64,000 nt of DNA, from the NCBI GenBank assembly GCA_023105745.1, contig JALGQZ010000004.1, positions 11,930,451 to 11,994,450 on the forward strand, in the 5' to 3' direction. Shown in pieces: positions 1 to 64,000 of the stretch; the stretch's first letter is position 1, and each line of letters starts with the position of its first letter. The notes below the pieces were generated by a model that saw only the letters and a list, made by a program, of their open reading frames with translations, ran no database searches and was not told the origin of the DNA. The stretch comes from Austropuccinia psidii (lineage: Eukaryota; Basidiomycota; Pucciniomycetes; Pucciniales; Sphaerophragmiaceae). The translations under genes were made by a program, and so were the position numbers.

Positions 1-1309
1 CTAATTATATCTTTAATAATTCTAAGGACACTACTGATGGATAACAGTCTTGTCACGTAAGAATATAGGTAAAGTAAGATAAGATGATGGGTTTTTGAAG
101 GAAAAAAACCCTTCTTTTTATATCTTTCAAGACTGTCAAGAGTTATTAACTCTTCACACGTCAGAGGAGTGAAGATTTTCACTCCAATGGTCAGTCTGTG
201 GTTCTGGATCCTCAATTCTGACGTCAGTAGAGGCAGAATTGTGGTTTTGGAACCACAAATGATCATTCTGGATCAATACAGGGTGAAAAAACTTTTCACC
301 TGCCACGTCAGCACTTGGATGACGTTTTTCTGGTGTCTGTATGATCAATACTAGTCATTCTGGGCGGTTTTAAGCTTTGAACAACCATTATTTTGAGTAT
401 CAAGACAGTACTGGTTGGTACAGGTTTGGTACAGGCCAGTATTGGTCAAAATACTTCCAACCAAGATATCTTAGTCAGTTTTTGAGATATCAAGAAACCA
501 AGAGCACAGAATTGAAGGGCTTAAAGAGCTCTTCAATTTGGTATGCTTCATGTTTACCCTTCTTCCAAATAGCAAAAGCTATAAGGGTTTTAAGTTTTTG
601 GATGTATTTTTGTACATCAGTATGAGGCTTCAAAAACTTCCATGCCAGATATCTTCTTCAATTTGGAAGATATCTGTATTCTGATGATACAGTTTTGTAG
701 GGCTTGATTAGCTCTACAGTTTGTTATATTACACTGTACAGTTGTATGAGTGTATGCCAAAGATACAGGGGTTTGTTTACTTTCTTGTTTTTCAGAATAT
801 CTGTATTTCTGGTTGTTAAACCTTTGAACCAAGATCCCTCAGTCAATTTAAGAGATACAGAGGTCTAATGTATCTCAAATTAAAGCTCTTGTTTATATCT
901 TTAATTTGGTTATACTTTTGTACAGTTTTGTACAAGCCCTCTTTGACTTTCAGGGGGGTCTTGGTTTTGAAATAAAGGTCATATGGTATCTCCAGTTGTA
1001 GTGGTGTTACAACAACATGGATGATATCATTGTGTAGCTCTCTATGTGAGCTTTAAGAAAAATACCATTTTGGTATATAATAACTTGAATATGCATAAGT
1101 TAGATGAGAGGTGAAAATAAGGGTTTTGACCTGTTTATTCTCCTCTAGGTTTCCTTATTCTGTTTGGATAAGGTTAGTGTTTAATTTAAGAGGATTGTTT
1201 TCTCTTATTTATTACCTGTATTGACTATTTTTGTTCAATACTTGTCATACCATTATTTATGGTATGTTGGATGTCATGCTAGTGCTCTGTTTTGAGTCAC
1301 AGGCTGACA
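1..1309 (-). repeat. Element A 3' LTR (left copy, truncated by window start)
   Basis: Direct repeat of 8613-9921. It ends CTGACA at 1309, next to the polypurine tract. About 197 bp of the LTR lie outside the window. Short open frames inside it recur at the same offset in the other copy and are not genes. Confidence 0.95.
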
Positions 1310-1324
1310 TACCCTCCCTCAAAA
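1310..1324 (-). other. Polypurine tract of element A
   Basis: On the minus strand this reads TTTTGAGGGAGGGTA directly before the 3' LTR terminus TGTCAG. This is the expected position and composition for the plus-strand primer in reverse transcription. Elements B and D have the same kind of tract (15083-15097 and just before 58509). Confidence 0.75.
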
Positions 1325-1333
1325 GAAGGCTCA

Positions 1334-4300
1334 TCATTCATGAGACTCTTCAGCCCTCCTGGAGGCTCTGAATCTTCTGAGGTGTATTTGTCCATCTGGG
1401 ATTTCTTTCTCAGTTAACCATTTATCTTTATCTGCTGGTTGAATCTTAAATCTAACCAGATATTGCCTGTTGTCTTTCCCATTAATTCTTATTTTCCTGG
1501 CTTTAATGATCTTTTTCACTGGTCCAGGTGAGTCATCTTCCTCTACCAATCTTTCATGGGTGACTGTCTTCTTTCTGTCAGGGAATTTCTCCTCATCTGT
1601 CTGGTGATAAGGTTTGACCAGGCTCACAGGGAAAACTGGGTGTTTCCTAGAGAACTCTTTGGTCAGGTTGACTTCTACTGCATTCTTTCCTATTAATTTA
1701 ATAATGGTGAATGGTCCTATGAATGAGTCTCTCATCTTCTTGGGTCCTCTTAGGTTGTTGAAGTTAAGAGTTGAGATTAGAACTTGGTCTCCTTCTTTGA
1801 AATCAGGTTCTTGGTGACTTTTATCATATCTCTGTTTGTTATATAATTTGGCTTCAGCCACACATTGCTCTGCTTTTTCACAGGCAGTCTTCCACATTGT
1901 GTGGAAGTCCTTAGCTGTGGGGTGTACTGAGAGGAGGTTCTTCTTCAAGTAGTCTACTGGAAGTAGTGGGTTCCATCCTTTCTCTAATGTGGCAGGGGTT
2001 TTTTCCTGTCACTGAGTGTATACTTGTGTTGTATGGCAATTGTACAGCTGGTAGGAGGGTTACCCAGTCATGGGTATATCCCTCATTGTCTTTATATTCC
2101 ATGCCATATGCACAAAACCTTCTAATGATGTCTTCTAATGTTTGGATCATTCTTTCTGCTAGACCATCTGTTTGTGGATGGTAAGCTGTGGAGAATGCTA
2201 GTTTGGTTCCCAGCATCTCATATAGATTAGTCCAAAATTATGATGTGAATTTAGGGTCTCTGTCACTCATTATAATTCTTGGAACTCCACAGTTAGCTAT
2301 CACATTGTTCCAGAACAATATGGCTGTGTCCATTGCTGTGTCCTCTTCGTGACAGGGGAGACATATGACACTCTTGCTGTACCTGTCTACTACTACTAGG
2401 CATGCATTAAAGCTGTCTTTCCCTCCAGGTACCAGGCCTGTTACCCAATCCATGTTTATTATTTCCCAGGGGTGTTTGGGCTCCTCTATACTCTGGAGTA
2501 ATCCATATCTTTTGCCATGACTTCTGTTGGCTTTTTGGCATCTGGTACAAGTGTTGATGTATTCACTCAAGTCTTGTTCCCACTTTGGCCACCAAGCTGT
2601 GCTAAAGACTCTTTCTTTAGTTCTTTCTTCACTCATATGTCCCATGTATGGGCAGTCATGGCATTCCTGTAGTATCAGGGAAATATGTTCTCTATTTATT
2701 ATTACCAGGGAACTTGTGTGTTTTTCCCTATGGTACAGTAGATCATCTATCAGAAAAAATCTGTTTTCTTTGAAGTTTTTGAGCCATGGCTCTTCCAATT
2801 GGCTCTCTAGTTCAGGACTCCTGTACTTTTGTTTTAATAGTTGTATCAATATAATACACTGTTTGTGTTTATTGTATGCTGATTGTACTATGCTAAAGAA
2901 TTCTGTATTCAGATTAGAGGAGCTGATTCCCAGTATGGGTATCTCTTTACTCTCCCCATAGCTCTGTGCTGGGTTTGATGGGTCATTCCCTAATGCCCAG
3001 TTTGATAGTTTGAAGTTCTTTCTCCTATCTATCTCCATGCATTGTATAGGTATTTTGGTCCCATTTTCTGGGTCATATGCTGGATTCTCTTGGTCATTCT
3101 TCAGTGGCCACCTGCTGAGACCATCTGCATTAGTATGACTTTTCCCTTCTTTATAGATGATAGTCATATTCCCTCTGTATTCTTGTATGGCTATTTTCCA
3201 CCTAAGCATGTGTCTGTTTGTTGTCTTCATGTTCAACAGTGATTTGAGGGCTGTGCAGTCAGTGAAAACTTCAAATACTGCTCCTTCTAAGTAGTAATGG
3301 AGTTTTTCTAATGCCCATACCAAGCATAGACATTCTGTCTGAGTAGCTCCATATCTGGCTTGTGAGTCTTTCAGTTGTCTTGATATATAGCAAATTACTC
3401 CTTCTTTGGGTATTCCATTCACTAGTTGCCTCTGGTGTAGTGCTGCTCCTAGTCCTTGGCTACATGCTGCATCTATATATAGTTTGAATGGTAGTTCAAA
3501 ATCAGGCATCATTAGGACAGGGGCATTTGTCAGTTCATATTTGATCTTTTCAAATGCATCTCTTCTTTCTTTGGTAATTTCAAAGACTACATCTTTTGAG
3601 CACAGTTTGTATAGGCTACTAGTGATGTATGCAAAGTTTTTTATGTGGCTTCTGTAGTAGCTAGCAAAGCCCAAAAAAGATTGCATTTCCTTGATGTTCT
3701 TTGGTACTGGTTTCTTCAGTACTGCAGCAACTTTATTTTGGTCTATAGCTAGGCTCAAACCTGAAACTTTGTGTCCTAGGGCTAGCAGTTCCTGCTGTCC
3801 AAAGTTACATTTTTTAAGGGATATCTTCATGTTGATTGGTGTGCATTTTCCCAATATTTTATCAATTTTCTTCACATGGTCTTCCCATGTTTCTGAGTAT
3901 ATTATGATATCATCAATGTAGACTACCATCCACCCTTCCATTATTTCATCTTGAAATATGGTATCCATCATCCTCTGAAAATGGGCTGGTGCATTCTTAA
4001 TGCCAAATGGCATTCTAGTATATTCATATATGCCCATATGGCATATAATTCTTAGCAATTTGATGGAATCTGGTTTCACCCCATTCTGGTGAAAGCCTTT
4101 CATGCAATCCATTTTAGTAATGAACTTGGCTTTTGCTAGTTTATCTAGTGCATGTGGTATCCTTGGGATGGGGTACCTATCTGCTTTGGTGTAATTATTC
4201 AAAGCCCTGAAGTCACCACATAGTCTGTATTTACCATCATGCCAAGTTATAAGGACTGGTGTAGTGACCTCTACTATCTCATTATGTCCTATTTTTCTTA

Positions 4301-5957
4301 TTACCCCCATTTCTAGGAGTTCATTGATATGTTTCTCAATTTCTTTCCTAGTTTCCATGCTGGCTGGGTATGGTGGTCTCCTAAGCATAGGTGGATATGG
4401 TCTTTCTACATCCAGATATAATTCTATATCATGTCCTTTGATTTTTCCTAGTAGTTCATCTGCTATTGCAAAAGCTCCTCTATGCTTTCTCAATACTTTC
4501 AGTAAGCTGAGTTTCATTTTACTGGTGAGTTGAGTGCCATATTGGGCTTCTTTGAATTCTTCCACTAGTTCTTTCAAGGTGTTATCATTTGTTACATGAT
4601 TTATGTCAAAGGAAAATTTTTTGTCTTTCTTTGTACCTATGGTAATATATCTGTTTTTACTATTGCAAATATCCATACCATACATTCTTTGGTACTCTGT
4701 ACCTAGTAAGAATCCTTGTACATGTTCATTCTCTAGAACTACAAATTCAGGTTCCAGTCTGATATTTCCTTTGTGGTGTGGGATAATTATCTCTTTGATT
4801 ATTGTCCCCAGTGAGTGCATTTTGCCTGATGCACTTTTAAAGTTTCTAGCTTTTGTTGGGATTATATCTTCTTCCCATTTGGGGAAGTGTTGTTTCAAGT
4901 ATTCTTTTGCCACTATGGAGCAACTTGCTCCTGTGTCAATGATCATTGGGTGTTTACAGTTCTCAATATAAACTGTCAATTTTGTAGGTGTTCCATGAAT
5001 GAATCCCATCCCTCTATTGGGGGTTACAAGGAATGTTTGTGCATTCTGTGTGTGCTTACAGAGCTCTTTGTCTGTTGTTATTTGTGGTATTCCTGAATCC
5101 AATTCAATGTCTTGTATGTCAAGTGAACTTTCTTCATTGCATTCCACTATGTATTCTTCTATGGTATCAGGTTCACTTTGTGATTCTGCTCTCATACCAT
5201 TTCCCATGCTGTCAGAATCAGATTTTTCACATGTTTGTTCTTCTTCTGATTCTTCATCAATTGCATATATTTTCTTTTTTGGTTTTGTGCAATTGTTGGC
5301 ATAGTGGTCTGGTGATCCACAGTTGTGGCACACATATTTCTTTTTTGGGGTTTCTTTCCCTTTTTCTTTGTTTGTCTCTTTAACTTCAGACCTCTTGTCT
5401 TTGAAGTTTGGTTTATAGGATGTGTACCTTCCTATGGAGGTTTTTTTTCTCACATCTTGTATGACATTTGCTATGTCATCAATGCTGCTGATGTTGTTGC
5501 ATCTGCATTTGACTGCATGTTCTAGATCTCCTGGCAATTTTGTTAGGAGTTTATGGTTTCTCATTTCTATTGTCATATTGGGATCAATAGCTTTCAGCCT
5601 CTTTGTTTGTTTGAGGCACCATTCATAAGGGTCTTTTTCTGTGGAGTATCTATCACTTTCAAAGGACATGGTCTTTTGCCAGATCCAACTACCATTGCTA
5701 TACTTTTGTATAATCTGGTTCCTCCACCATGGCCAGCTTTTCCTGCCATGTATTTCTTTCATCTCAGTATACCATATGTTTGCATGGCCTCTGAATGCTG
5801 TGTTAAGTCTTGTTGTGATCCAGTAGTCTGGTATCTTTGGGACATCAACAAAGAGTCCATCAATATAGTCAATGATCTCCATATGGTCATATTCCCCAAT
5901 TCCTGAGAACTTTGGCCAGTTTGTTACTTCTGGTAACTGTTTTAGTGCCTGTTTCTC
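1334..5957 (-). pseudogene. Element A pol (protease-RT-RNase H-integrase-chromodomain), disrupted
   Basis: This is the downstream part of a single-frame Gag-Pol polyprotein. Seen in order on the minus strand: capsid-like segment (WPKFSG...DHMEIID), CCHC zinc knuckle [14 protein letters not shown] near 5289-5330, aspartic protease motif IDTGASCS near 4926-4937, reverse transcriptase YIDD at 3909-3920, RNase H ([25 protein letters not shown]), integrase HHCC zinc region and catalytic core ([23 protein letters not shown]). A C-terminal chromodomain-like segment ends at 1334. Three lesions are visible. TCA became TAA just after the 412-codon gag frame (5955-5957). GAA became TAA just below 2238, after the DPKFTS motif. 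A frameshift lies near 1990-2010 beside a run of T. The copy should not make a complete polyprotein. Confidence 0.9.
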
Positions 5958-7196
5958 TTAATAGTTGAGATTTTCCCCATCTTGGTACACTGACTCTGAT
6001 CTTAACTTTGGAATCTGATATTCAGGTTCCTGGTCATAGTCTTTATCCTCTTCTTTCAATTTTGTAGAGGTGGTAGGTTGACCTTGTGTTGGAGGGTATT
6101 GATTGTCTTCCCTGCCATAGAGGTAATCAATTTCTTTGTCAAAGCTATCCTGTTGCTGCTGGATACTCCTCAGATCCATCCTCACAGTTTGTTCTTCTTC
6201 TAGAATTGAATTCAACTGTCTGTTAGTTCTTTCAAATTCTGTCCAAATTTTGGCCAGATTTGTATTTAAGTCTTTTATGACTGTTGCTTGGAAAGCATTT
6301 TCTTCTTTCAATGTTTCCACTTCTGTCCTCATTTTTCCTGAGGTTTCATGTGTCCAATCCATGAATTGGGCCAGTTTGGTCCATGTGAATCTGTTTTCAA
6401 ACTCATGAGTGTGGATTGTAGTTTCAGTTATTAATTCTGGGTCTATTGAGTCAGAACTATCAAAACTATTTGTAGGTACAACTATTTCTTGCTTTTGTGT
6501 ACTTCTTGGACTAAGTCCATCAGCTTTTTCATCAATGGGTCTGCTTCCTTCTTCCTCTGGTTGAAAGAAGTTTTGTTTTTCCCTTGGGCTCCTTTTCTCC
6601 TGTTGGAAACTACCTGGAAGGGTTGGGGAGCCTTGGATGAAGTTTCCTTTGGCTTGTAGGGCCTGGAACTGCTGGATTGCTGTGGGGAAGATGGGACTTC
6701 TCCTTCCATTTCTGGGGGTACCTGAATCTGACTGGGCTCTTCCTTGTGCCAAGATCTCTCTATGGCTTGTATGGCTGCCTGGTTCTCTTTGATTCTGGTT
6801 GCTCTTTCTTCTAAGAGTTTGAAATTCTTGTTGGGATTCCAACCTTGCATTTCTGTCATAAGTTCCATCCAAGCCATTTGCTTGAGACAGATCTTCTGGG
6901 TTGTTATCCCCACTTCTGCCCATGATGCTGCCATAGTGAACATTTTGTTGTCCATGCTCCATGTGAAGAGGTCTCTCAGGAGTTTGTGTATTTGGAGGAC
7001 CTGTTCTGCATCTGTCCAATCTCCTGGTTGGACTTCTGGGTTGAATTTGATTTGGAATAAGACCTTGGGTAGGAGTTCCCTGATGGTAAGTCCTTTGCTG
7101 GTCATTTGCTCCAGTTCTTCTTCCTCTGTGTCTTCTTGGCCAGTGTTCTGGTTGATTTCTTGGGAATCCAAGATCTCTTAGAAGTGGAGGTGTCAT
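5958..7196 (-). CDS. gag: Element A Gag, N-terminal portion (412 codons)
   Basis: The ATG at 7196 opens a frame that in intact relatives continues into pol without a frameshift. Roughly the first 235 residues are Gln/Arg/Ser/Pro-rich, look disordered, and are encoded by the same DNA as the accessory frame ending at 6482. The remainder (from about residue 240) is helical and coiled-coil-like, as in Gag particle-forming regions, and ends at a TAA where relatives have a serine (YSEK). The start ATG lies inside a predicted 81-bp intron (7177-7257), so Gag can only come from RNA retaining that intron. No ribosomal frameshift signal is needed between gag and pol. Confidence 0.75.
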   Translation of the reverse strand: MTPPLLRDLGFPRNQPEHWPRRHRGRRTGANDQQRTYHQGTPTQGLIPNQIQPRSPTRRLDRCRTGPPNTQTPERPLHMEHGQQNVHYGSIMGRSGDNNPEDLSQANGLDGTYDRNARLESQQEFQTLRRKSNQNQREPGSHTSHREILAQGRAQSDSGTPRNGRRSPIFPTAIQQFQALQAKGNFIQGSPTLPGSFQQEKRSPREKQNFFQPEEEGSRPIDEKADGLSPRSTQKQEIVVPTNSFDSSDSIDPELITETTIHTHEFENRFTWTKLAQFMDWTHETSGKMRTEVETLKEENAFQATVIKDLNTNLAKIWTEFERTNRQLNSILEEEQTVRMDLRSIQQQQDSFDKEIDYLYGREDNQYPPTQGQPTTSTKLKEEDKDYDQEPEYQIPKLRSESVYQDGENLNY

Positions 7197-8320
7197 GTTA
7201 ACAATGTTAAAAAATGACAGACAATAAAAAATGTTGTATTTTTCAAGGTTTATTTACCTTTAGCAGGCCCTTGTACAAATTTATGATCTATACTCTTTGG
7301 CAATTTGCCTTTAGAGTTTACAACTGGGTTGATAACAGTGATTTTCTGTTTCTCAATTTGTTTTGGTGATCCAACTGGTTTTGTTGGAGCTTTTCTGGGT
7401 TTTTTGGCCCTTGGCACGGCTATTGGTGTCCAATCTTTTGAGTTGATTGTCACTTCACTGTGTCTTTTCTGCTTGCCCTTGGTTTTTGGCAGCACCTTTC
7501 TGTCTTCTGAGGCTGTCACAGATGGATTTCCTTGTGACTGGGTTTCTAATGGAATGTAGTCTTTTTCCACTATTCAGAAAAGATATTTCAGATTGTATAT
7601 CAGTATTTTATGATAAAACAAAATGATTATATTCAATTCTACTGTTATTTTTCAAAATTTTTAAGTATTTTATGTTGTTTTAATTATTTTTATATGTTTT
7701 TATTGAAAAATAACATTTTTTGAGTTTTTCACTTATGTTTTATAAATGAAAACTGTAATATCCAAGTGTTTTGTGAATGATTCACTTGGATATTATTGTG
7801 TTTTTGTATAAACACGTCAAATTTATTAAATTATAATAAATTTGATTTGTTATTATAAATATTATAAATAATATTTATTATAACACTTGATATTTGATTC
7901 AAATATCAATTAATTACAAGTTCTGACGTCAATTTGAGTGATATCTTGTTTTAAAGGAAATATTTAATTAAAATATTCCTTATAAATAATAAAAAATTAT
8001 TTTATTATTTAATATTTATTAATTATTTATTAATAAATGTTTCTATATTAATTTTCACGCACTTTGGTGAAAAATAATAGTAAAATAAATAATATACTGT
8101 TTGTATATTATTATTTATATTGAAATTTAAATAATACTGTTGTATTATTATTAAATTTCATGGAAATTATTGCAATATAATAAAAAGGAGGATTTGTACT
8201 CCTACTCTCAACAAAAATATTTTGTAATATATATTTTTGGAGGAAAACAATTTGTATATATAATATATGATGCTAAAAAAAATGATAATAATATAAAATA
8301 AATTTGAAATTTTACTCACT
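6482..8320 (-). CDS. Element A accessory protein, predicted from three exons, overlapping gag
   Basis: Predicted exons on the minus strand: exon 1 ending at 8320 (A), exon 2 7569-7258, exon 3 7176-6482. The start codon is split: A at 8320 plus TG at 7569-7568. Introns are 8319-7570 (GTGAGT...ATAG) and 7257-7177 (GTAAAT...TAAG). The joined frame is 336 codons including the stop, with no interruption. Residues 1-104 are Lys/Pro-rich and basic (PLETQSQ near the start, KGKLPK near the end). Exon 3 gives an acidic patch (EDTEEEELEQ), a helical Trp-containing region (LLRDLFTWSMDNKMF, KICLKQMAWMELM), a Ser/Lys linker and a short C-terminal helix (MKKLMDLVQEVHKSKK). It matches no family I know. A five-codon upstream ORF lies in exon 1. 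Coding status is supported by the same exon structure in B, C and D; splicing is inferred. Confidence 0.65.
7177..7257 (-). other. Predicted second intron of element A, containing the gag ATG
   Basis: Donor GTAAAT at 7257, branch-like TTAAC near 7200, acceptor CACTTCTAAG ending at 7177 (81 bp). Removal keeps phase 1 and joins exon 2 to the frame overlapping gag. The gag ATG (7196-7194) is inside the intron, so splicing would switch the product from Gag to the accessory protein. Confidence 0.55.
7570..8319 (-). other. Predicted leader intron of element A (750 bp)
   Basis: Donor GTGAGT at 8319-8314 and acceptor TTCTGAATAG ending at 7570. The intron is very AT-rich and contains several ATGs and stops. 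Removing it joins A to TG and creates the accessory start codon. The equivalent introns are 533 bp in B, 575 bp in D and 76 bp in C. Confidence 0.55.
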
Positions 8321-8394
8321 TTTAGTAAAATACCTTGTAAATGGCTGAATTTTACGCCTAATTTAGTTCAAAACACATCCAATAAGGTTGAAAA

Positions 8395-8412
8395 ACCACG
8401 GCCAGGCCCCCA
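8395..8412 (-). other. Primer-binding site of element A
   Basis: The minus strand reads TGGGGGCCTGGCCGTGGT, starting three bases after the 5' LTR end. Read as the complement of a tRNA 3' end it implies CCA, discriminator C and a C at position 61. A discriminator C points to a tRNA-Pro-type primer. That assignment is inference. Confidence 0.65.
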
Positions 8413-8415
8413 AAA

Positions 8416-9921
8416 TGTCAGGGTGAGTCTATATAGTAGCTATAAAATGTAAATACAAGCTAGTATTATGACTGTGACACGTCAAAACAAATAATAAATT
8501 AAATCTTCAGGTCCTACTGCTACGTGGTAACAGTGGTGATGAGTCTATTGAGGACCTGGGTTGCAATGCTCTAATATCTTTGACTGTGAAGAAACACTAC
8601 AATAATTATATTCTAATTATATCTTTAATAATTCTAAGGACACTACTGATGGATAACAGTCTTGTCACGTAAGAATATAGGTAAAGTAAGATAAGATGAT
8701 GGGTTTTTGAAGGAAAAAAACCCTTCTTTTTATATCTTTCAAGAATGTCAAGAGTTATTAACTCTTCACACGTCAGAGGAGTGAAGATTTTCACTCCAAT
8801 GGTCAGTCTGTGGTTCTGGATCCTCAATTCTGACGTCAGTAGAGGCAGAATTGTGGTTTTGGAACCACAAATGATCATTCTGGATCAATACAGGGTGAAA
8901 AAACTTTTCACCTGCCACGTCAGCACTTGGATGACGTTTTTCTGGTGTCTGTATGATCAATACTAGTCATTCTGGGCGGCTTTAAGCTTTGAACAACCAT
9001 TATTTTGAGTATCAAGACAGTACTGGTTGGTACAGGTTTGGTACAGGCCAGTATTGGTCAAAATACTTCCAACCAAGATATCTTAGTCAGTTTTTGAGAT
9101 ATCAAGAAACCAAGAGCACAGAATTGAAGGGCTTAAAGAGCTCTTCAATTTGGTATGCTTCATGTTTACCCTTCTTTCAAATAGCAAAAGCTATAAGGGT
9201 TTTAAGTTTTTGGATGTATTTTTGTACATCAGTATGAGGCTTCAAAAACTTCCATGCCAGATATCTTCTTCAATTTGGAAGATATCTGTATTCTGATGAT
9301 ACAGTTTTGTAGGGCTTTATTAGCTCTACAGTTTGTTAGATTACACTGTACAGTTGTATGAGTGTATGCCAAAGATACAGGGGTTTGTTTACTTTCTTGT
9401 TTTTCAGAATATCTGTATTTCTGGTTGTTAAACCTTTGAACCAAGATCCCTCAGTCAATTTAAGAGATACAGAGGTCTAATGTATCTCAAATTGAAGCTC
9501 TTGTTTATATCTTTAATTTGGTTATACTTTTGTACAGTTTTGTACAAGCCCTCTTTGACTTTCAGGGGGGTCTTGGTTTTGAAATAAAGGTCATATGGTA
9601 TCTCCAGTTGTAGTGGTGTTACAGCAACATGGATGATATCATTGTGTAGCTCTCTATGTGAGCTTTAAGAAAAATACCATTTTGGTATATAATAACTTAA
9701 ATATGCATAAGTTAGATGAGAGGTGAAAATAAGGGTTTTGACCTGTTTATTCTCCTCTAGGTTTCCTTATTCTGTTTGGATAAGGTTGGTGTTTAATTTA
9801 AGAGGATTGTTTTCTCTTACTTATTACCTGTATTGACTATGTTTGTTCAATCCTTGTCATACCATTATTTATGGTATGTTGGATGTCATGCTAGTGCTCT
9901 GTTTTGAGTCACAGGCTGACA
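8416..9921 (-). repeat. Element A 5' LTR (1506 bp)
   Basis: A complete LTR bounded by TGTCAG and CTGACA. It holds the promoter: a TATA-like GATATAAAAAG at about 8726-8736 on the minus strand, with a dense palindrome cluster just upstream (8770-8960). Confidence 0.95.
8726..8960 (-). promoter_or_regulatory. Element A core promoter with palindrome and ACGT-motif cluster
   Basis: The TATA-like box is at 8726-8736 on the minus strand. Upstream of it within about 220 bp are a perfect 8-bp-arm palindrome at 8778-8797 (GGAGTGAA/TTCACTCC), a CRE-type TGACGTCA at 8831-8838, a palindrome at 8851-8870 (TTGTGGTT/AACCACAA) and another at 8894-8912 (GGTGAAAA/TTTTCACC). Further ACGTCA half sites also occur. 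Related palindromes occur at the same place in the B-family LTRs. Binding factors are unknown. Confidence 0.5.
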
Positions 9922-10312
9922 CTTATCCAAATAGGAGAATAAAAAACAAAGATAAAACAGTTCAAATAGAAGACAAAATAAGTAAAAACTCATGATTTCA
10001 CCCCTCATCTAACTGGTGCATTTTTAATGCAACCCCCAACGAAATGGTATTTCTCAAAATATCTCAATTGAAGCTACTCAAGGGTATAATTCATTCCCCT
10101 GTGGCACCTTTACTTTGGGAAATACCAGTATAACCCTCTTTTCACCAAAGATACCACTTAAAATCTAAGAGGGCTTGTACAGAAATGTACAAATGTATAA
10201 ACAGGTCAAAGATAAATATGAGAGCTTTAATTTGAGATACCATAGACTTCTTCATTACTAAAATTGGCAGAGGGATCTTGGATCAACAATTTCTTACTCA
10301 AAATACTGGATT
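9922..10312 (+). repeat. Diverged A-family LTR relic, opposite orientation to element A
   Basis: Segments match the reverse complement of the A LTR, for example the stretch around GAGGGCTTGTACA (about 10168) and GAGGGATCTTGG (about 10270), with many substitutions and small deletions. Element A abuts it at 9921, so A appears to have inserted into an older LTR of its own family. Confidence 0.6.
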
Positions 10313-12202
10313 CATGAAGAAAGCAATAGGGATTGTTAAAGTGATCAAATCCCACCTTAAAGTAATGGCAATTGGGCTTTCAAATACCAAAACTAAATCC
10401 TGGGTTTTTAATTTTTAAATCACATGGAATTTTAACTGAGTCCTGTGGTATTATCACCAAATCCCATGCATCTGGGATTTTTGTTTGAAACCTAACCCAA
10501 ATGAGTATTCACACTTAATAACTGTACAACATATTCTTTCACACTCTCCTTTTGACAATCTGACCAAAAAGCTTACAATCCCTTTATATTTCTTCATCCA
10601 TATAATAATTCCTTGTGCCAAAGCAAAACACATCAAGTCAGATATGAATATCACTTTTGGCCTTCCTCACCCATCAGGTCACTTTATCCATACTGATTGT
10701 TTAACCATAATTAATTGGCTTTAAAGAAAAAAACCCAATTTCAAGTCATGTTTTGGTACTAGTAATTCAACTTCAATTGGAAAGCCTCTTTTGTCAAAGA
10801 AGCATGGTTTTCAGCTTATGGCCTTTGAGGCCAACAAAAAAACACAACATTTCCTAAAACTTAGCTCAAGCAGCATCCAATATTGATTGAAAATGTACAA
10901 AAAGAAGTATATGGCAGCAAAGAAATTGGAAAATTCAACTGGGGATCATCTAATCAAAGAAGATGAGCATAATGGTATCAAATCCATGAGTGAAAAGCTT
11001 GAAATTATGTGTCCTTGCTATGCTGAAATGGATATACTATTTGGCCACAAGACCAATATAACTCTTATTGAAAGCTATTATCTTTAACATAGAGAAAGCT
11101 TAAATGGTGGTGATGATGATGATCTTTTGCTTAATAAGGTAAATTATCAGCTCTTTTCATTTTTTCAATTTTACCTTAGATAGTTAAAGCTCATTTGTTT
11201 TAAAGGAGAATAATTGTTTTTAATAACCTCTCAATCTTGATCCTTTGCTTAATAATAATGATTAATTAGTTCAAGCGGAAAACCTGAAAGATGAACAAGT
11301 AAATATCTTTAAGCCTTATATATATGAAATCCAATGTTGATTATTTCTTCTTTGACCAGCTAAGTAAATTCATAATGCATTCAACACAAAAGCATAATCA
11401 AGAATCGACCCCCAACTGGAATGACAAGAGTGGATCTAGGAAAAGGTGGATGGATATTCTTGCACCTATTTATTCCAATTTTCTGGATTCACAGAAAAAA
11501 GGTTTGTCTTGAAATTTTTTTCCTCTGATCAATCCTACTGAAAAATAATATGGTTCTTAGCCTGTGAGGCCAGTTATAATTCTTGTTTGGAGTGGGGCAA
11601 GGAGAGGTGGCATGAAGAGAAAGTGAGGAACATAGAGAATCAATTATTTGAAGAAGTGAAGTCAAAAAAACCAATGTAGTTTGATAAGAAACAACACAAC
11701 ATTAAATATGAGCTTGAAAGAGAAAGTGGATTTTGGAATTGGAGCTGCAGGAAAAGCAATTCCCAATCGATCTTACTATAACAGAATTGTCATCAAGTAG
11801 GCCAATTTCATAGCTCAAACGAATTCTGACATTAATCAATAAAAAAAATGTTTTCTTCTGTGTAATTTGAATACCAAAGAGTAATGCATAACTGGAATTT
11901 GCTTTTGAAAGGCTCACTTTCAAATTTAAATTGATCTGTTGAGCTGATCTTGACAAAGTGTTAATCACTTTGCATTGGGGGGTTTTTTACATGTGATAAT
12001 TTCAAAATGGGTGATTTTTCAAGTATAAATTATTTTTATTTGCGATTGGGGCACAAAAATTAAATTGATATTGTCTTTTGAAATTGAACTGCAATTTATT
12101 CCAAAATTTAAAATTTGTGCAACTTTTGCATTGAAAATTTATGTGCAAAAGACCAAGTTGTTTCAAATTGAATTTGAACCCTGCATCCCCATTTCTTTCT
12201 TC
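10313..12202. other. Old locus left of element B: decayed DNA
   Basis: Apart from the Myb/SANT-like relic at 10879-11512, I see only degraded, AT-rich sequence with short open frames on both strands. After removing element B, position 12202 joins 33367. This was once continuous with the oxygenase and transposase relics further right. Confidence 0.5.
10879..11512 (+). pseudogene. Myb/SANT-like protein relic (rust-type, possibly Harbinger partner)
   Basis: The frame at 10887-11087 contains an ENSTG segment, an acidic KEDEHNGI segment, SEKLEIMCPCYAEMDILFG and HKTNIT. This order resembles the C-terminal half of the Myb/SANT-like DNA-binding proteins expanded in rust genomes, many of them linked to Harbinger-type transposons. 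It is followed by an Asp-rich run (DDDDLLLNK, about 11110) ending at a GTAAAT donor-like site with an acceptor-like TTAG near 11180. A lysine/arginine-containing frame follows at 11324-11512. A stop precedes MYKKKY, and the DNA-binding half is not recognisable. The assignment rests on remembered family motifs. Confidence 0.4.
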
Positions 12203-15082
12203 TGTCAGGCTGAGTCTATGTTGAAGTGGTAATAAAGCTATTTACAACTCAAACTATGACTGTGACATGTGGAAAATATTTAAAACTGCTTTTAAAAGGG
12301 TTAAAGATGGATTAATTTAATAATAAAGGGGCTTTACTATAAGGATTATAGTGGAGGTGAGCCCTGTTGAAAGCCCTGGGTGCAGCTTCACCTGTTGGGT
12401 TACAATAATAAAGACTAAAATACTTTAAATTAAGAGTATACCTGTTTATTACCCAAGAGTAAAACTGTTTTTGACAGTTTACTACGTAGGGTATTCAAGA
12501 GCAGGATGAGGAGACAATTCTGGCTGTGAAAAGCCTCCTTTTTATCCTGAAGTGGGGTGCAAAGGGTGCTAGACCTTTCCAAGTAGAGGAAGTGAAGATT
12601 TTTCACTCTCTAATACTGAATTGTGGTTTGCAAACAGCCTGTATGCCCTGTATTGGGCGCAGATGTGGTTTTGAAACCACATCTGGGCAGTTTTCACCAA
12701 TACAGGGTGAAAATTTTCATCTGGGGACCTCACAGCCTGATTCTGACATGTATGACACGTAGAATGCTGTACAGAAACTGTATGGGACCCCAGTATTGAC
12801 TGAATTATGAGGTATTGAAGTATTAACATGCTGCTTTGTCTATTTAACACCTCATAATCAGAGTACAACTGTATCCTGTCCTAATACAGTTGTATTGGTC
12901 ATATTGTGGGATTATAACCTTCAAATGGCCATAACTCTGTCAGGTTTTGCGATATCATGCTCAAAGTTGCTTCATTGGATAGCCCTGTAGGAGCTCTACA
13001 CAATGATACCCAATTAAGTATGGTTATCATTAAATATGACAAAGTTATCCCATGTACAAGGTTTTTGTACATAGGCGTGTTTTGGGCAAAAAGCTGTATT
13101 GAGCTTGTTTGCCTCATAACTTCTGTTATAGGTGAGATATGAAGAAGTGGAGGGCACCATCAGATATCCCTGATTGTGCTCTTTCCAAAAAGACCCCACT
13201 TCAAGTATCCCACACTAAAACTATAGAAGTTAGATGAGAGGTGAATGTTTTGTTCACCCTTATTTGGCCTGAATTTGACCATAACTCAAGTAATACTGGT
13301 GCTAGCTCAGTTTGGCTGGTACTGTCAACCTGTGACTCAAAACCAGAGCACAAGCATGACAGCCAAAATACCATAAACCAATGGTATAGCCAAGATACCA
13401 CCAAAACATGGAACTGAGCCAAATCAGCTCAAAAGGTATCAAAAGAAAGAGGAAACTCACCTCTTTCTGAAAATATAAGTCCCATCACCATAGGACAAGA
13501 AATAACAAAGTTATTCCTGCTCAAAGTTATTGCTGAGCATAAACCTTAATTTTCACCTCTCATCTAAAATCTAGAAGGAGAGGCTTAACCCCATCAAATG
13601 GGTATTCAAAATGAAGCTCTAAGCCAGGGCTATCTAATGGTGCCAGCCAAACTGAGCTAGCACCAGTATTACTTGAGTTATGGTCAAATTCAGACCAAAT
13701 AAGGGTGAACAAAACATTCACCTCTCATCTAACTTTTACAGTTTTAGTGTGAGATACTTAAAGTGGGGTCTTTTTGGAGAGAGCACAATCAGGGCTATCT
13801 GATGGTGCCATCCACTTCCTCATGACTCAACTACAACAGAAGTTATTGGCCAAACAAGCTTAATACAGCTTTTGACCAGACCACGCCAATGTACAAAAAT
13901 ACTTGTACATGGGATAACTTTGTCATATTTAATGATAACCATGTCAAGTTGGGTACCATTGTGTAGAGCTCATACAGGGCTATTAAATGAACCAAATATG
14001 AGCTTGATATCTCAAAAACTGACAGAGTTATGACCATTTTAAGGTCAAAATCCCACCTGCTGTCAGATACAGCCTTACCATGGGATAATATCCCATAACC
14101 ATGAATATGAGGTGTCAAATAGACAAAGAAGCATGTTTTTACTTCAATACCTCATATGTCAGTCAATACTGGGGTCCCATACAGCTTCTGTACAGCATTC
14201 TACGCGTCATACACGTCAGAATCAGGCTGTGAGGTCCCCAGATGAAAATTTTCACCCTGTATTGGTGAAAACTGCCCAGATGTGGTTTCAAAACCACATC
14301 TGAGCCCAATACAGGGTATACAGGCTGTTTGCAAACCACAAGCCTGTCCTAGAGAGTGAAAAATCTTCACTTCCTCTACGTGGAAAGGTCTAGCAGCCTT
14401 TCCACCTCAATTTCAGGATAAAAGGAGGGCTTTTCACAGCCAAAACCCTTTCCTCATCCTGCTCTTGAATACCCTACGTAGTAAACTGTCAAAAACAGTT
14501 TTACTCTTGGGTAATAAACAGGTATAATTATATATTTAATTATTGTAACTCTTATTATAGTAACCCAACTGGTAAGATTGCACCCTGGGTTCTCAATAGC
14601 GCTCACCACCACTATTCTTCAATAGTAGAACCCCTTAAATATCTTATAAATCATCCTTTAAATCAAAAACTCTTATTTTAAATCAATTTTCTACGTGTCA
14701 CAGTCATAATTCTAGTTGTAAATACTCTTCTCACCACTTCAATATAGACTCAGCCTGACAGGTACCATTGGATAGCCCTGACTTAGAGCTTTATTTTGAA
14801 TACCCATTTTATGGGGTTAAGCCTCTCCTTCTAGATTTTGGATGAGAGGTGAAAATTAAGGTTTATGCTCAGCAATAACTTTGAGCAGGAATAACTTTGT
14901 TATTTCTTATCCTATCGTGATGGGACTTATGTTTTCAGAAAGAGGTGAGTTTCCTCTTTCTTTTGATACCTTTTGAGCTGATTTGGCTCAGTTCTATGTT
15001 TTGGTGGTATCTTGGCTATACCATTGGTTTATGGTATTTTGGCTCTCATGCTTGTGCTCTGGTTTTGAGTCACAGGCTGATA
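12203..15082 (-). repeat. Element B 3' LTR, split by solo LTR G
   Basis: Segments 12203-13322 and 14761-15082 align end to end with the 5' LTR at 31968-33361. The LTR begins TGTCAGG and ends CTGATA. It is interrupted after GGTAC at 13318-13322; the LTR resumes with GGTAC at 14761. Confidence 0.92.
13323..14760 (+). repeat. Solo LTR G (B family) inserted in inverted orientation into the B LTR
   Basis: A complete 1438-bp LTR starting TGTCAACC and ending GCCTGACA, flanked by a GGTAC target duplication (13318-13322 and 14761-14765). No internal region remains, which is the usual outcome of LTR-LTR recombination. It keeps a TATA-like GATAAAAGGA at 14417-14426. Its 5' neighbour is the same LTR in the opposite direction, producing a long inverted repeat. 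Confidence 0.92.
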
Positions 15083-15106
15083 TACCCTCCCTCTAAAAAA
15101 GGCTCA

Positions 15107-16780
15107 TCATTTATGAGACTGTTCAGTCCTTCTAGAGGCTCTGAATCTCCTTAGATGAAGGTTCCCATCTGGTATGGCATCTTCTGCTAACCATTTGTCT
15201 TCATCAGCTGTCTGGTGTTTGAATCTGACTAAGTATTGTCTTTGATCCTTCCCATTAAGTCTGATCTTCCTGGCCCTGATGATCTTACTCACAGGTCCTG
15301 GGGAGTCCTGCACTTCCACTATGTCAGGTGGTGTGTGGTTTTTCTTCCTGGAGGGGAATTTATCCTCCTCTGTTTGGAAGTATGGCTTGACCAAACTTTC
15401 TGGGAAGACTGGGTGCTTCCTGGAAAATTCCTCTGTAAGTTTGACTTCCACTGCATTCTTTCCTATCAACCTAATGATAGTGAAAGGCCCTACAAATGAG
15501 TCCCTCATCTTCTTGGGTCCTTTAAGATTGTTAAAGCTCAGTGTAGACACTAGCACCTGGTCCCCTTCCTTAAAGTCAGGTTCCATGTGTGTCTTGTCCC
15601 ACCTCTGCTTGTTATATTCTTTTGCCTCAGCTAAGCATTTGGCAGCTGTGTCACAAGCCCTTTTCCATATATCATGGAAGTCTTTGGCTGTGGGGTGGAT
15701 GGTTAGAAGATTCTTCTTCAAGTGAGCCACAGGCAACAGGGGATTCCACCCTTTCTCTACCACTGCAGGTGTTTTTCCTGTTGTAGAGTGCTGACTTGTA
15801 TTATAAGCCAGCTGGACAGCTGGTAGAAGAGTAACCCAGTCATGGGTGTATGCTTCATGGTCCTTGTATTCCATGCCATAGGCACAGAACCTCCTAAGGA
15901 TGTCTTCCATAGTCTGGATCATCCTCTCAGCTAGGCCATCTGTTTGGGGATGGTAAGCTGTGGAAAAAGCAAGCTTCATGCCAAGCATTACATACAAGTT
16001 GGTCCAAAATTCTGATGTGAATTTTGGGTCCCTATCACTAATAATGATTTTTGGGACTCCACAGGTAGATATGATGTTATTCCAAAATAACAGGGCAGTA
16101 TCCATGGCTGTGTCCTCCTTGTGGCATGGTAGACACCTCATGCTCTTGCTGAACCTATCAACTATTATTAGGCAGGCATTGTAGTTTTCTTTGCCTCCTG
16201 GGACAGGTCCTGTGACCCAGTCCATGTTGATGGTTTCCCATGGGTGCTTGGGTTCCTCTATGTGTTTAAGTAACCCATACTTCTTCCCATGTTTCCTGTT
16301 TGCCTTTTGGCATCTTTCACAGGTGTTGATGTATTCACTCAACTACTGCTCCCACTTGGGCCACCAAGCTGTGCTTGCTACTCTTTCTTTGGTCCTGTCT
16401 TCACTCATGTGTCCCATATAGGGGCATTCATGGCATTCCTGCAGGATCAATGAAATTTGGTCTCTGTCTACCACTGTGAGTGTACTTGTGTGCTTCACTC
16501 TGTGGTAGAGCAGGCCATCTATAAGGAAAAACTTGTTATCCTTATAGGCCCTCAACCAGGGTTCTTCCAGCTGGGCTTCCAGTTCTGGACTCCTGTATTT
16601 TTGTTGAAGGAGTTGTATTAGTATGCCACACTGTTTGTGTTTGGTATAATACTTCAGTACTGCACTGAAAAATTCATTGTGCAGCTCAGAGGAACTTATT
16701 CCCAATATTGGAGTTTCTGTCTCCTCTGAATCAGTGTTTCTACTGTCAGGGGTACCACTCTCTGGTGCCCATTCAGAAAA
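15107..16780 (-). pseudogene. Element B pol, C-terminal part (integrase and chromodomain)
   Basis: On the minus strand this runs from the insertion point of C (EWAPESG...) through the integrase zinc region ([13 protein letters not shown]), a stop at WEQ*LSEY near 16343-16345 (GAG-type codon to TAG), CERCQKAN, the catalytic motifs [14 protein letters not shown] and [12 protein letters not shown], and the integrase C-terminal region. A chromodomain-like segment follows (RQYLVRFK...DEDKWLAE), ending RTEQSHK at 15107. Apart from the one stop the 411-codon distal part is open. An open frame that appears to extend to 16822 reads into the C LTR; its first residues are not B protein. Confidence 0.9.
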
Positions 16781-17840
16781 TGTGAGCCTTAGAGGTAATT
16801 TCATATACCCAAAAGACCACAAATATAAAAAATAACATATTAATATAAATAAAATAAATTTATTTATATTATTAAAATAAAAATCAAAATATAAATATAA
16901 AATTATATTAAAAATAAAAAATTAATTATAATTTAAAAATAAAAAATACGTTAAATTTTGTAAATATAAAATTACATTTATACTTGAAAAAATTAAGTAA
17001 AAATGAAACTTTAACAAAATTGTGAGAAAATAAATAAATTTGGAAAAAAGTTAAATAAAAATCATTATAACTTTTTATCCAATAAATATACATATAAAAT
17101 TTATTTCACCATTGGATTCCTCATAAAAAATCAGGTGGGGTCACCTCTGAGTGAAATTCTTATAACTCAACTCTAAATAAGCTTAAATTAAGTTTTTAGT
17201 ATTTTCAATACAAAAAGTTGAAAATCCTCAAAACCTTAATTTAATTCACACCACATGTGGTGTTAACCATCAATTTTTGTGTTAAAATTGAGGTGTTGTG
17301 TTTAGTTTAGAAGTTATGAGGAATTGAAGTATTTTCAATTGAATTCAATTTAAATGTCAAAATGTGCGCGTGTATTACATAAGTGAACTTTGATTTACAT
17401 ATGAGGTGTCAATTATTACTGTATTGAACTGTACAATTGAATTGAATTACATATGTAAATTATAAGTATAATACATGATGAGGAATTAAAGGAAAAATAA
17501 ATTGGAAAGATTAAATTTGGGGGGGAAAAGGAACTCCAGCTCTAAGGGGGAGCTAGACCCCCAAAATCCTTGCTGACAGGCGTGGGATGTCAAAATTCAC
17601 GCAAAAGTTCATCACTTTTGGCCTGGAATTGAGTTACAGGGTCTGTGGACTCAATTGATGATGAGGTTTTGATACCAACTGGGGTAGTTTTAGCTGTTGC
17701 CAAGAGGGTAAAACTACCCTTAAGATAAAACAATCATAATAAAAACAGCTTTAACTGGTTTCTACGCCTCTGACACACATTCTGACGTGTTTTGAAGGCT
17801 CTAGGCCTGGTATTGCTATAGTAATGGCTGATTTAAGGGT

Positions 17841-17872
17841 CTAAAATGGCTAAAAATGGCTAAAAATGGCTT
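17841..17872 (+). repeat. Short tandem repeat, about 10-bp unit x3, in the C LTR
   Basis: Three tandem copies of a unit close to TAAAAATGGC, repeated in the other LTR at 26074-26105. It lies about 120 bp upstream of the TATA box and could be a protein-binding array. Function unknown. Confidence 0.6.
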
Positions 17873-17994
17873 AAACCAGCCCTTTTTGGTCTAAACCAGG
17901 GTTCAATGATGCCATAATTGGCTTTTCTGTTGTCAGACTGTTTTTCACGACTGACAAGAGTAAATTTTACTTTTGGAGTAAGAGAACTGATGGC

Positions 17995-18001
17995 TATAAA
18001 A
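17995..18001 (+). promoter_or_regulatory. TATA box of element C 5' LTR
   Basis: TATAAAA in the context GGCTATAAAAGAATG, also present in the 3' LTR at 26228-26234. Transcription would start a few tens of bases downstream, making 16781-about 18025 the U3 region. Confidence 0.6.
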
Positions 18002-18621
18002 GAATGTCTTCTTTGCCCCACTTTTCTCTTCATGTTAGAATCTTTTCCTTTTATTAATTAGTTTAAAACTGTTAAACCAATCAATCAAAGATTCCAACCA
18101 CCACTTTTAAATCATTTTAATCCTTTTAACCACGTGAAAAAATCATTATAATCATTGTTTGTAACTCTTATAATCATTTTTACCCCTGAACCACCCCAAA
18201 AGTGAATTAAAGCATCTTTCATCACTGTAAACTTTGTCACTTTGTTTCCAAATTCACTCTGGTCACTTTTGGGCGTGTTTTCTCTTTAATATTCTTTTTA
18301 AAGACTTTGTTCTTTAATTAATTGCTTGCAGTTCTTTGCTCAATTAATTCCAATTGAAATTGCTCTTGAAGAAATTTCTTTTGTAGCCTTAAAATATCTC
18401 TTGTAGAGTATTTTTTGGATAAATTTTTATTGTTGGTAAAACAATGAATTTTTATAATATTATTGTTTTATACTAATAAAGTTATAAACAATAAAATTGG
18501 CGTGTTTTCTCTTAAAAATAATATTTCATACTATTTTTAATTGATTTTTACCTTATACAAATTTTGAGGACAGGAAAAGTACTTGATTTTTAATCAAAGT
18601 TTCATATCCACACCTTACATT

Positions 18622-18639
18622 TGGGGGCCCAGCCGTGAT
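18622..18639 (+). other. Primer-binding site of element C
   Basis: TGGGGGCCCAGCCGTGAT begins two bases after the 5' LTR. It shares the TGGGGGCC start and the GCCGTG core with the A and B sites. The implied primer has discriminator C, consistent with a tRNA-Pro type (inference). Confidence 0.7.
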
Positions 18640-18764
18640 ATTTTACCTGTGACATATTTTTACTCTTTTTAAATCTTTTTTCTTATATTGAAAAATTTAA
18701 AAACATATAAAAAATACTTATAATTCAAAAAATCCATAAAAAATAACTTTTTTTCCATATTGTA

Positions 18765-19729
18765 AGTGAGGCTTATATTTTTATTTCTTTTTGAAATAAC
18801 CTTTTTTTTACTTAATTAATTGGCTTTTTCATTAATTTTAGTGTCTGACAACGTGGTAAGATAAGAAAACATTGAAACAGCCTCAACAGTAACCAGCATT
18901 ATCCCTGCCAGTACTGTTATTGTGACTCAAAATAACCAGCCTGAACCAATATCTTCTGAATTGATTAACTTGGACATAAGTAATACCCTTCAGAAAGCTA
19001 AAAATTTGGCCAATAGTAAGTTTTCTGACGTAAAAATACTATTTTAAGCCTTTTTAACCATAATTATGCCTTCAACCAGGTCAGGAGCCAGCTACAACCC
19101 CTCAAGCAGCTCCCAAAAAGGTAATAGACGTGATTATGGCAGAGGCCAACCAGGTACAGAAGGAAAAGGGTCAGTTGATGACTTCCAAACAACTAAAATG
19201 GGTCATTCTCAAGCTGATAATACCATTTTACCTTCAAAAAGAGCTGACACCACCACAACAAGCCTCTGTGGACATATACAAAGCCAGCCACAGTGCATAC
19301 AACAATGCACTTCAATTCAAAGAGTACCAGATCCTTGCAGACCTGTGGAAGAATTGCATGAATTCTTACCTGACAGTAAGAAAATTCTTGGGCCATCCCA
19401 ACACTTGCAAATTGCTCAATGGATGGCATCCATTAATGGAGAAGAAAAACATGATGCTTTTGACACTAGAATGGAGGAAAAACAACCCTCCACCACCCAA
19501 ACCAGTGCCAAAAACAGCCCCAGTGGCCAGCAGCAGCAATTCCAACGTGAAAAAGCAGCCACAAACTCCAAACAAGGGCAAAGGGAAGGCACCAGCCCCA
19601 AAACCTTACAGCCAGGGCTACAGAATCCCAAAGATTCAGCAGGATGCCATGGAAAATGTATTTCAGATGGCCAGAACCATGATGGAATTACAGAAGAAGG
19701 AGGAAGCCAGATTAAGGTTCCAGAAATGA
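18765..19729 (+). pseudogene. Element C accessory gene, three predicted exons, one premature stop
   Basis: Predicted structure: A at 18765, intron 18766-18841 (GTGAGG...TTTTAG), exon 2 18842-19015, intron 19016-19079 (GTAAGT...ACCAG), exon 3 19080-19729. The joined length is 825 nt, an exact multiple of three. The start is A|TG followed by TCT GAC. An in-frame TAA at 18862-18864 (codon 8) would stop it in this copy. An alternative donor GTAAGT at 18762 would give TTG instead of ATG. Exon 3 is open for about 216 codons overlapping gag. It contains a helical segment ([27 protein letters not shown]), a Pro/Lys/Ser-rich linker and a C-terminal charged helix ([20 protein letters not shown]). This layout parallels the A accessory protein although the sequences barely align. 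No known family recognised. Confidence 0.55.
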
Positions 19730-22700
19730 TTTCTGACATATTTGATTCCATCCCAGAGTTGTATAATGCTATAAATGACGTGAAAAAACATCTTTCTGAT
19801 AAAAATGACACCATTTGTAACAACATTAAAACAAACAACCTGAGTCTGTGCCAAATTAATGAAACACTTATGTGTTTTGAAAAAGTTTTAAGAACAATTA
19901 AAAATTCTAATAATGACAATTCTTTTAACATTAAAATAAATGAACAATCTGCCATTATTAAAGAATTAACAGATAAATATTCTAAATTCAATATTGATGA
20001 CATGATTGAAACAAGAATTAAACAAGCCATAAATATTATCAAAACAGATAACAAGAAAGTCCTTGATGACATTTCAAATTCATTTACTGAAGTAAAGACA
20101 TATACCATTGCCTTGAAAAAGTGTTTTGATGCTTCACAAGAAGAAGTATCAAAATTATCAATGAAATTGAATCAAGTCACTGCTGATAATACAAGACAGA
20201 CAGAGTTATGGCAAGAACTGACACATAAGGAAGACATGTATAAAATTGAAGTAATAAATTTAATACAAAGCTTCCAACATGAATACAGAAATTCCCAAAG
20301 GTGTAGCAACAGTAAAATGAATGACATTGAACAAATACTGAACACCTTACCAAGAATGTCTACACCTCTAAATCAAAATGAGGGCACAAGAATTCCAAAT
20401 CCACAAGTATTGGATCCTGATAATTCACAATTAAAAAATGAATTATCCACTTCTTTTCATAACTTGGAACCATCAATGGGCCAAGCACTCTTGAAAGAAG
20501 TTCCAAAACTTAAAGAATGGCCTCACTTCAGTGGTGAAGGAGAGTATGACCATATGGAATTCATTAGAGGTATTGACATGATCAAAGAGGATTTTGAATT
20601 ACCAGACAGATTGGTAACAGCCAGGTTTAACACCTTGTTTACCAGATCAGCTCACAGATGGTACATCAAAATAAGACAAGCACATGGACACCAGAGTTGG
20701 ACTTGGTGGAAAACCCAAATCATCAACAAATGGGCAAATGATGCTTGGAGGTTTAAAGTTGAAACAGCCTTTGAATCTGCCAAATTTAATTCTGATAAAG
20801 ACATAGCTTTACCATGGTTTTGCCAACAAAAGGACAGATTAACAGCATTATATCCTGACATGTCAGAGTTTATGATCCATAGAAAAATTCTGAGACAATG
20901 TGGAGGTGACTTAGAGCATGCTGTCAAAAGCAGGACTACTGAACAATCTTCAGCAGAAGATATTATCAATATACTAGAAGAAGTAACCACCAGAACCAAA
21001 ATTGGTTCTAGTAGGGTGAATCTCAAAACAAGGTTTAATACACCTTGGAAAGACTCTGTGGACAAAAACTCCAAAGAAAATTCTGGTAATATTAAATATA
21101 AATCTGCAGATACAGTCAGAAAATGCCATATTTGCCAAAGCACCACCCATTTAGCCAATACATGTCCAAAGAGGGGGAAAATCAATGAAATTGACATTGA
21201 AAAGGAACCAGATGTTGAAAAAGAAGACATAATTGAAGACAATTCAGATGATAAGTCATCCATATTTTCTGAATCTTCAAAAGATATAGAAAATATCAAT
21301 GCCACTTTTGACATCATGGAATCTTATTCCCACTTACCACAATTGAGCAATGGTCAAGTTGATTTATCAAAAGTTCAAGATGCACAACTTATGAAGACAA
21401 AACCAAACAGAGGAAAAGGTTATACAGCTGGTAACTCCTGTATAACAGAAGTGGTAATTGACAACAAGCGCACCAAACTTTTGCTTGACCCAGGAGCCTT
21501 CTGCTCTTGTGTTGGAAAATCCTTTCTTAAGACTTGTGTGCCAAATTTTGAAGACCAATTGTTACCAATTGATCGTATAAAATTCAACAGTGCAAGTAAC
21601 CCAATGAAAGCATTGGGAATCTTTGAGACCAATGTCATATTCCCACACATAAATGGGAATTTAAGGATCACAGTTGAATTTGTTGTTATGGAAAATTGCT
21701 CTAGTACCCATTTTATATTGGGAAATGACTATTTGATCATGTTTGGGATAGATTTACATAATAACAAGGACAGATACTTTACAATTGGGGACAATAAGCG
21801 CCAGAAATTTGCCTTTTTACCATTTAAAAGACAAATTACAGTAAACAAAGTATCACCAGTCAACTTAGAGTTAGAAAAATTCAAGTCTGAACAGTTGAAT
21901 GAGGCTGAGATAAGCCTTCATCTGACTGATAAACAAGAAAATGAACTTTCTTCCCTTTTGTATGACCACAAAGGAGCATTTGCTACAGACAAAGAACCTC
22001 TGGGAGCAATTATTGGTCATGAAGTTGACATCATTCTTAACATTGAGAGACCTTATCCACCACTCTTAAGAAGACCTGCTTATCCAGCAAGTCCAAAATC
22101 AAGAGAAGCTCTAGAAATTCATATCAAAGAACTTCTAGACCTTGGTGTAATAAGAAAAGTAGGCCACAATGAGGAAGTAGAAATAACTACACCAGTCATA
22201 GTGGCGTGGCATAATGGAAAATCCAGAATGGTTGGGGACTTTAGAGCTCTGAACACTTACACTGTTCCAGACAGATACCCAATACCAAAAATCCAAATTG
22301 CCCTTACTCAAATATCTCAAGCAGTGTATATAACCACTATGGATGCCCTTAAAGGATTCCATCAAAATGTGGTAACACCAAGAGCAAGAAAATACTTGAG
22401 AATTATTGTTCATTGTGGAGTGTATGAATACTTAAGGATGCCCTTTGGTATCAAAAATGCACCTTCACACTTCCAAAAGATGATGAATGAAATCTTCCCT
22501 GAAGAACTCTCAGAGGGATGGTTAATCATTTACATTGATGACATTATTATCTGTTCAAAGACTTGGGAGGAGCACATGTACAGATTATCAAGAGGTTTGA
22601 CAAAAATCCAATCAGTAAACATGAAAATCTCCTTGAAGAAATGTCATTTTGGATTTAAAGAACTTAAGGCACTAGGACATGTTGTATCTGGTTTGTCCCT

Positions 22701-24990
22701 TGGAATTGATAAAAACAAAGTTGCAGCAGTATTGTTAAAACCCATGCCTCAGAATAAGAAGGAAATTCAGTCATTCTTGGGTTTTGCAGGATATTACAGG
22801 CAACACATTAAAGACTTTGCATCCATAGCAAGACCACTTTATAAGTTGTGTGACAAAGACACAGTATTTGAGATGACTGTTGACAGAGTCAAAGCTTTTG
22901 AATCTCTAAGAGAAGCATTGACCACTGCTCCACTCTTACTGATGCCAGACTTTAAATTACCTTTCAAACTGTATATTGATGCATCAGGGGATGGACTAGG
23001 TGCTGCACTTCACCAAGTTCAGATCATAAATGACAAACCTGTAGAAGGACCAATATGTTTCATATCCAGCCAAATCAAACCAACTGAAGCCAGATATGGA
23101 GCAAGTCAAATGGAATGTCTATGCCTTGTCTGGGCCTTGGAGAAATTGAACTATTTCTTAGAGGGATGTGTTTTTGAAGTAATAACAGATTGTACAGCTG
23201 TGAAATCACTTTTGAACATGAAAACACCTAACAGACACATGCTCAGATGGCAAATAGCCATACAAGAATACAGAGGCAATATGACTATTGTTCATAAGGA
23301 TGGGAATATTCATAAGAATGCAGATGGACTAAGCAGATGGCCATTACCAAATAACATTGATAATCCTGCTTATGTTCCAGAAGAAGCTTCACCACAAATT
23401 CCAATAGAAGGAATAAGTGTTATAGACTTGAACACCACCTTCTTTGAAGAATTCAGAAATAGTTACACTCAAGATAAGAATTGTAGCATCTTATGCCAAT
23501 TACTTAACAAAGACTGTAAAGACAACTCTCTAATACATGCCTTGGATGAAGTATGGAGAAAATCTTATAATGAAGGAAGATTTCACCTACTGGATGGTAT
23601 AATTTACCACAGAACCAAGCACACATGTGTCATGACAGTTGTAGACAGGTCATTAATCAATCTTGTACTAAAAGAATGCCATGATAGTCCCTTTTCAGGA
23701 CATCTTTCTGAAGACAGAACAAGAGAGAAAGTGAAGACCTGCATATGGTGGCCAATGTGGCAAAAAGATGTTGCAGAATATTGCAAAACCTGTGACAGAT
23801 GCCAAAAGGCAAATAAATCCACTGGCAAAAGACTTGGAAATATGATGAAAATCCAAGAACCAAACAGACCTTGGGAAATTGTCCATATGGATTGGGTAAC
23901 TGGCCTACCACCAGGAGGTGACAGGAGCTATAATGCTTGCCTAGTAATTGTGGACAGATTCAGTAAAACTCCAATCTTTTTACCATGTCACAAAGATGAT
24001 ACAGCCATGGATACAGCTCTTCTGATATGGAATAGAGTAGTGTCATGGACTGGGATATTTACAAATATCATCAGTGATAGAGATCCCAAATTCACTTCAG
24101 CACTATGGACAAATCTTCACCAATTATTTGGCACTAAACTGTCTTTCTCTACAGCCTACCACCCACAAACTGATGGCCTGGCTGAAAGAATGATCCAAAC
24201 CTTAGAGGACATGGTGAGAAGATTTTGTGCATATGGCCTTGAATTCAAAGATTGTGATGGATTTACCCATGATTGGCGTACTCTGTTACCAGCACTGGAA
24301 TTAGCATATAAAACATCAATCCATGCTAGTACCAATCAGACTCCTGCTGTTCTAGAAAAAGGATGGAACCCCAAGTTACCCCAAGACTCCTTGAGGAAAG
24401 ACTTAATTGAAATACATCCCACAGCTGCTAGCTTCAAAGGAATGCTAGACAAAGCTAGAAAGCATGCAGTAAGGTGCATGGAGGACTCTTTTGCATATGC
24501 TAAAGACAAATGGGATAAATCTCATGCAACTCCAGATTTCAAAGTGGGGGACCTAGTCCTTGTATTCACCACTAAATTCAATAACATCAAAGGATGTAAA
24601 AAGTTGAAAGACTCCTTTGCAGGACCTTTTGTGATTAAGGCCCTCCATGGAGAAAATGCTGTTGAAGTAGAGTTATCTGGAGAACTTAGCAATAAGCACC
24701 CTACATTTCCAGTGAGCTTGATAAAACCATATAAATCTACTGATGCTGAGAAATTTCCCTTGAGGAATAAGGTTCCCCAAGTTATACCTCCTATTGAGAC
24801 ATCTGGTACTAAGAAAATAACCAAAGTTCTTAAAGAAAGGAAATTAAGAACCAAGAAAGTAAGGGAATACCTTGTTAGGTACAGTGACCCAACTTGTGAA
24901 GATGAATGGTTAGAAGAAAAAGATATACCAGAAGCTACCAAACTCCTGAGGAGATTCAGACACACTAGAAACACCAATATTACAAAGTAA
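19066..24990 (+). CDS. gag-pol: Element C Gag-Pol polyprotein (1974 aa), apparently intact
   Basis: One continuous frame encodes all structural and enzymatic parts, with no gag/pol frameshift. Residues 1-221 are Gln/Ser/Thr-rich and share DNA with the accessory frame. Residues about 225-420 look coiled-coil, and about 479-650 are capsid-like ([15 protein letters not shown]). The zinc knuckle [14 protein letters not shown] starts at residue 687. The protease motif is LDPGAFCSC with Asp808, having Pro where Thr or Ser is usual. Reverse transcriptase has YIDD at 1156-1159. RNase H has its first Asp near 1305. Integrase has a zinc region near 1540-1585 and the catalytic triad Asp1609, Asp1671, Glu1707 (D-35-E spacing for the last pair). 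A chromodomain-like end lies near 1915-1970. The start ATG sits within the predicted intron 19016-19079 and is the first ATG after the primer-binding site. Confidence 0.95.
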
Positions 24991-25001
24991 TATTCTTTTT
25001 T

Positions 25002-25013
25002 AGGGGGAGGGAA
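25002..25013 (+). other. Polypurine tract of element C
   Basis: AGGGGGAGGGAA directly before the 3' LTR, preceded by a T-run. Element F has a counterpart on the minus strand at about 50126-50145. Confidence 0.8.
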
Positions 25014-26852
25014 TGTGAGCCTTAGAGGTAATTTCATATACCCAAAAGACCACAAATATAAAAAATAACATATTAATATAAATAAAATAAATTTATTTAT
25101 ATTATTAAAATAAAAATCCAAATATAAATATAAAATTATATTAAAAATAAAAAATTAATTATAATTTAAAAATAAAAAATACATTAAATTTTGTAAATAT
25201 GAAATTACATTTATACTTGAAAAAATTAAGTAAAAATGAAACTTTAACAAAATTGTGAGAAAATAAATAAATTTGGAAAAAAGTTAAATAAAAATTACTA
25301 TAAATTTTTATCCAATAAATAAACATATAAAATTTATTTCACCATTGGATTCCTCATAAAAAATCAGGTGGGGTCACCTCTGAGTGAAATTCTTATAGCT
25401 CAACTCTAAATAAGCTTAAATTAAGTTTTTAGTATTTTCAATACAAAAAGTTGAAAATCCTCAAAACCTTAATTTAATTCACACCACATGTGGTGTTAAC
25501 CATCAATTTTTGTGTTAAAATTGAGGTGTTGTGTTTAGTTTAGAAGTTATGAGGAATTGAAGTATTTTCAATTGAATTCAATTGAAATGTCAAAATGTGC
25601 GCGTGTATTACATAAGTGAACTTTGATTTACATATGAGGTGTCAATTATTACTTTATTGAACTGTACAATTGAATTGAATTACATATGTAAATTATAAGT
25701 ATAATACATGATGAGGAATTAAAGGAAAAATAAATTGGAAAGATTAAATTTGGGGGGGAAAAGGAACTCCAGCTCTAAGGGGGAGCTAGACCCCCAAAAT
25801 CCTTGCTGACAGGCGTGGGATGTCAAAATTCACGCAAAAGTTCATCACTTTTGGCCTGGAATTGAGTTACAGGGTCTGTGGACTCAATTGATGATGAGGG
25901 TTTGATACCAACTGGGGTAGTTTTAGCTGTTGCCAAGAGGGTAAAACTACCCTTAAGATAAAGCAATCATAATAAAAACAGTTTTAACTGGTTTCTACGC
26001 CTCTGACACACATTCTCACGTGTTTTGAAGGCTCTAGGCCTGGTATTGCTATAGTAATGGCTGATTTAAGGGTCTAAAATGGCTAAAAATGGCTAAAAAT
26101 GGCTTAAACCAGCCCTTTTTGGTCTAAACCAGGGTTCAATGATGCCATAATTGGCTTTTCTGTTGTCAGACTGTTTTTCACGACTGAAAAGAGTAAATTT
26201 TACTTTTGGAGTAAGAGAATTGATGGCTATAAAAGAATGTCTTCTTTGCCCCACTTTTCTCTTCATGTTAGAATCTTTTCCTTTTATTAATTAGTTTAAA
26301 ACTGTTAAACCAATCAATCAAAGATTCCAACCACCACTTTTAAATCACTTTAATCCTTTTAACCACGTGAAAAAATCATTATAATCATTGTTTGTAACTC
26401 TTATAATCATTTTTACCCCTGAACCACCCCAAAAGTGAATTAAAGCATCTTTCATCACTGTAAACTTTGTCACTTTGTTTCCAAATTCACTCTGGTCACT
26501 TTTGGGCGTGTTTTCTCTTTAATATTATTTTTAAAGACTTTGTTCTTTAATTAATTGCTTGCAGTTCTTTGCTCAATTAATTCCAATTGAAATTGCTCTT
26601 GAAGAAATTTCTTTTGTAGCCTTAAAATATCTCTTGTAGAGTATTTTTTGGATAAATTTTTATTGTTGGTAAAACAATAAATTTTTATAATATTATTGTT
26701 TTATACTAATAAAGTTATAAACAATAAAATTGGCGTGTTTTCTCCTAAAAATAATATTTCATACTATTTTTAATTGATTTTTACCTTATACAAATTTTGA
26801 GGACAGGAAAAGTACTTGATTTTTAATCAAAGTTTCATATCCACACCTTACA
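25014..26852 (+). repeat. Element C 3' LTR (1839 bp)
   Basis: The copy of 16781-18619, with identical length and about 1 percent divergence by eye. The right edge CTTACA is followed by GAAAA and the resumption of element B pol (minus strand FRFS). Confidence 0.96.
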
Positions 26853-29056
26853 GAAAATCTGAAGTTTTTTTCCCTATCTATTTCCATGAAATGGATAGGA
26901 ATCTTGGCCGCAAATTCAGGGTCATAAGCTGGATTGCTTTTGACATTGTCCAGTGGCCATCTGCTAAGGCCATCTGCATTGGTATGACTTTTACCTTCTT
27001 TGTATATGAGGGTCATGTTCCCTCTATACTCCTGGATGGCTATTTGCCATCTCAGCATGTGTCTATTTGTAGTCTTCATGTTTAGTAAAGACTTCAAGGC
27101 TGTGCAATCTGTGTAGACTTCAAAGACTGCACCCTCCAGATAATAATGGAGTTTTTCTAGAGCCCAGACTAGACATAGACATTCAGTCTGGGTGGCCCCA
27201 TACCTGGCTTCTCAATCTGTCAGCTGCCTTGAGATGTAGCAAATTACTCCTTCTCTTGGTTCACCATCCACAATTTGTCTTTGGTGAAGGGCTACTCCTA
27301 GGCCTTGACTGCATGCTGCATCTATATATAACTTGAATGGTAGTTCAAAGTCAGGTAAGATAAGTACAGGTGCATTAGTGAGTTCATATTTGATCCTCTC
27401 ATATGCATCCCTCCTTTCCTTGGTTATTTCAAAAACTACATCTTTTGAACATAACTTGTATAAACTACTAGTTATGTGTGCAAAGTGTTTGATATGTTTT
27501 CTATAGTAGCTAGCAAACCCAAGGAAGGATTGCATCTCTTTGATGCTTTTTGGTACTGGCTTTTGCAGTACTGCTGCTACTTTATTCTGGTCAATTGCCA
27601 GACTAAGACCTGAGACTTTATGTCCTAGAGCCAGTAACTCCTGTTGGCCAAAATTGCACTTTTTAAGTGAAATTTTCAGATTTATGGGTGTGCATTTACT
27701 TAGAACTCTGTATATGTATTGCACATGGTCTTCCCATGTCTCTGAGTATATAATGATATCATCAATATATACCACCATCCAGCCTTCCAGTATTTCTTCT
27801 TGAAATATTGTGTCCATCATCCTTTGGAAGTGGGCTGGTGCATTTTTGATGCCAAATGGCATTCTGGTGTACTCATATAAGCCCATATGGCATATTATTA
27901 TGTGTAATTTCATGGAGTTTGGTTTAACTCCATTTTGGTGGAAGCCTTTCATACAATCCATTTTGGTTATGTATTTGGCTTTAGCCAGTTTATCTAAGGC
28001 ATGAGGTATCCTGGGTATAGGGTACCTGTCTGCTTTTGTTTAGTTATTCAGAGCTCTGAAATCTCCACACAGTCTAGACTTGCCATCATGCCAGGTGATT
28101 AGGACAGGGGTGGTGATTTCCACTATTTCATTGTGTCCAATCTTCCTGATGACATCCATATCCACGAGTTGATTGATATGTTTCTCAATTTCTTTCCTTG
28201 TTTCCAGGCTTGCTGGATAAGGAGGTCTCCTCAGCATGGGTGGATAAGGCCTTTCCACATGCAGATATAGTTCTATATCATGGCCTTTGATCTTGCCTAA
28301 TGGTTCTTCACCAATGGCAAATGCTGGTCTGTTCTTTCTCAGCATCTTCAGTAAACTTAGTTTTTGTTTACTGGTGAGGGTAGTGCTAAACTGTCCCTCT
28401 ATGAATTCCTCCAAAAGTTCTTCTAGTGGATCTTGAGAAGATATCTGGTATATATCAAGTGAAAATTTCTTTTCTTTGTTAGTACCAATGGTGATGTGCC
28501 TATTTTTACTGTTGTAAATGTCTATGCCATACATCCTCTGGTAGTCTGTCCCCAGTAAAAACCCTTCAATGTGGGCATCATCAAGCACTGCAAACTCTGG
28601 GTTGAGTCTGATATTACCCTTCCTGTGGGGTATAATTATCTCTTTGATGATTGTCCCAATGGAAGTCATCTTCCCTGATGCACTTTTAAAGTTCTTTGCT
28701 TTAGTGGGCAAGAGCTGTTTTTCCCAGTTTGGGAAGTGGGTATCCAGATAGCTTCTGGCCACTATGGAGCAGTGTGCTCCAATATCAATTATCAGTGGGT
28801 TCTGAGAATTGTCAATAGAAACAGTCATTTTTGTGGCTGTCCCATGTATATATGCCATTCCTTTGGTTGGTGTAACCAGGAATGTTTTTGCATCTTGTGT
28901 GTGTTTGCACAAGTTCTTTTTAGCAGTTTCCTGTGGCATGCCTGCTTCCAACTGTATTTCCTGGATTTCCAGTGGGGTTTCCTCTTGGTATTCCACTAGA
29001 ATTTCCTCTCTTGGGTCTTGATCATCACCAGATGGTTCTCTGATGGCATCACCCAT
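26853..29056 (-). pseudogene. Element B pol, N-terminal part (protease, RT, RNase H), disrupted
   Basis: Minus-strand segments are 29056-28040, 27961-27212 and 27097-26853. Protease reads IDIGAHCS (Thr of DTG replaced by Ile). Reverse transcriptase shows [19 protein letters not shown] and YIDDIIIY. RNase H shows [24 protein letters not shown] and [10 protein letters not shown]. In-frame stops are seen after LNN (codon for Tyr to TAA, near 28037-28039) and at LTD*EARYG (TCA to TGA, near 27209-27211). The frame is split by element C at FRFS|EWAP; the two sides join cleanly once C and one copy of GAAAA are removed. Confidence 0.9.
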
Positions 29057-29061
29057 GGAGT

Positions 29062-31040
29062 CTAAACAGAATCCTCTGTTGGAGGTTCTTCCTCAGGGAC
29101 TTTCTCTATGGCATAGACTTTTTTCTTTGCCTTTGGACAGTTGTTGGCATAGTGGTCTGTTGAACCACAATTGTGACAAGAATTCCCCTTCTTTGCCACT
29201 TCTGCCACTCTTTCTTTGGGTTTGTCTTTAAACTCTACCCTGAAAGGTTCTTTCTCTCTGAAACTACTGCTCTTATATGGGGTGAATTTCCCTATATTAG
29301 TCCTTTTCCTTATGTCTTGTAAGGTGTTGGCGATGTCATCTAGAGTGCAGCTTTGGTTGCATCTGCATTTTACTGCATCCTCTAGTTCTCCTGGCAATTG
29401 TGTCAGAAGTTTGTGATTCCTCATTTGGATGTTCATCTGCTGATCAATGGCTTTAAGTCTTTTAGACTGTCTAAGACACCACTCATATGGATCTTTGTCC
29501 ACAGAGTATTTGTCATTTTAAAATGACATTGTCTTTTGCCATATCCAAGTTACATTACTGTACTTTTGGATGATTTGACTCTTCCACCATGGCCAGTTTC
29601 TCCTGCCATGGATTTCTTTCATTTCTGTGTACCATATACTAGCATGACCTTTAAATGCAGTATTCAGTCTAGCAGTGATCCAGTAGTCTGGTATGCTTGG
29701 TACATCAATGAAGAGTCCATCAATATAATCTATGAGCTCCATATGATCATATTCTCCTAATCCAGAGAATTTGGGCCAACTTGAGGCCTCAGGAAGCTTT
29801 TTCAAGGCTTCCTTCTCTGAATAAGACATTCCATCTCCATCTTGGTATTGTGATGGAGATCTTGCCTTATTCATCAAAATGGCATCTGGTTTGATGTCAT
29901 CTGGTTGGTATGGAATATCCATAACTTGGCCTTGTGGTTGAGGCTTCAAGCTATGGTAGGCATTAAACAACTTGTTAATGTCTTGATCCAGACATTTCCT
30001 GTCCCTTGTGCTGTGGTGTTGTTCTTCAAGGACTATATTCAGTCTTTTTTTGGTTTCTTCAGAGGCTTTGCTCAGTTGAGCATATCCTTCTTGAAGATTT
30101 TTAACTATCTTTTCCAAGGAGGCTTGAGTTTGTCTCATCCTCTCTTGGCCAGCTTTAATTTCTGCAAACTGCTTTGCAGATTTTTCAGCATAATGGGACA
30201 TTTGTAACCACAGTGTATCACTGTTGATGTTACTCTCAGATGTGACAGTGTTATTTTCAGTCTGAGTGGGGGTAATGTTTCTATTTTACAAGGACTACTG
30301 ATTCTAGAGTGGTTTACAACTACTTCTGGGTCTTGTGTACTTCTTTTACCAAATCTAACAGCTTCTGGATCATGGGGTCTGACTCTTTCCTCCTCTGGTT
30401 GAAGGAGGCTTTGTTCTTGCCCTTGTTTCCTTGTCTTCTCCTGGAAACTTCCTGGAATTGTGAATAATGGTGACTCTTGGCCACTGATCTGCTGGTTTCT
30501 GAATGGTGTGAAGCCACTGGAGAGCTTATTTGGCCTGCTCCTTGTGAGCCTGAAGGAATCTGAGTAGGCCCTGTCTGCGTTAACTGTTCTTCTATACCTT
30601 GGTTAATGGCTTGGTTCTCCCTTATCCTCAGTTCCCTTGCCTCCAGGAGTCTGAACTTCCTGGTAGAATTCCAACCTTTGGTGATTACCATCAGGTCTTT
30701 GAAGTCTATCTCTTTGAGACAGATCTTCTGGCAACTTGCTCCAAGTTCTGCGCAGTGACTTGCCAGGTTGAACCTCTTGTTGTCCATGCTCCATTGAAAT
30801 AAGTCTTTGAGGAGTTGGTGGAGCTGAAGAAATTGATCCATATCCTTCCAGTCCTCTGGTTTGAGGTTCCTGTTGAATTAGAGTGTGAATGGCAAGGTTG
30901 ATATTATCTCCCTCATTGTTTTGCCATCCACCACTGTGTCCAAAGTGTCTTCTTGAAGGTCTTCTGGTTCTGGACAAGCTTTCTCTGTCCTCTGGTTGGT
31001 TCCTTTGGAGGCCAAGGTCTCTGAGGTATGCAGGGGACAT
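29062..31040 (-). pseudogene. Element B gag, disrupted
   Basis: The ATG at 31040 (inside the predicted intron 31021-31088) opens the Gag frame with the same start as D (MSP..LRDLG). Segments follow at 31040-30603, 30201-29518 and 29502-29062. The first part is Gln/Arg-rich and overlaps the accessory frame; the next is coiled-coil-like; then comes a capsid-like segment (WPKFSGLGEYDHMELID) and a CCHC knuckle (CHNCGSTDHYANNC). Lesions are a frameshift near 30600, GAA to TAA after KTMSF near 29515-29517, and a small deletion/frameshift near 29062. Confidence 0.85.
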
Positions 31041-31922
31041 ATCAGTGTTTGCAAGCAGTAAAGAACTTTATGTTCTTAGGGTATTCACCTTTGACTGTGC
31101 CTTGTACAAATTTGTTATCTGCTGATTTGGGCAGTTTGCCTTTGGAGGTTACAACGGGGTTAATAATTGTAATATTCCCTGTACAAGTGGTTAAGGTTGG
31201 TTTACCTTGTATTGAAGCAGAGTTTTGTGGTTTTCTACTCCTCTGAGTGGCTATTGGTGTCCACGTTTTGGCTTAAATGAGGCCTTCACTAAGTCTTTTT
31301 CCTTTGCCCTTGCTGCCCTCTGGTTCTGAGGGTGTCACTGGTGTGTTGGACTGTGACTGCGTCTCAAGTGGTATGAAATTTTCTTCCACTGAATCAAACA
31401 GGAAAAGAGGGCTTATGTCAGTTAAGACTTCTTAAAAGGCTGGTTTTGCACATCTAAGAATGGCCTCTGGGCTTGTATATTATCACAATATTCCCTTGTA
31501 TTATGACAGTGTAATTGAATTAACAATTCCACATCAAAAATACAGCTTACTGATATGTGGTATACTGTTTGTATACCAATATCTTACAGAATACTTGTAA
31601 TTAGCAAGTATAATATGTCAAAGATGGTGTATTACAGGGCAATTGAGTTTACAATGTGCCCAAACACGCCTCAACTGTTGGTTTATCAGTATGAGCTGTC
31701 TTGATTCAATTAAGAATTAAGACTGTATCAGTGGCTTAAAAGTGGTTTTATATACAAAACACGCCAAAAATACTGGTCTTGTGGTTATCAGCCACATGAC
31801 AGATACTCTTTAAAATATGAGTATTTTAAAAAATAAATAAAAATATATATTTTTTAGAGAAAATGACTCCTAAAAAGATAAAACAAGTGTCAATAAAATG
31901 ATAAAAAAGAGAAAAACTTACT
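30320..31922 (-). pseudogene. Element B accessory gene, three predicted exons, two nonsense mutations
   Basis: Same structure as in A: A at 31922, intron 31921-31389 (GTAAGT...TTCAG), exon 2 31388-31089, intron 31088-31021 (GTGAAT...CTCAG), exon 3 31020-30320. Exon 2 begins EENFIPLETQSQ and has a TAA at codon 39 (31275-31273). Exon 3 has a TAA at 30880-30878. From 30841 to 30320 it is open, with HQLLKDLFQWSMDNKRF, KICLKEIDFKDLM and the C-terminal MIQKLLDLVKEVHKTQK, each clearly alignable to A. The phase across both junctions agrees with A, which supports the splice model although this copy is dead. Confidence 0.6.
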
Positions 31923-31946
31923 TGAAATAAGTCCAAAAGGTGTTAA

Positions 31947-31964
31947 AACACGGCCAGGCCCCCA
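31947..31964 (-). other. Primer-binding site of element B
   Basis: The minus strand reads TGGGGGCCTGGCCGTG followed by TT, three bases after the 5' LTR. Its first 16 bases equal those of element A. Confidence 0.65.
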
Positions 31965-31967
31965 AAA

Positions 31968-33361
31968 TATCAGGATGAGTCTATGTTGAAGTGGTAATAA
32001 AACTATTTAGAACTAAAACTATGACTGTGACATGTGGAAAATATTTAAAAATTCTTTTATAAGGGTTAAAGATGGATTAATTTAATAATAAAGGGGCTTT
32101 ACTATAAGGATTATAGTGGTGGTGAGCCCTGTTGAAAGCCCTGGGTGCAGCTTTACCTGTTGGGTTACAATAATAAATACTACAATACTTTAAATTAAGA
32201 GTACACCTGTTTATTACCCAAGAGTAAGTCGGTTTTTGACAGTTTACTACGTAGGGTATTCAAGAGCAGGATGAGGAGACAATTCTGGCTGTGAAAAGCC
32301 TCCTTTTTATCCTGAAATGGGGTGGAAAGGGTGCTAGGCCTTTCCACGTAGAGGAAGTGAATATTTTTCACTCTCTAATACTGAATTGTGGTTTGCAAAC
32401 AGCCTGTATGCCCTTTATTGGGCTCAGATGTGGTTTTGAAACCACATCTGGGCAGTTTTCACCAATACAGGGTGAAAATTTTCATCTGGGGACCTCACAG
32501 CCTGATTCTGACGTGTATGATGCATAGAATGCTGTACAGAAACTGTATGGCACCCCAGTATTATCATGCTTCTTTGTCTATTTGACACCTCATAATCAGA
32601 GTACAACTGTATCCTGTCATAATACAGTTGTATTGGTCATATTGTGGGATTATAACCTTCAAATGGCCATAAGTCTGTCAGGTTTTGAGATATCATGCTC
32701 AAAGTTGGCTCATTGGATAGCCCTTTAGGAGCTCTACACAATGATACCCAATTAGGTATGGTTATCATTAAATATGACAAAGTTATCCCATGTACAAGGA
32801 TTTTGTACATAGGCATGGTTTGGGCAAAAAGCTGTATTGAGCTTGTTTGCCTCATAACTTCTGTTATAGGTGAGATATGAGGAAGTGGAGGGCACCATCA
32901 GATATCCCTGATTGTGCTCTTTTCAAAAAGACCCCACTTCAAGTATCCCACACTAAAACTATAGAAGTTAGATGAGAGGTGAATGTTTTGTTCACCCTTA
33001 TTTGGCCTGAATTTGACCATAACTCAAGTAATACTGGTGCTAGCTCAGTTTGGCTGGTACCATTGGATAGCCCTGACTTAGAGATTCATTTTGAATTCCC
33101 ATTTGATGGGTTTAAGCCTCTCCTTCTAGATTTTAGATGAGAGGTGAAAATTAAGGTTTATGCTCAGCAATAACTTTGTTAGTTCTTGTCCTATGGTGAT
33201 GGGACCTATGTTTTCAGAAAGAGGTTAGTTTCCTCTTTCGTTTGATACCTTTTGAGCTGATTTGGCTCAGCTCCATGTTTTGGTGGTGTCTTGGCTATAC
33301 CATTGGTTTATGGTATTTTGGCTGTGATGCTTGTGCTCTGGTTTTGAGTCACAGGCTGACA
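31968..33361 (-). repeat. Element B 5' LTR (1394 bp)
   Basis: Starts TATCAGG (one change from TGTCAGG) and ends CTGACA, followed by TCTTC. It has small internal deletions relative to the 3' copy. A TATA-like GATAAAAAGGA lies on the minus strand at 32301-32311, with a TGTGGTTTTGAAACCACA palindrome upstream near 32430-32447. Confidence 0.93.
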
Positions 33362-33621
33362 TCTTCAATGTTTTTGAAAATTCAATTCAATTTCCCCTTC
33401 CACTTCCCTTTTCTTCAATTAAAACAGCTTTATTTCCACAAAAATACTTATGTTGAAAAAAAAACCAGGAATAATTTTCACTCCTTCACTCCCAAATCCT
33501 TCATTGAAACTAATTTTTCTCTTTTTTTTGAGATTTTCAAAATACAAATTTGATAAATTTTTTGGGTTTTTATGATTTTCAATAAAAAAATAGATAGGTC
33601 AGTTTTTTTGTATAAATTAAT

Positions 33622-33830
33622 TTAACAGCTTCATCAACAGCATCATCACACCCATCTCTGCCAACTCCACCCCCCACCACCCATCAAACATCTTCCTATA
33701 ACCATCCAACTCAGATCAACCTCCCACCATCAACCCCCCAGTCAGCTCAGACCCTCTCAAATAGGCCTCTGGGAGGTTCTAGGGCTTCTACTATTCAAAT
33801 TGATTGGAGTTTTTTTTTAATTTTCAGCTA
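33622..33830 (+). other. Ser/Thr/Pro-rich open stretch, possible exon of a lost gene
   Basis: A stop-free stretch without ATG, richer in C than its surroundings, reading SSTASSHPSLPTPPPTTHQT and onward to GGSRASTIQIDW. It is followed by T-rich DNA with an acceptor-like TTTTCAG. Low-complexity N-terminal exons of this type occur in rust genes, and it could belong to the oxygenase relic downstream. Evidence is compositional only. Confidence 0.2.
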
Positions 33831-34471
33831 ATTATTGGCCTCCAATAGTCCATTAATGTTTTTGTTTTATTTCTTTCAATAAAATCCATCATCAAAGATG
33901 ATGAAGTTATTTCTTTTCATAATTTCTTGATGATGCTTTCTGACTCTGATATTTTTTTTTGGATTATTGTTTTCACTTAATGATTTGTTTTGTTTTTCTG
34001 ATGATGATAGCTAATCATATCATTTTTTTTACCCTGCTTTTTAAAATTCAACTTTGATACCTATCTTATTTTTTCAATGGTTCATTGCTTTTTTTCATTC
34101 ATGAATCACAAATAACCTTCAGGTTTTTTCTTATTTCTTTTTACTAATTATAATAGCTGATTTTAATATTATTTCTTTATTTTTTTGATTTTATCATGAT
34201 AATTACTGATGATTCTTTTTGTTTATTTTTTATTTCTGTATAATTATGAACTTGGTTTTTTTTATGATTCTTTTTTTCATCATGATATTGGATCTTTCTT
34301 ATGATTTTGAGTAATTTCTTTAACTTCTTTCAATCAGTTGTTAATATAGAGGTGGATCATTTATAAGGGTTTATTTTGCAATTTGATTTAATTTCATTCA
34401 CCCTCCATCATCATTGAAATTGAAAAAACACGCTTTCTCTCTCTCACTCTGAAAATAATTTTGATCATGTC

Positions 34472-35720
34472 ATGGTTAGGATTCAACCATATTCAGGAAA
34501 TCATCAGAATTATTTGAAATATGATGAACCTATTGTTACTCCTCTTTATGTAATGGTTAGGAATGAACCAAATATAGAACATCATGAGGCTAATAATACC
34601 AAGACAAATCACAAAATAAAACTTACCCAAAGCCAAAAACAACACATCCATGATTCAAAACAGATAATGTCTCAACTTTTCCATTCCAACAGAGCATGCA
34701 AAAACCTCTCAAACATATCAATTGAAAAGGAATCAGCCAATGCCACATGGTTGAAACTTCCAACACTAAACACTCTACCTCATCTTTATTTAATCCTTGA
34801 TAAAATCAAGAATCCATGCTTATCTGTTTTCATTTTTTAAATCACCCCATTTGAAAACCTTTCTTCCCACTCTCAAATCTTAAAAGACCTTATTATGACC
34901 TCAATGAACCTGTCCCAAAAGCATACATAAATTGAAACCAATAAACATTTCCTAGGTGCAATTTTTAAAGGTATTTGCTTTAATCCTGGTTTGGACTATC
35001 TGAAATCTGAAGGTTTGTCATATTTTTTACTTTTCATTTCATTATTTTCTAATTAATCTGAATTATTGTAGGTGTTTACTCCCAAAAAAATGGTTTTACT
35101 ACCCATCAAATTGAAACAGATAATATCCAATGGTTCAAACTTGAGCAATATGAACAACTAATTTACTCTAGAATTTGTCATTTTTCTAAATGAGCTGAAA
35201 ATGAAAATCAACCATTAATGGAAGCTGCAAAATTACCGAATATCAGTCAACTCAACTGGACTTCTCAAAATATAAAATAAGAATTAAAATCTTTTACCAA
35301 TGCCATTGGAGCTTGAGATGGATTTTTCAATAAGTCACATCAAGATTCCAAAGATCTCAATGCCTGGAGTTATGGTATATTTTCTTATGTCTCCAAAAAG
35401 CCTTTTCATCCCATCCCAATGGTCTTCACCTCATCTGGGCATTGCTTGAGCTTCCCCAAATTCAAAATGGGAATCAATCTTTTAAAAGAACCTGCATTCA
35501 TGGAAATGTTTTGGAAGGTTTCTAAATAATGGTTTATCATACAAACAAACCTCTTCAAGCCATTGTAAATCATGAAAAAAACTTATTTTGGATGTTTTTT
35601 TCAAATCAACCATAAACTATTTAATGTAGGTGATAAATTTCTAAAAATGACACCTACCAAAATTAACTGCAAAGTCAATGGGTCTTTTGACATAAACAAT
35701 TCAGGACCAAAAAAGAGCTA
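34472..35720 (+). pseudogene. Tet-like 2OG-Fe(II) oxygenase relic
   Basis: The interpretable core runs from about 34930 to 35720. An exon ending GICFNPGLDYLKSE is joined in phase across a 59-bp intron (35013-35071, GTTTGT...TGTAG) to GVYSQKNGF...FKLEQYEQLIYSRI. Then come WTSQNIK, AIGAxDGFFNKSHQDSKD, YGIFSYVSKK, FPKFKMGINL and, after a frameshift, FGCFFQINHKLF. The DGFxNKxHxD pattern with the H-x-D iron ligands at 35338-35346 resembles the Tet-like oxygenases expanded in rusts and other basidiomycetes, which in fungi are often transposon-associated. At least four stops show it is dead. The open frame 34472-34840 (122 codons, MVRIQPYSG...) is in the same direction and may be an upstream exon, but I see no domain in it. 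Confidence 0.5.
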
Positions 35721-35898
35721 AAAATTCATAACTTTAAATAGTTTCATTTTATCAAGAATATCTCCACTCTATTTTAGCCCTTTAAATCTATCACATAAGT
35801 AAATTTCCATGATTAAATTCACAATTAATTATCTTTCCATTTTTTTCATTCATACTTACAAAATCTTCTCCATTTTTGTGATTGTACTGATTTTCTGC

Positions 35899-36864
35899 TT
35901 ATGGTGGATCATCATCTTCATATAAATCAAACCATTCATCTCCAATTTGTGCTAACATACTATTTAAAATTGTACAAAACATGGCCCAACTAACAAAGTA
36001 TTGGATTTCACAATTATCCCTCATTTTATTTTGCATTTCTCTTAGAGAAAACCACTACCCCTTCAAAATTTCAATTTCATGCTTAATTCTGACCCTTTAT
36101 TTTGCTAGATAGTAATTTAAGGTACATTTTTCTTCATTCTCTGCCACAACTCCCTTATAAGCTCTAACAACCCAAGGAGATCTTGCATATGCTTAATTGG
36201 CTAGTAAGTACTGATCTTTTTCAAAAAAGTATTGAGGTTTTTGCGCTATTTTCATATGTTGATATACACTATAATCATGAAGTGAGGCAGTACAACCCAC
36301 ATGCAGAGCAGTGAAATGTTTTTTATATTGCAAACCAGTTGTACTGACCTAAAATAACTCAATTTTGAACAATAGGTAAGAAATTAATTAAGTATTAATA
36401 TTCAGACAATTACTTCTTTTCAAAATGAAAATAGGCTTCACCATCTTTGGGGGCCCTTGTGAGAATGGTATGAGACTCCCATCAAGAAGTGCAATCCACC
36501 CAGGGAAGCCTTCCTCCTGAATCACTTGAGAAATCTCTTTGAATTGTTCTATTTTTGTCCAAAAAATCATTTTTCTCTTCAACTTCATTAATACCAAGAT
36601 TACTTTTTGAGTGTACAAAACAATAGCCCCATTGCTAATTTCAAAAAAAACTCCAATCTTTCACAAAGCGGTCCCATTTCCATTTGATCCTAACCTTTAT
36701 AGTGCCACAGCCAATTGTATTGCAGGATTGCATTGTTTTTTTTGTGATGATTCTTGAAAGTTTCTATAATCTTGAATTTGTGCAACCAATTTTTTGAATG
36801 ATTCATGTGTGGTCCTGCAAAGCTGGAGGAACCTTTCAGATAATAATGTTTGTAAATCATTCAT
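35899..36864 (-). pseudogene. PIF/Harbinger-type DDE transposase relic
   Basis: From an ATG at 36864 the minus strand reads MNDLQTLLSERFLQLCRTTH, FKKLVAQIQDY, then LGSNGNGTAL, GAIVLYTQKVI, GFPGWIALLDGSLIPFSQGP (first catalytic Asp), HFTALHVGCTASLHDYSVYQ (second Asp region), DQYLLAN, PWVVRAYKG, RIKHEIEILKGWW and SLREMQNKMRD, ending near DEWFDLYEDDDPP at 35899. This order matches Harbinger-family (HARBI1-like) DDE transposases of fungi. Several in-frame stops and short shifts make it non-functional. Terminal inverted repeats were not found. A Myb/SANT-like relic lies about 4.4 kb away once element B is removed, as expected for the two genes of one such transposon. Confidence 0.8.
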
Positions 36865-37226
36865 TGTTCACATGAAATGTTATGGATATCTCATATTAAG
36901 ATTGATGTATATTTGTTATTTTATAGTATATAATAAGGCTATATCTTCCTGGATATCATAATAAGTATGAGAGTTGAAAAAATCAATGAACTGCAGTGAG
37001 TTTAATGTCTGAAGTAAAGGTAGCCTTTGCAATGCCTTTGGCATTGTAAATGAAGATAAATCTATAGCAAATTCAGTTTGAAATCAAAGAATTTAATAAA
37101 TGGCCATTGTATTCACATTCTATGAAATTTAACATTCCCTTACTGATGTGTGTGTCATAAAAATGTTCCTTTAATTGAAGCTAAAGGCAGGATTTTAGTA
37201 TCCCAAAATGAGATTTGGTATCAAAA

Positions 37227-37285
37227 AACTTGGCTTTTTGTACCTCAAAATACCACACCTCTTGCGGTGTGGGATTTACCAAGTT
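37227..37285. repeat. Imperfect hairpin / possible MITE remnant
   Basis: Two nested inverted repeats: AACTTGG (37227-37233) with CCAAGTT (37279-37285), and CCACACC (37253-37259) with GGTGTGG (37266-37272). The flanking DNA is otherwise unremarkable. No terminal repeats or target duplication recognised. Confidence 0.3.
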
Positions 37286-37439
37286 CCAGAGAGACAATGT
37301 GGAATTTGGCAAAAAAAAACTTGGGATTTTGAATGTGGGGTTTGGTAGCTTTGACACCCCCTAATATAAAGAGAACCTTGATTCTTTACCATATATTCAT
37401 ACAGCTGTAATGTAAGGTATACCAAACTTCAGAAAAAAA

Positions 37440-38320
37440 ATCCCTACAATCCTTTATAATTAGAATATTAATAACTTTTCAATTGGAAAAGATATCTGGC
37501 TTAGAGCTTTTTGAAGCCACATACTGATGTACAAAAATAAAACAAAAAGCTTAAAACCCTTATAGCCTTTTCTATTTTTAAGAAGGGTCAACATGAAGCA
37601 TACCAAATTGAAGAGCTCATTAATAAATTTATTTATTTATTTTTTGATTCTTGATATCTCAATTATTACCTGATACATCCGGATTGGAATTTGTTTTGGC
37701 AAATACTGGTCTGTACAAAACCTGTACCAACCAGTAATGGCTTAATAGTTAAAATAATGTTAGTGTAAAGCTAAAAAATTCCTAGAATGACTGCTATTAG
37801 TCATAAAAACAATATGGGTGCATCATAACAATGCTGATGTGGCCTTTGAGGAGTTTATTCACCCTGTATTGACCCCAAAACCACAATTCTTGCTATGCTG
37901 ATGTCAGAATCAATGGTACATAACTGCAATCCAGCCTTCAGAGTTAAAAGCCTTACTATGAAGATGTGTGAAGAGCTTGAAAGACCCTCAAAGTCTCCAG
38001 AAGGGATAAAATCAGGCCTTTTCTCACTTGAAAGGGACCTCATCATCATTAATTATCATTCTTACATAGTAAAAATTTCTTATACCAGTAGTACTTTTAC
38101 AATAATATCATCATAATTAAATTAATTAATTATTGTAGTAATTTTTACAGTCAAGTGATATTTAATTATTGCAGATAAGGTTCTCAGTAGATTCATTGAC
38201 ACTGTTATTATATAAAAGTGGAGCCTTTTATATATTTCTAAAATTATTTTTATTGTGTCACAGTCATAGTTCTAGGTTGTATTTATTGTTTTTGGGATAC
38301 AACATGAACTCATCATGAAA
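37440..38320 (+). repeat. Diverged A-family LTR relic
   Basis: Matches the reverse complement of the A LTR in order: GGTACAGGTTTTG-type segment on the opposite strand (about 37705-37735), TTCACCCTGTATTGA (about 37858), then TGTCACAGTCATA (about 38257) and a degraded terminus near 38320. Many substitutions; no partner LTR or target duplication seen. It is a truncated or solo LTR much older than element A. Confidence 0.65.
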
Positions 38321-41300
38321 AATGAAGACTCTCTCTATGTTATCAAAAAATTACTATAAATAATCAACTTATTATTTGAACAAATTTCCTAAATTGAACT
38401 TGAAAGCTGTGAAATATTCTTGATATACATTTAATAATATTGAAGTCAATCATCAGAATAAAATTTTTTTCATAAACCTTTTCCTGCAAGAGGAATTTTA
38501 TGTAAAAAATATGGTTTTATCAAGAGAAATCACTCTTTCGTAGGTTTATTCCAAGAAATTCTTGTAAAAATACTATAAACTTCCTCAAAATTTGGATTAA
38601 AAACACATCAAAGACAATTAAATTGTATTTTGAGCTTTTTTCTATCATTATTAGTAAACTGAAAATTCACTTTTCAGAAATTTTCAATTTTCAATTTCTA
38701 AAATAGCTTATGAATCAGAAAAATAAAGCTAGAAGTAACCATATATCCTGAAATGCATCTCAAATTTTTGTTAATGAATTCAAAGAAAATATATTCAGGT
38801 TTTTTATTAAATATAAGTTTTAAATTAATTTGAATAATAGTGGAATTTCTGAAAAGATGTATGTTAAATTCAAATTCCTAAACTATTTGATATATATAAT
38901 AAAGTTTCTCTGATCTTTTTCTATTTTGGTGTTTCAAAATCATCTTTATGTGAGAATTATTAATTTTTGTATTCTTAAATCGAAGGATTGTCATTAATAA
39001 ATATTAATATATTATCATATGTAAATCAAGAATTAATCTTTAAAATATACTCCTAAAAATCCAAGTTTCAGCTTTTCTGAGTGATACGAAAGTAAATAAG
39101 AGCTTTTCATTTTTCAGCTGGTAAGCTAATAATAACCATAACTCAAAGAATTGAAATTCTTACTTTTTATTTATAATATTTAAACACTTATATATGAATT
39201 ATAAACGCCACAGTATTGTTTATAATTCCCTTCTTCAAGAGTTGGAAATTCAGAATAATATTATCATTTCATCTAACAGAGATCTAAAAAAACAGAGTTA
39301 AAAAAATCTATCCTTAATTTAGTCAACACAGGGCTTCTTCAAGCACAGGATTGTTTGAAAAAGTTCTTCCTCAATAAATATTCTGATATTCATAATATAA
39401 GAAACTACACATATTGAGGAAAATTCAAATAAGACTCTTGGAGAGTATTTGCCAATAATTTAATCCAAATATCTGTATCAATTCTTAAAAAAATCAACTG
39501 AAATACAAAAAGCACTAGTATATACTTCACTACTATAGCTTTTAGACCAAAACACTAACCTTGATCAAATTTATAATGTAGAAACAAGAATTTTGATATG
39601 GGCAATGATTATTTTTGTGACAAACTCATGGCTCAACATCCTACCTAGGTTCCTGAGAAATTAAGTGGATTCCAGTGGCCATATGTTTATTTTTATGCAA
39701 ATTTTCTTGGTCAAACCTATACAACCAGGAAATTCTCTCAGGAATTACAGAGTTTCAGTTTCAAATTGATCCTTTCTTGGAGTAGAGAATTAATTATGTA
39801 ATCCTCTTTGTTTTTAAATTTTTCCTTTCTTTAAAACAAAGGAATGTCTCCATGAAAATCACCACAATAACCCAAAAAAGACGAGATTATGACTGTATAA
39901 GCAGATATAAGGAGTTAAATTGAAAAATTGCTAACTTAAATTGATAAAATATCAAATAAAAATACCAAAGAGGGTGGAACTCATCAAAATTAAAAATTAG
40001 ACATTAATTTACTGGAAAAGCAATACTGCAAACTATTACCAAAAAAGAATGTTCTCAATTATCTTTCTACGATTGAAAATTATAGCAAAGGTGTATTGAT
40101 TCTAGATACTTGTAATTACTTGTATTAAACCCTCATCGTTATTCAAAAATATCTTAAATAACATGAAAAACTCAATTATCATGATGTTATTTGACACTAG
40201 CTACATCAAATTCCTGACCTCCCCTTTTGAATAAGTTGACTGCATATTATTTTGATCCTGTATACCCTATCATAATTCATGAAATATTTATGAGATTCTC
40301 TAATATTTAGGAATTCAAATTCTTCATCCTCATTGTAGTCAAATCTGTATACACATTCATCCTTTTTATTACTAATCATATAGCTGCAAGAGCTGTCAAT
40401 TTCAAACACAATTCTGTTTTGAACTTGAAATGAATATTTACTTGGCCTTTACCAAATATAATAATTAACCATTATAATAACAGATATTCCTTGAATAAGA
40501 AGTCCTATTAGTTTCTTTTTTAGCTCCTTCCATGGTGGAACTGGATAAGGCAGACCTTCAGGGTAAAAACACAGGTAATCAGCGTCAAAATATTTAAATG
40601 ATACGTCAACAAATGGTTCTAAGATGTATTATATTCCCCTCTGATTTTAATTAACACTTACCCTAAGGATCTGACAAATTTAAATATAAAAAATATTCTT
40701 TCTTGACCCCTAAATTATACATTGTAGAAGTTTCCATCAAACCTTATCAATAATAAATAACATGAAGTGAATGAAGAAATTCCGAAGATCATTTGTAACT
40801 TTTCTTCCTCAAATTGGGATTTAAAAAAGCTATTTCATTTTATTTATTGAAAGGGAATATAGAATAATAAAGAATTCAAATAAGGTAAATGAAATGTTAT
40901 TGAATTTAATAATATAGAGTGGTGATTGAAATTAGTTTGGTTAAATTTAAAGCTTTTATTTGATGATATTTTACTTTTATTCATTAAGATATAAATTTTT
41001 TTCAGACTTATTAAGATTTATAATATCAAGTACCAGTAATCATATGATAAGGGGACTATTGTCCATGAAAATAGTGATAGATCATACAGAAAAAATTGAG
41101 AATACTACCTGTAAATAATGATAGTGAGATATGATTTTATATAATTACTAATTATATCCATAATCCATAATCATAATAATAATAAATGAGATCTCCTGAT
41201 AGCTAACTTTATGTATCTTCTAATGTTTCTTATTTCTAATGATCATCATGGTTGATTGCCTTATTCCACTGAGAAAATCATAATCTTCTTTGTATTCTAA

Positions 41301-43427
41301 GACTCATAATTATAAATTTTACTTTATTTATAATATTGGAAGTTCTCCCTTGAACTAATTTCCATTTCAAGTACTAAGAGTATACGCTCATCTTTCCTTG
41401 ATAAGTATATTAACCTGATAGTGAGAGATTCATTATTATTTTCCTTCTTGGTATATAACTAATTTCAAGGTAGAAAGGGATAACATAGATGGTGGTCTTC
41501 TCTTCAAATTATGAAAAATAACCACAATATGCCCAAATGAAAAAAATTGTATTTGTCTTTCAGATGTTTTTTTCTGGTGGTTAATTTGTATACAGTATAA
41601 TATCATCAATGATATCAGAGCATATTTTTAGTCAAAATTAAGTTGAAGGTGTTTTTTGGTATATATTTTCATAGAAAAAGTCAGATGACTGGGTTCCTTC
41701 ACTGCACTAGTAAGCTTTAACTGATTTGAAGAAGTTACTTTTGGTGGATAAGCTATAGTATGGCTTGATATTACTGATCTATTGCATCATTTTTTTTGTG
41801 ATATTTTTAATTTAAGTTTATTCTGCTGTGTTTGTCTGTGTAAAATATATCTTGCTTAAGTTTTCATGCATAAATTTAATCAAATTTTCATTTAGCATAA
41901 GCTGATTATTCTTGCAATTTGATGTATAACAAGTATATTTTTTCATTTTATAAACCTTACCTTTTGGGTGTCTCTATTTTTACATAAATTAAGGTATTAG
42001 TAAGCTTCCCATGCATAAATAAGTTAATCATTCTAATTGAACTTCACTGAATTATATTCTGTACGTATCATGTACATATTATAATGACAAAACTCTATTT
42101 TTAATACATATAGCAATTTTTAACTTAAATCTTTGGGTATATGTAAAGTACGTCTGAATCTCCATTACTGATTTCACATAAGTGTTTATGGCTATTTTTG
42201 TATTTAGTGTAGCCTTTCGTCAGAATTCTCTGGAGAACTATTTGTAATATTAATATTAATAAAGATCTGTATGAATCTGCCTATTGGGAATATCATATAG
42301 CTTATTATAAACAAAGAATAGAGTATTATTAATCTCTTGTTTATTCGGTTTTATTTCTATATAGTACTTTTGATTTGAAATTAAGAATCAATTTTGATCT
42401 AGAATAAATCCCAAGGACTAGGAAACAATGTATCTCCTTTTTAAAATAATATGATAGTATTTTAATTATGGTTACAGCTATATTTTACAATTTAAATTAT
42501 AATCAATGCTTCAATTTAACCAAAAATATTTGATAAATACTTGAATAATTAAGGAAGGTTCTCACTTATACTCAAATAAGACACTTAAAATAATTTTAAC
42601 AAGGCTTTTTGAAATATAATTTTTGTATTCAAGGAATCACAAGGATATTGAATATAATCAGTACAATTTTAATTGTTAAAATTATACTTTTAAAAGCTAT
42701 ATTCATCAATATTAATCCTTTCTGTAATTTCTCAAGAATTCAAAGTTCTTCAGAATGATTGAGTTTCTGATGTAGAGTATTATATCAATGATATGATGAG
42801 TCAGCTTCTGATACTTATGAATCTTTAGAAATCCAGGATCATAAGGCTCCCCTCACTCATTCAAGAGAGCTCACATATTTTTTCACAAAAAAATTAAACT
42901 GATTACAAATGAATTACTTCATTTGGATGCATGATTTAATCATCTTTTCTAAGATGAGATTATTATAATTATCTAAAGAAATCATTTTACATGGGTAAAG
43001 ACTATTTAGGGCTAGTATATAATAGATTCACTGATGTAAGTCCTTTTCCATTTCAAAATGAAGATTTCTTCATCAGCATCATCAATCGTATTATTAATCT
43101 TATCCAAGACTTTATTTTATGTGAGTTTTGAAGATTCAGTCTTTAATATTTAACCATAAAAACATTACTTCAAGTATCACCGCCAGTCAAGATTTTGGAG
43201 TCATAACTTTTTTTAATTAACAATGGGCCTTTCCTCTAGAACTTAGTTTGTATGGGATTGTAGGATTGATGTGTTTTTGAAGATTAGCTCATTTTATACA
43301 TGATTCAGGCTCTTAAATAAAACCAAAGATTTTTTTCATGAGTTAAATCCATGAATAATAATATGGAATAATTTTAAATTACAAATTTATTCTCATAAAT
43401 GATAAATAATTAAGAATAAGGATTTCT
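38321..43427. other. AT-rich stretch without recognisable genes
   Basis: Five kilobases with only short open frames, apart from the weak gene relic at 40206-40737. I found no LTR termini, long tandem repeat or RNA gene. It may be very old transposon debris. Confidence 0.5.
40206..40737 (-). pseudogene. Hypothetical spliced gene relic
   Basis: On the minus strand an ATG at 40737 opens METSTMYNLGVKKEYF...LSDP followed by TAG. A 43-bp GTAAGT...TTAG interval (40661-40619) then joins in phase to FVDVSFKYFDADYLCFYPEG, LPYPVPPWKELKKKL and a hydrophobic LLIQGISVIIMVNYYIW. One more stop precedes VFEIDSSCSYMISNKKDECV, an acidic DYNEDEEFEFLNI and SHKYFMNYDRVYRI, ending at 40206. The consistent phase and non-random composition suggest former coding DNA. 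I do not recognise the protein. Confidence 0.3.
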
Positions 43428-44855
43428 TGTCAGCCTGTGACTCAAAACCAGAGCACAAGCATTCCAGCCAAATACCATAAACCAATGGTAAAGCCAAGAT
43501 ACCACCAAAACATGGAGCCAAAACAAATCAGCTCAAAATGTATCAAAATAGGAAGGAAACCTACCACTTTCCAAATACACAAGTCCCACCATCATAGGAC
43601 AAGGAATAAAAAAGTTATTCCTGCTCAAAGTTGTTTCTGAGCATAAACCTTATTTGACACCTCTAATCTGAAATGAAGAGGAAGAGGCTTAACCCCATAA
43701 AATGGGTATTACAATTGAAGCTCTAAGTCAGGGCTATCCAATGGTACTAGTCAAATGGAGCTAGCACCAGAACTACAGGAGTTATGGCCAAAATAAGGTC
43801 AAATAAGGGTGAACAAAACATTCACCTCTCATCTAGCCTCTACAGTTTTAGTATGAGATACCTAAGGTTGGGTCTTTTTGGAAAGAGAACAATCAGGGCT
43901 ATCTCATGGTGCCATACATTTCCCCATATTTCATCTAGAACAAAATTTATGGGGAAAACAAGCTACATACAGATTTTAAGCAAATCATACATATGTACAA
44001 AAAATCTTGTACATGGCATACCTTTGCCATATTTAATGATAGCCTTATCAAATGAGGAACCATTGTGTAGAAAAAATCCGGGGCTACACAATGAACCAAC
44101 TTTGAGCTTGATATCTCAAAAACTGACAAAGCTATGGTAGGTTTAAAGTCAAAATCCCACAGTTAGACCAATACAGCCTTACTGTGGGATAATCTCCCAT
44201 AACTATGATTATGAGGTGTCAAACAGACGAAAAAGCTTTCTTATACTTCAATAACTCATAGTTTGGTCAATACTGGGGTCCTGTAAAGCATTCTACATGT
44301 CATACACATCAGAAGAAGGCTATGTGGTCTCCAGATGAAAATTATCATCCTGTATTAGTGAAAACTGCCCAGATGTGGTTTTAAACCCACATCTGAGTCC
44401 AATAACCATCATAAAGGCCTTGTGAAAAGCACAAGCCAGTTCTTTGAAAGTGAAAAATCTTCACTTCCTCTATGTGGAAAGGTCTAGAAGACTTTTTCAT
44501 GCCCATTTAGGATAAAAAGGGGCCTTTTCTCCACCAGAAAATGTTTTCTCATCCTTCTCTTGAATTCCTATGTATTACAACTGTCAAAAACAGTTATAAT
44601 CTTGGAAAATCATCAGTTTATACTTTAAATCTTGATATTGTAGTTCTTATTATAGTAACTCAACTGGTAAGACTGCACCCAGGGCTTTCAACAGTGCTCA
44701 ACACCATTGCATTATAATGTTAAAGCCCTTATTACTCCATTTTAAACTTTTATTATCTATAATCCAACCACTTTTTAATTAGTTTTACCATGTCACAGTC
44801 ATAGTTAAAGTTGTAAATAGCATTATGAAACCTTCATCATAGACTCATCCTGACA
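43428..44855 (+). repeat. Element D 5' LTR (1428 bp)
   Basis: TGTCAGCC...CCTGACA in the sense direction, about the same length as LTR G (1438 bp) and of the same family. It contains a TATA-like GATAAAAAGG at 44511-44520 and the palindrome region upstream near 44330-44400. Confidence 0.92.
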
Positions 44856-44858
44856 TTT

Positions 44859-44876
44859 TGGGGGCCCGGCTGTGTT
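44859..44876 (+). other. Primer-binding site of element D
   Basis: TGGGGGCCCGGCTGTGTT, three bases after the 5' LTR end. It matches the B site except for two C/T changes in the first 16 bases. Confidence 0.65.
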
Positions 44877-44901
44877 TTTTTGACCTTTTTTTGACCTTAT
44901 A

Positions 44902-46544
44902 AGTGAGTTTTTTTCTCTTATTATCCTATTCCTGATGTTATTGTTTCTTTTTTAGGTGTAATTTTATTAAAAAAGAAACTATAATATATATCTTATATTC
45001 ATTTTTTGAGTGGTACATGTTATATACCACTGTGTTTTTATTTTTTGATTGCCTTGTTGCATGGTTGATTATAATTTAATCACCACAAAACCTTTATTTT
45101 TGGTGTGTTTTACTTATTAAAACACTTTAAGCCATCAATATTGTCCTTGTTAAATTATTAAGGACACCCGTATTACTGTAAACCAAAATTATTAGAGGCA
45201 TGGTTGGGTATATTGATAATTTCAATTGCCCTTTACATAACCACTTTTAGATTATACTTGTTAATTACAAGTTAATCTGTGAGATACTTGTATAAAAACA
45301 GTGTGCCGGAAATCCATAAGGTGTATTTCTGATGTGTAATTGTTAATTTCAATTGCACAGTCACAATACAAGGGCATAATATAGAAATATATTTCCCAGA
45401 GGCCATTCTTAGACATGCAAACAGCATTATAAGAAGTCTTAACTGACAATAAGCCCTCTTTTCCCTGTTTGATTCAGTGGAAGGAAACTTCATACCACTT
45501 GAAACCCAGTCACAGGCCAACACAGCAGTGACACCCTCAGAACCAGAGGGAAGAAAGGGAAAGGAAGGAGGCACAGTGAAGGCCTTATCACAGCTGAAAG
45601 TGGACACCAATTGCCTCCCAGAGGAGTAGAAAACCATTAAAATTTGCATCAATACAAGGTAAACAAACCTTAATCACTTGTACAGGGAAAATTACAATAA
45701 TCAACCCAGTTGTAACCTCTAAAGGCAAATTTCTCAAAGAAGTAGACAATAAATTTGTACAAGGAACAGTCAAAGGTAAATACCCTAAGAACATTAAGTT
45801 GTTGACTGCTTGAAAACACTGATATGTCACCTGTACAGCTCAGAGACCTTGGCATCCCAAGGAACCAGCCCGAGGACAGAGAAGGCTTTTCCAGAACCAA
45901 AAGATCTGGAAGAGGACACCTTGGAAACCATGGTGGATGGCAAGAAATTGAGGGAAATCATACCCGCTCTGCCATTAACTTTCCAATTCACCATAAACAT
46001 CCAACCAAATGACTGGAAGGATATGGATCAACTTATTCAGCTCCACCAACTCCTCAAAGACCTCTTTCAATGGAGCATGGACAACAAGAGGTTCCACCTA
46101 GCATCCCACTGGGAAGAGCTTGGAGCAATTTTCCAGAAGATATGTCTCAAAGAGATATAATTCAAAGACTTTATGGAAATCACCAAAGGTTGGAATCCCA
46201 GCAGGGAGTTCATAATTCTGGAGGAGAGGGAAACCAGGATAAAGGAGAATCAAGCCACTATCCAAGCTATAGAAGAATAGCTGACCCAGACAGGGCATAC
46301 TCAGATTCCTTCAGGCTCACAAGTAGTAGACCAAACCAGCTCTCCAGTGGCTTCACACCATTCAGGAACCAACAGATCAGTGACCAAGAGTCACCATTCT
46401 TCACAATACCAGGTACTTTCCAGGAGAAGACAAGGATACAAGGGCAAAAACAAGAACTCTTTCAACCAAAGGCAGAGAGAGTCAGACCCAATAATCCAGA
46501 AGCTGTTGGACTTGGTGAAAGAAGTGCACAAAGGCCAGAAATAG
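44902..46544 (+). pseudogene. Element D accessory gene, predicted three exons, decayed
   Basis: A at 44902, intron 44903-45477 (GTGAGT...TTCAG), exon 2 45478-45775, intron 45776-45843 (GTAAAT...CTCAG), exon 3 45844-46544. The joined start is A|TG GAA GGA AAC. Exon 2 begins EGNFIPLETQSQ but has a frameshift and stops. Exon 3 is open to 46160 (LASQGTSPRTEKAF, LHQLLKDLFQWSMDNKRF, KICLKEI), then stops, with the rest recognisable to IIQKLLDLVKEVHKGQK at 46544. All four splice signals sit at the positions seen in B. Confidence 0.55.
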
Positions 46545-47965
46545 TTGTAAATACCTCTAAAATCAGTAGTCTCACTAATAGAAATATTACACCCACTCAG
46601 ACAGAACATAATGTTGTTACAACTGAGAGTAACTTAAAAAGTAATATACTGTGGTTACAAATGTCCCAATTTGCAGTTCAAACTCAAGAATCATTTCATT
46701 ATTGCAAAAGGATAAATGAAACGTTGCAAATAAATGCAATCTTGCAGGAGGCTACAATTAAAGACATCCAAGAGAGCTGTTCTCAATTGAGCAAAGCCTC
46801 TGAAGAAACCAACAATATACTGAATCAATTTTTCAAAGAGCAACATCACTGGAAAAGAGACAGGCATTGTCTGGATCAAGAAATAAACAAATTTTTTAAT
46901 GTCTACCAAAACATGAAGCCCCAAGCAGAAGGCAATGCTTGGGAGAATCCAAACCACCAAGAAGACATCAAACCAGATGCTTTATTGGTGAATAAGGCAA
47001 GATCTCCATCTCAATACCAAGATGGAGATAATGTCTTATTCTGAGAAGGAAGACTTGAAACAGCTTCCAGAGGCCTCAAATTGTCCCAAATTCTCTGTAA
47101 CAGGAGAATATGATCATATGGAACTCATAGATTATATTGCTGGACTCTTCATTGATGTACCAAGCATACCAGATTACTGGATTACTGCTAGACTAAATAC
47201 AGCATTTAAAGGACAGAGATGAAAGAAATCAATGGCAGAAGGAAGTGGCCATGGTGGAAGAGTAATATCATCCAAAAGTATAGCAAGGGAACTTGGATAT
47301 GGCAAATAACCATGCCATTTGAAAATGACAAATATCCTGTGGACAAAGATCCATATGAGTGGTGTCTTAGACAGTCTAAGAGACTTGAACCCATGGATCC
47401 TCAAATGAATATTCAGATGAGGAATAACCAACTCCTGACATAAATGCCAGGAGAACTAGAGCATGCAGTAAAATGCATATGCAACCAAAATTGCACTCTA
47501 GATGACATTGAAAATACCTTACAAGATGTAAGGAAGGGCACAAATATAGGAAAATATTTCCCATATAAAAGCAGTGGGTTCAAAGAGAAAAAACCTTTCA
47601 GGATGGAGCTCAAAGACAAACCCAGAGAACAGGTGACAAAAGTGGCTAAGAAAAACATTCTTGTCACAATTGTGGTTCAACAGACCATTATGCCAACAAC
47701 TGTCCAAAGGAAAAGAAGAAAGGCTATGCCATTGAGAAAGTCCCAGAGGGGGAATCCCCCACAGAGGATTCTTAATCAGACTCTATGGGTGATGCCATCA
47801 GAGAACAATCTGATTATTACAAATACCCAAGAGAAGAACTTTTAGTGGAATATCAAGAGGAAACACCACTAGAAATTCAGTACATACAGTTGGAAGCAGG
47901 CATGCCACAAGATACTGCAAATAAGAACTTGTGTAAACACACACAAGATGCACAGACATTCTTAG
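45824..47965 (+). pseudogene. Element D gag and start of pol, disrupted
   Basis: The ATG at 45824 lies inside the predicted intron 45776-45843. The Gag frame is open at 45824-46012 and, in the same frame after a stop, at 46070-47044. It then shifts near 47030 (47022-47222, 47219-47443, 47444 onwards). It has a Gln/Ser-rich first part, a coiled-coil-like middle, a capsid-like segment (KFSVTGEYDHMELIDYIAG) and a degraded zinc knuckle near 47660-47705. It ends at AQTFLV where the LTR of F begins (47966). Confidence 0.85.
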
Positions 47966-50125
47966 TGTAAGTTTTGTCTATAAACTCTTGATGATAGTAA
48001 CAATATCAAGAGTACTATGACTGTCCTCAGTAGAAAAATATAATATTATAACCACAAATTTAAATATAATTATCAAAAATAATTATATAAAAAAATAAAT
48101 TCAATTATTGTTATAAAATATAATAATAAAAAAATATAATAATTATAATGAATTAGAATTATTCTATTATTGTTATAGTCACTGACAATTATAACAATAA
48201 GAAGTGTAAAGCTCTTAATGAGACAATTACATGTGGAAATTTAAATATTTAACCACTTATAAATAATATAAATATTATTTATAGAAGAATTAAAACACAC
48301 ACTGCGCAGAAATAATTCTTATAGAAAAATTATATATAAAAAAAACAAATAATAGATAAAAAAGATATAGAATTCTAGAGAAAACTTACTTATAATATTT
48401 ATTTAATACAACAAGTCAAACAAAAATAGTTATTATATCAAATAATAATTATAAGTTAAAAACAAGCCAAAATCAATATTTTCAAAGATAAAACAATTTT
48501 TTATAATAAATAATATGATTAAAGAGTTTTTGAGAGGAATTTGTGGATTTTAGAAGATATTTTCAAGACAATAATTCTATAAAATAAAATATATTATAGA
48601 TGATTACAAAAATAATCTAATTTCTATGATTTCAATTCTTTAATTTAAGATTTATAAAGAATGGAATGCTTAAGAAATATTCTAATAATAATATTTTATA
48701 TATGATAAAACTTTACCTGTTCAAATATCTAATATAATTGGATGGATAATTGATGATGGACAAAAAAAGTGATGAAAAGACTCTTTTTATGTCTACAGAG
48801 CAACTCTCATGATTCATAATGAATATAGACGTAGTTCTCAGGTCATAACTGAAAAACTATGCTCAAAAAATAAAGTTCTTAACTTAAGGCAACTTATTTT
48901 TAATTCCAATTTAAAGTTACCAGTGTTATTCTTAACTCCAAGTAACTTTAATCCTCATTTAAACTAATTATTTTAGGTTTTAATATAAAATAAGTTTCTT
49001 TATATTAAAGTTCATCCCATGAACAACTTAAAGCTAGAGCTTCAAGCAGAAATCACTGAAACTCAATTTTTAATTAATTTTTAAAGAAATTATAATTTTC
49101 TTTGAGCTTAATCAAAAAAGTAAATTTCCAGGCTGATTACCCAGCAAATTTCTTTATAAAGAAATCTTAAAATTTAATTAATACATAGATAATATTAACT
49201 TGTAAGCTGTGTGAAACCGTCAAGCAAATCCATTAAGAATTGGATTTTTAATGAATTTTTGAAGTTATTGCTATTTTTCCACATAAAATAGCAATACATA
49301 CTAAACCTTAACTTTTGATAAGGTTTTAACGCGTTTAAGCTTATTTAAGCTTTTTGAGCTTAATTAAGTTTTGACAGTTCTTAAAACCTTAATTTCAAGC
49401 CTGCATATAGGGATTTACCCTGTGGCAGCTTGAAATTCCTTTCCAATTTGTGATAAAACCAGATTAAACTTTAAGGTTGGATCAAAGTCTAATCTTAAAG
49501 TTTAAATAAGGTTGAAAATCCTCCAATACAGGTGGACAACCTTAATTGAATCCTTGCAGATCCAAAAGGTTGGGTACCCCAGCTCTATTTGGTCTTTTTC
49601 CTTTGTCCCACCTTTTTACGTGGATTTTGCCCTTTTATTTATTGAAAGCCATACTATGGCCTTGAACCCTTTTAAATTGAGCTCATGCAGGATTTACATC
49701 CTTTATGGCAAATCCTTAGCCAATTCAGTCAATATACACAACACCTCAATTTTAACTAAAATTCTGGTAAGTTTGCATAAGCCTTATGAAACTTTAAATT
49801 TAAGCTTATTTAAGTTTAAATTTAACAATTTAAAAAAATGTTAAAAAAAGCTACATTAGTACTGTGAGGTTCTTAAATCTTCCAATAACATAAGAAATAA
49901 GTATTTTTGGGTGTAACACCCTATGGGTGTACCCTAGGTTATTCTTGGTGTAGAATCCAAAAATGACATAATATTTATAACTTTGTTTATCCAAAAAAAG
50001 GTATACTTATTTTTTGCTATTTTTTATTTTAAATTCAATTAAAAAGTCTGTTAAAGACAAATTTAACTCTGTATAAAGTAATTTGTGGCCTTATGGTTAT
50101 GGTATATATACCTCACAGGCTCACA
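47966..50125 (-). repeat. Element F 3' LTR (2160 bp)
   Basis: On the minus strand it begins TGTGAGCC, next to a polypurine tract (GGTGGTAGGGAA), and ends CTTACA. The termini match C but the length and most of the sequence are diverged. AT-rich, with no gene. Confidence 0.8.
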
Positions 50126-50261
50126 TTCCCTACCACCAAAAAAGATTTTACTACAATTTTCTTTTGCAGTATACCCCCAAGTTATTTGGGGGGGTATAAT
50201 CCACTGTACAACCTCTCTACTTATACTTCTTAAGTATGTAAAGCACACAATTGAAACTTTT

Positions 50262-53200
50262 TTATTGAGAAATTGGTCTTCTCTCATGTCTGAATCTTCT
50301 CAGAAACTTTTGGGAATCAGGTATTTTACTTTCTTCAATCCCTTCATCTTCATGTTGTGGATTTTTGTACCTGACTAAGTATTCTCTTTCATTTTTTCCC
50401 CTAAGTCTTCTTTCTTTCAAGACTTTTAGTACCTTTTTGTCCTCACTTTGATCCAGTGGGGGTACTTCTAAGGGTGTTTCATTCCGTAAAGGAAATAATT
50501 CCTTATCAGTTGAAGTGTAATGCTTTAGCAGACTAACAGGAAAAGCTGGATACTTGTTTTCTAACTCTCCTGATAGTTCTACTTTTACCGCATTTGTCCC
50601 ATGGAGGGCTTTAATAATAAATGTTCCTGCAAAGGAATCTTTCAATTTCTTTGCACCTTTAATATTATTGCAGTTCAAGGTTGAAACTAGTATTAAGTCC
50701 CCTACTTTGAATTCTGGGGTTTTATGACTTTTATCCCATTTCTGTTGAGCATATTCAAAGGCATCATTCATGCTTTGATTTGCATGATATCTTACTTTAT
50801 CAAGAAATAACTTAAAGCTTGAAGCAGTTGGATGAATATTAACCAGATCTTTTTTCAAAGTATCAACTGTAAGCTTGGGGTTCCATCCTTTCTCCAACAT
50901 TGCAGGAGTTTCTCCTGTTGAAGCATGGATGAAGGTCCTGTAGTCTAATTCCAATGGTGGTATAACAGTACACCAATCATGGGTAAAGCCATAATAATCT
51001 TTAAACTCCAGGCCATAAGCACAAAATCATCTGGTCATGTCCTCAAGGGTTTGAATTATTCTTTCTGCTAACGCATCTGTTTTTGGATGGTATGCTGTTG
51101 AGAATGATAGTTTTGTACCCAAAAGCCTATGTAAATTAGTCCATAAGGCTGATGTGAATCTTGGGTCTCTATCAGTATTAATATTTTTAGAGAGACCAGT
51201 ATGGGATATGACTCTATTCCAGATCAGAAGAGCTGTATCCATAGCTGTTTCATCTTTATGACATGGTAAAAAGATTGGTGTTTTGCTATATCTGTCTGCA
51301 ATAACAAGACATGCATTGTAACCTTTATCACCCCCAGGTAGTAAGGCAGCTACCCAATCCATGTGAACCACTTCCCATGGGGTACTTTGCTCTTGGATAT
51401 GGATCATTAAACCAAATCTTTTACCAGTAGCTTTATTGGCCTTCTTGCCTCTATCACAACTATGGCAATACTCAATTACATCTTTTCTCCAAGATGGGCA
51501 CCAGGCACATGTCTTAATTCTTTCCATAGTTCTGTCTTCAGACAGATGTCCAGAATAAATTTTATCATGACATTCTAGTAGTATTGTGTTAATTAACATT
51601 CTACTACATAGGACCATGACACATGTGTGTTTAGATCCATGATATAATATACCATCAAATAAATGGAATCTTCCATTGTCATAAGATGCTTTGAAAAAAT
51701 AATCTAGAGAATTAGCCAATGCTGCATCTTTGCAATATTTGTCAAGTAGAGAAGTAAGGATATGACAATTCTTATCTTGCTTATATCTTTCTCTAACTTC
51801 TTCAAAGAATTCTGTTCCAACATCTGTGATGTTAATTCCTTCAATTGTAATTTGAGGTTATGCACTTATAGGAATATAGGTAGAATTGTCAGGTGTATTG
51901 GGTAATTCCCATCTACTTAAGCCATCAGCATTCTTATGAATATTTCCATATTTATGTACTATGGTCATATTGCCTCTATACTCTTGTATAGCAATCTGCC
52001 ATCTTAACATGTGTCTGTTTGGGTTTTTCATGTTAAGAAGTGATTTTACTGCATTACAATCAGTAATTACTTCAAACACACTACCATCAAGATAGTAATG
52101 AAGTTTTTCCAGAGCCCAAACAAGGAAAAGGCCCTCCATTTGGCTAGCTCCATATCTGGCCTCAGTAGGTTTGATCTGTCTTGAAATAAAACAAATTGGA
52201 CCTTCATAGGGTTTGTCATTGACAATTTGAACCTGATGAAGAGCAGCTCCTAAACCTTCACCACATACATCAATGTAAAGCTTGAAAGGAAGTTTCCAGT
52301 CTGGCATCAATAAGAATGGTGCATTGGTCAAGGTATACTTGATTTTATAATATGCTTGAATCCTCTCCTTTGTCATTTCAAAAACAGTTTGTTGATCACA
52401 AATTCTGTATAATGATCTGGCATGGATTGCAAAATCCTTAAGGTGGTGTCTGTAATAACTGGCAAACCCCAAGAAAGACATCATCTCTTTTTTTTTCTGG
52501 GGCATTTGTTTCAGTAAAGCTGCAGCCACTTTGCTCTTATCAATACCAAGGCTCAGTCCTGAGACTACATGTCCTAGAGCCTTCAACTCATGAAACCTAA
52601 AATTACATTTCTTAAAAGATATTTTCATGTTTGCTTGAAGAATTTTCTTAAGTACTAATGAAAGTCTCTCCAAATGTAATTGCCAGGTTTTTGAACAAAT
52701 GATAATGTCATCAATATAAATGATTAACCATCCCTCTGATAATTCCTTTGGGAAGATGGTCTTTATCATTCTCTGATAATGAGATGGTGCATTTTTAATA
52801 CCAAAATGCATCCTCAAATATTAATAAATACCACAATGAGCAGTTATTCTCAATAATTTCCTAGCATGAGGTGCCAAAACATTCTGATGGAAGCCTTTAA
52901 GAGAATTTATGGAAGTAATGAATATTGCTTTGGATAATTGAGTTAATGTCTCATGGATTGTAGGGATTGGATACCTGTCTGGAATAGTATAGGTATTCAG
53001 TGCTCTAAAATCACCAACCATCCTTGACTTATCATTATGCCAAGTGATGATTACTGTAGTTGTGACTTCTACTTCCTCATTGTGTCCAACGTTTCTAGGA
53101 ACTCCCAGTTTCATTAGGTTATTAATATGACTTTCCAATGCTTCTTGAGCCCTGGGGCTATCTGGGTAAGCTCATCTTCTTAATAGTGGAGGATAAGGTC

Positions 53201-55250
53201 TTTCCACATTAAGTATAATTTCCTCTTCATGGCCTTTTATAGCTCCAAGTGTTTCATCATCTGAAGCAAAGGGTTCCCTGTATTGGAATAAAATTTCAAT
53301 AAATTATTCCTTCATTTCTAGTGTTAACTCAGGACTAATTGGTGCTTCAATCAATTGATTTGACACAAAGCTTTCTTTATTAACATTTTTCACTTTTTTA
53401 ATGACAGTGATTTCTCTTTTTTCTAGATTAAAAGCAAGTTTTTGTCTTTTATTTTCCCCTATAGTGAAATACCTGTCTTTATGATTATTAATATCAATAC
53501 CATAAATATTGAGGTAATCATTTCCAAGTATAAATTGTTGTGAAGTACAATTATTCATAACAACAAATTCAACTTTTGATCTAATACTTCCTGCAGGATG
53601 AGGAAATATTATTGCTGCTTCAAATATACCCAAGGGTTGCATATTTTGGCTAGCACTGCTGAATTTTATATCTTTGATTGGCATTATCTTGTCTTTCCAG
53701 TTGGTATAAATATTGTCAAGATAATTCTTGCCAACACAAGTGCAAAGAGCATCTGATTCAAGATGTATCTTAGCTTCTGTGTTTTTTATCACAATATTAG
53801 TGATACAAGATGATCCAGCTGTATAACCTTTACCTCTGGCAGGCTTGGCTTTTTGCATTTTAGCATCTTGTAGGTGTATGAGATCCATACAATCATCACT
53901 GTACTGTGGTAAGTGAGTATGCACTTCTGTGACTTCAAAGGAAACATTAATATTTTCTATATTAGGTTCATCTGGTAGTTGCACCTCTTCAGAAGGCTCA
54001 GAATCACTTTCATGTACATGGAAATCATTTGTTTCTTTTGTGTCATCTTTTTCAATTTCTATCTCATTTATTCTTGTCTTTTTGGGACAAGTATTAGCCA
54101 AATGATATGTACTTCAGCACTTATGACATTTCAAAGGAAGTCTTTCTTGTGGTTTATTTGGTTTTGTAATTGGTTTCCCACTAGCCTTGTTGTCTATTGG
54201 GGATTTATACCAATTTCTTCCTATTTTTGTTCTAGTAGTGATGTCCTCCATAGCATTTATATAATCTTCTGTAGAGCAAGGCTCAATACATCTGCTTCTT
54301 ATAGCATGCTCAAGGTCACCTCCACAATTTCTTAATATCCTTTTATGTACCATTGTTTCAGACATATCAGGATGAAGGGGAGTCAATCTGTCCTTCTGTT
54401 TAAGAAACCAAGACATGGGCCTGGCCCTCTCAATATTAAAAATGGCTTCTTCAAAAGAATTTTCCATTTTAAATCTCCAGGAATCATTTTCCCATTTGGA
54501 AATAATTTTTTCTTTCCACCAAGGCCAAGAATGTTTACCATGGTCTTGTCTCATTTTATAATACCATTTCTTTTCTGATTTGGTAAATAATGAGTGTAAT
54601 CTGTCACTTATGTAATCATCTGAAATGTTAAAGTCTTCTTTGAAAATATCAATTGTTTTCATAAATTCCATATGATTATATTCTCCTTCACCACTGAAGA
54701 TTGGCCATTCCTCTAATCTGGGAATGTTTTTAAAATTACAAGCAGTCTCCACATATGCATTACTTGAAATTGTATGGTGTAAATCATTATTCAAGTTAAG
54801 CACATTTCTGTCAAGAATTGGTGTGGATTGCCTTGGCAATTCATTTTTTAGTGATATATTATTAATACTTGATTGAATATCTTCTTTCAATTCAAGTCTT
54901 GCTTTGTCACTTTTTTCCAATTGTTCTTGGGAAAGAGCTGCATTGTGCCCAGTTGAGTATTCAAAGTTTTGAACTTGTATTCTTAATTCTTTTAACTGTC
55001 TAGTTATAAAAGAAATTTAATTGTCATCTGGTTGATTGAGTAAGGTAACTTTAGACTCAATTCTTGCGCAAATTTGCGTCAAAGACAGAATATTGTCTTT
55101 ATTAAAGTTTTCAAGGCCAACAATGATCTTTTGTGTTTCTTTCACTTGTAATATCTCATTACCCAACTTCTGTTGGATATACTCAAATTTTTTAAACTTT
55201 GTCATAAATTCTTTATTACAAGTTGGTACAAACAAGGAAAAGAAATTTTA
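50262..55250 (-). pseudogene. Element F gag-pol, disrupted
   Basis: Minus-strand segments in order: Gag coiled region 55235-55017; capsid-like and zinc knuckle start 54920-54114 (WPIFSGEGEYNHMEFMKTI); protease region 54101-53304 with the catalytic motif degraded to ESDALCTC; reverse transcriptase 53138-52821 and 52817-51858 ([10 protein letters not shown]); RNase H ([23 protein letters not shown]); integrase 51719-51027 ([44 protein letters not shown]); and the distal integrase/chromodomain region 50954-50262 (REYLVRYKNP). It aligns with the C polyprotein throughout. Stops separate the segments. Confidence 0.88.
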
Positions 55251-58200
55251 ACTCGACATGTACCAAATATCTACCAACAACCCTCTATAAGAATTACTGA
55301 ATGAATTCAGGGAGGTCCAATTAAGCACTACCCTTACCAGTAAACAAAAGCTCAGTTTACTGAAGATGCTAAGGAAAAATAGACCAGCATTTTCCATTGG
55401 TGAAGAACCATTACAAAAAATCAGAGGCCCTGATATATAATTATATGTGGATGTGGAAAGACCCTATCCACCCATGCTGAGAAGACCTCCATACCCAGAA
55501 AGTCTGGAAACTAGGAAGGAAATTGAAAAACATGTCAATGAACTCCTAGAAATGGGTTTCATCAGGAAGATAGGACACAATTAAATATTGGAAATAACCA
55601 CTCCTGTCCTTATCACCTGGCATGATGGAAAATCTAGGCTGTGTTTAGATTTTAGAGCCCTGAGCAACTACACAAAAGCTGACAGGTACCCTATACCTAG
55701 GATACCTCATTCCCTAGACAAGCTGGCAAAAGCCAAATACATAACCAAATGGATTTTATGAAAGGATTTCACCAGAATGGAGTCAAACTAAACTCCATGA
55801 AGCTACTCAGGATAATATGTCATATGGGCATATATGAGTACACCAGGATGCCATTTGCCATAAAAAATGCTCCAGCCCATTTCCAAAGGATGATGGATAC
55901 AATATTTCAAGAAGAAATATTGGAAGGCTGGATGGTAGGATATATTGATGATATCATTATATACTCAGAGAAATGGGAAGACCATGTGCAATATATAGAC
56001 ATAGTACTAATTAAATGCACACCAATCAATCTAAAAGTTTTACTTAAGAAGGGTAATTTTGGCCAACAAGAACTATTGTCACTAGGACATAAAGTCTCAG
56101 GCCTTAGCCTGATCATAGATCCAAACAAAGTAGCAGAAGTACTTCAAAAAACAGTACCAAAGAAAATCAGAGAGATGCAATCTTTTGTTGTATTTTCTAG
56201 CTACTATAGAAACCACATCAAAAGCTTTTTCCACATAACTAGTAGTCTATACAAGTTATGTTCAAAAGATGTAGTTTTTGAAATTACAAAGGAAAGGAGG
56301 GATGCATATGAGAGGATCAAATATGAACTCACTAATGCACCTGTCCTCATATTAACTGACTTTGAACTACCATTCAAGCTATACATAGATGCAGCTTGTA
56401 GTCAAGGCCTAGGAGCAGCCCTTCACCAAAGACAAATTGTGGATGGTGAACCAAGGGAAGGAGTAATATTCTATTTGTTCAGTCAATTGAAAGAGTCAGA
56501 GGCCAGGTATGGAGCCACTCATAATGAATTTGGAGGGTTCAGTCTTTGAATTCTACATAGACTGCACAGCCTTGATGTATTTACTTAACATGAAGACTAC
56601 AAATAGACACATGTTGTGGTGGCAGATAGCCATCCAAGAATATAAAGGTAATATGACCATCATATAAAAAGAAGCCAAAACCCACACCAATACAGATATC
56701 CTTGGTAGATGGCTACTGGACAATGTCAAAAGCAACCCAGCTTATGACGCTGAAGTAGGTGGAAAGATTCTTATTCATTTCATGCAAATAGACAAGAGAA
56801 AAAACTTCAAATTTTCTGAATGGGCACCAGAATTTGGTACCTCAGACAGTGATAACACTGACCAAGAAGGGACAAAAACTCCCATATTGGAAATAAGATC
56901 CTCATAACTGCATAATTAGTTTCTCATTTCAGTCATTAAAGCCTATTCCAAGCACAAACAGTGTAGCATAATGTTACAACTCCTTCAACAGAGGTACAGG
57001 AGCCCAAAGCTGGAATACCAGTTAGGGGAGCCCTGTTTGAGGGACTATAAGATTAATAAATATTTCCTTATAGATGGAATACTCTATCGCAGAGAGAAGA
57101 ATACTAGTGCCATCACAGTGATAGATAGGGACTTCATCTCCCTGATCCTGCAAGAATGCCATGACTTCCCCTACATGGGACACATGAGTGAAGGCAGGAC
57201 CAAAGATAGGGTAGCAAGCACAGATTGGTGGCCCCAATAAGAACAAGAGTTGAGTGAATACATCAACACTTGTGAAAGATTCTGCAAGTAAAAAAGAAAA
57301 CATGGGAAGAGATATGGCCTATTTCAATATATAGAAGAGCCTAAACACCCTTGGGAAACCATCAACATGGACTGGGTTACAGGACTAGTCCCAGAAGGCA
57401 AGGAAAGCTTCAATTCTTTCCTAGTCATAGTTGATAGGTATAGTAAAGGTTTAAGGTGCCTACCATGCCATAAGGAAGATACAGCTATGGATACAACCTT
57501 TTCATTCTGAAATAACATAATATCTACATGTGGAGTCCCTAAAATCATCATTGGTGATAGCAACCCAAAATTCACATCAGAATTTTGGACCATCCTCTAT
57601 GACATGCTTGGAACAAAAGTTGAATTTTCTACAGCTTATCATCTACAGACAGATGATTTAGCTGAAAGGATGATCCAGAAAATGGAGGACATCATGAGAA
57701 GATTCTGTGCATAAGGCATGGAATACAAGGACCATTAAGGATATACCCATGACTGGGTCACACTCCTACCAGAACTCCAACTGTCTTGCAACACCAGCCA
57801 GAACTCTACCACAGGGAAATCCCCCTCACTGGTAGAAAAAGGGTGGAACCCCCTATTGTCTGTGGATCACTTGAAGAAAAATCTTGTGACCATCCACCCC
57901 ACAGCCAAAGACTTCCATGATATGTGGAAGAGATCATGTGACACAGCTGCTAAGTGCATAGCTGAAGCTAAATAGTGCAAAAATCAGAGGTATGAAAGAA
58001 CACACATGGAACCAGAATTCAAATAAGGGGCCCAAGTGTTAGTATCTACACTCAATTTTAGTAATCTCAAGGGACCAAAGAAAAAGAGAGACTCATTTGT
58101 GGGACCCTTCACTATCATTAAATTGATAGGGAAAATGCAGTGGAGGCTATACTCACAGAGGAATTCTTCAGGAAACACCCAGTATTCCCAGTGAGCTTGG

Positions 58201-58487
58201 TCAAACCCTACTTCCAGATAGGAGAGGATAGGTTCCCCTCCAGGAAAAAGACCTAAACTGCACAAGAAATAGTGGAGGTGGAAGGCTCCCCTGGCCCTGT
58301 GAAGAAGATCATCAAGGCCAGGAATATCAGACTGAATGGTAAATACCAGAGGCAATATTTGGTTGAATTCAAGAAACAAACAGCAGACAAGGATAAATGG
58401 TTGGCAGAAGATGCCATACCAGATGGTAACCTTCACCTGAGAAGATTCAAAGCCTCTAGGAGGGCTGAAAAGTCTCATAAATTCTGA
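55251..58487 (+). pseudogene. Element D pol, resumed after F (RT, RNase H, integrase, chromodomain)
   Basis: Begins DMYQIS, homologous to the post-protease spacer of B. Visible parts: LLRRPP-type RT start with stops near 55440-55590, [11 protein letters not shown] (55749), [15 protein letters not shown], RNase [17 protein letters not shown], and a deletion at RYGATH where part of RNase H is lost. Integrase zinc region, MDWVTGLVP, a damaged core (IGDSNPKF where relatives have SDRDPKF), and a chromodomain-like end at 58272-58487 (RQYLVEFKKQTADKDKW). More than ten lesions; non-functional. Confidence 0.88.
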
Positions 58488-58508
58488 GCCTTCTTTGAAT
58501 GGAGGGTA

Positions 58509-61500
58509 TGTCAGCATGTGACTCAAACACAGAGCACAAGCATTAAAGCCCAATACCATAAACCAATGGTAGAGCAAATACCACCAAAACATGGAACTGA
58601 GCCAAACCAAATAAAAACATATCAAACAAAGGAGGGAACTTACCTGTTTCCAAAAATACAAGTCTTGTCATCATATGAAAAATAATAACAAATCTATTAC
58701 TTCTCAAAGTATGAGCCTTTGAGATATGACCAGATATCCAAAAAGGTCACAAGACAAACACTATGATAATTATACTTATAATAATTATCTTAAAACTAAT
58801 GAAAATACCATAAATAGGTACAAAATCTGAATTAACTCAGAATATAACTAGTTAACATGTTAAATGAATTAGACAATTAGATTCCTCATGGTAAAATACA
58901 CATATGTAGTTTTTATGGCATATTTTAAAAGTCAATAATTACTGAAGAATAAGTAATAATACCCTAAAAAAGATACAAAATCTCATTTAACTCAGAAAGC
59001 AATGAAACAACATGTGAAATGAATTGTACCATTGGATTATCCATAAACAAACCACACACAAAACAATTATATGGCTCTTCTCCAAAGTCAATAATTAAGG
59101 AATTAAGCTGAATATATGCACTTTTTTGGTCAGTGCATATATTCATGCTTTTTAGCTAATATCTGCTGAAATATACAAGATAGAGAGTTGAACCAAAAAT
59201 AAATTCACCACATAACTACTGTAAGGGCACAGATATGAGCTTTATTCTACAAGCTATAAACAAGGTTAAAGCTTGTAATGGTTTATTAAACAAAATCACT
59301 CAAGCTGTTGACCACTTTGTTGTGAAAGTGGTCCAAGCTTAAAAAAAGTAGAAATTAAGATTCTAATAGCTCATACTTGAAGAATGATGTAATTTTTATT
59401 ATAATATTCAAGGTATAACCCCTTGAAATCAAGGTTTTAAGTTTTAAATATTTAATTTTGAAAGAAAAGATGAGTTACAAGAAAAATCATCAAAAATAGA
59501 GCTTTAATAATGTAATGAAATTTGCTTAGCAGGCTAATAAGGATATTCCAAGCTATCTGAATTCACTCTCAGAGTAGCTGTAGTGTGTATATCTTCAAAG
59601 CTATTCATTGTCAAAGTTTAAGCTTAAAATTGATCATTTATGATCACTCACTGTAATCTTATTTTAAGTTTAACAGTTATATAGGTGATTAAGCTGGTGA
59701 ATACTATTAGATTATGATGAATATTAATAAAATCCACAAATTTGAGGCTTCTTCCAAGCCTATGATGTCATCAAACTTAGAGTTATAGTGATAACTCTAA
59801 ATAATGGCATAATAATGAGATAAGATGGTTTGATCATGACATAATCATCACTAAACTTTAAAGTATTTATCATTTCCAGTGTATTCCATAATTACACATC
59901 TACTAGAAGCCTACTGGACACTAGAAGGGAGGTATTTACTATAAATAGAGCTCTTTTTACTCTATTTTCCCCTCAGATGCATCAAAACAATTAAACAATC
60001 ACATCCAAGGGTAAAATGTCTTATTCTTTAGATATAGATCTTTTATATTATCAAAGACCTAAAGCTATCCTTATTACAATCATCATCTTTGACATTATTA
60101 ATTCAATTGTTCTCTTGTTTTGTTATAATTCTCTCAAAAATCTCATTTCCACATAAAATCAAGAAAAATTGTAATTTCTCTTATTCTTATTTGTAGATAC
60201 AATTTAAATAAGCTTTATTTACATTATTTGGCGTAAATTAATCCAAAATTATTATATTAAGCATCAAAATTAGGTTATTTTCTCTTATTATAATAATTTC
60301 TCTTTATTATTACTATCAATAATGCTTTAATCAATATAAATAGTATTTATATTGATATGTAGCTTTAATATTACTAAGATTATTGTTATTAATTGTTTTT
60401 TATTAATAAAAAAAATTTCTACACATTCAATATTTGTTGGTAACAATAATAAAGTGCCTTTAAATATATTAATTATTATATATTAATATATTTATGTATT
60501 ATATTATTATATATATTACATAATATAATTATTTTTTTAAGCCATAGATATAATAATTCTTTATTATTATAATTATTTTTATCTCTTTCATTTTATTTAT
60601 AAGGACATTCATAGTACAATAAGTAAAATATTAGTAATTTTTACTTATTGTTTCATAGTCAAACCTTACACAAAGAATTTGCTGAGCATAAACCTTAATT
60701 TTCACCTCTCATCTCAAATCCAGAGGAAGAGTCTTAACCCCAGAAAATTGTTGTTCAAATTTAATCTATAATTTGGGGCTATCCAATGGTACTAGCCAAG
60801 CTGAGCTAGCACCAAAACTACAGAATGTATGGCCAAAATATTGTCAAATAAGGGTGAATAAAATATTCACCTCTCATCTAGCTTCTATAGTTTTAGTGTG
60901 AGATGCCTAAAGTGGGTTCATTTTGAAAAGAGAACAATCAGGGCTGTTTGATTGTGCTATCTATTTCCCAATATCTCATCTATAACAAAAGCTATGGGGC
61001 AAAAAATTCCCATACAGATTTTGAGAAAATCCTATATCTGGATAACAAAACTTGAACATGGCATAACTTTGCCATATTCAATGTTACCCATAGAAAATCA
61101 GGTACCACTGTGTAAATCATATACAGAGATACCCAATGCGCTAGCTATGAGTTCAATATCTTAAAAACTGACAAAGGTATTGCAGTTTTAAGGTCAAAAT
61201 CACACATTTTGGCCAATACACCTTTACTGTGGGATACTATCCAATAACTATGATTATGAGGTTTCAAATAGATGAATAAGCTTGTTTATACTTCATTAAC
61301 TCATAGTTATTTCAATAGTGGGGCCGTATAAAGGTCCTGTACAGATTTCTACACATCATACATGTCAGAAGAGGGCTGTGTGGTCCCCAGATGAAAATTT
61401 TCACCCTGTATTGAGGAAAACTGCCCAGATGTGTTTTCAAAACCACATCTGAGCCCAATACAGAGTATACAGGCTTTTTGCAAACCACAAGCCAGTACTC

Positions 61501-61890
61501 TGAAGTGAAAAGATCCTCAATTCCTCTGCGTGGATGGTCTAGAGGACCTTTCCACCCCAATTCAGGATAAAAGGAGGCCCTTACTCTTCCATAAAAGTAA
61601 TCACCATCCTTCTCTTGAATTCCTATGTAGGACAACTGTCAAAAACAGCTATACTGTTGGAAAACAAACAGGTATACTTCAAATCTTATATATTGTAGCT
61701 CTTATTATCATAATCCAACTGGTAATACTGCACCCAGGGCTTTCAGCAGTGCTCACCACCACTATTCCCTAATATTAAAGCCCTTATACCTTGATATAAA
61801 ACCTTTTTTCATTATTAATTATCTTTGTCACAGTCATATTACAATTTTTGAACAAATTTATTACCACTTCTTCATAGACTCAGCCTGAAA
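58509..61890 (+). repeat. Element D 3' LTR, split by solo LTR E
   Basis: 58509-58709 (TGTCAGCATG...) continues at 60671-61890 with TGCTGAGCATAAACC and ends CAGCCTGAAA. Without the inserted E it is about 1.42 kb, similar to the 5' LTR, with many substitutions. Confidence 0.88.
58710..60670 (+). repeat. Solo LTR E (C superfamily), 1961 bp
   Basis: Starts TATGAGCCTTTGAG (C begins TGTGAGCCTTAGAG) and ends CCTTACA. It is flanked by a perfect 5-bp duplication CAAAG (58705-58709 and 60671-60675). It keeps a TATA-like TATAAAT at 59940-59946. No coding region; very AT-rich at the right end. Confidence 0.9.
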
Positions 61891-63284
61891 TGTTGAATCA
61901 TAATTTACTATATTATCTAAATAATTAGATTAATAAATATTTCTTGGTGAAAAGTAAAATATAACTTACCTGTGCTGGGTTTTTGGAATTTTACAGAAAC
62001 ATTAAGGTGTTTAATAATAAGGCTCCGAGAATTATTTCTTCATTGTATGCAGGCATTAATATTTTGGTATGAATATTATAATCAAATTCATAATTATTTT
62101 GATTATCTTAATATGTTTGCTCCTATCTTCAACTTTAGAACTACTCATATCAATGTTAAAAATTTCTATCAAATACATAAAATATAATGAATATTAATAC
62201 ATATTTATATTGGATCATGAATATATATATTACTTCCAATATGATGCTATTTTTAATTGTAATTTCCATTATCAATTACCAATAAAACAAGAATAAAATG
62301 AACAATATTATTAGTACTTATATTAAAATATATACAGTTAAATGTATTTTCAATTTATTTTATAAATAAAAATAATTGATAATAATGATAAAGTACTGAC
62401 TTTTGTATGAAAAATTATTATAAATAAATAAATAAGCTTAAAATTTAAGTCTATAAGTGAAACTTTCAGGAATAAAAATAAGAGTGAGTATAAGGGAAAT
62501 TGAGAACATACAACATAATAATGGACTTCATAAATGTATAATTAAGTTATGTTATTAATACAATATATCACAAGAGCTGTTTCATATATTATTGAATAAG
62601 AGCAATATATAATGTTTATTATTAGAAATATTTATCTGTTTAATCACACTATGATAAATTTATCTTTTGTATGAGGCATAGTTTTGCTTTTTCAAATGGT
62701 CTTTTCATCTTAAGATGATCCTCCTTGGTGATCAGGGGTAAAACTACTGATTCAAACTCCTGGAAGCATCTCAAAAGGCTAGAAAATAAATTTAAAATCC
62801 CTACAAATGCCAACTTTAATATAATATCAGCTCAAAATCACTACTCACAAGAATTATGGGCTCAAAAAGAACCAATTCTCTTCATAAAGAATATTTAACT
62901 TTGGAATTGGTTTGACGTAATTTATAAGAGTCTTGGCCTCTGATAAACAAAATATTTTAGTAATTTGGATTTTTCTATAGTAATTAATCTTAATCATAAA
63001 ATAATTTCAAAAAAAAAATTCTCAATGGGAAAAAAATTTCACTTTTGTTTTGACTGATCCCAAATATTATCTTTTTGAGTTTTACAGAATTAAACCTATT
63101 TTAATGAAATTATACAAGTCTTCATGATTAAATTAATAAGCTTTATCCAAAAGAATTCAAGCTGAAATACACATGCTGTCGCTGTAACTTATTGCAATTA
63201 TTTTAAAGTTAAATTGAAATTGAAATTTTTTAATTTTACGTACAAATTATGATTTGACCTTTGGGGTTCAAACAAAGGATTTTT
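61891..63284. other. AT-rich interval between D and the last LTR
   Basis: No LTR termini or recognisable genes except the short coding relic at 62716-63050. Confidence 0.5.
62716..63050 (+). pseudogene. Unrecognised coding relic
   Basis: One frame reads SSLVIRGKTTDSNSWKHLKR, then NKFKIPTNANFNIISAQNHY and QELWAQKEPILFIKNI, followed after single stops by LWNWFDVIYKSLGL and TKYFSNLDFSIVINLNHKII. The low stop density in such AT-rich DNA and the mixed composition suggest former coding sequence. I do not recognise the family. Confidence 0.3.
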
Positions 63285-64000
63285 TGTAAGGTGTGGATTT
63301 GAAACTTTGATAAAATATCAAGTACTTTTCCTGTCCTCAAAATTTGTATAAGGTAGAATTATTTAAAAATAGTAAGGAATAGTGTTTTTAAAGAGAAAAC
63401 ACACCAATTTTATTGTTTTCAACTTTTATAAGTATAAACCAATAATATAATAAAAATTAATTGTTTTACCAACAATAAAGATTTATCCAAAAATACTCTA
63501 CAAGAGATATTTAAGGCTACAAAAGAAATTTCTTCAAGAGCAATTTCAATTGTAATTAATTGAGCAAAGGACTGCAAGCAATTAATTAAAGAAAAAAGTC
63601 TTTAAAGAGATATTTAAAGAGAAAACATGCCCAAAAGTGACCAGAGTGAATGTGGAAACAAAGTGGCAAAGTTTACAGTGATGAAAGATTCTTTAATTCA
63701 CTTTTGGGGTGGTTCAAGGGGTAAAAATGATTATAAGAGTTACAAAAAATGATTATAATGATTTTTTCACGTGGTTAAAAGGTTTAAACTGATTTAAAAA
63801 TGGTGTTTGGAATCTTTTATTGATTGGTTTAACAGTGTTTAAACTAATTATAAAAAGAAAATATTCTAACATGAAGAGAAAAGTGAGGCAAAGAAGACAT
63901 TCTTTTATAGCCATCAATTTTCTTACTCCAGAAGTAAAATTTACTCTTGTCAGTTTTGAAAACAGTCTGACAACAGAAAGGCCAATTATGGAATCATTGA
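63285..64000 (-). repeat. C-family LTR, truncated by the window end
   Basis: The reverse complement closely matches the last 0.7 kb of the C LTR (TGTAAGGTGTGGAT at 63285 is the complement of the C terminus; the TATA box region is near 63904-63910). Divergence is clearly higher than between the two C LTRs. The rest of the LTR or element lies beyond the window. Confidence 0.92.

What the first reader, a model, noticed from the sequence alone, without database searches (positions are those of the whole stretch)
18766..19729. gag ATG lies inside an intron; its removal opens a second frame overlapping gag
In all four elements a short GT...AG interval (A 81 bp, B 68 bp, C 64 bp, D 68 bp) contains the gag start codon. 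Removing it joins the upstream exon, in the correct phase in A, B and C, to a roughly 200-230-codon frame overlapping the 5' part of gag in a different frame. Total lengths are exact multiples of three in A (1008 nt) and C (825 nt). Intron retention gives Gag-Pol and splicing gives an unrelated protein, so one switch would control genome packaging versus accessory expression. D fits at the splice sites but its exon 2 carries an indel.
Basis: partly seen in the sequence, partly recalled or inferred. Interest (0 to 1): 0.93.

Follow-up and report, generated by a model that had tools for sequence, protein, structure and literature searches.

The report
Spliced hidden gene inside retrotransposon gag
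Abundant jumping genes of the myrtle-rust fungus appear to carry a second, hidden protein that can be read only after two introns are cut out of their RNA, one of which holds the start signal of the ordinary coat protein, so cutting or not cutting would decide which protein is made.

Summary
All four Ty3-type elements have a GT...AG interval (81, 68, 64, 68 nt) holding the gag ATG; removing it puts an upstream exon in phase with a frame overlapping gag. A further upstream intron has a donor ending in A and an acceptor leaving TG in all four, so the overlapping protein's AUG would itself be made by splicing. In the window only A is open throughout (335 aa); B and C have stops, D an indel and stops. 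Genome copies: 28 of 30 C-type and 20 of 20 A-type (window A included) are open from split AUG to stop. The upstream exon, outside gag and outside my query, varies synonymously in the spliced frame only (P 0.0003, 0.009). Among A, B and D the overlapping protein is constrained, while gag over the same DNA is merely kept open. The protein is basic and matches no known family. Closest precedent: CERV of C. elegans Cer1, from a spliced mRNA, needed for export of unspliced RNA. I infer a similar regulator. No RNA or protein data were available: splicing and function are inferred.

The parts
16779..26852 (+). LTR retrotransposon C, LTRs 16779-18619 and 25012-26852 (98.9% identical), single gag-pol frame 19066-24990 (1974 aa)
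18620..18765 (+). C leader, end of exon 1; ends in A; a GGGGGCC motif at 18623 marks the presumed primer-binding region (inferred)
18766..18841 (+). C intron 1 (76 nt), GTGAGG...TTTTAG; joining gives A|TG
   Evidence: same donor with last base A in 30 of 30 fetched copies, 75-79 nt in 31 copies
18842..19015 (+). C exon 2 (174 nt; 198 nt in most fetched copies); stop at codon 8 in this copy
19016..19079 (+). C intron 2 (64 nt), GTAAGT...CCAG, contains gag ATG 19066
19080..19729 (+). C exon 3 (650 nt): overlapping frame with stop, on the 5' part of gag
   Evidence: 627 homologues at E<=0.001
7570..8319 (-). A intron 1 (750 nt), AAAA|GTGAGT...AATAG|TG
   Evidence: donor with last base A in 18 of 20 copies
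7258..7569 (-). A exon 2 (312 nt)
7177..7257 (-). A intron 2 (81 nt) with gag ATG 7196
6482..7176 (-). A exon 3 (695 nt); spliced frame open, 335 aa in all
31389..31921 (-). B intron 1 (533 nt), TCAA|GTAAGT...TTCAG|TG
31089..31388 (-). B exon 2 (300 nt; stop at codon 39 of the spliced frame)
31021..31088 (-). B intron 2 (68 nt) with gag ATG 31040
30320..31020 (-). B exon 3 (stop at codon 148 of the spliced frame)
44903..45477 (+). D intron 1 (575 nt), ATAA|GTGAGT...TTCAG|TG
45478..45775 (+). D exon 2 (298 nt, frame broken by indel)
45776..45843 (+). D intron 2 (68 nt) with gag ATG 45824
45844..46544 (+). D exon 3 (two stops in the overlapping frame)

Best explanation
These Ty3-type LTR retrotransposons of Austropuccinia psidii carry a three-exon accessory gene laid across the 5' part of gag. 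Full-length RNA keeps both introns, has the gag AUG (inside intron 2), and is the template for Gag-Pol and for reverse transcription. A spliced RNA joins the leader (ending in A) to exon 2 (starting with TG), so splicing makes the start codon; it also loses the gag AUG with intron 2 and encodes a basic protein of about 275-335 aa whose C-terminal two thirds or more are read from gag DNA in another frame. Shown by comparison: conserved splice sites, the coding nature of exon 2 and of exon 3 in the spliced frame, and no detectable amino-acid constraint on the overlapping gag segment among A, B and D. Inferred: that the RNA is spliced in vivo, that translation starts at the AUG formed at the exon 1-2 junction, and the function. 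Most likely function (about 35-40%): a regulator of the element's own RNA of the CERV or Rev type, which lets intron-containing genomic RNA leave the nucleus. The confidence given is for the spliced accessory gene, not for its function.
For: Four of four window elements have both introns, donor 1 ends in A and acceptor 1 leaves TG, and the gag ATG is the only ATG in intron 2 (A corrected). 28 of 30 C-type and 20 of 20 A-type copies are open from split AUG to stop. Intron lengths vary off the triplet (75-79, 63-66; 81-82) while exon 2 is 174 or 198 nt in 30 of 31 C-type copies and 312 nt in 20 of 20 A-type copies. Exon 2 variants: 17 of 29 synonymous against 8.4 expected in C, all 11 shared by three or more copies synonymous, other two frames 8 and 1 of 29; 18 of 41 against 10.4 in A. 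Overlapping protein more conserved than chance among A, B, D while the gag frame is not. Independent MF-1 gene models make the exact intron 2 join: 19 of 31 C-type models that contain exon 2 and 27 of 47 A/B/D-type (hand counts). Precedent: CERV.
Against: No RNA or protein evidence was available. Window C, B and D cannot make the full product. L006 and L019 are broken. Donor 1 is missing at the expected place in 2 of 20 A-type copies. Intron 1 is long (533-750 nt) in A, B and D, where other acceptors may be used. Some MF-1 models retain the intron or use other sites. Copies were chosen by an intact exon 3. The search for intron-less copies did not complete. The function rests on analogy and charge alone; the structure models are weak.
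Confidence: 0.82

Rival explanations
1. No splicing: exon 2 is an upstream ORF that controls gag, and the overlapping protein is made from unspliced RNA by internal or leaky initiation at a Met inside exon 3.
For: Exon 3 contains in-frame Met codons, and several MF-1 models start there.
Against: In unspliced RNA exon 2 has no AUG in A or C. Its codons are under amino-acid constraint, it joins exon 3 in phase in A, B and C, and intron lengths vary off the triplet without harming the joined frame.
Confidence: 0.08
2. Both introns are spliced but the protein is a structural or targeting factor (particle, chromatin targeting) or a silencing suppressor rather than an RNA export regulator.
For: Basic protein with helices and a low-complexity linker; no family match decides its role.
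Against: Expression only from spliced RNA resembles CERV and retroviral regulators more than particle proteins (inference).
Confidence: 0.4
3. Artefact: the overlapping frame is a by-product of gag codon usage and the intron a gene-prediction artefact.
For: Retroelement gene models in draft genomes are often wrong (recalled); several MF-1 models join other sites.
Against: The overlapping frame is more conserved than gag over the same DNA, and exon 2, which is not gag, shows synonymous excess in the spliced frame alone.
Confidence: 0.04

Closest known systems
CERV of Cer1, a C. elegans Ty3-type element (PMC10309623; abstract and passages seen)
   Same: Accessory protein from a spliced mRNA of an LTR element, one exon read in a frame other than gag's; no homology to known proteins; needed for export of unspliced RNA, whose splice sites remain usable.
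   Different: CERV has five exons; [quoted passage not shown] Here the gene lies upstream of and on the 5' part of gag, the gag AUG is inside an intron, and the AUG is split. No sequence comparison with CERV was made.
BARE1 of barley (PMC3735527, passages) and EVD of Arabidopsis (PMC8892269, passages)
   Same: Splicing decides which protein an LTR element RNA gives; unspliced EVD RNA stays mostly nuclear.
   Different: There the spliced RNA makes Gag; here splicing removes the gag AUG and gives a different protein.
sORF1 and sORF2 of Drosophila MDG1-group elements (PMC11952523, abstract and one section)
   Same: Small accessory proteins encoded 5' of gag in Ty3-type elements, with purifying selection reported.
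   Different: The full-length transcripts showed no evidence of splicing there, and these ORFs are upstream of gag rather than overlapping it.
Additional ORFs of plant elements (PMC7264820, passages) and ORF3s of rotifer elements (PMC5408684, passages)
   Same: Extra ORFs beyond gag and pol, some from spliced messages.
   Different: The spliced ones in the passages seen are env-like or ORF3s after pol; none of the passages describes an overlap with gag.
Complex retroviruses with spliced regulators such as Rev and Rex (recalled)
   Same: Regulator from spliced RNA that acts on unspliced RNA.
   Different: No homology tested beyond Pfam and PDB searches, which gave none.

Membership tests
Ty3-type LTR retrotransposon | Two LTRs with gag-pol between them | tested here: met
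   C: LTRs 98.9% identical, one 1974-aa frame between
Ty3-type LTR retrotransposon | Order protease, RT, RNase H, integrase | tested here: met
   Pfam on A pol 2241-5882: zinc knuckle, protease (weak), RVT_1, RNase H, H2C2, rve in that order. C's pol was not scanned; it resembles B and A at DNA level
CERV-type accessory gene | Protein from a spliced mRNA of an LTR element, part of it in a frame other than gag's | tested here: inconclusive
   Frame, splice sites and coding constraint met by comparison; no RNA evidence
CERV-type accessory gene | Nuclear protein required for export of unspliced RNA | not testable with these tools
   Only a basic charge (pI 9.5 and 9.7) and analogy
CERV-type accessory gene | Sequence homology to CERV | not tested
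   CERV sequence was not fetched; the protein searches listed only A. psidii (top 120 of 627 and of 1162; 13 of 13)
'No apical meristem-associated' family (UniRef label on some hits) | Pfam match to that domain | tested here: not met
   Not found in 8 proteins, six of them so labelled
One common family of C-type and A/B/D-type overlapping proteins | Detectable sequence homology | tested here: inconclusive
   hhalign probability under 1% in both comparisons; same order of helices, linker and last helix in two low-confidence models

The most novel reading that the evidence does not exclude
A fungal counterpart of complex-retrovirus gene regulation: a Ty3-type element family, very abundant in a 1-Gb rust genome, controls the fate of its RNA with an accessory regulator whose start codon exists only after splicing, and the gag N-terminus is a passenger frame laid over that older, conserved gene. 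It would be independent of Rev, Rex and CERV and could have helped these elements multiply.
Probability: 0.3. Interest if true: 0.86.

Novelty: new variant of a known kind. Interest (0 to 1): 0.7.

Why it matters
Intron-containing genomic RNA must leave the nucleus unspliced, and how fungal LTR elements manage this is, to my knowledge (recalled), open. A conserved spliced gene that competes with gag for the same RNA makes that testable. It would also show that hundreds of 'hypothetical proteins' in the A. psidii annotation are one kind of retroelement gene, and it turns the usual view of the overlap round: among A, B and D the hidden frame is the conserved one, and gag's first 220 or so residues are the loosely constrained one.

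Tried and rejected
Homology to known families: Pfam (nothing above a curated cut-off for the overlapping protein, best member E 0.0049), PDB sequences (one chance-level hit, E 0.67) and a fold search of the A model (best E 0.61) gave nothing usable. The two models have mean pLDDT 46 and 48; I use only their helix order. The UniRef name 'No apical meristem-associated' was not reproduced. Homology of C-type and A-type proteins was not detectable.

Intron-less (retro-processed) genome copies would have been direct evidence of splicing. That pattern search did not complete (24 tries), nor was one for the exon 1-2 junction (105) or a query with P0131 (120).

Results against my reading: C, B and D of the window are broken; 2 of 30 C-type copies are broken; 2 of 20 A-type copies lack donor 1 at the expected place; of six control frames (leader and intron 1, three each) the lowest P was 0.051, in the leader. 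Exon 3 patterns within the fetched copies are biased by the query, which was the exon 3 protein, and are not used as evidence; the A-B-D comparison is free of that bias.

Full report
WHAT THE WINDOW HOLDS. The window lies in a genome of 1.015 Gb in 84 contigs (G000:C4:11930451-11994450). Protein matches point to Austropuccinia psidii, the myrtle rust: every listed hit is from strain MF-1 (120 of 627 listed, 13 of 13, 120 of 1162 listed). It holds nested Ty3-type LTR retrotransposons. Element C (+ strand) has LTRs 16779-18619 and 25012-26852, 98.9% identical, and one gag-pol frame of 1974 aa from ATG 19066. A and B (- strand) and D (+ strand) are of a related type: B and C are about 67% alike at DNA level over 1.3 kb of pol.

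OBSERVATION. The GT...AG interval with the gag ATG is present in all four elements with exactly the stated lengths, and the gag ATG is its only ATG. Leaving it out puts exon 2 in phase with the overlapping frame in A, B and C.

A SECOND INTRON MAKES THE START CODON. Exon 2 has no in-frame ATG of its own in A or C. In all four elements it starts right after an AG with TG, and a good donor with a final A lies in the leader, downstream of a GGGGGCC motif that I take for the primer-binding region: A AAAA|GTGAGT (8319), B TCAA|GTAAGT (31921), C GTAA|GTGAGG (18766), D ATAA|GTGAGT (44903) (A's exon 2 start is corrected by one base). Joining them gives A|TG. At least 14 MF-1 models of both types begin, without a Met, at what would be the second codon, as expected if the predictor placed the acceptor there and found no start. 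In C there is no ATG between donor 1 and the gag ATG.

COPIES. I fetched 30 C-type copies by the exon 3 protein (39,981 loose candidates, 150 scored and listed). All 30 have donor 1 TTATAA|GTGAGG, an exon 2 that starts TG and reads MSDN after the split AUG, and donor 2 AATA|GTAAGT. The spliced frame is open to the normal stop in 28 (26 of 282 aa, 2 of 274 aa); L006 and L019 are broken, and window copy C stops at codon 8. The gag frame is open for at least 720 codons in 25 of 30. In 31 copies (window included) intron 1 is 75-79 nt, intron 2 63-66 nt, exon 2 198 nt (27), 174 (3) or 197 (1), and exon 3 650 nt in all. Three of the 30 (L003, L005, L019) have a second ATG in intron 2. Of 20 A-type copies (19 fetched plus the window copy) all have exon 2 of 312 nt, intron 2 of 81 (18) or 82 nt (2), and a spliced frame of 335 aa. 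Donor 1 with final A stands 708-780 nt upstream in 18 of 20; L044 and L050 lack it. In 12 of these 20 the gag frame has a stop within the stretch read, so many are old copies.

SELECTION. Exon 2 precedes the gag ATG, so a gag-only reading gives no reason to preserve codons there, and it was not in my query. C type: 17 of 29 variants are synonymous in the spliced frame against 8.4 (sd 2.3) expected, P 0.0002 and 0.0003 in two runs; 11 of 11 variants shared by three or more copies are synonymous; the two other frames give 8 and 1 of 29. Controls (leader and intron 1, three frames each): P 0.051 to 0.96, the lowest in one leader frame. A type: 18 of 41 against 10.4 (sd 2.7), P 0.009; of those shared by two or more copies 8 of 9; the other frames are below expectation. 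Caveat: copies with an intact exon 3 are likelier to have an intact exon 2. Exon 3 patterns in these copies are biased by the query and not used.

WHICH FRAME IS CONSERVED. A, B and D lie in the window and were not picked by similarity to the overlapping frame. In exon 3 the overlapping protein is 46% identical (A-B and A-D) against 33% (sd about 2) when the same substitutions are scattered at random, and 74% against 68% for B-D (sd 1.8). The gag frame gives 34%, 36% and 65% against 33%, 34% and 68%: no amino-acid constraint is detected, though it is kept open (1 stop against 5.4 to 7.9 expected). The overlapping frame of the decayed copies has 1 (B) and 2 (D) stops. Over this stretch gag behaves like an open spacer and the hidden frame like the gene.

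INDEPENDENT GENE MODELS. Of 120 listed C-type homologues, 32 were flagged as carrying the exon 2 frame; one (P0001) was a false match, and of the remaining 31, 19 make the exact join (hand count). Of 128 proteins of the A/B/D type, 47 carry exon 2 sequence; 27 make the exact join, 4 join elsewhere, and for 16 my printout shows no junction (hand count). I do not know whether those models used RNA reads.

THE PROTEIN. 335 aa, pI 9.5 (A) and 282 aa, pI 9.7 (copy L001): an exon 2 part rich in polar residues, a helical middle, a basic linker and a final helix. The models of the C and A exon 3 parts show the same order of helices but mean pLDDT of only 46 and 48. Sequence comparison does not show the C-type and A-type proteins to be related; the common gene plan is the argument for common origin. 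No family or structure matched usefully. Because only the top 120 hits are listed, presence in other rusts is open.

MECHANISM. Shown by comparison: splice sites, phase, coding. Inferred: unspliced RNA gives Gag-Pol and is the genome (all 50 fetched loci keep intron 2); a spliced fraction gives the accessory protein. For function the closest precedent is CERV of Cer1, a nuclear protein from a spliced mRNA, with one exon in a frame other than gag's, required for export of the unspliced RNA (PMC10309623, abstract and passages). EVD shows that unspliced retrotransposon RNA can be mostly nuclear (PMC8892269, passages). A basic protein made only from spliced RNA fits a feedback regulator of export, at about 35-40%; silencing suppression, targeting or particle roles remain.

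KNOWN OR NEW. Spliced accessory genes of LTR elements are known (CERV; env-like or ORF3 genes of plant and rotifer elements, passages; BARE1 and EVD splice for Gag). I found no description of this arrangement (gag AUG inside an intron, split accessory AUG, overlap with the 5' part of gag) or of this protein in paper searches, which cover open-licence papers only; term look-ups in one rust transposon paper and one A. psidii genome paper show no 'gag' and no 'splic' in the main text. Hence: new variant of a known kind.

Noticed in passing
5958-5960 (- strand), element A: The window copy of A has an in-frame stop in gag just before the capsid region; 14 of 19 other A-type copies read through that place, and the other 5 stop earlier.
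   Followed up: partly
L003/L005; L027/L029/L030; G000:C1:69860895-69886269: C-type copies spaced 8.23-8.26 kb apart, the LTR-to-LTR spacing of C in the window (8233): probable tandem copies that share LTRs.
   Followed up: no
19170-19241 (exon 3 of C): Several MF-1 models skip a 72-nt (24-codon) in-frame stretch that starts with GT and ends with AG: a possible optional third intron.
   Followed up: no
about 31870-31921 (- strand), 44903-44956, 8270-8319 (- strand): In B, D and A a pyrimidine-rich TTTTTAG follows donor 1 within about 50 nt, a possible alternative acceptor inside the long intron 1.
   Followed up: no
50262-54920 (- strand): A C-like element, about 70% DNA identity with C in pol, without a recognisable gag 5' part in the window.
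   Followed up: no
genome-wide: At least 149 further genome places match C's exon 3 protein at 99-100% (150 listed including the window): a recent burst.
   Followed up: partly
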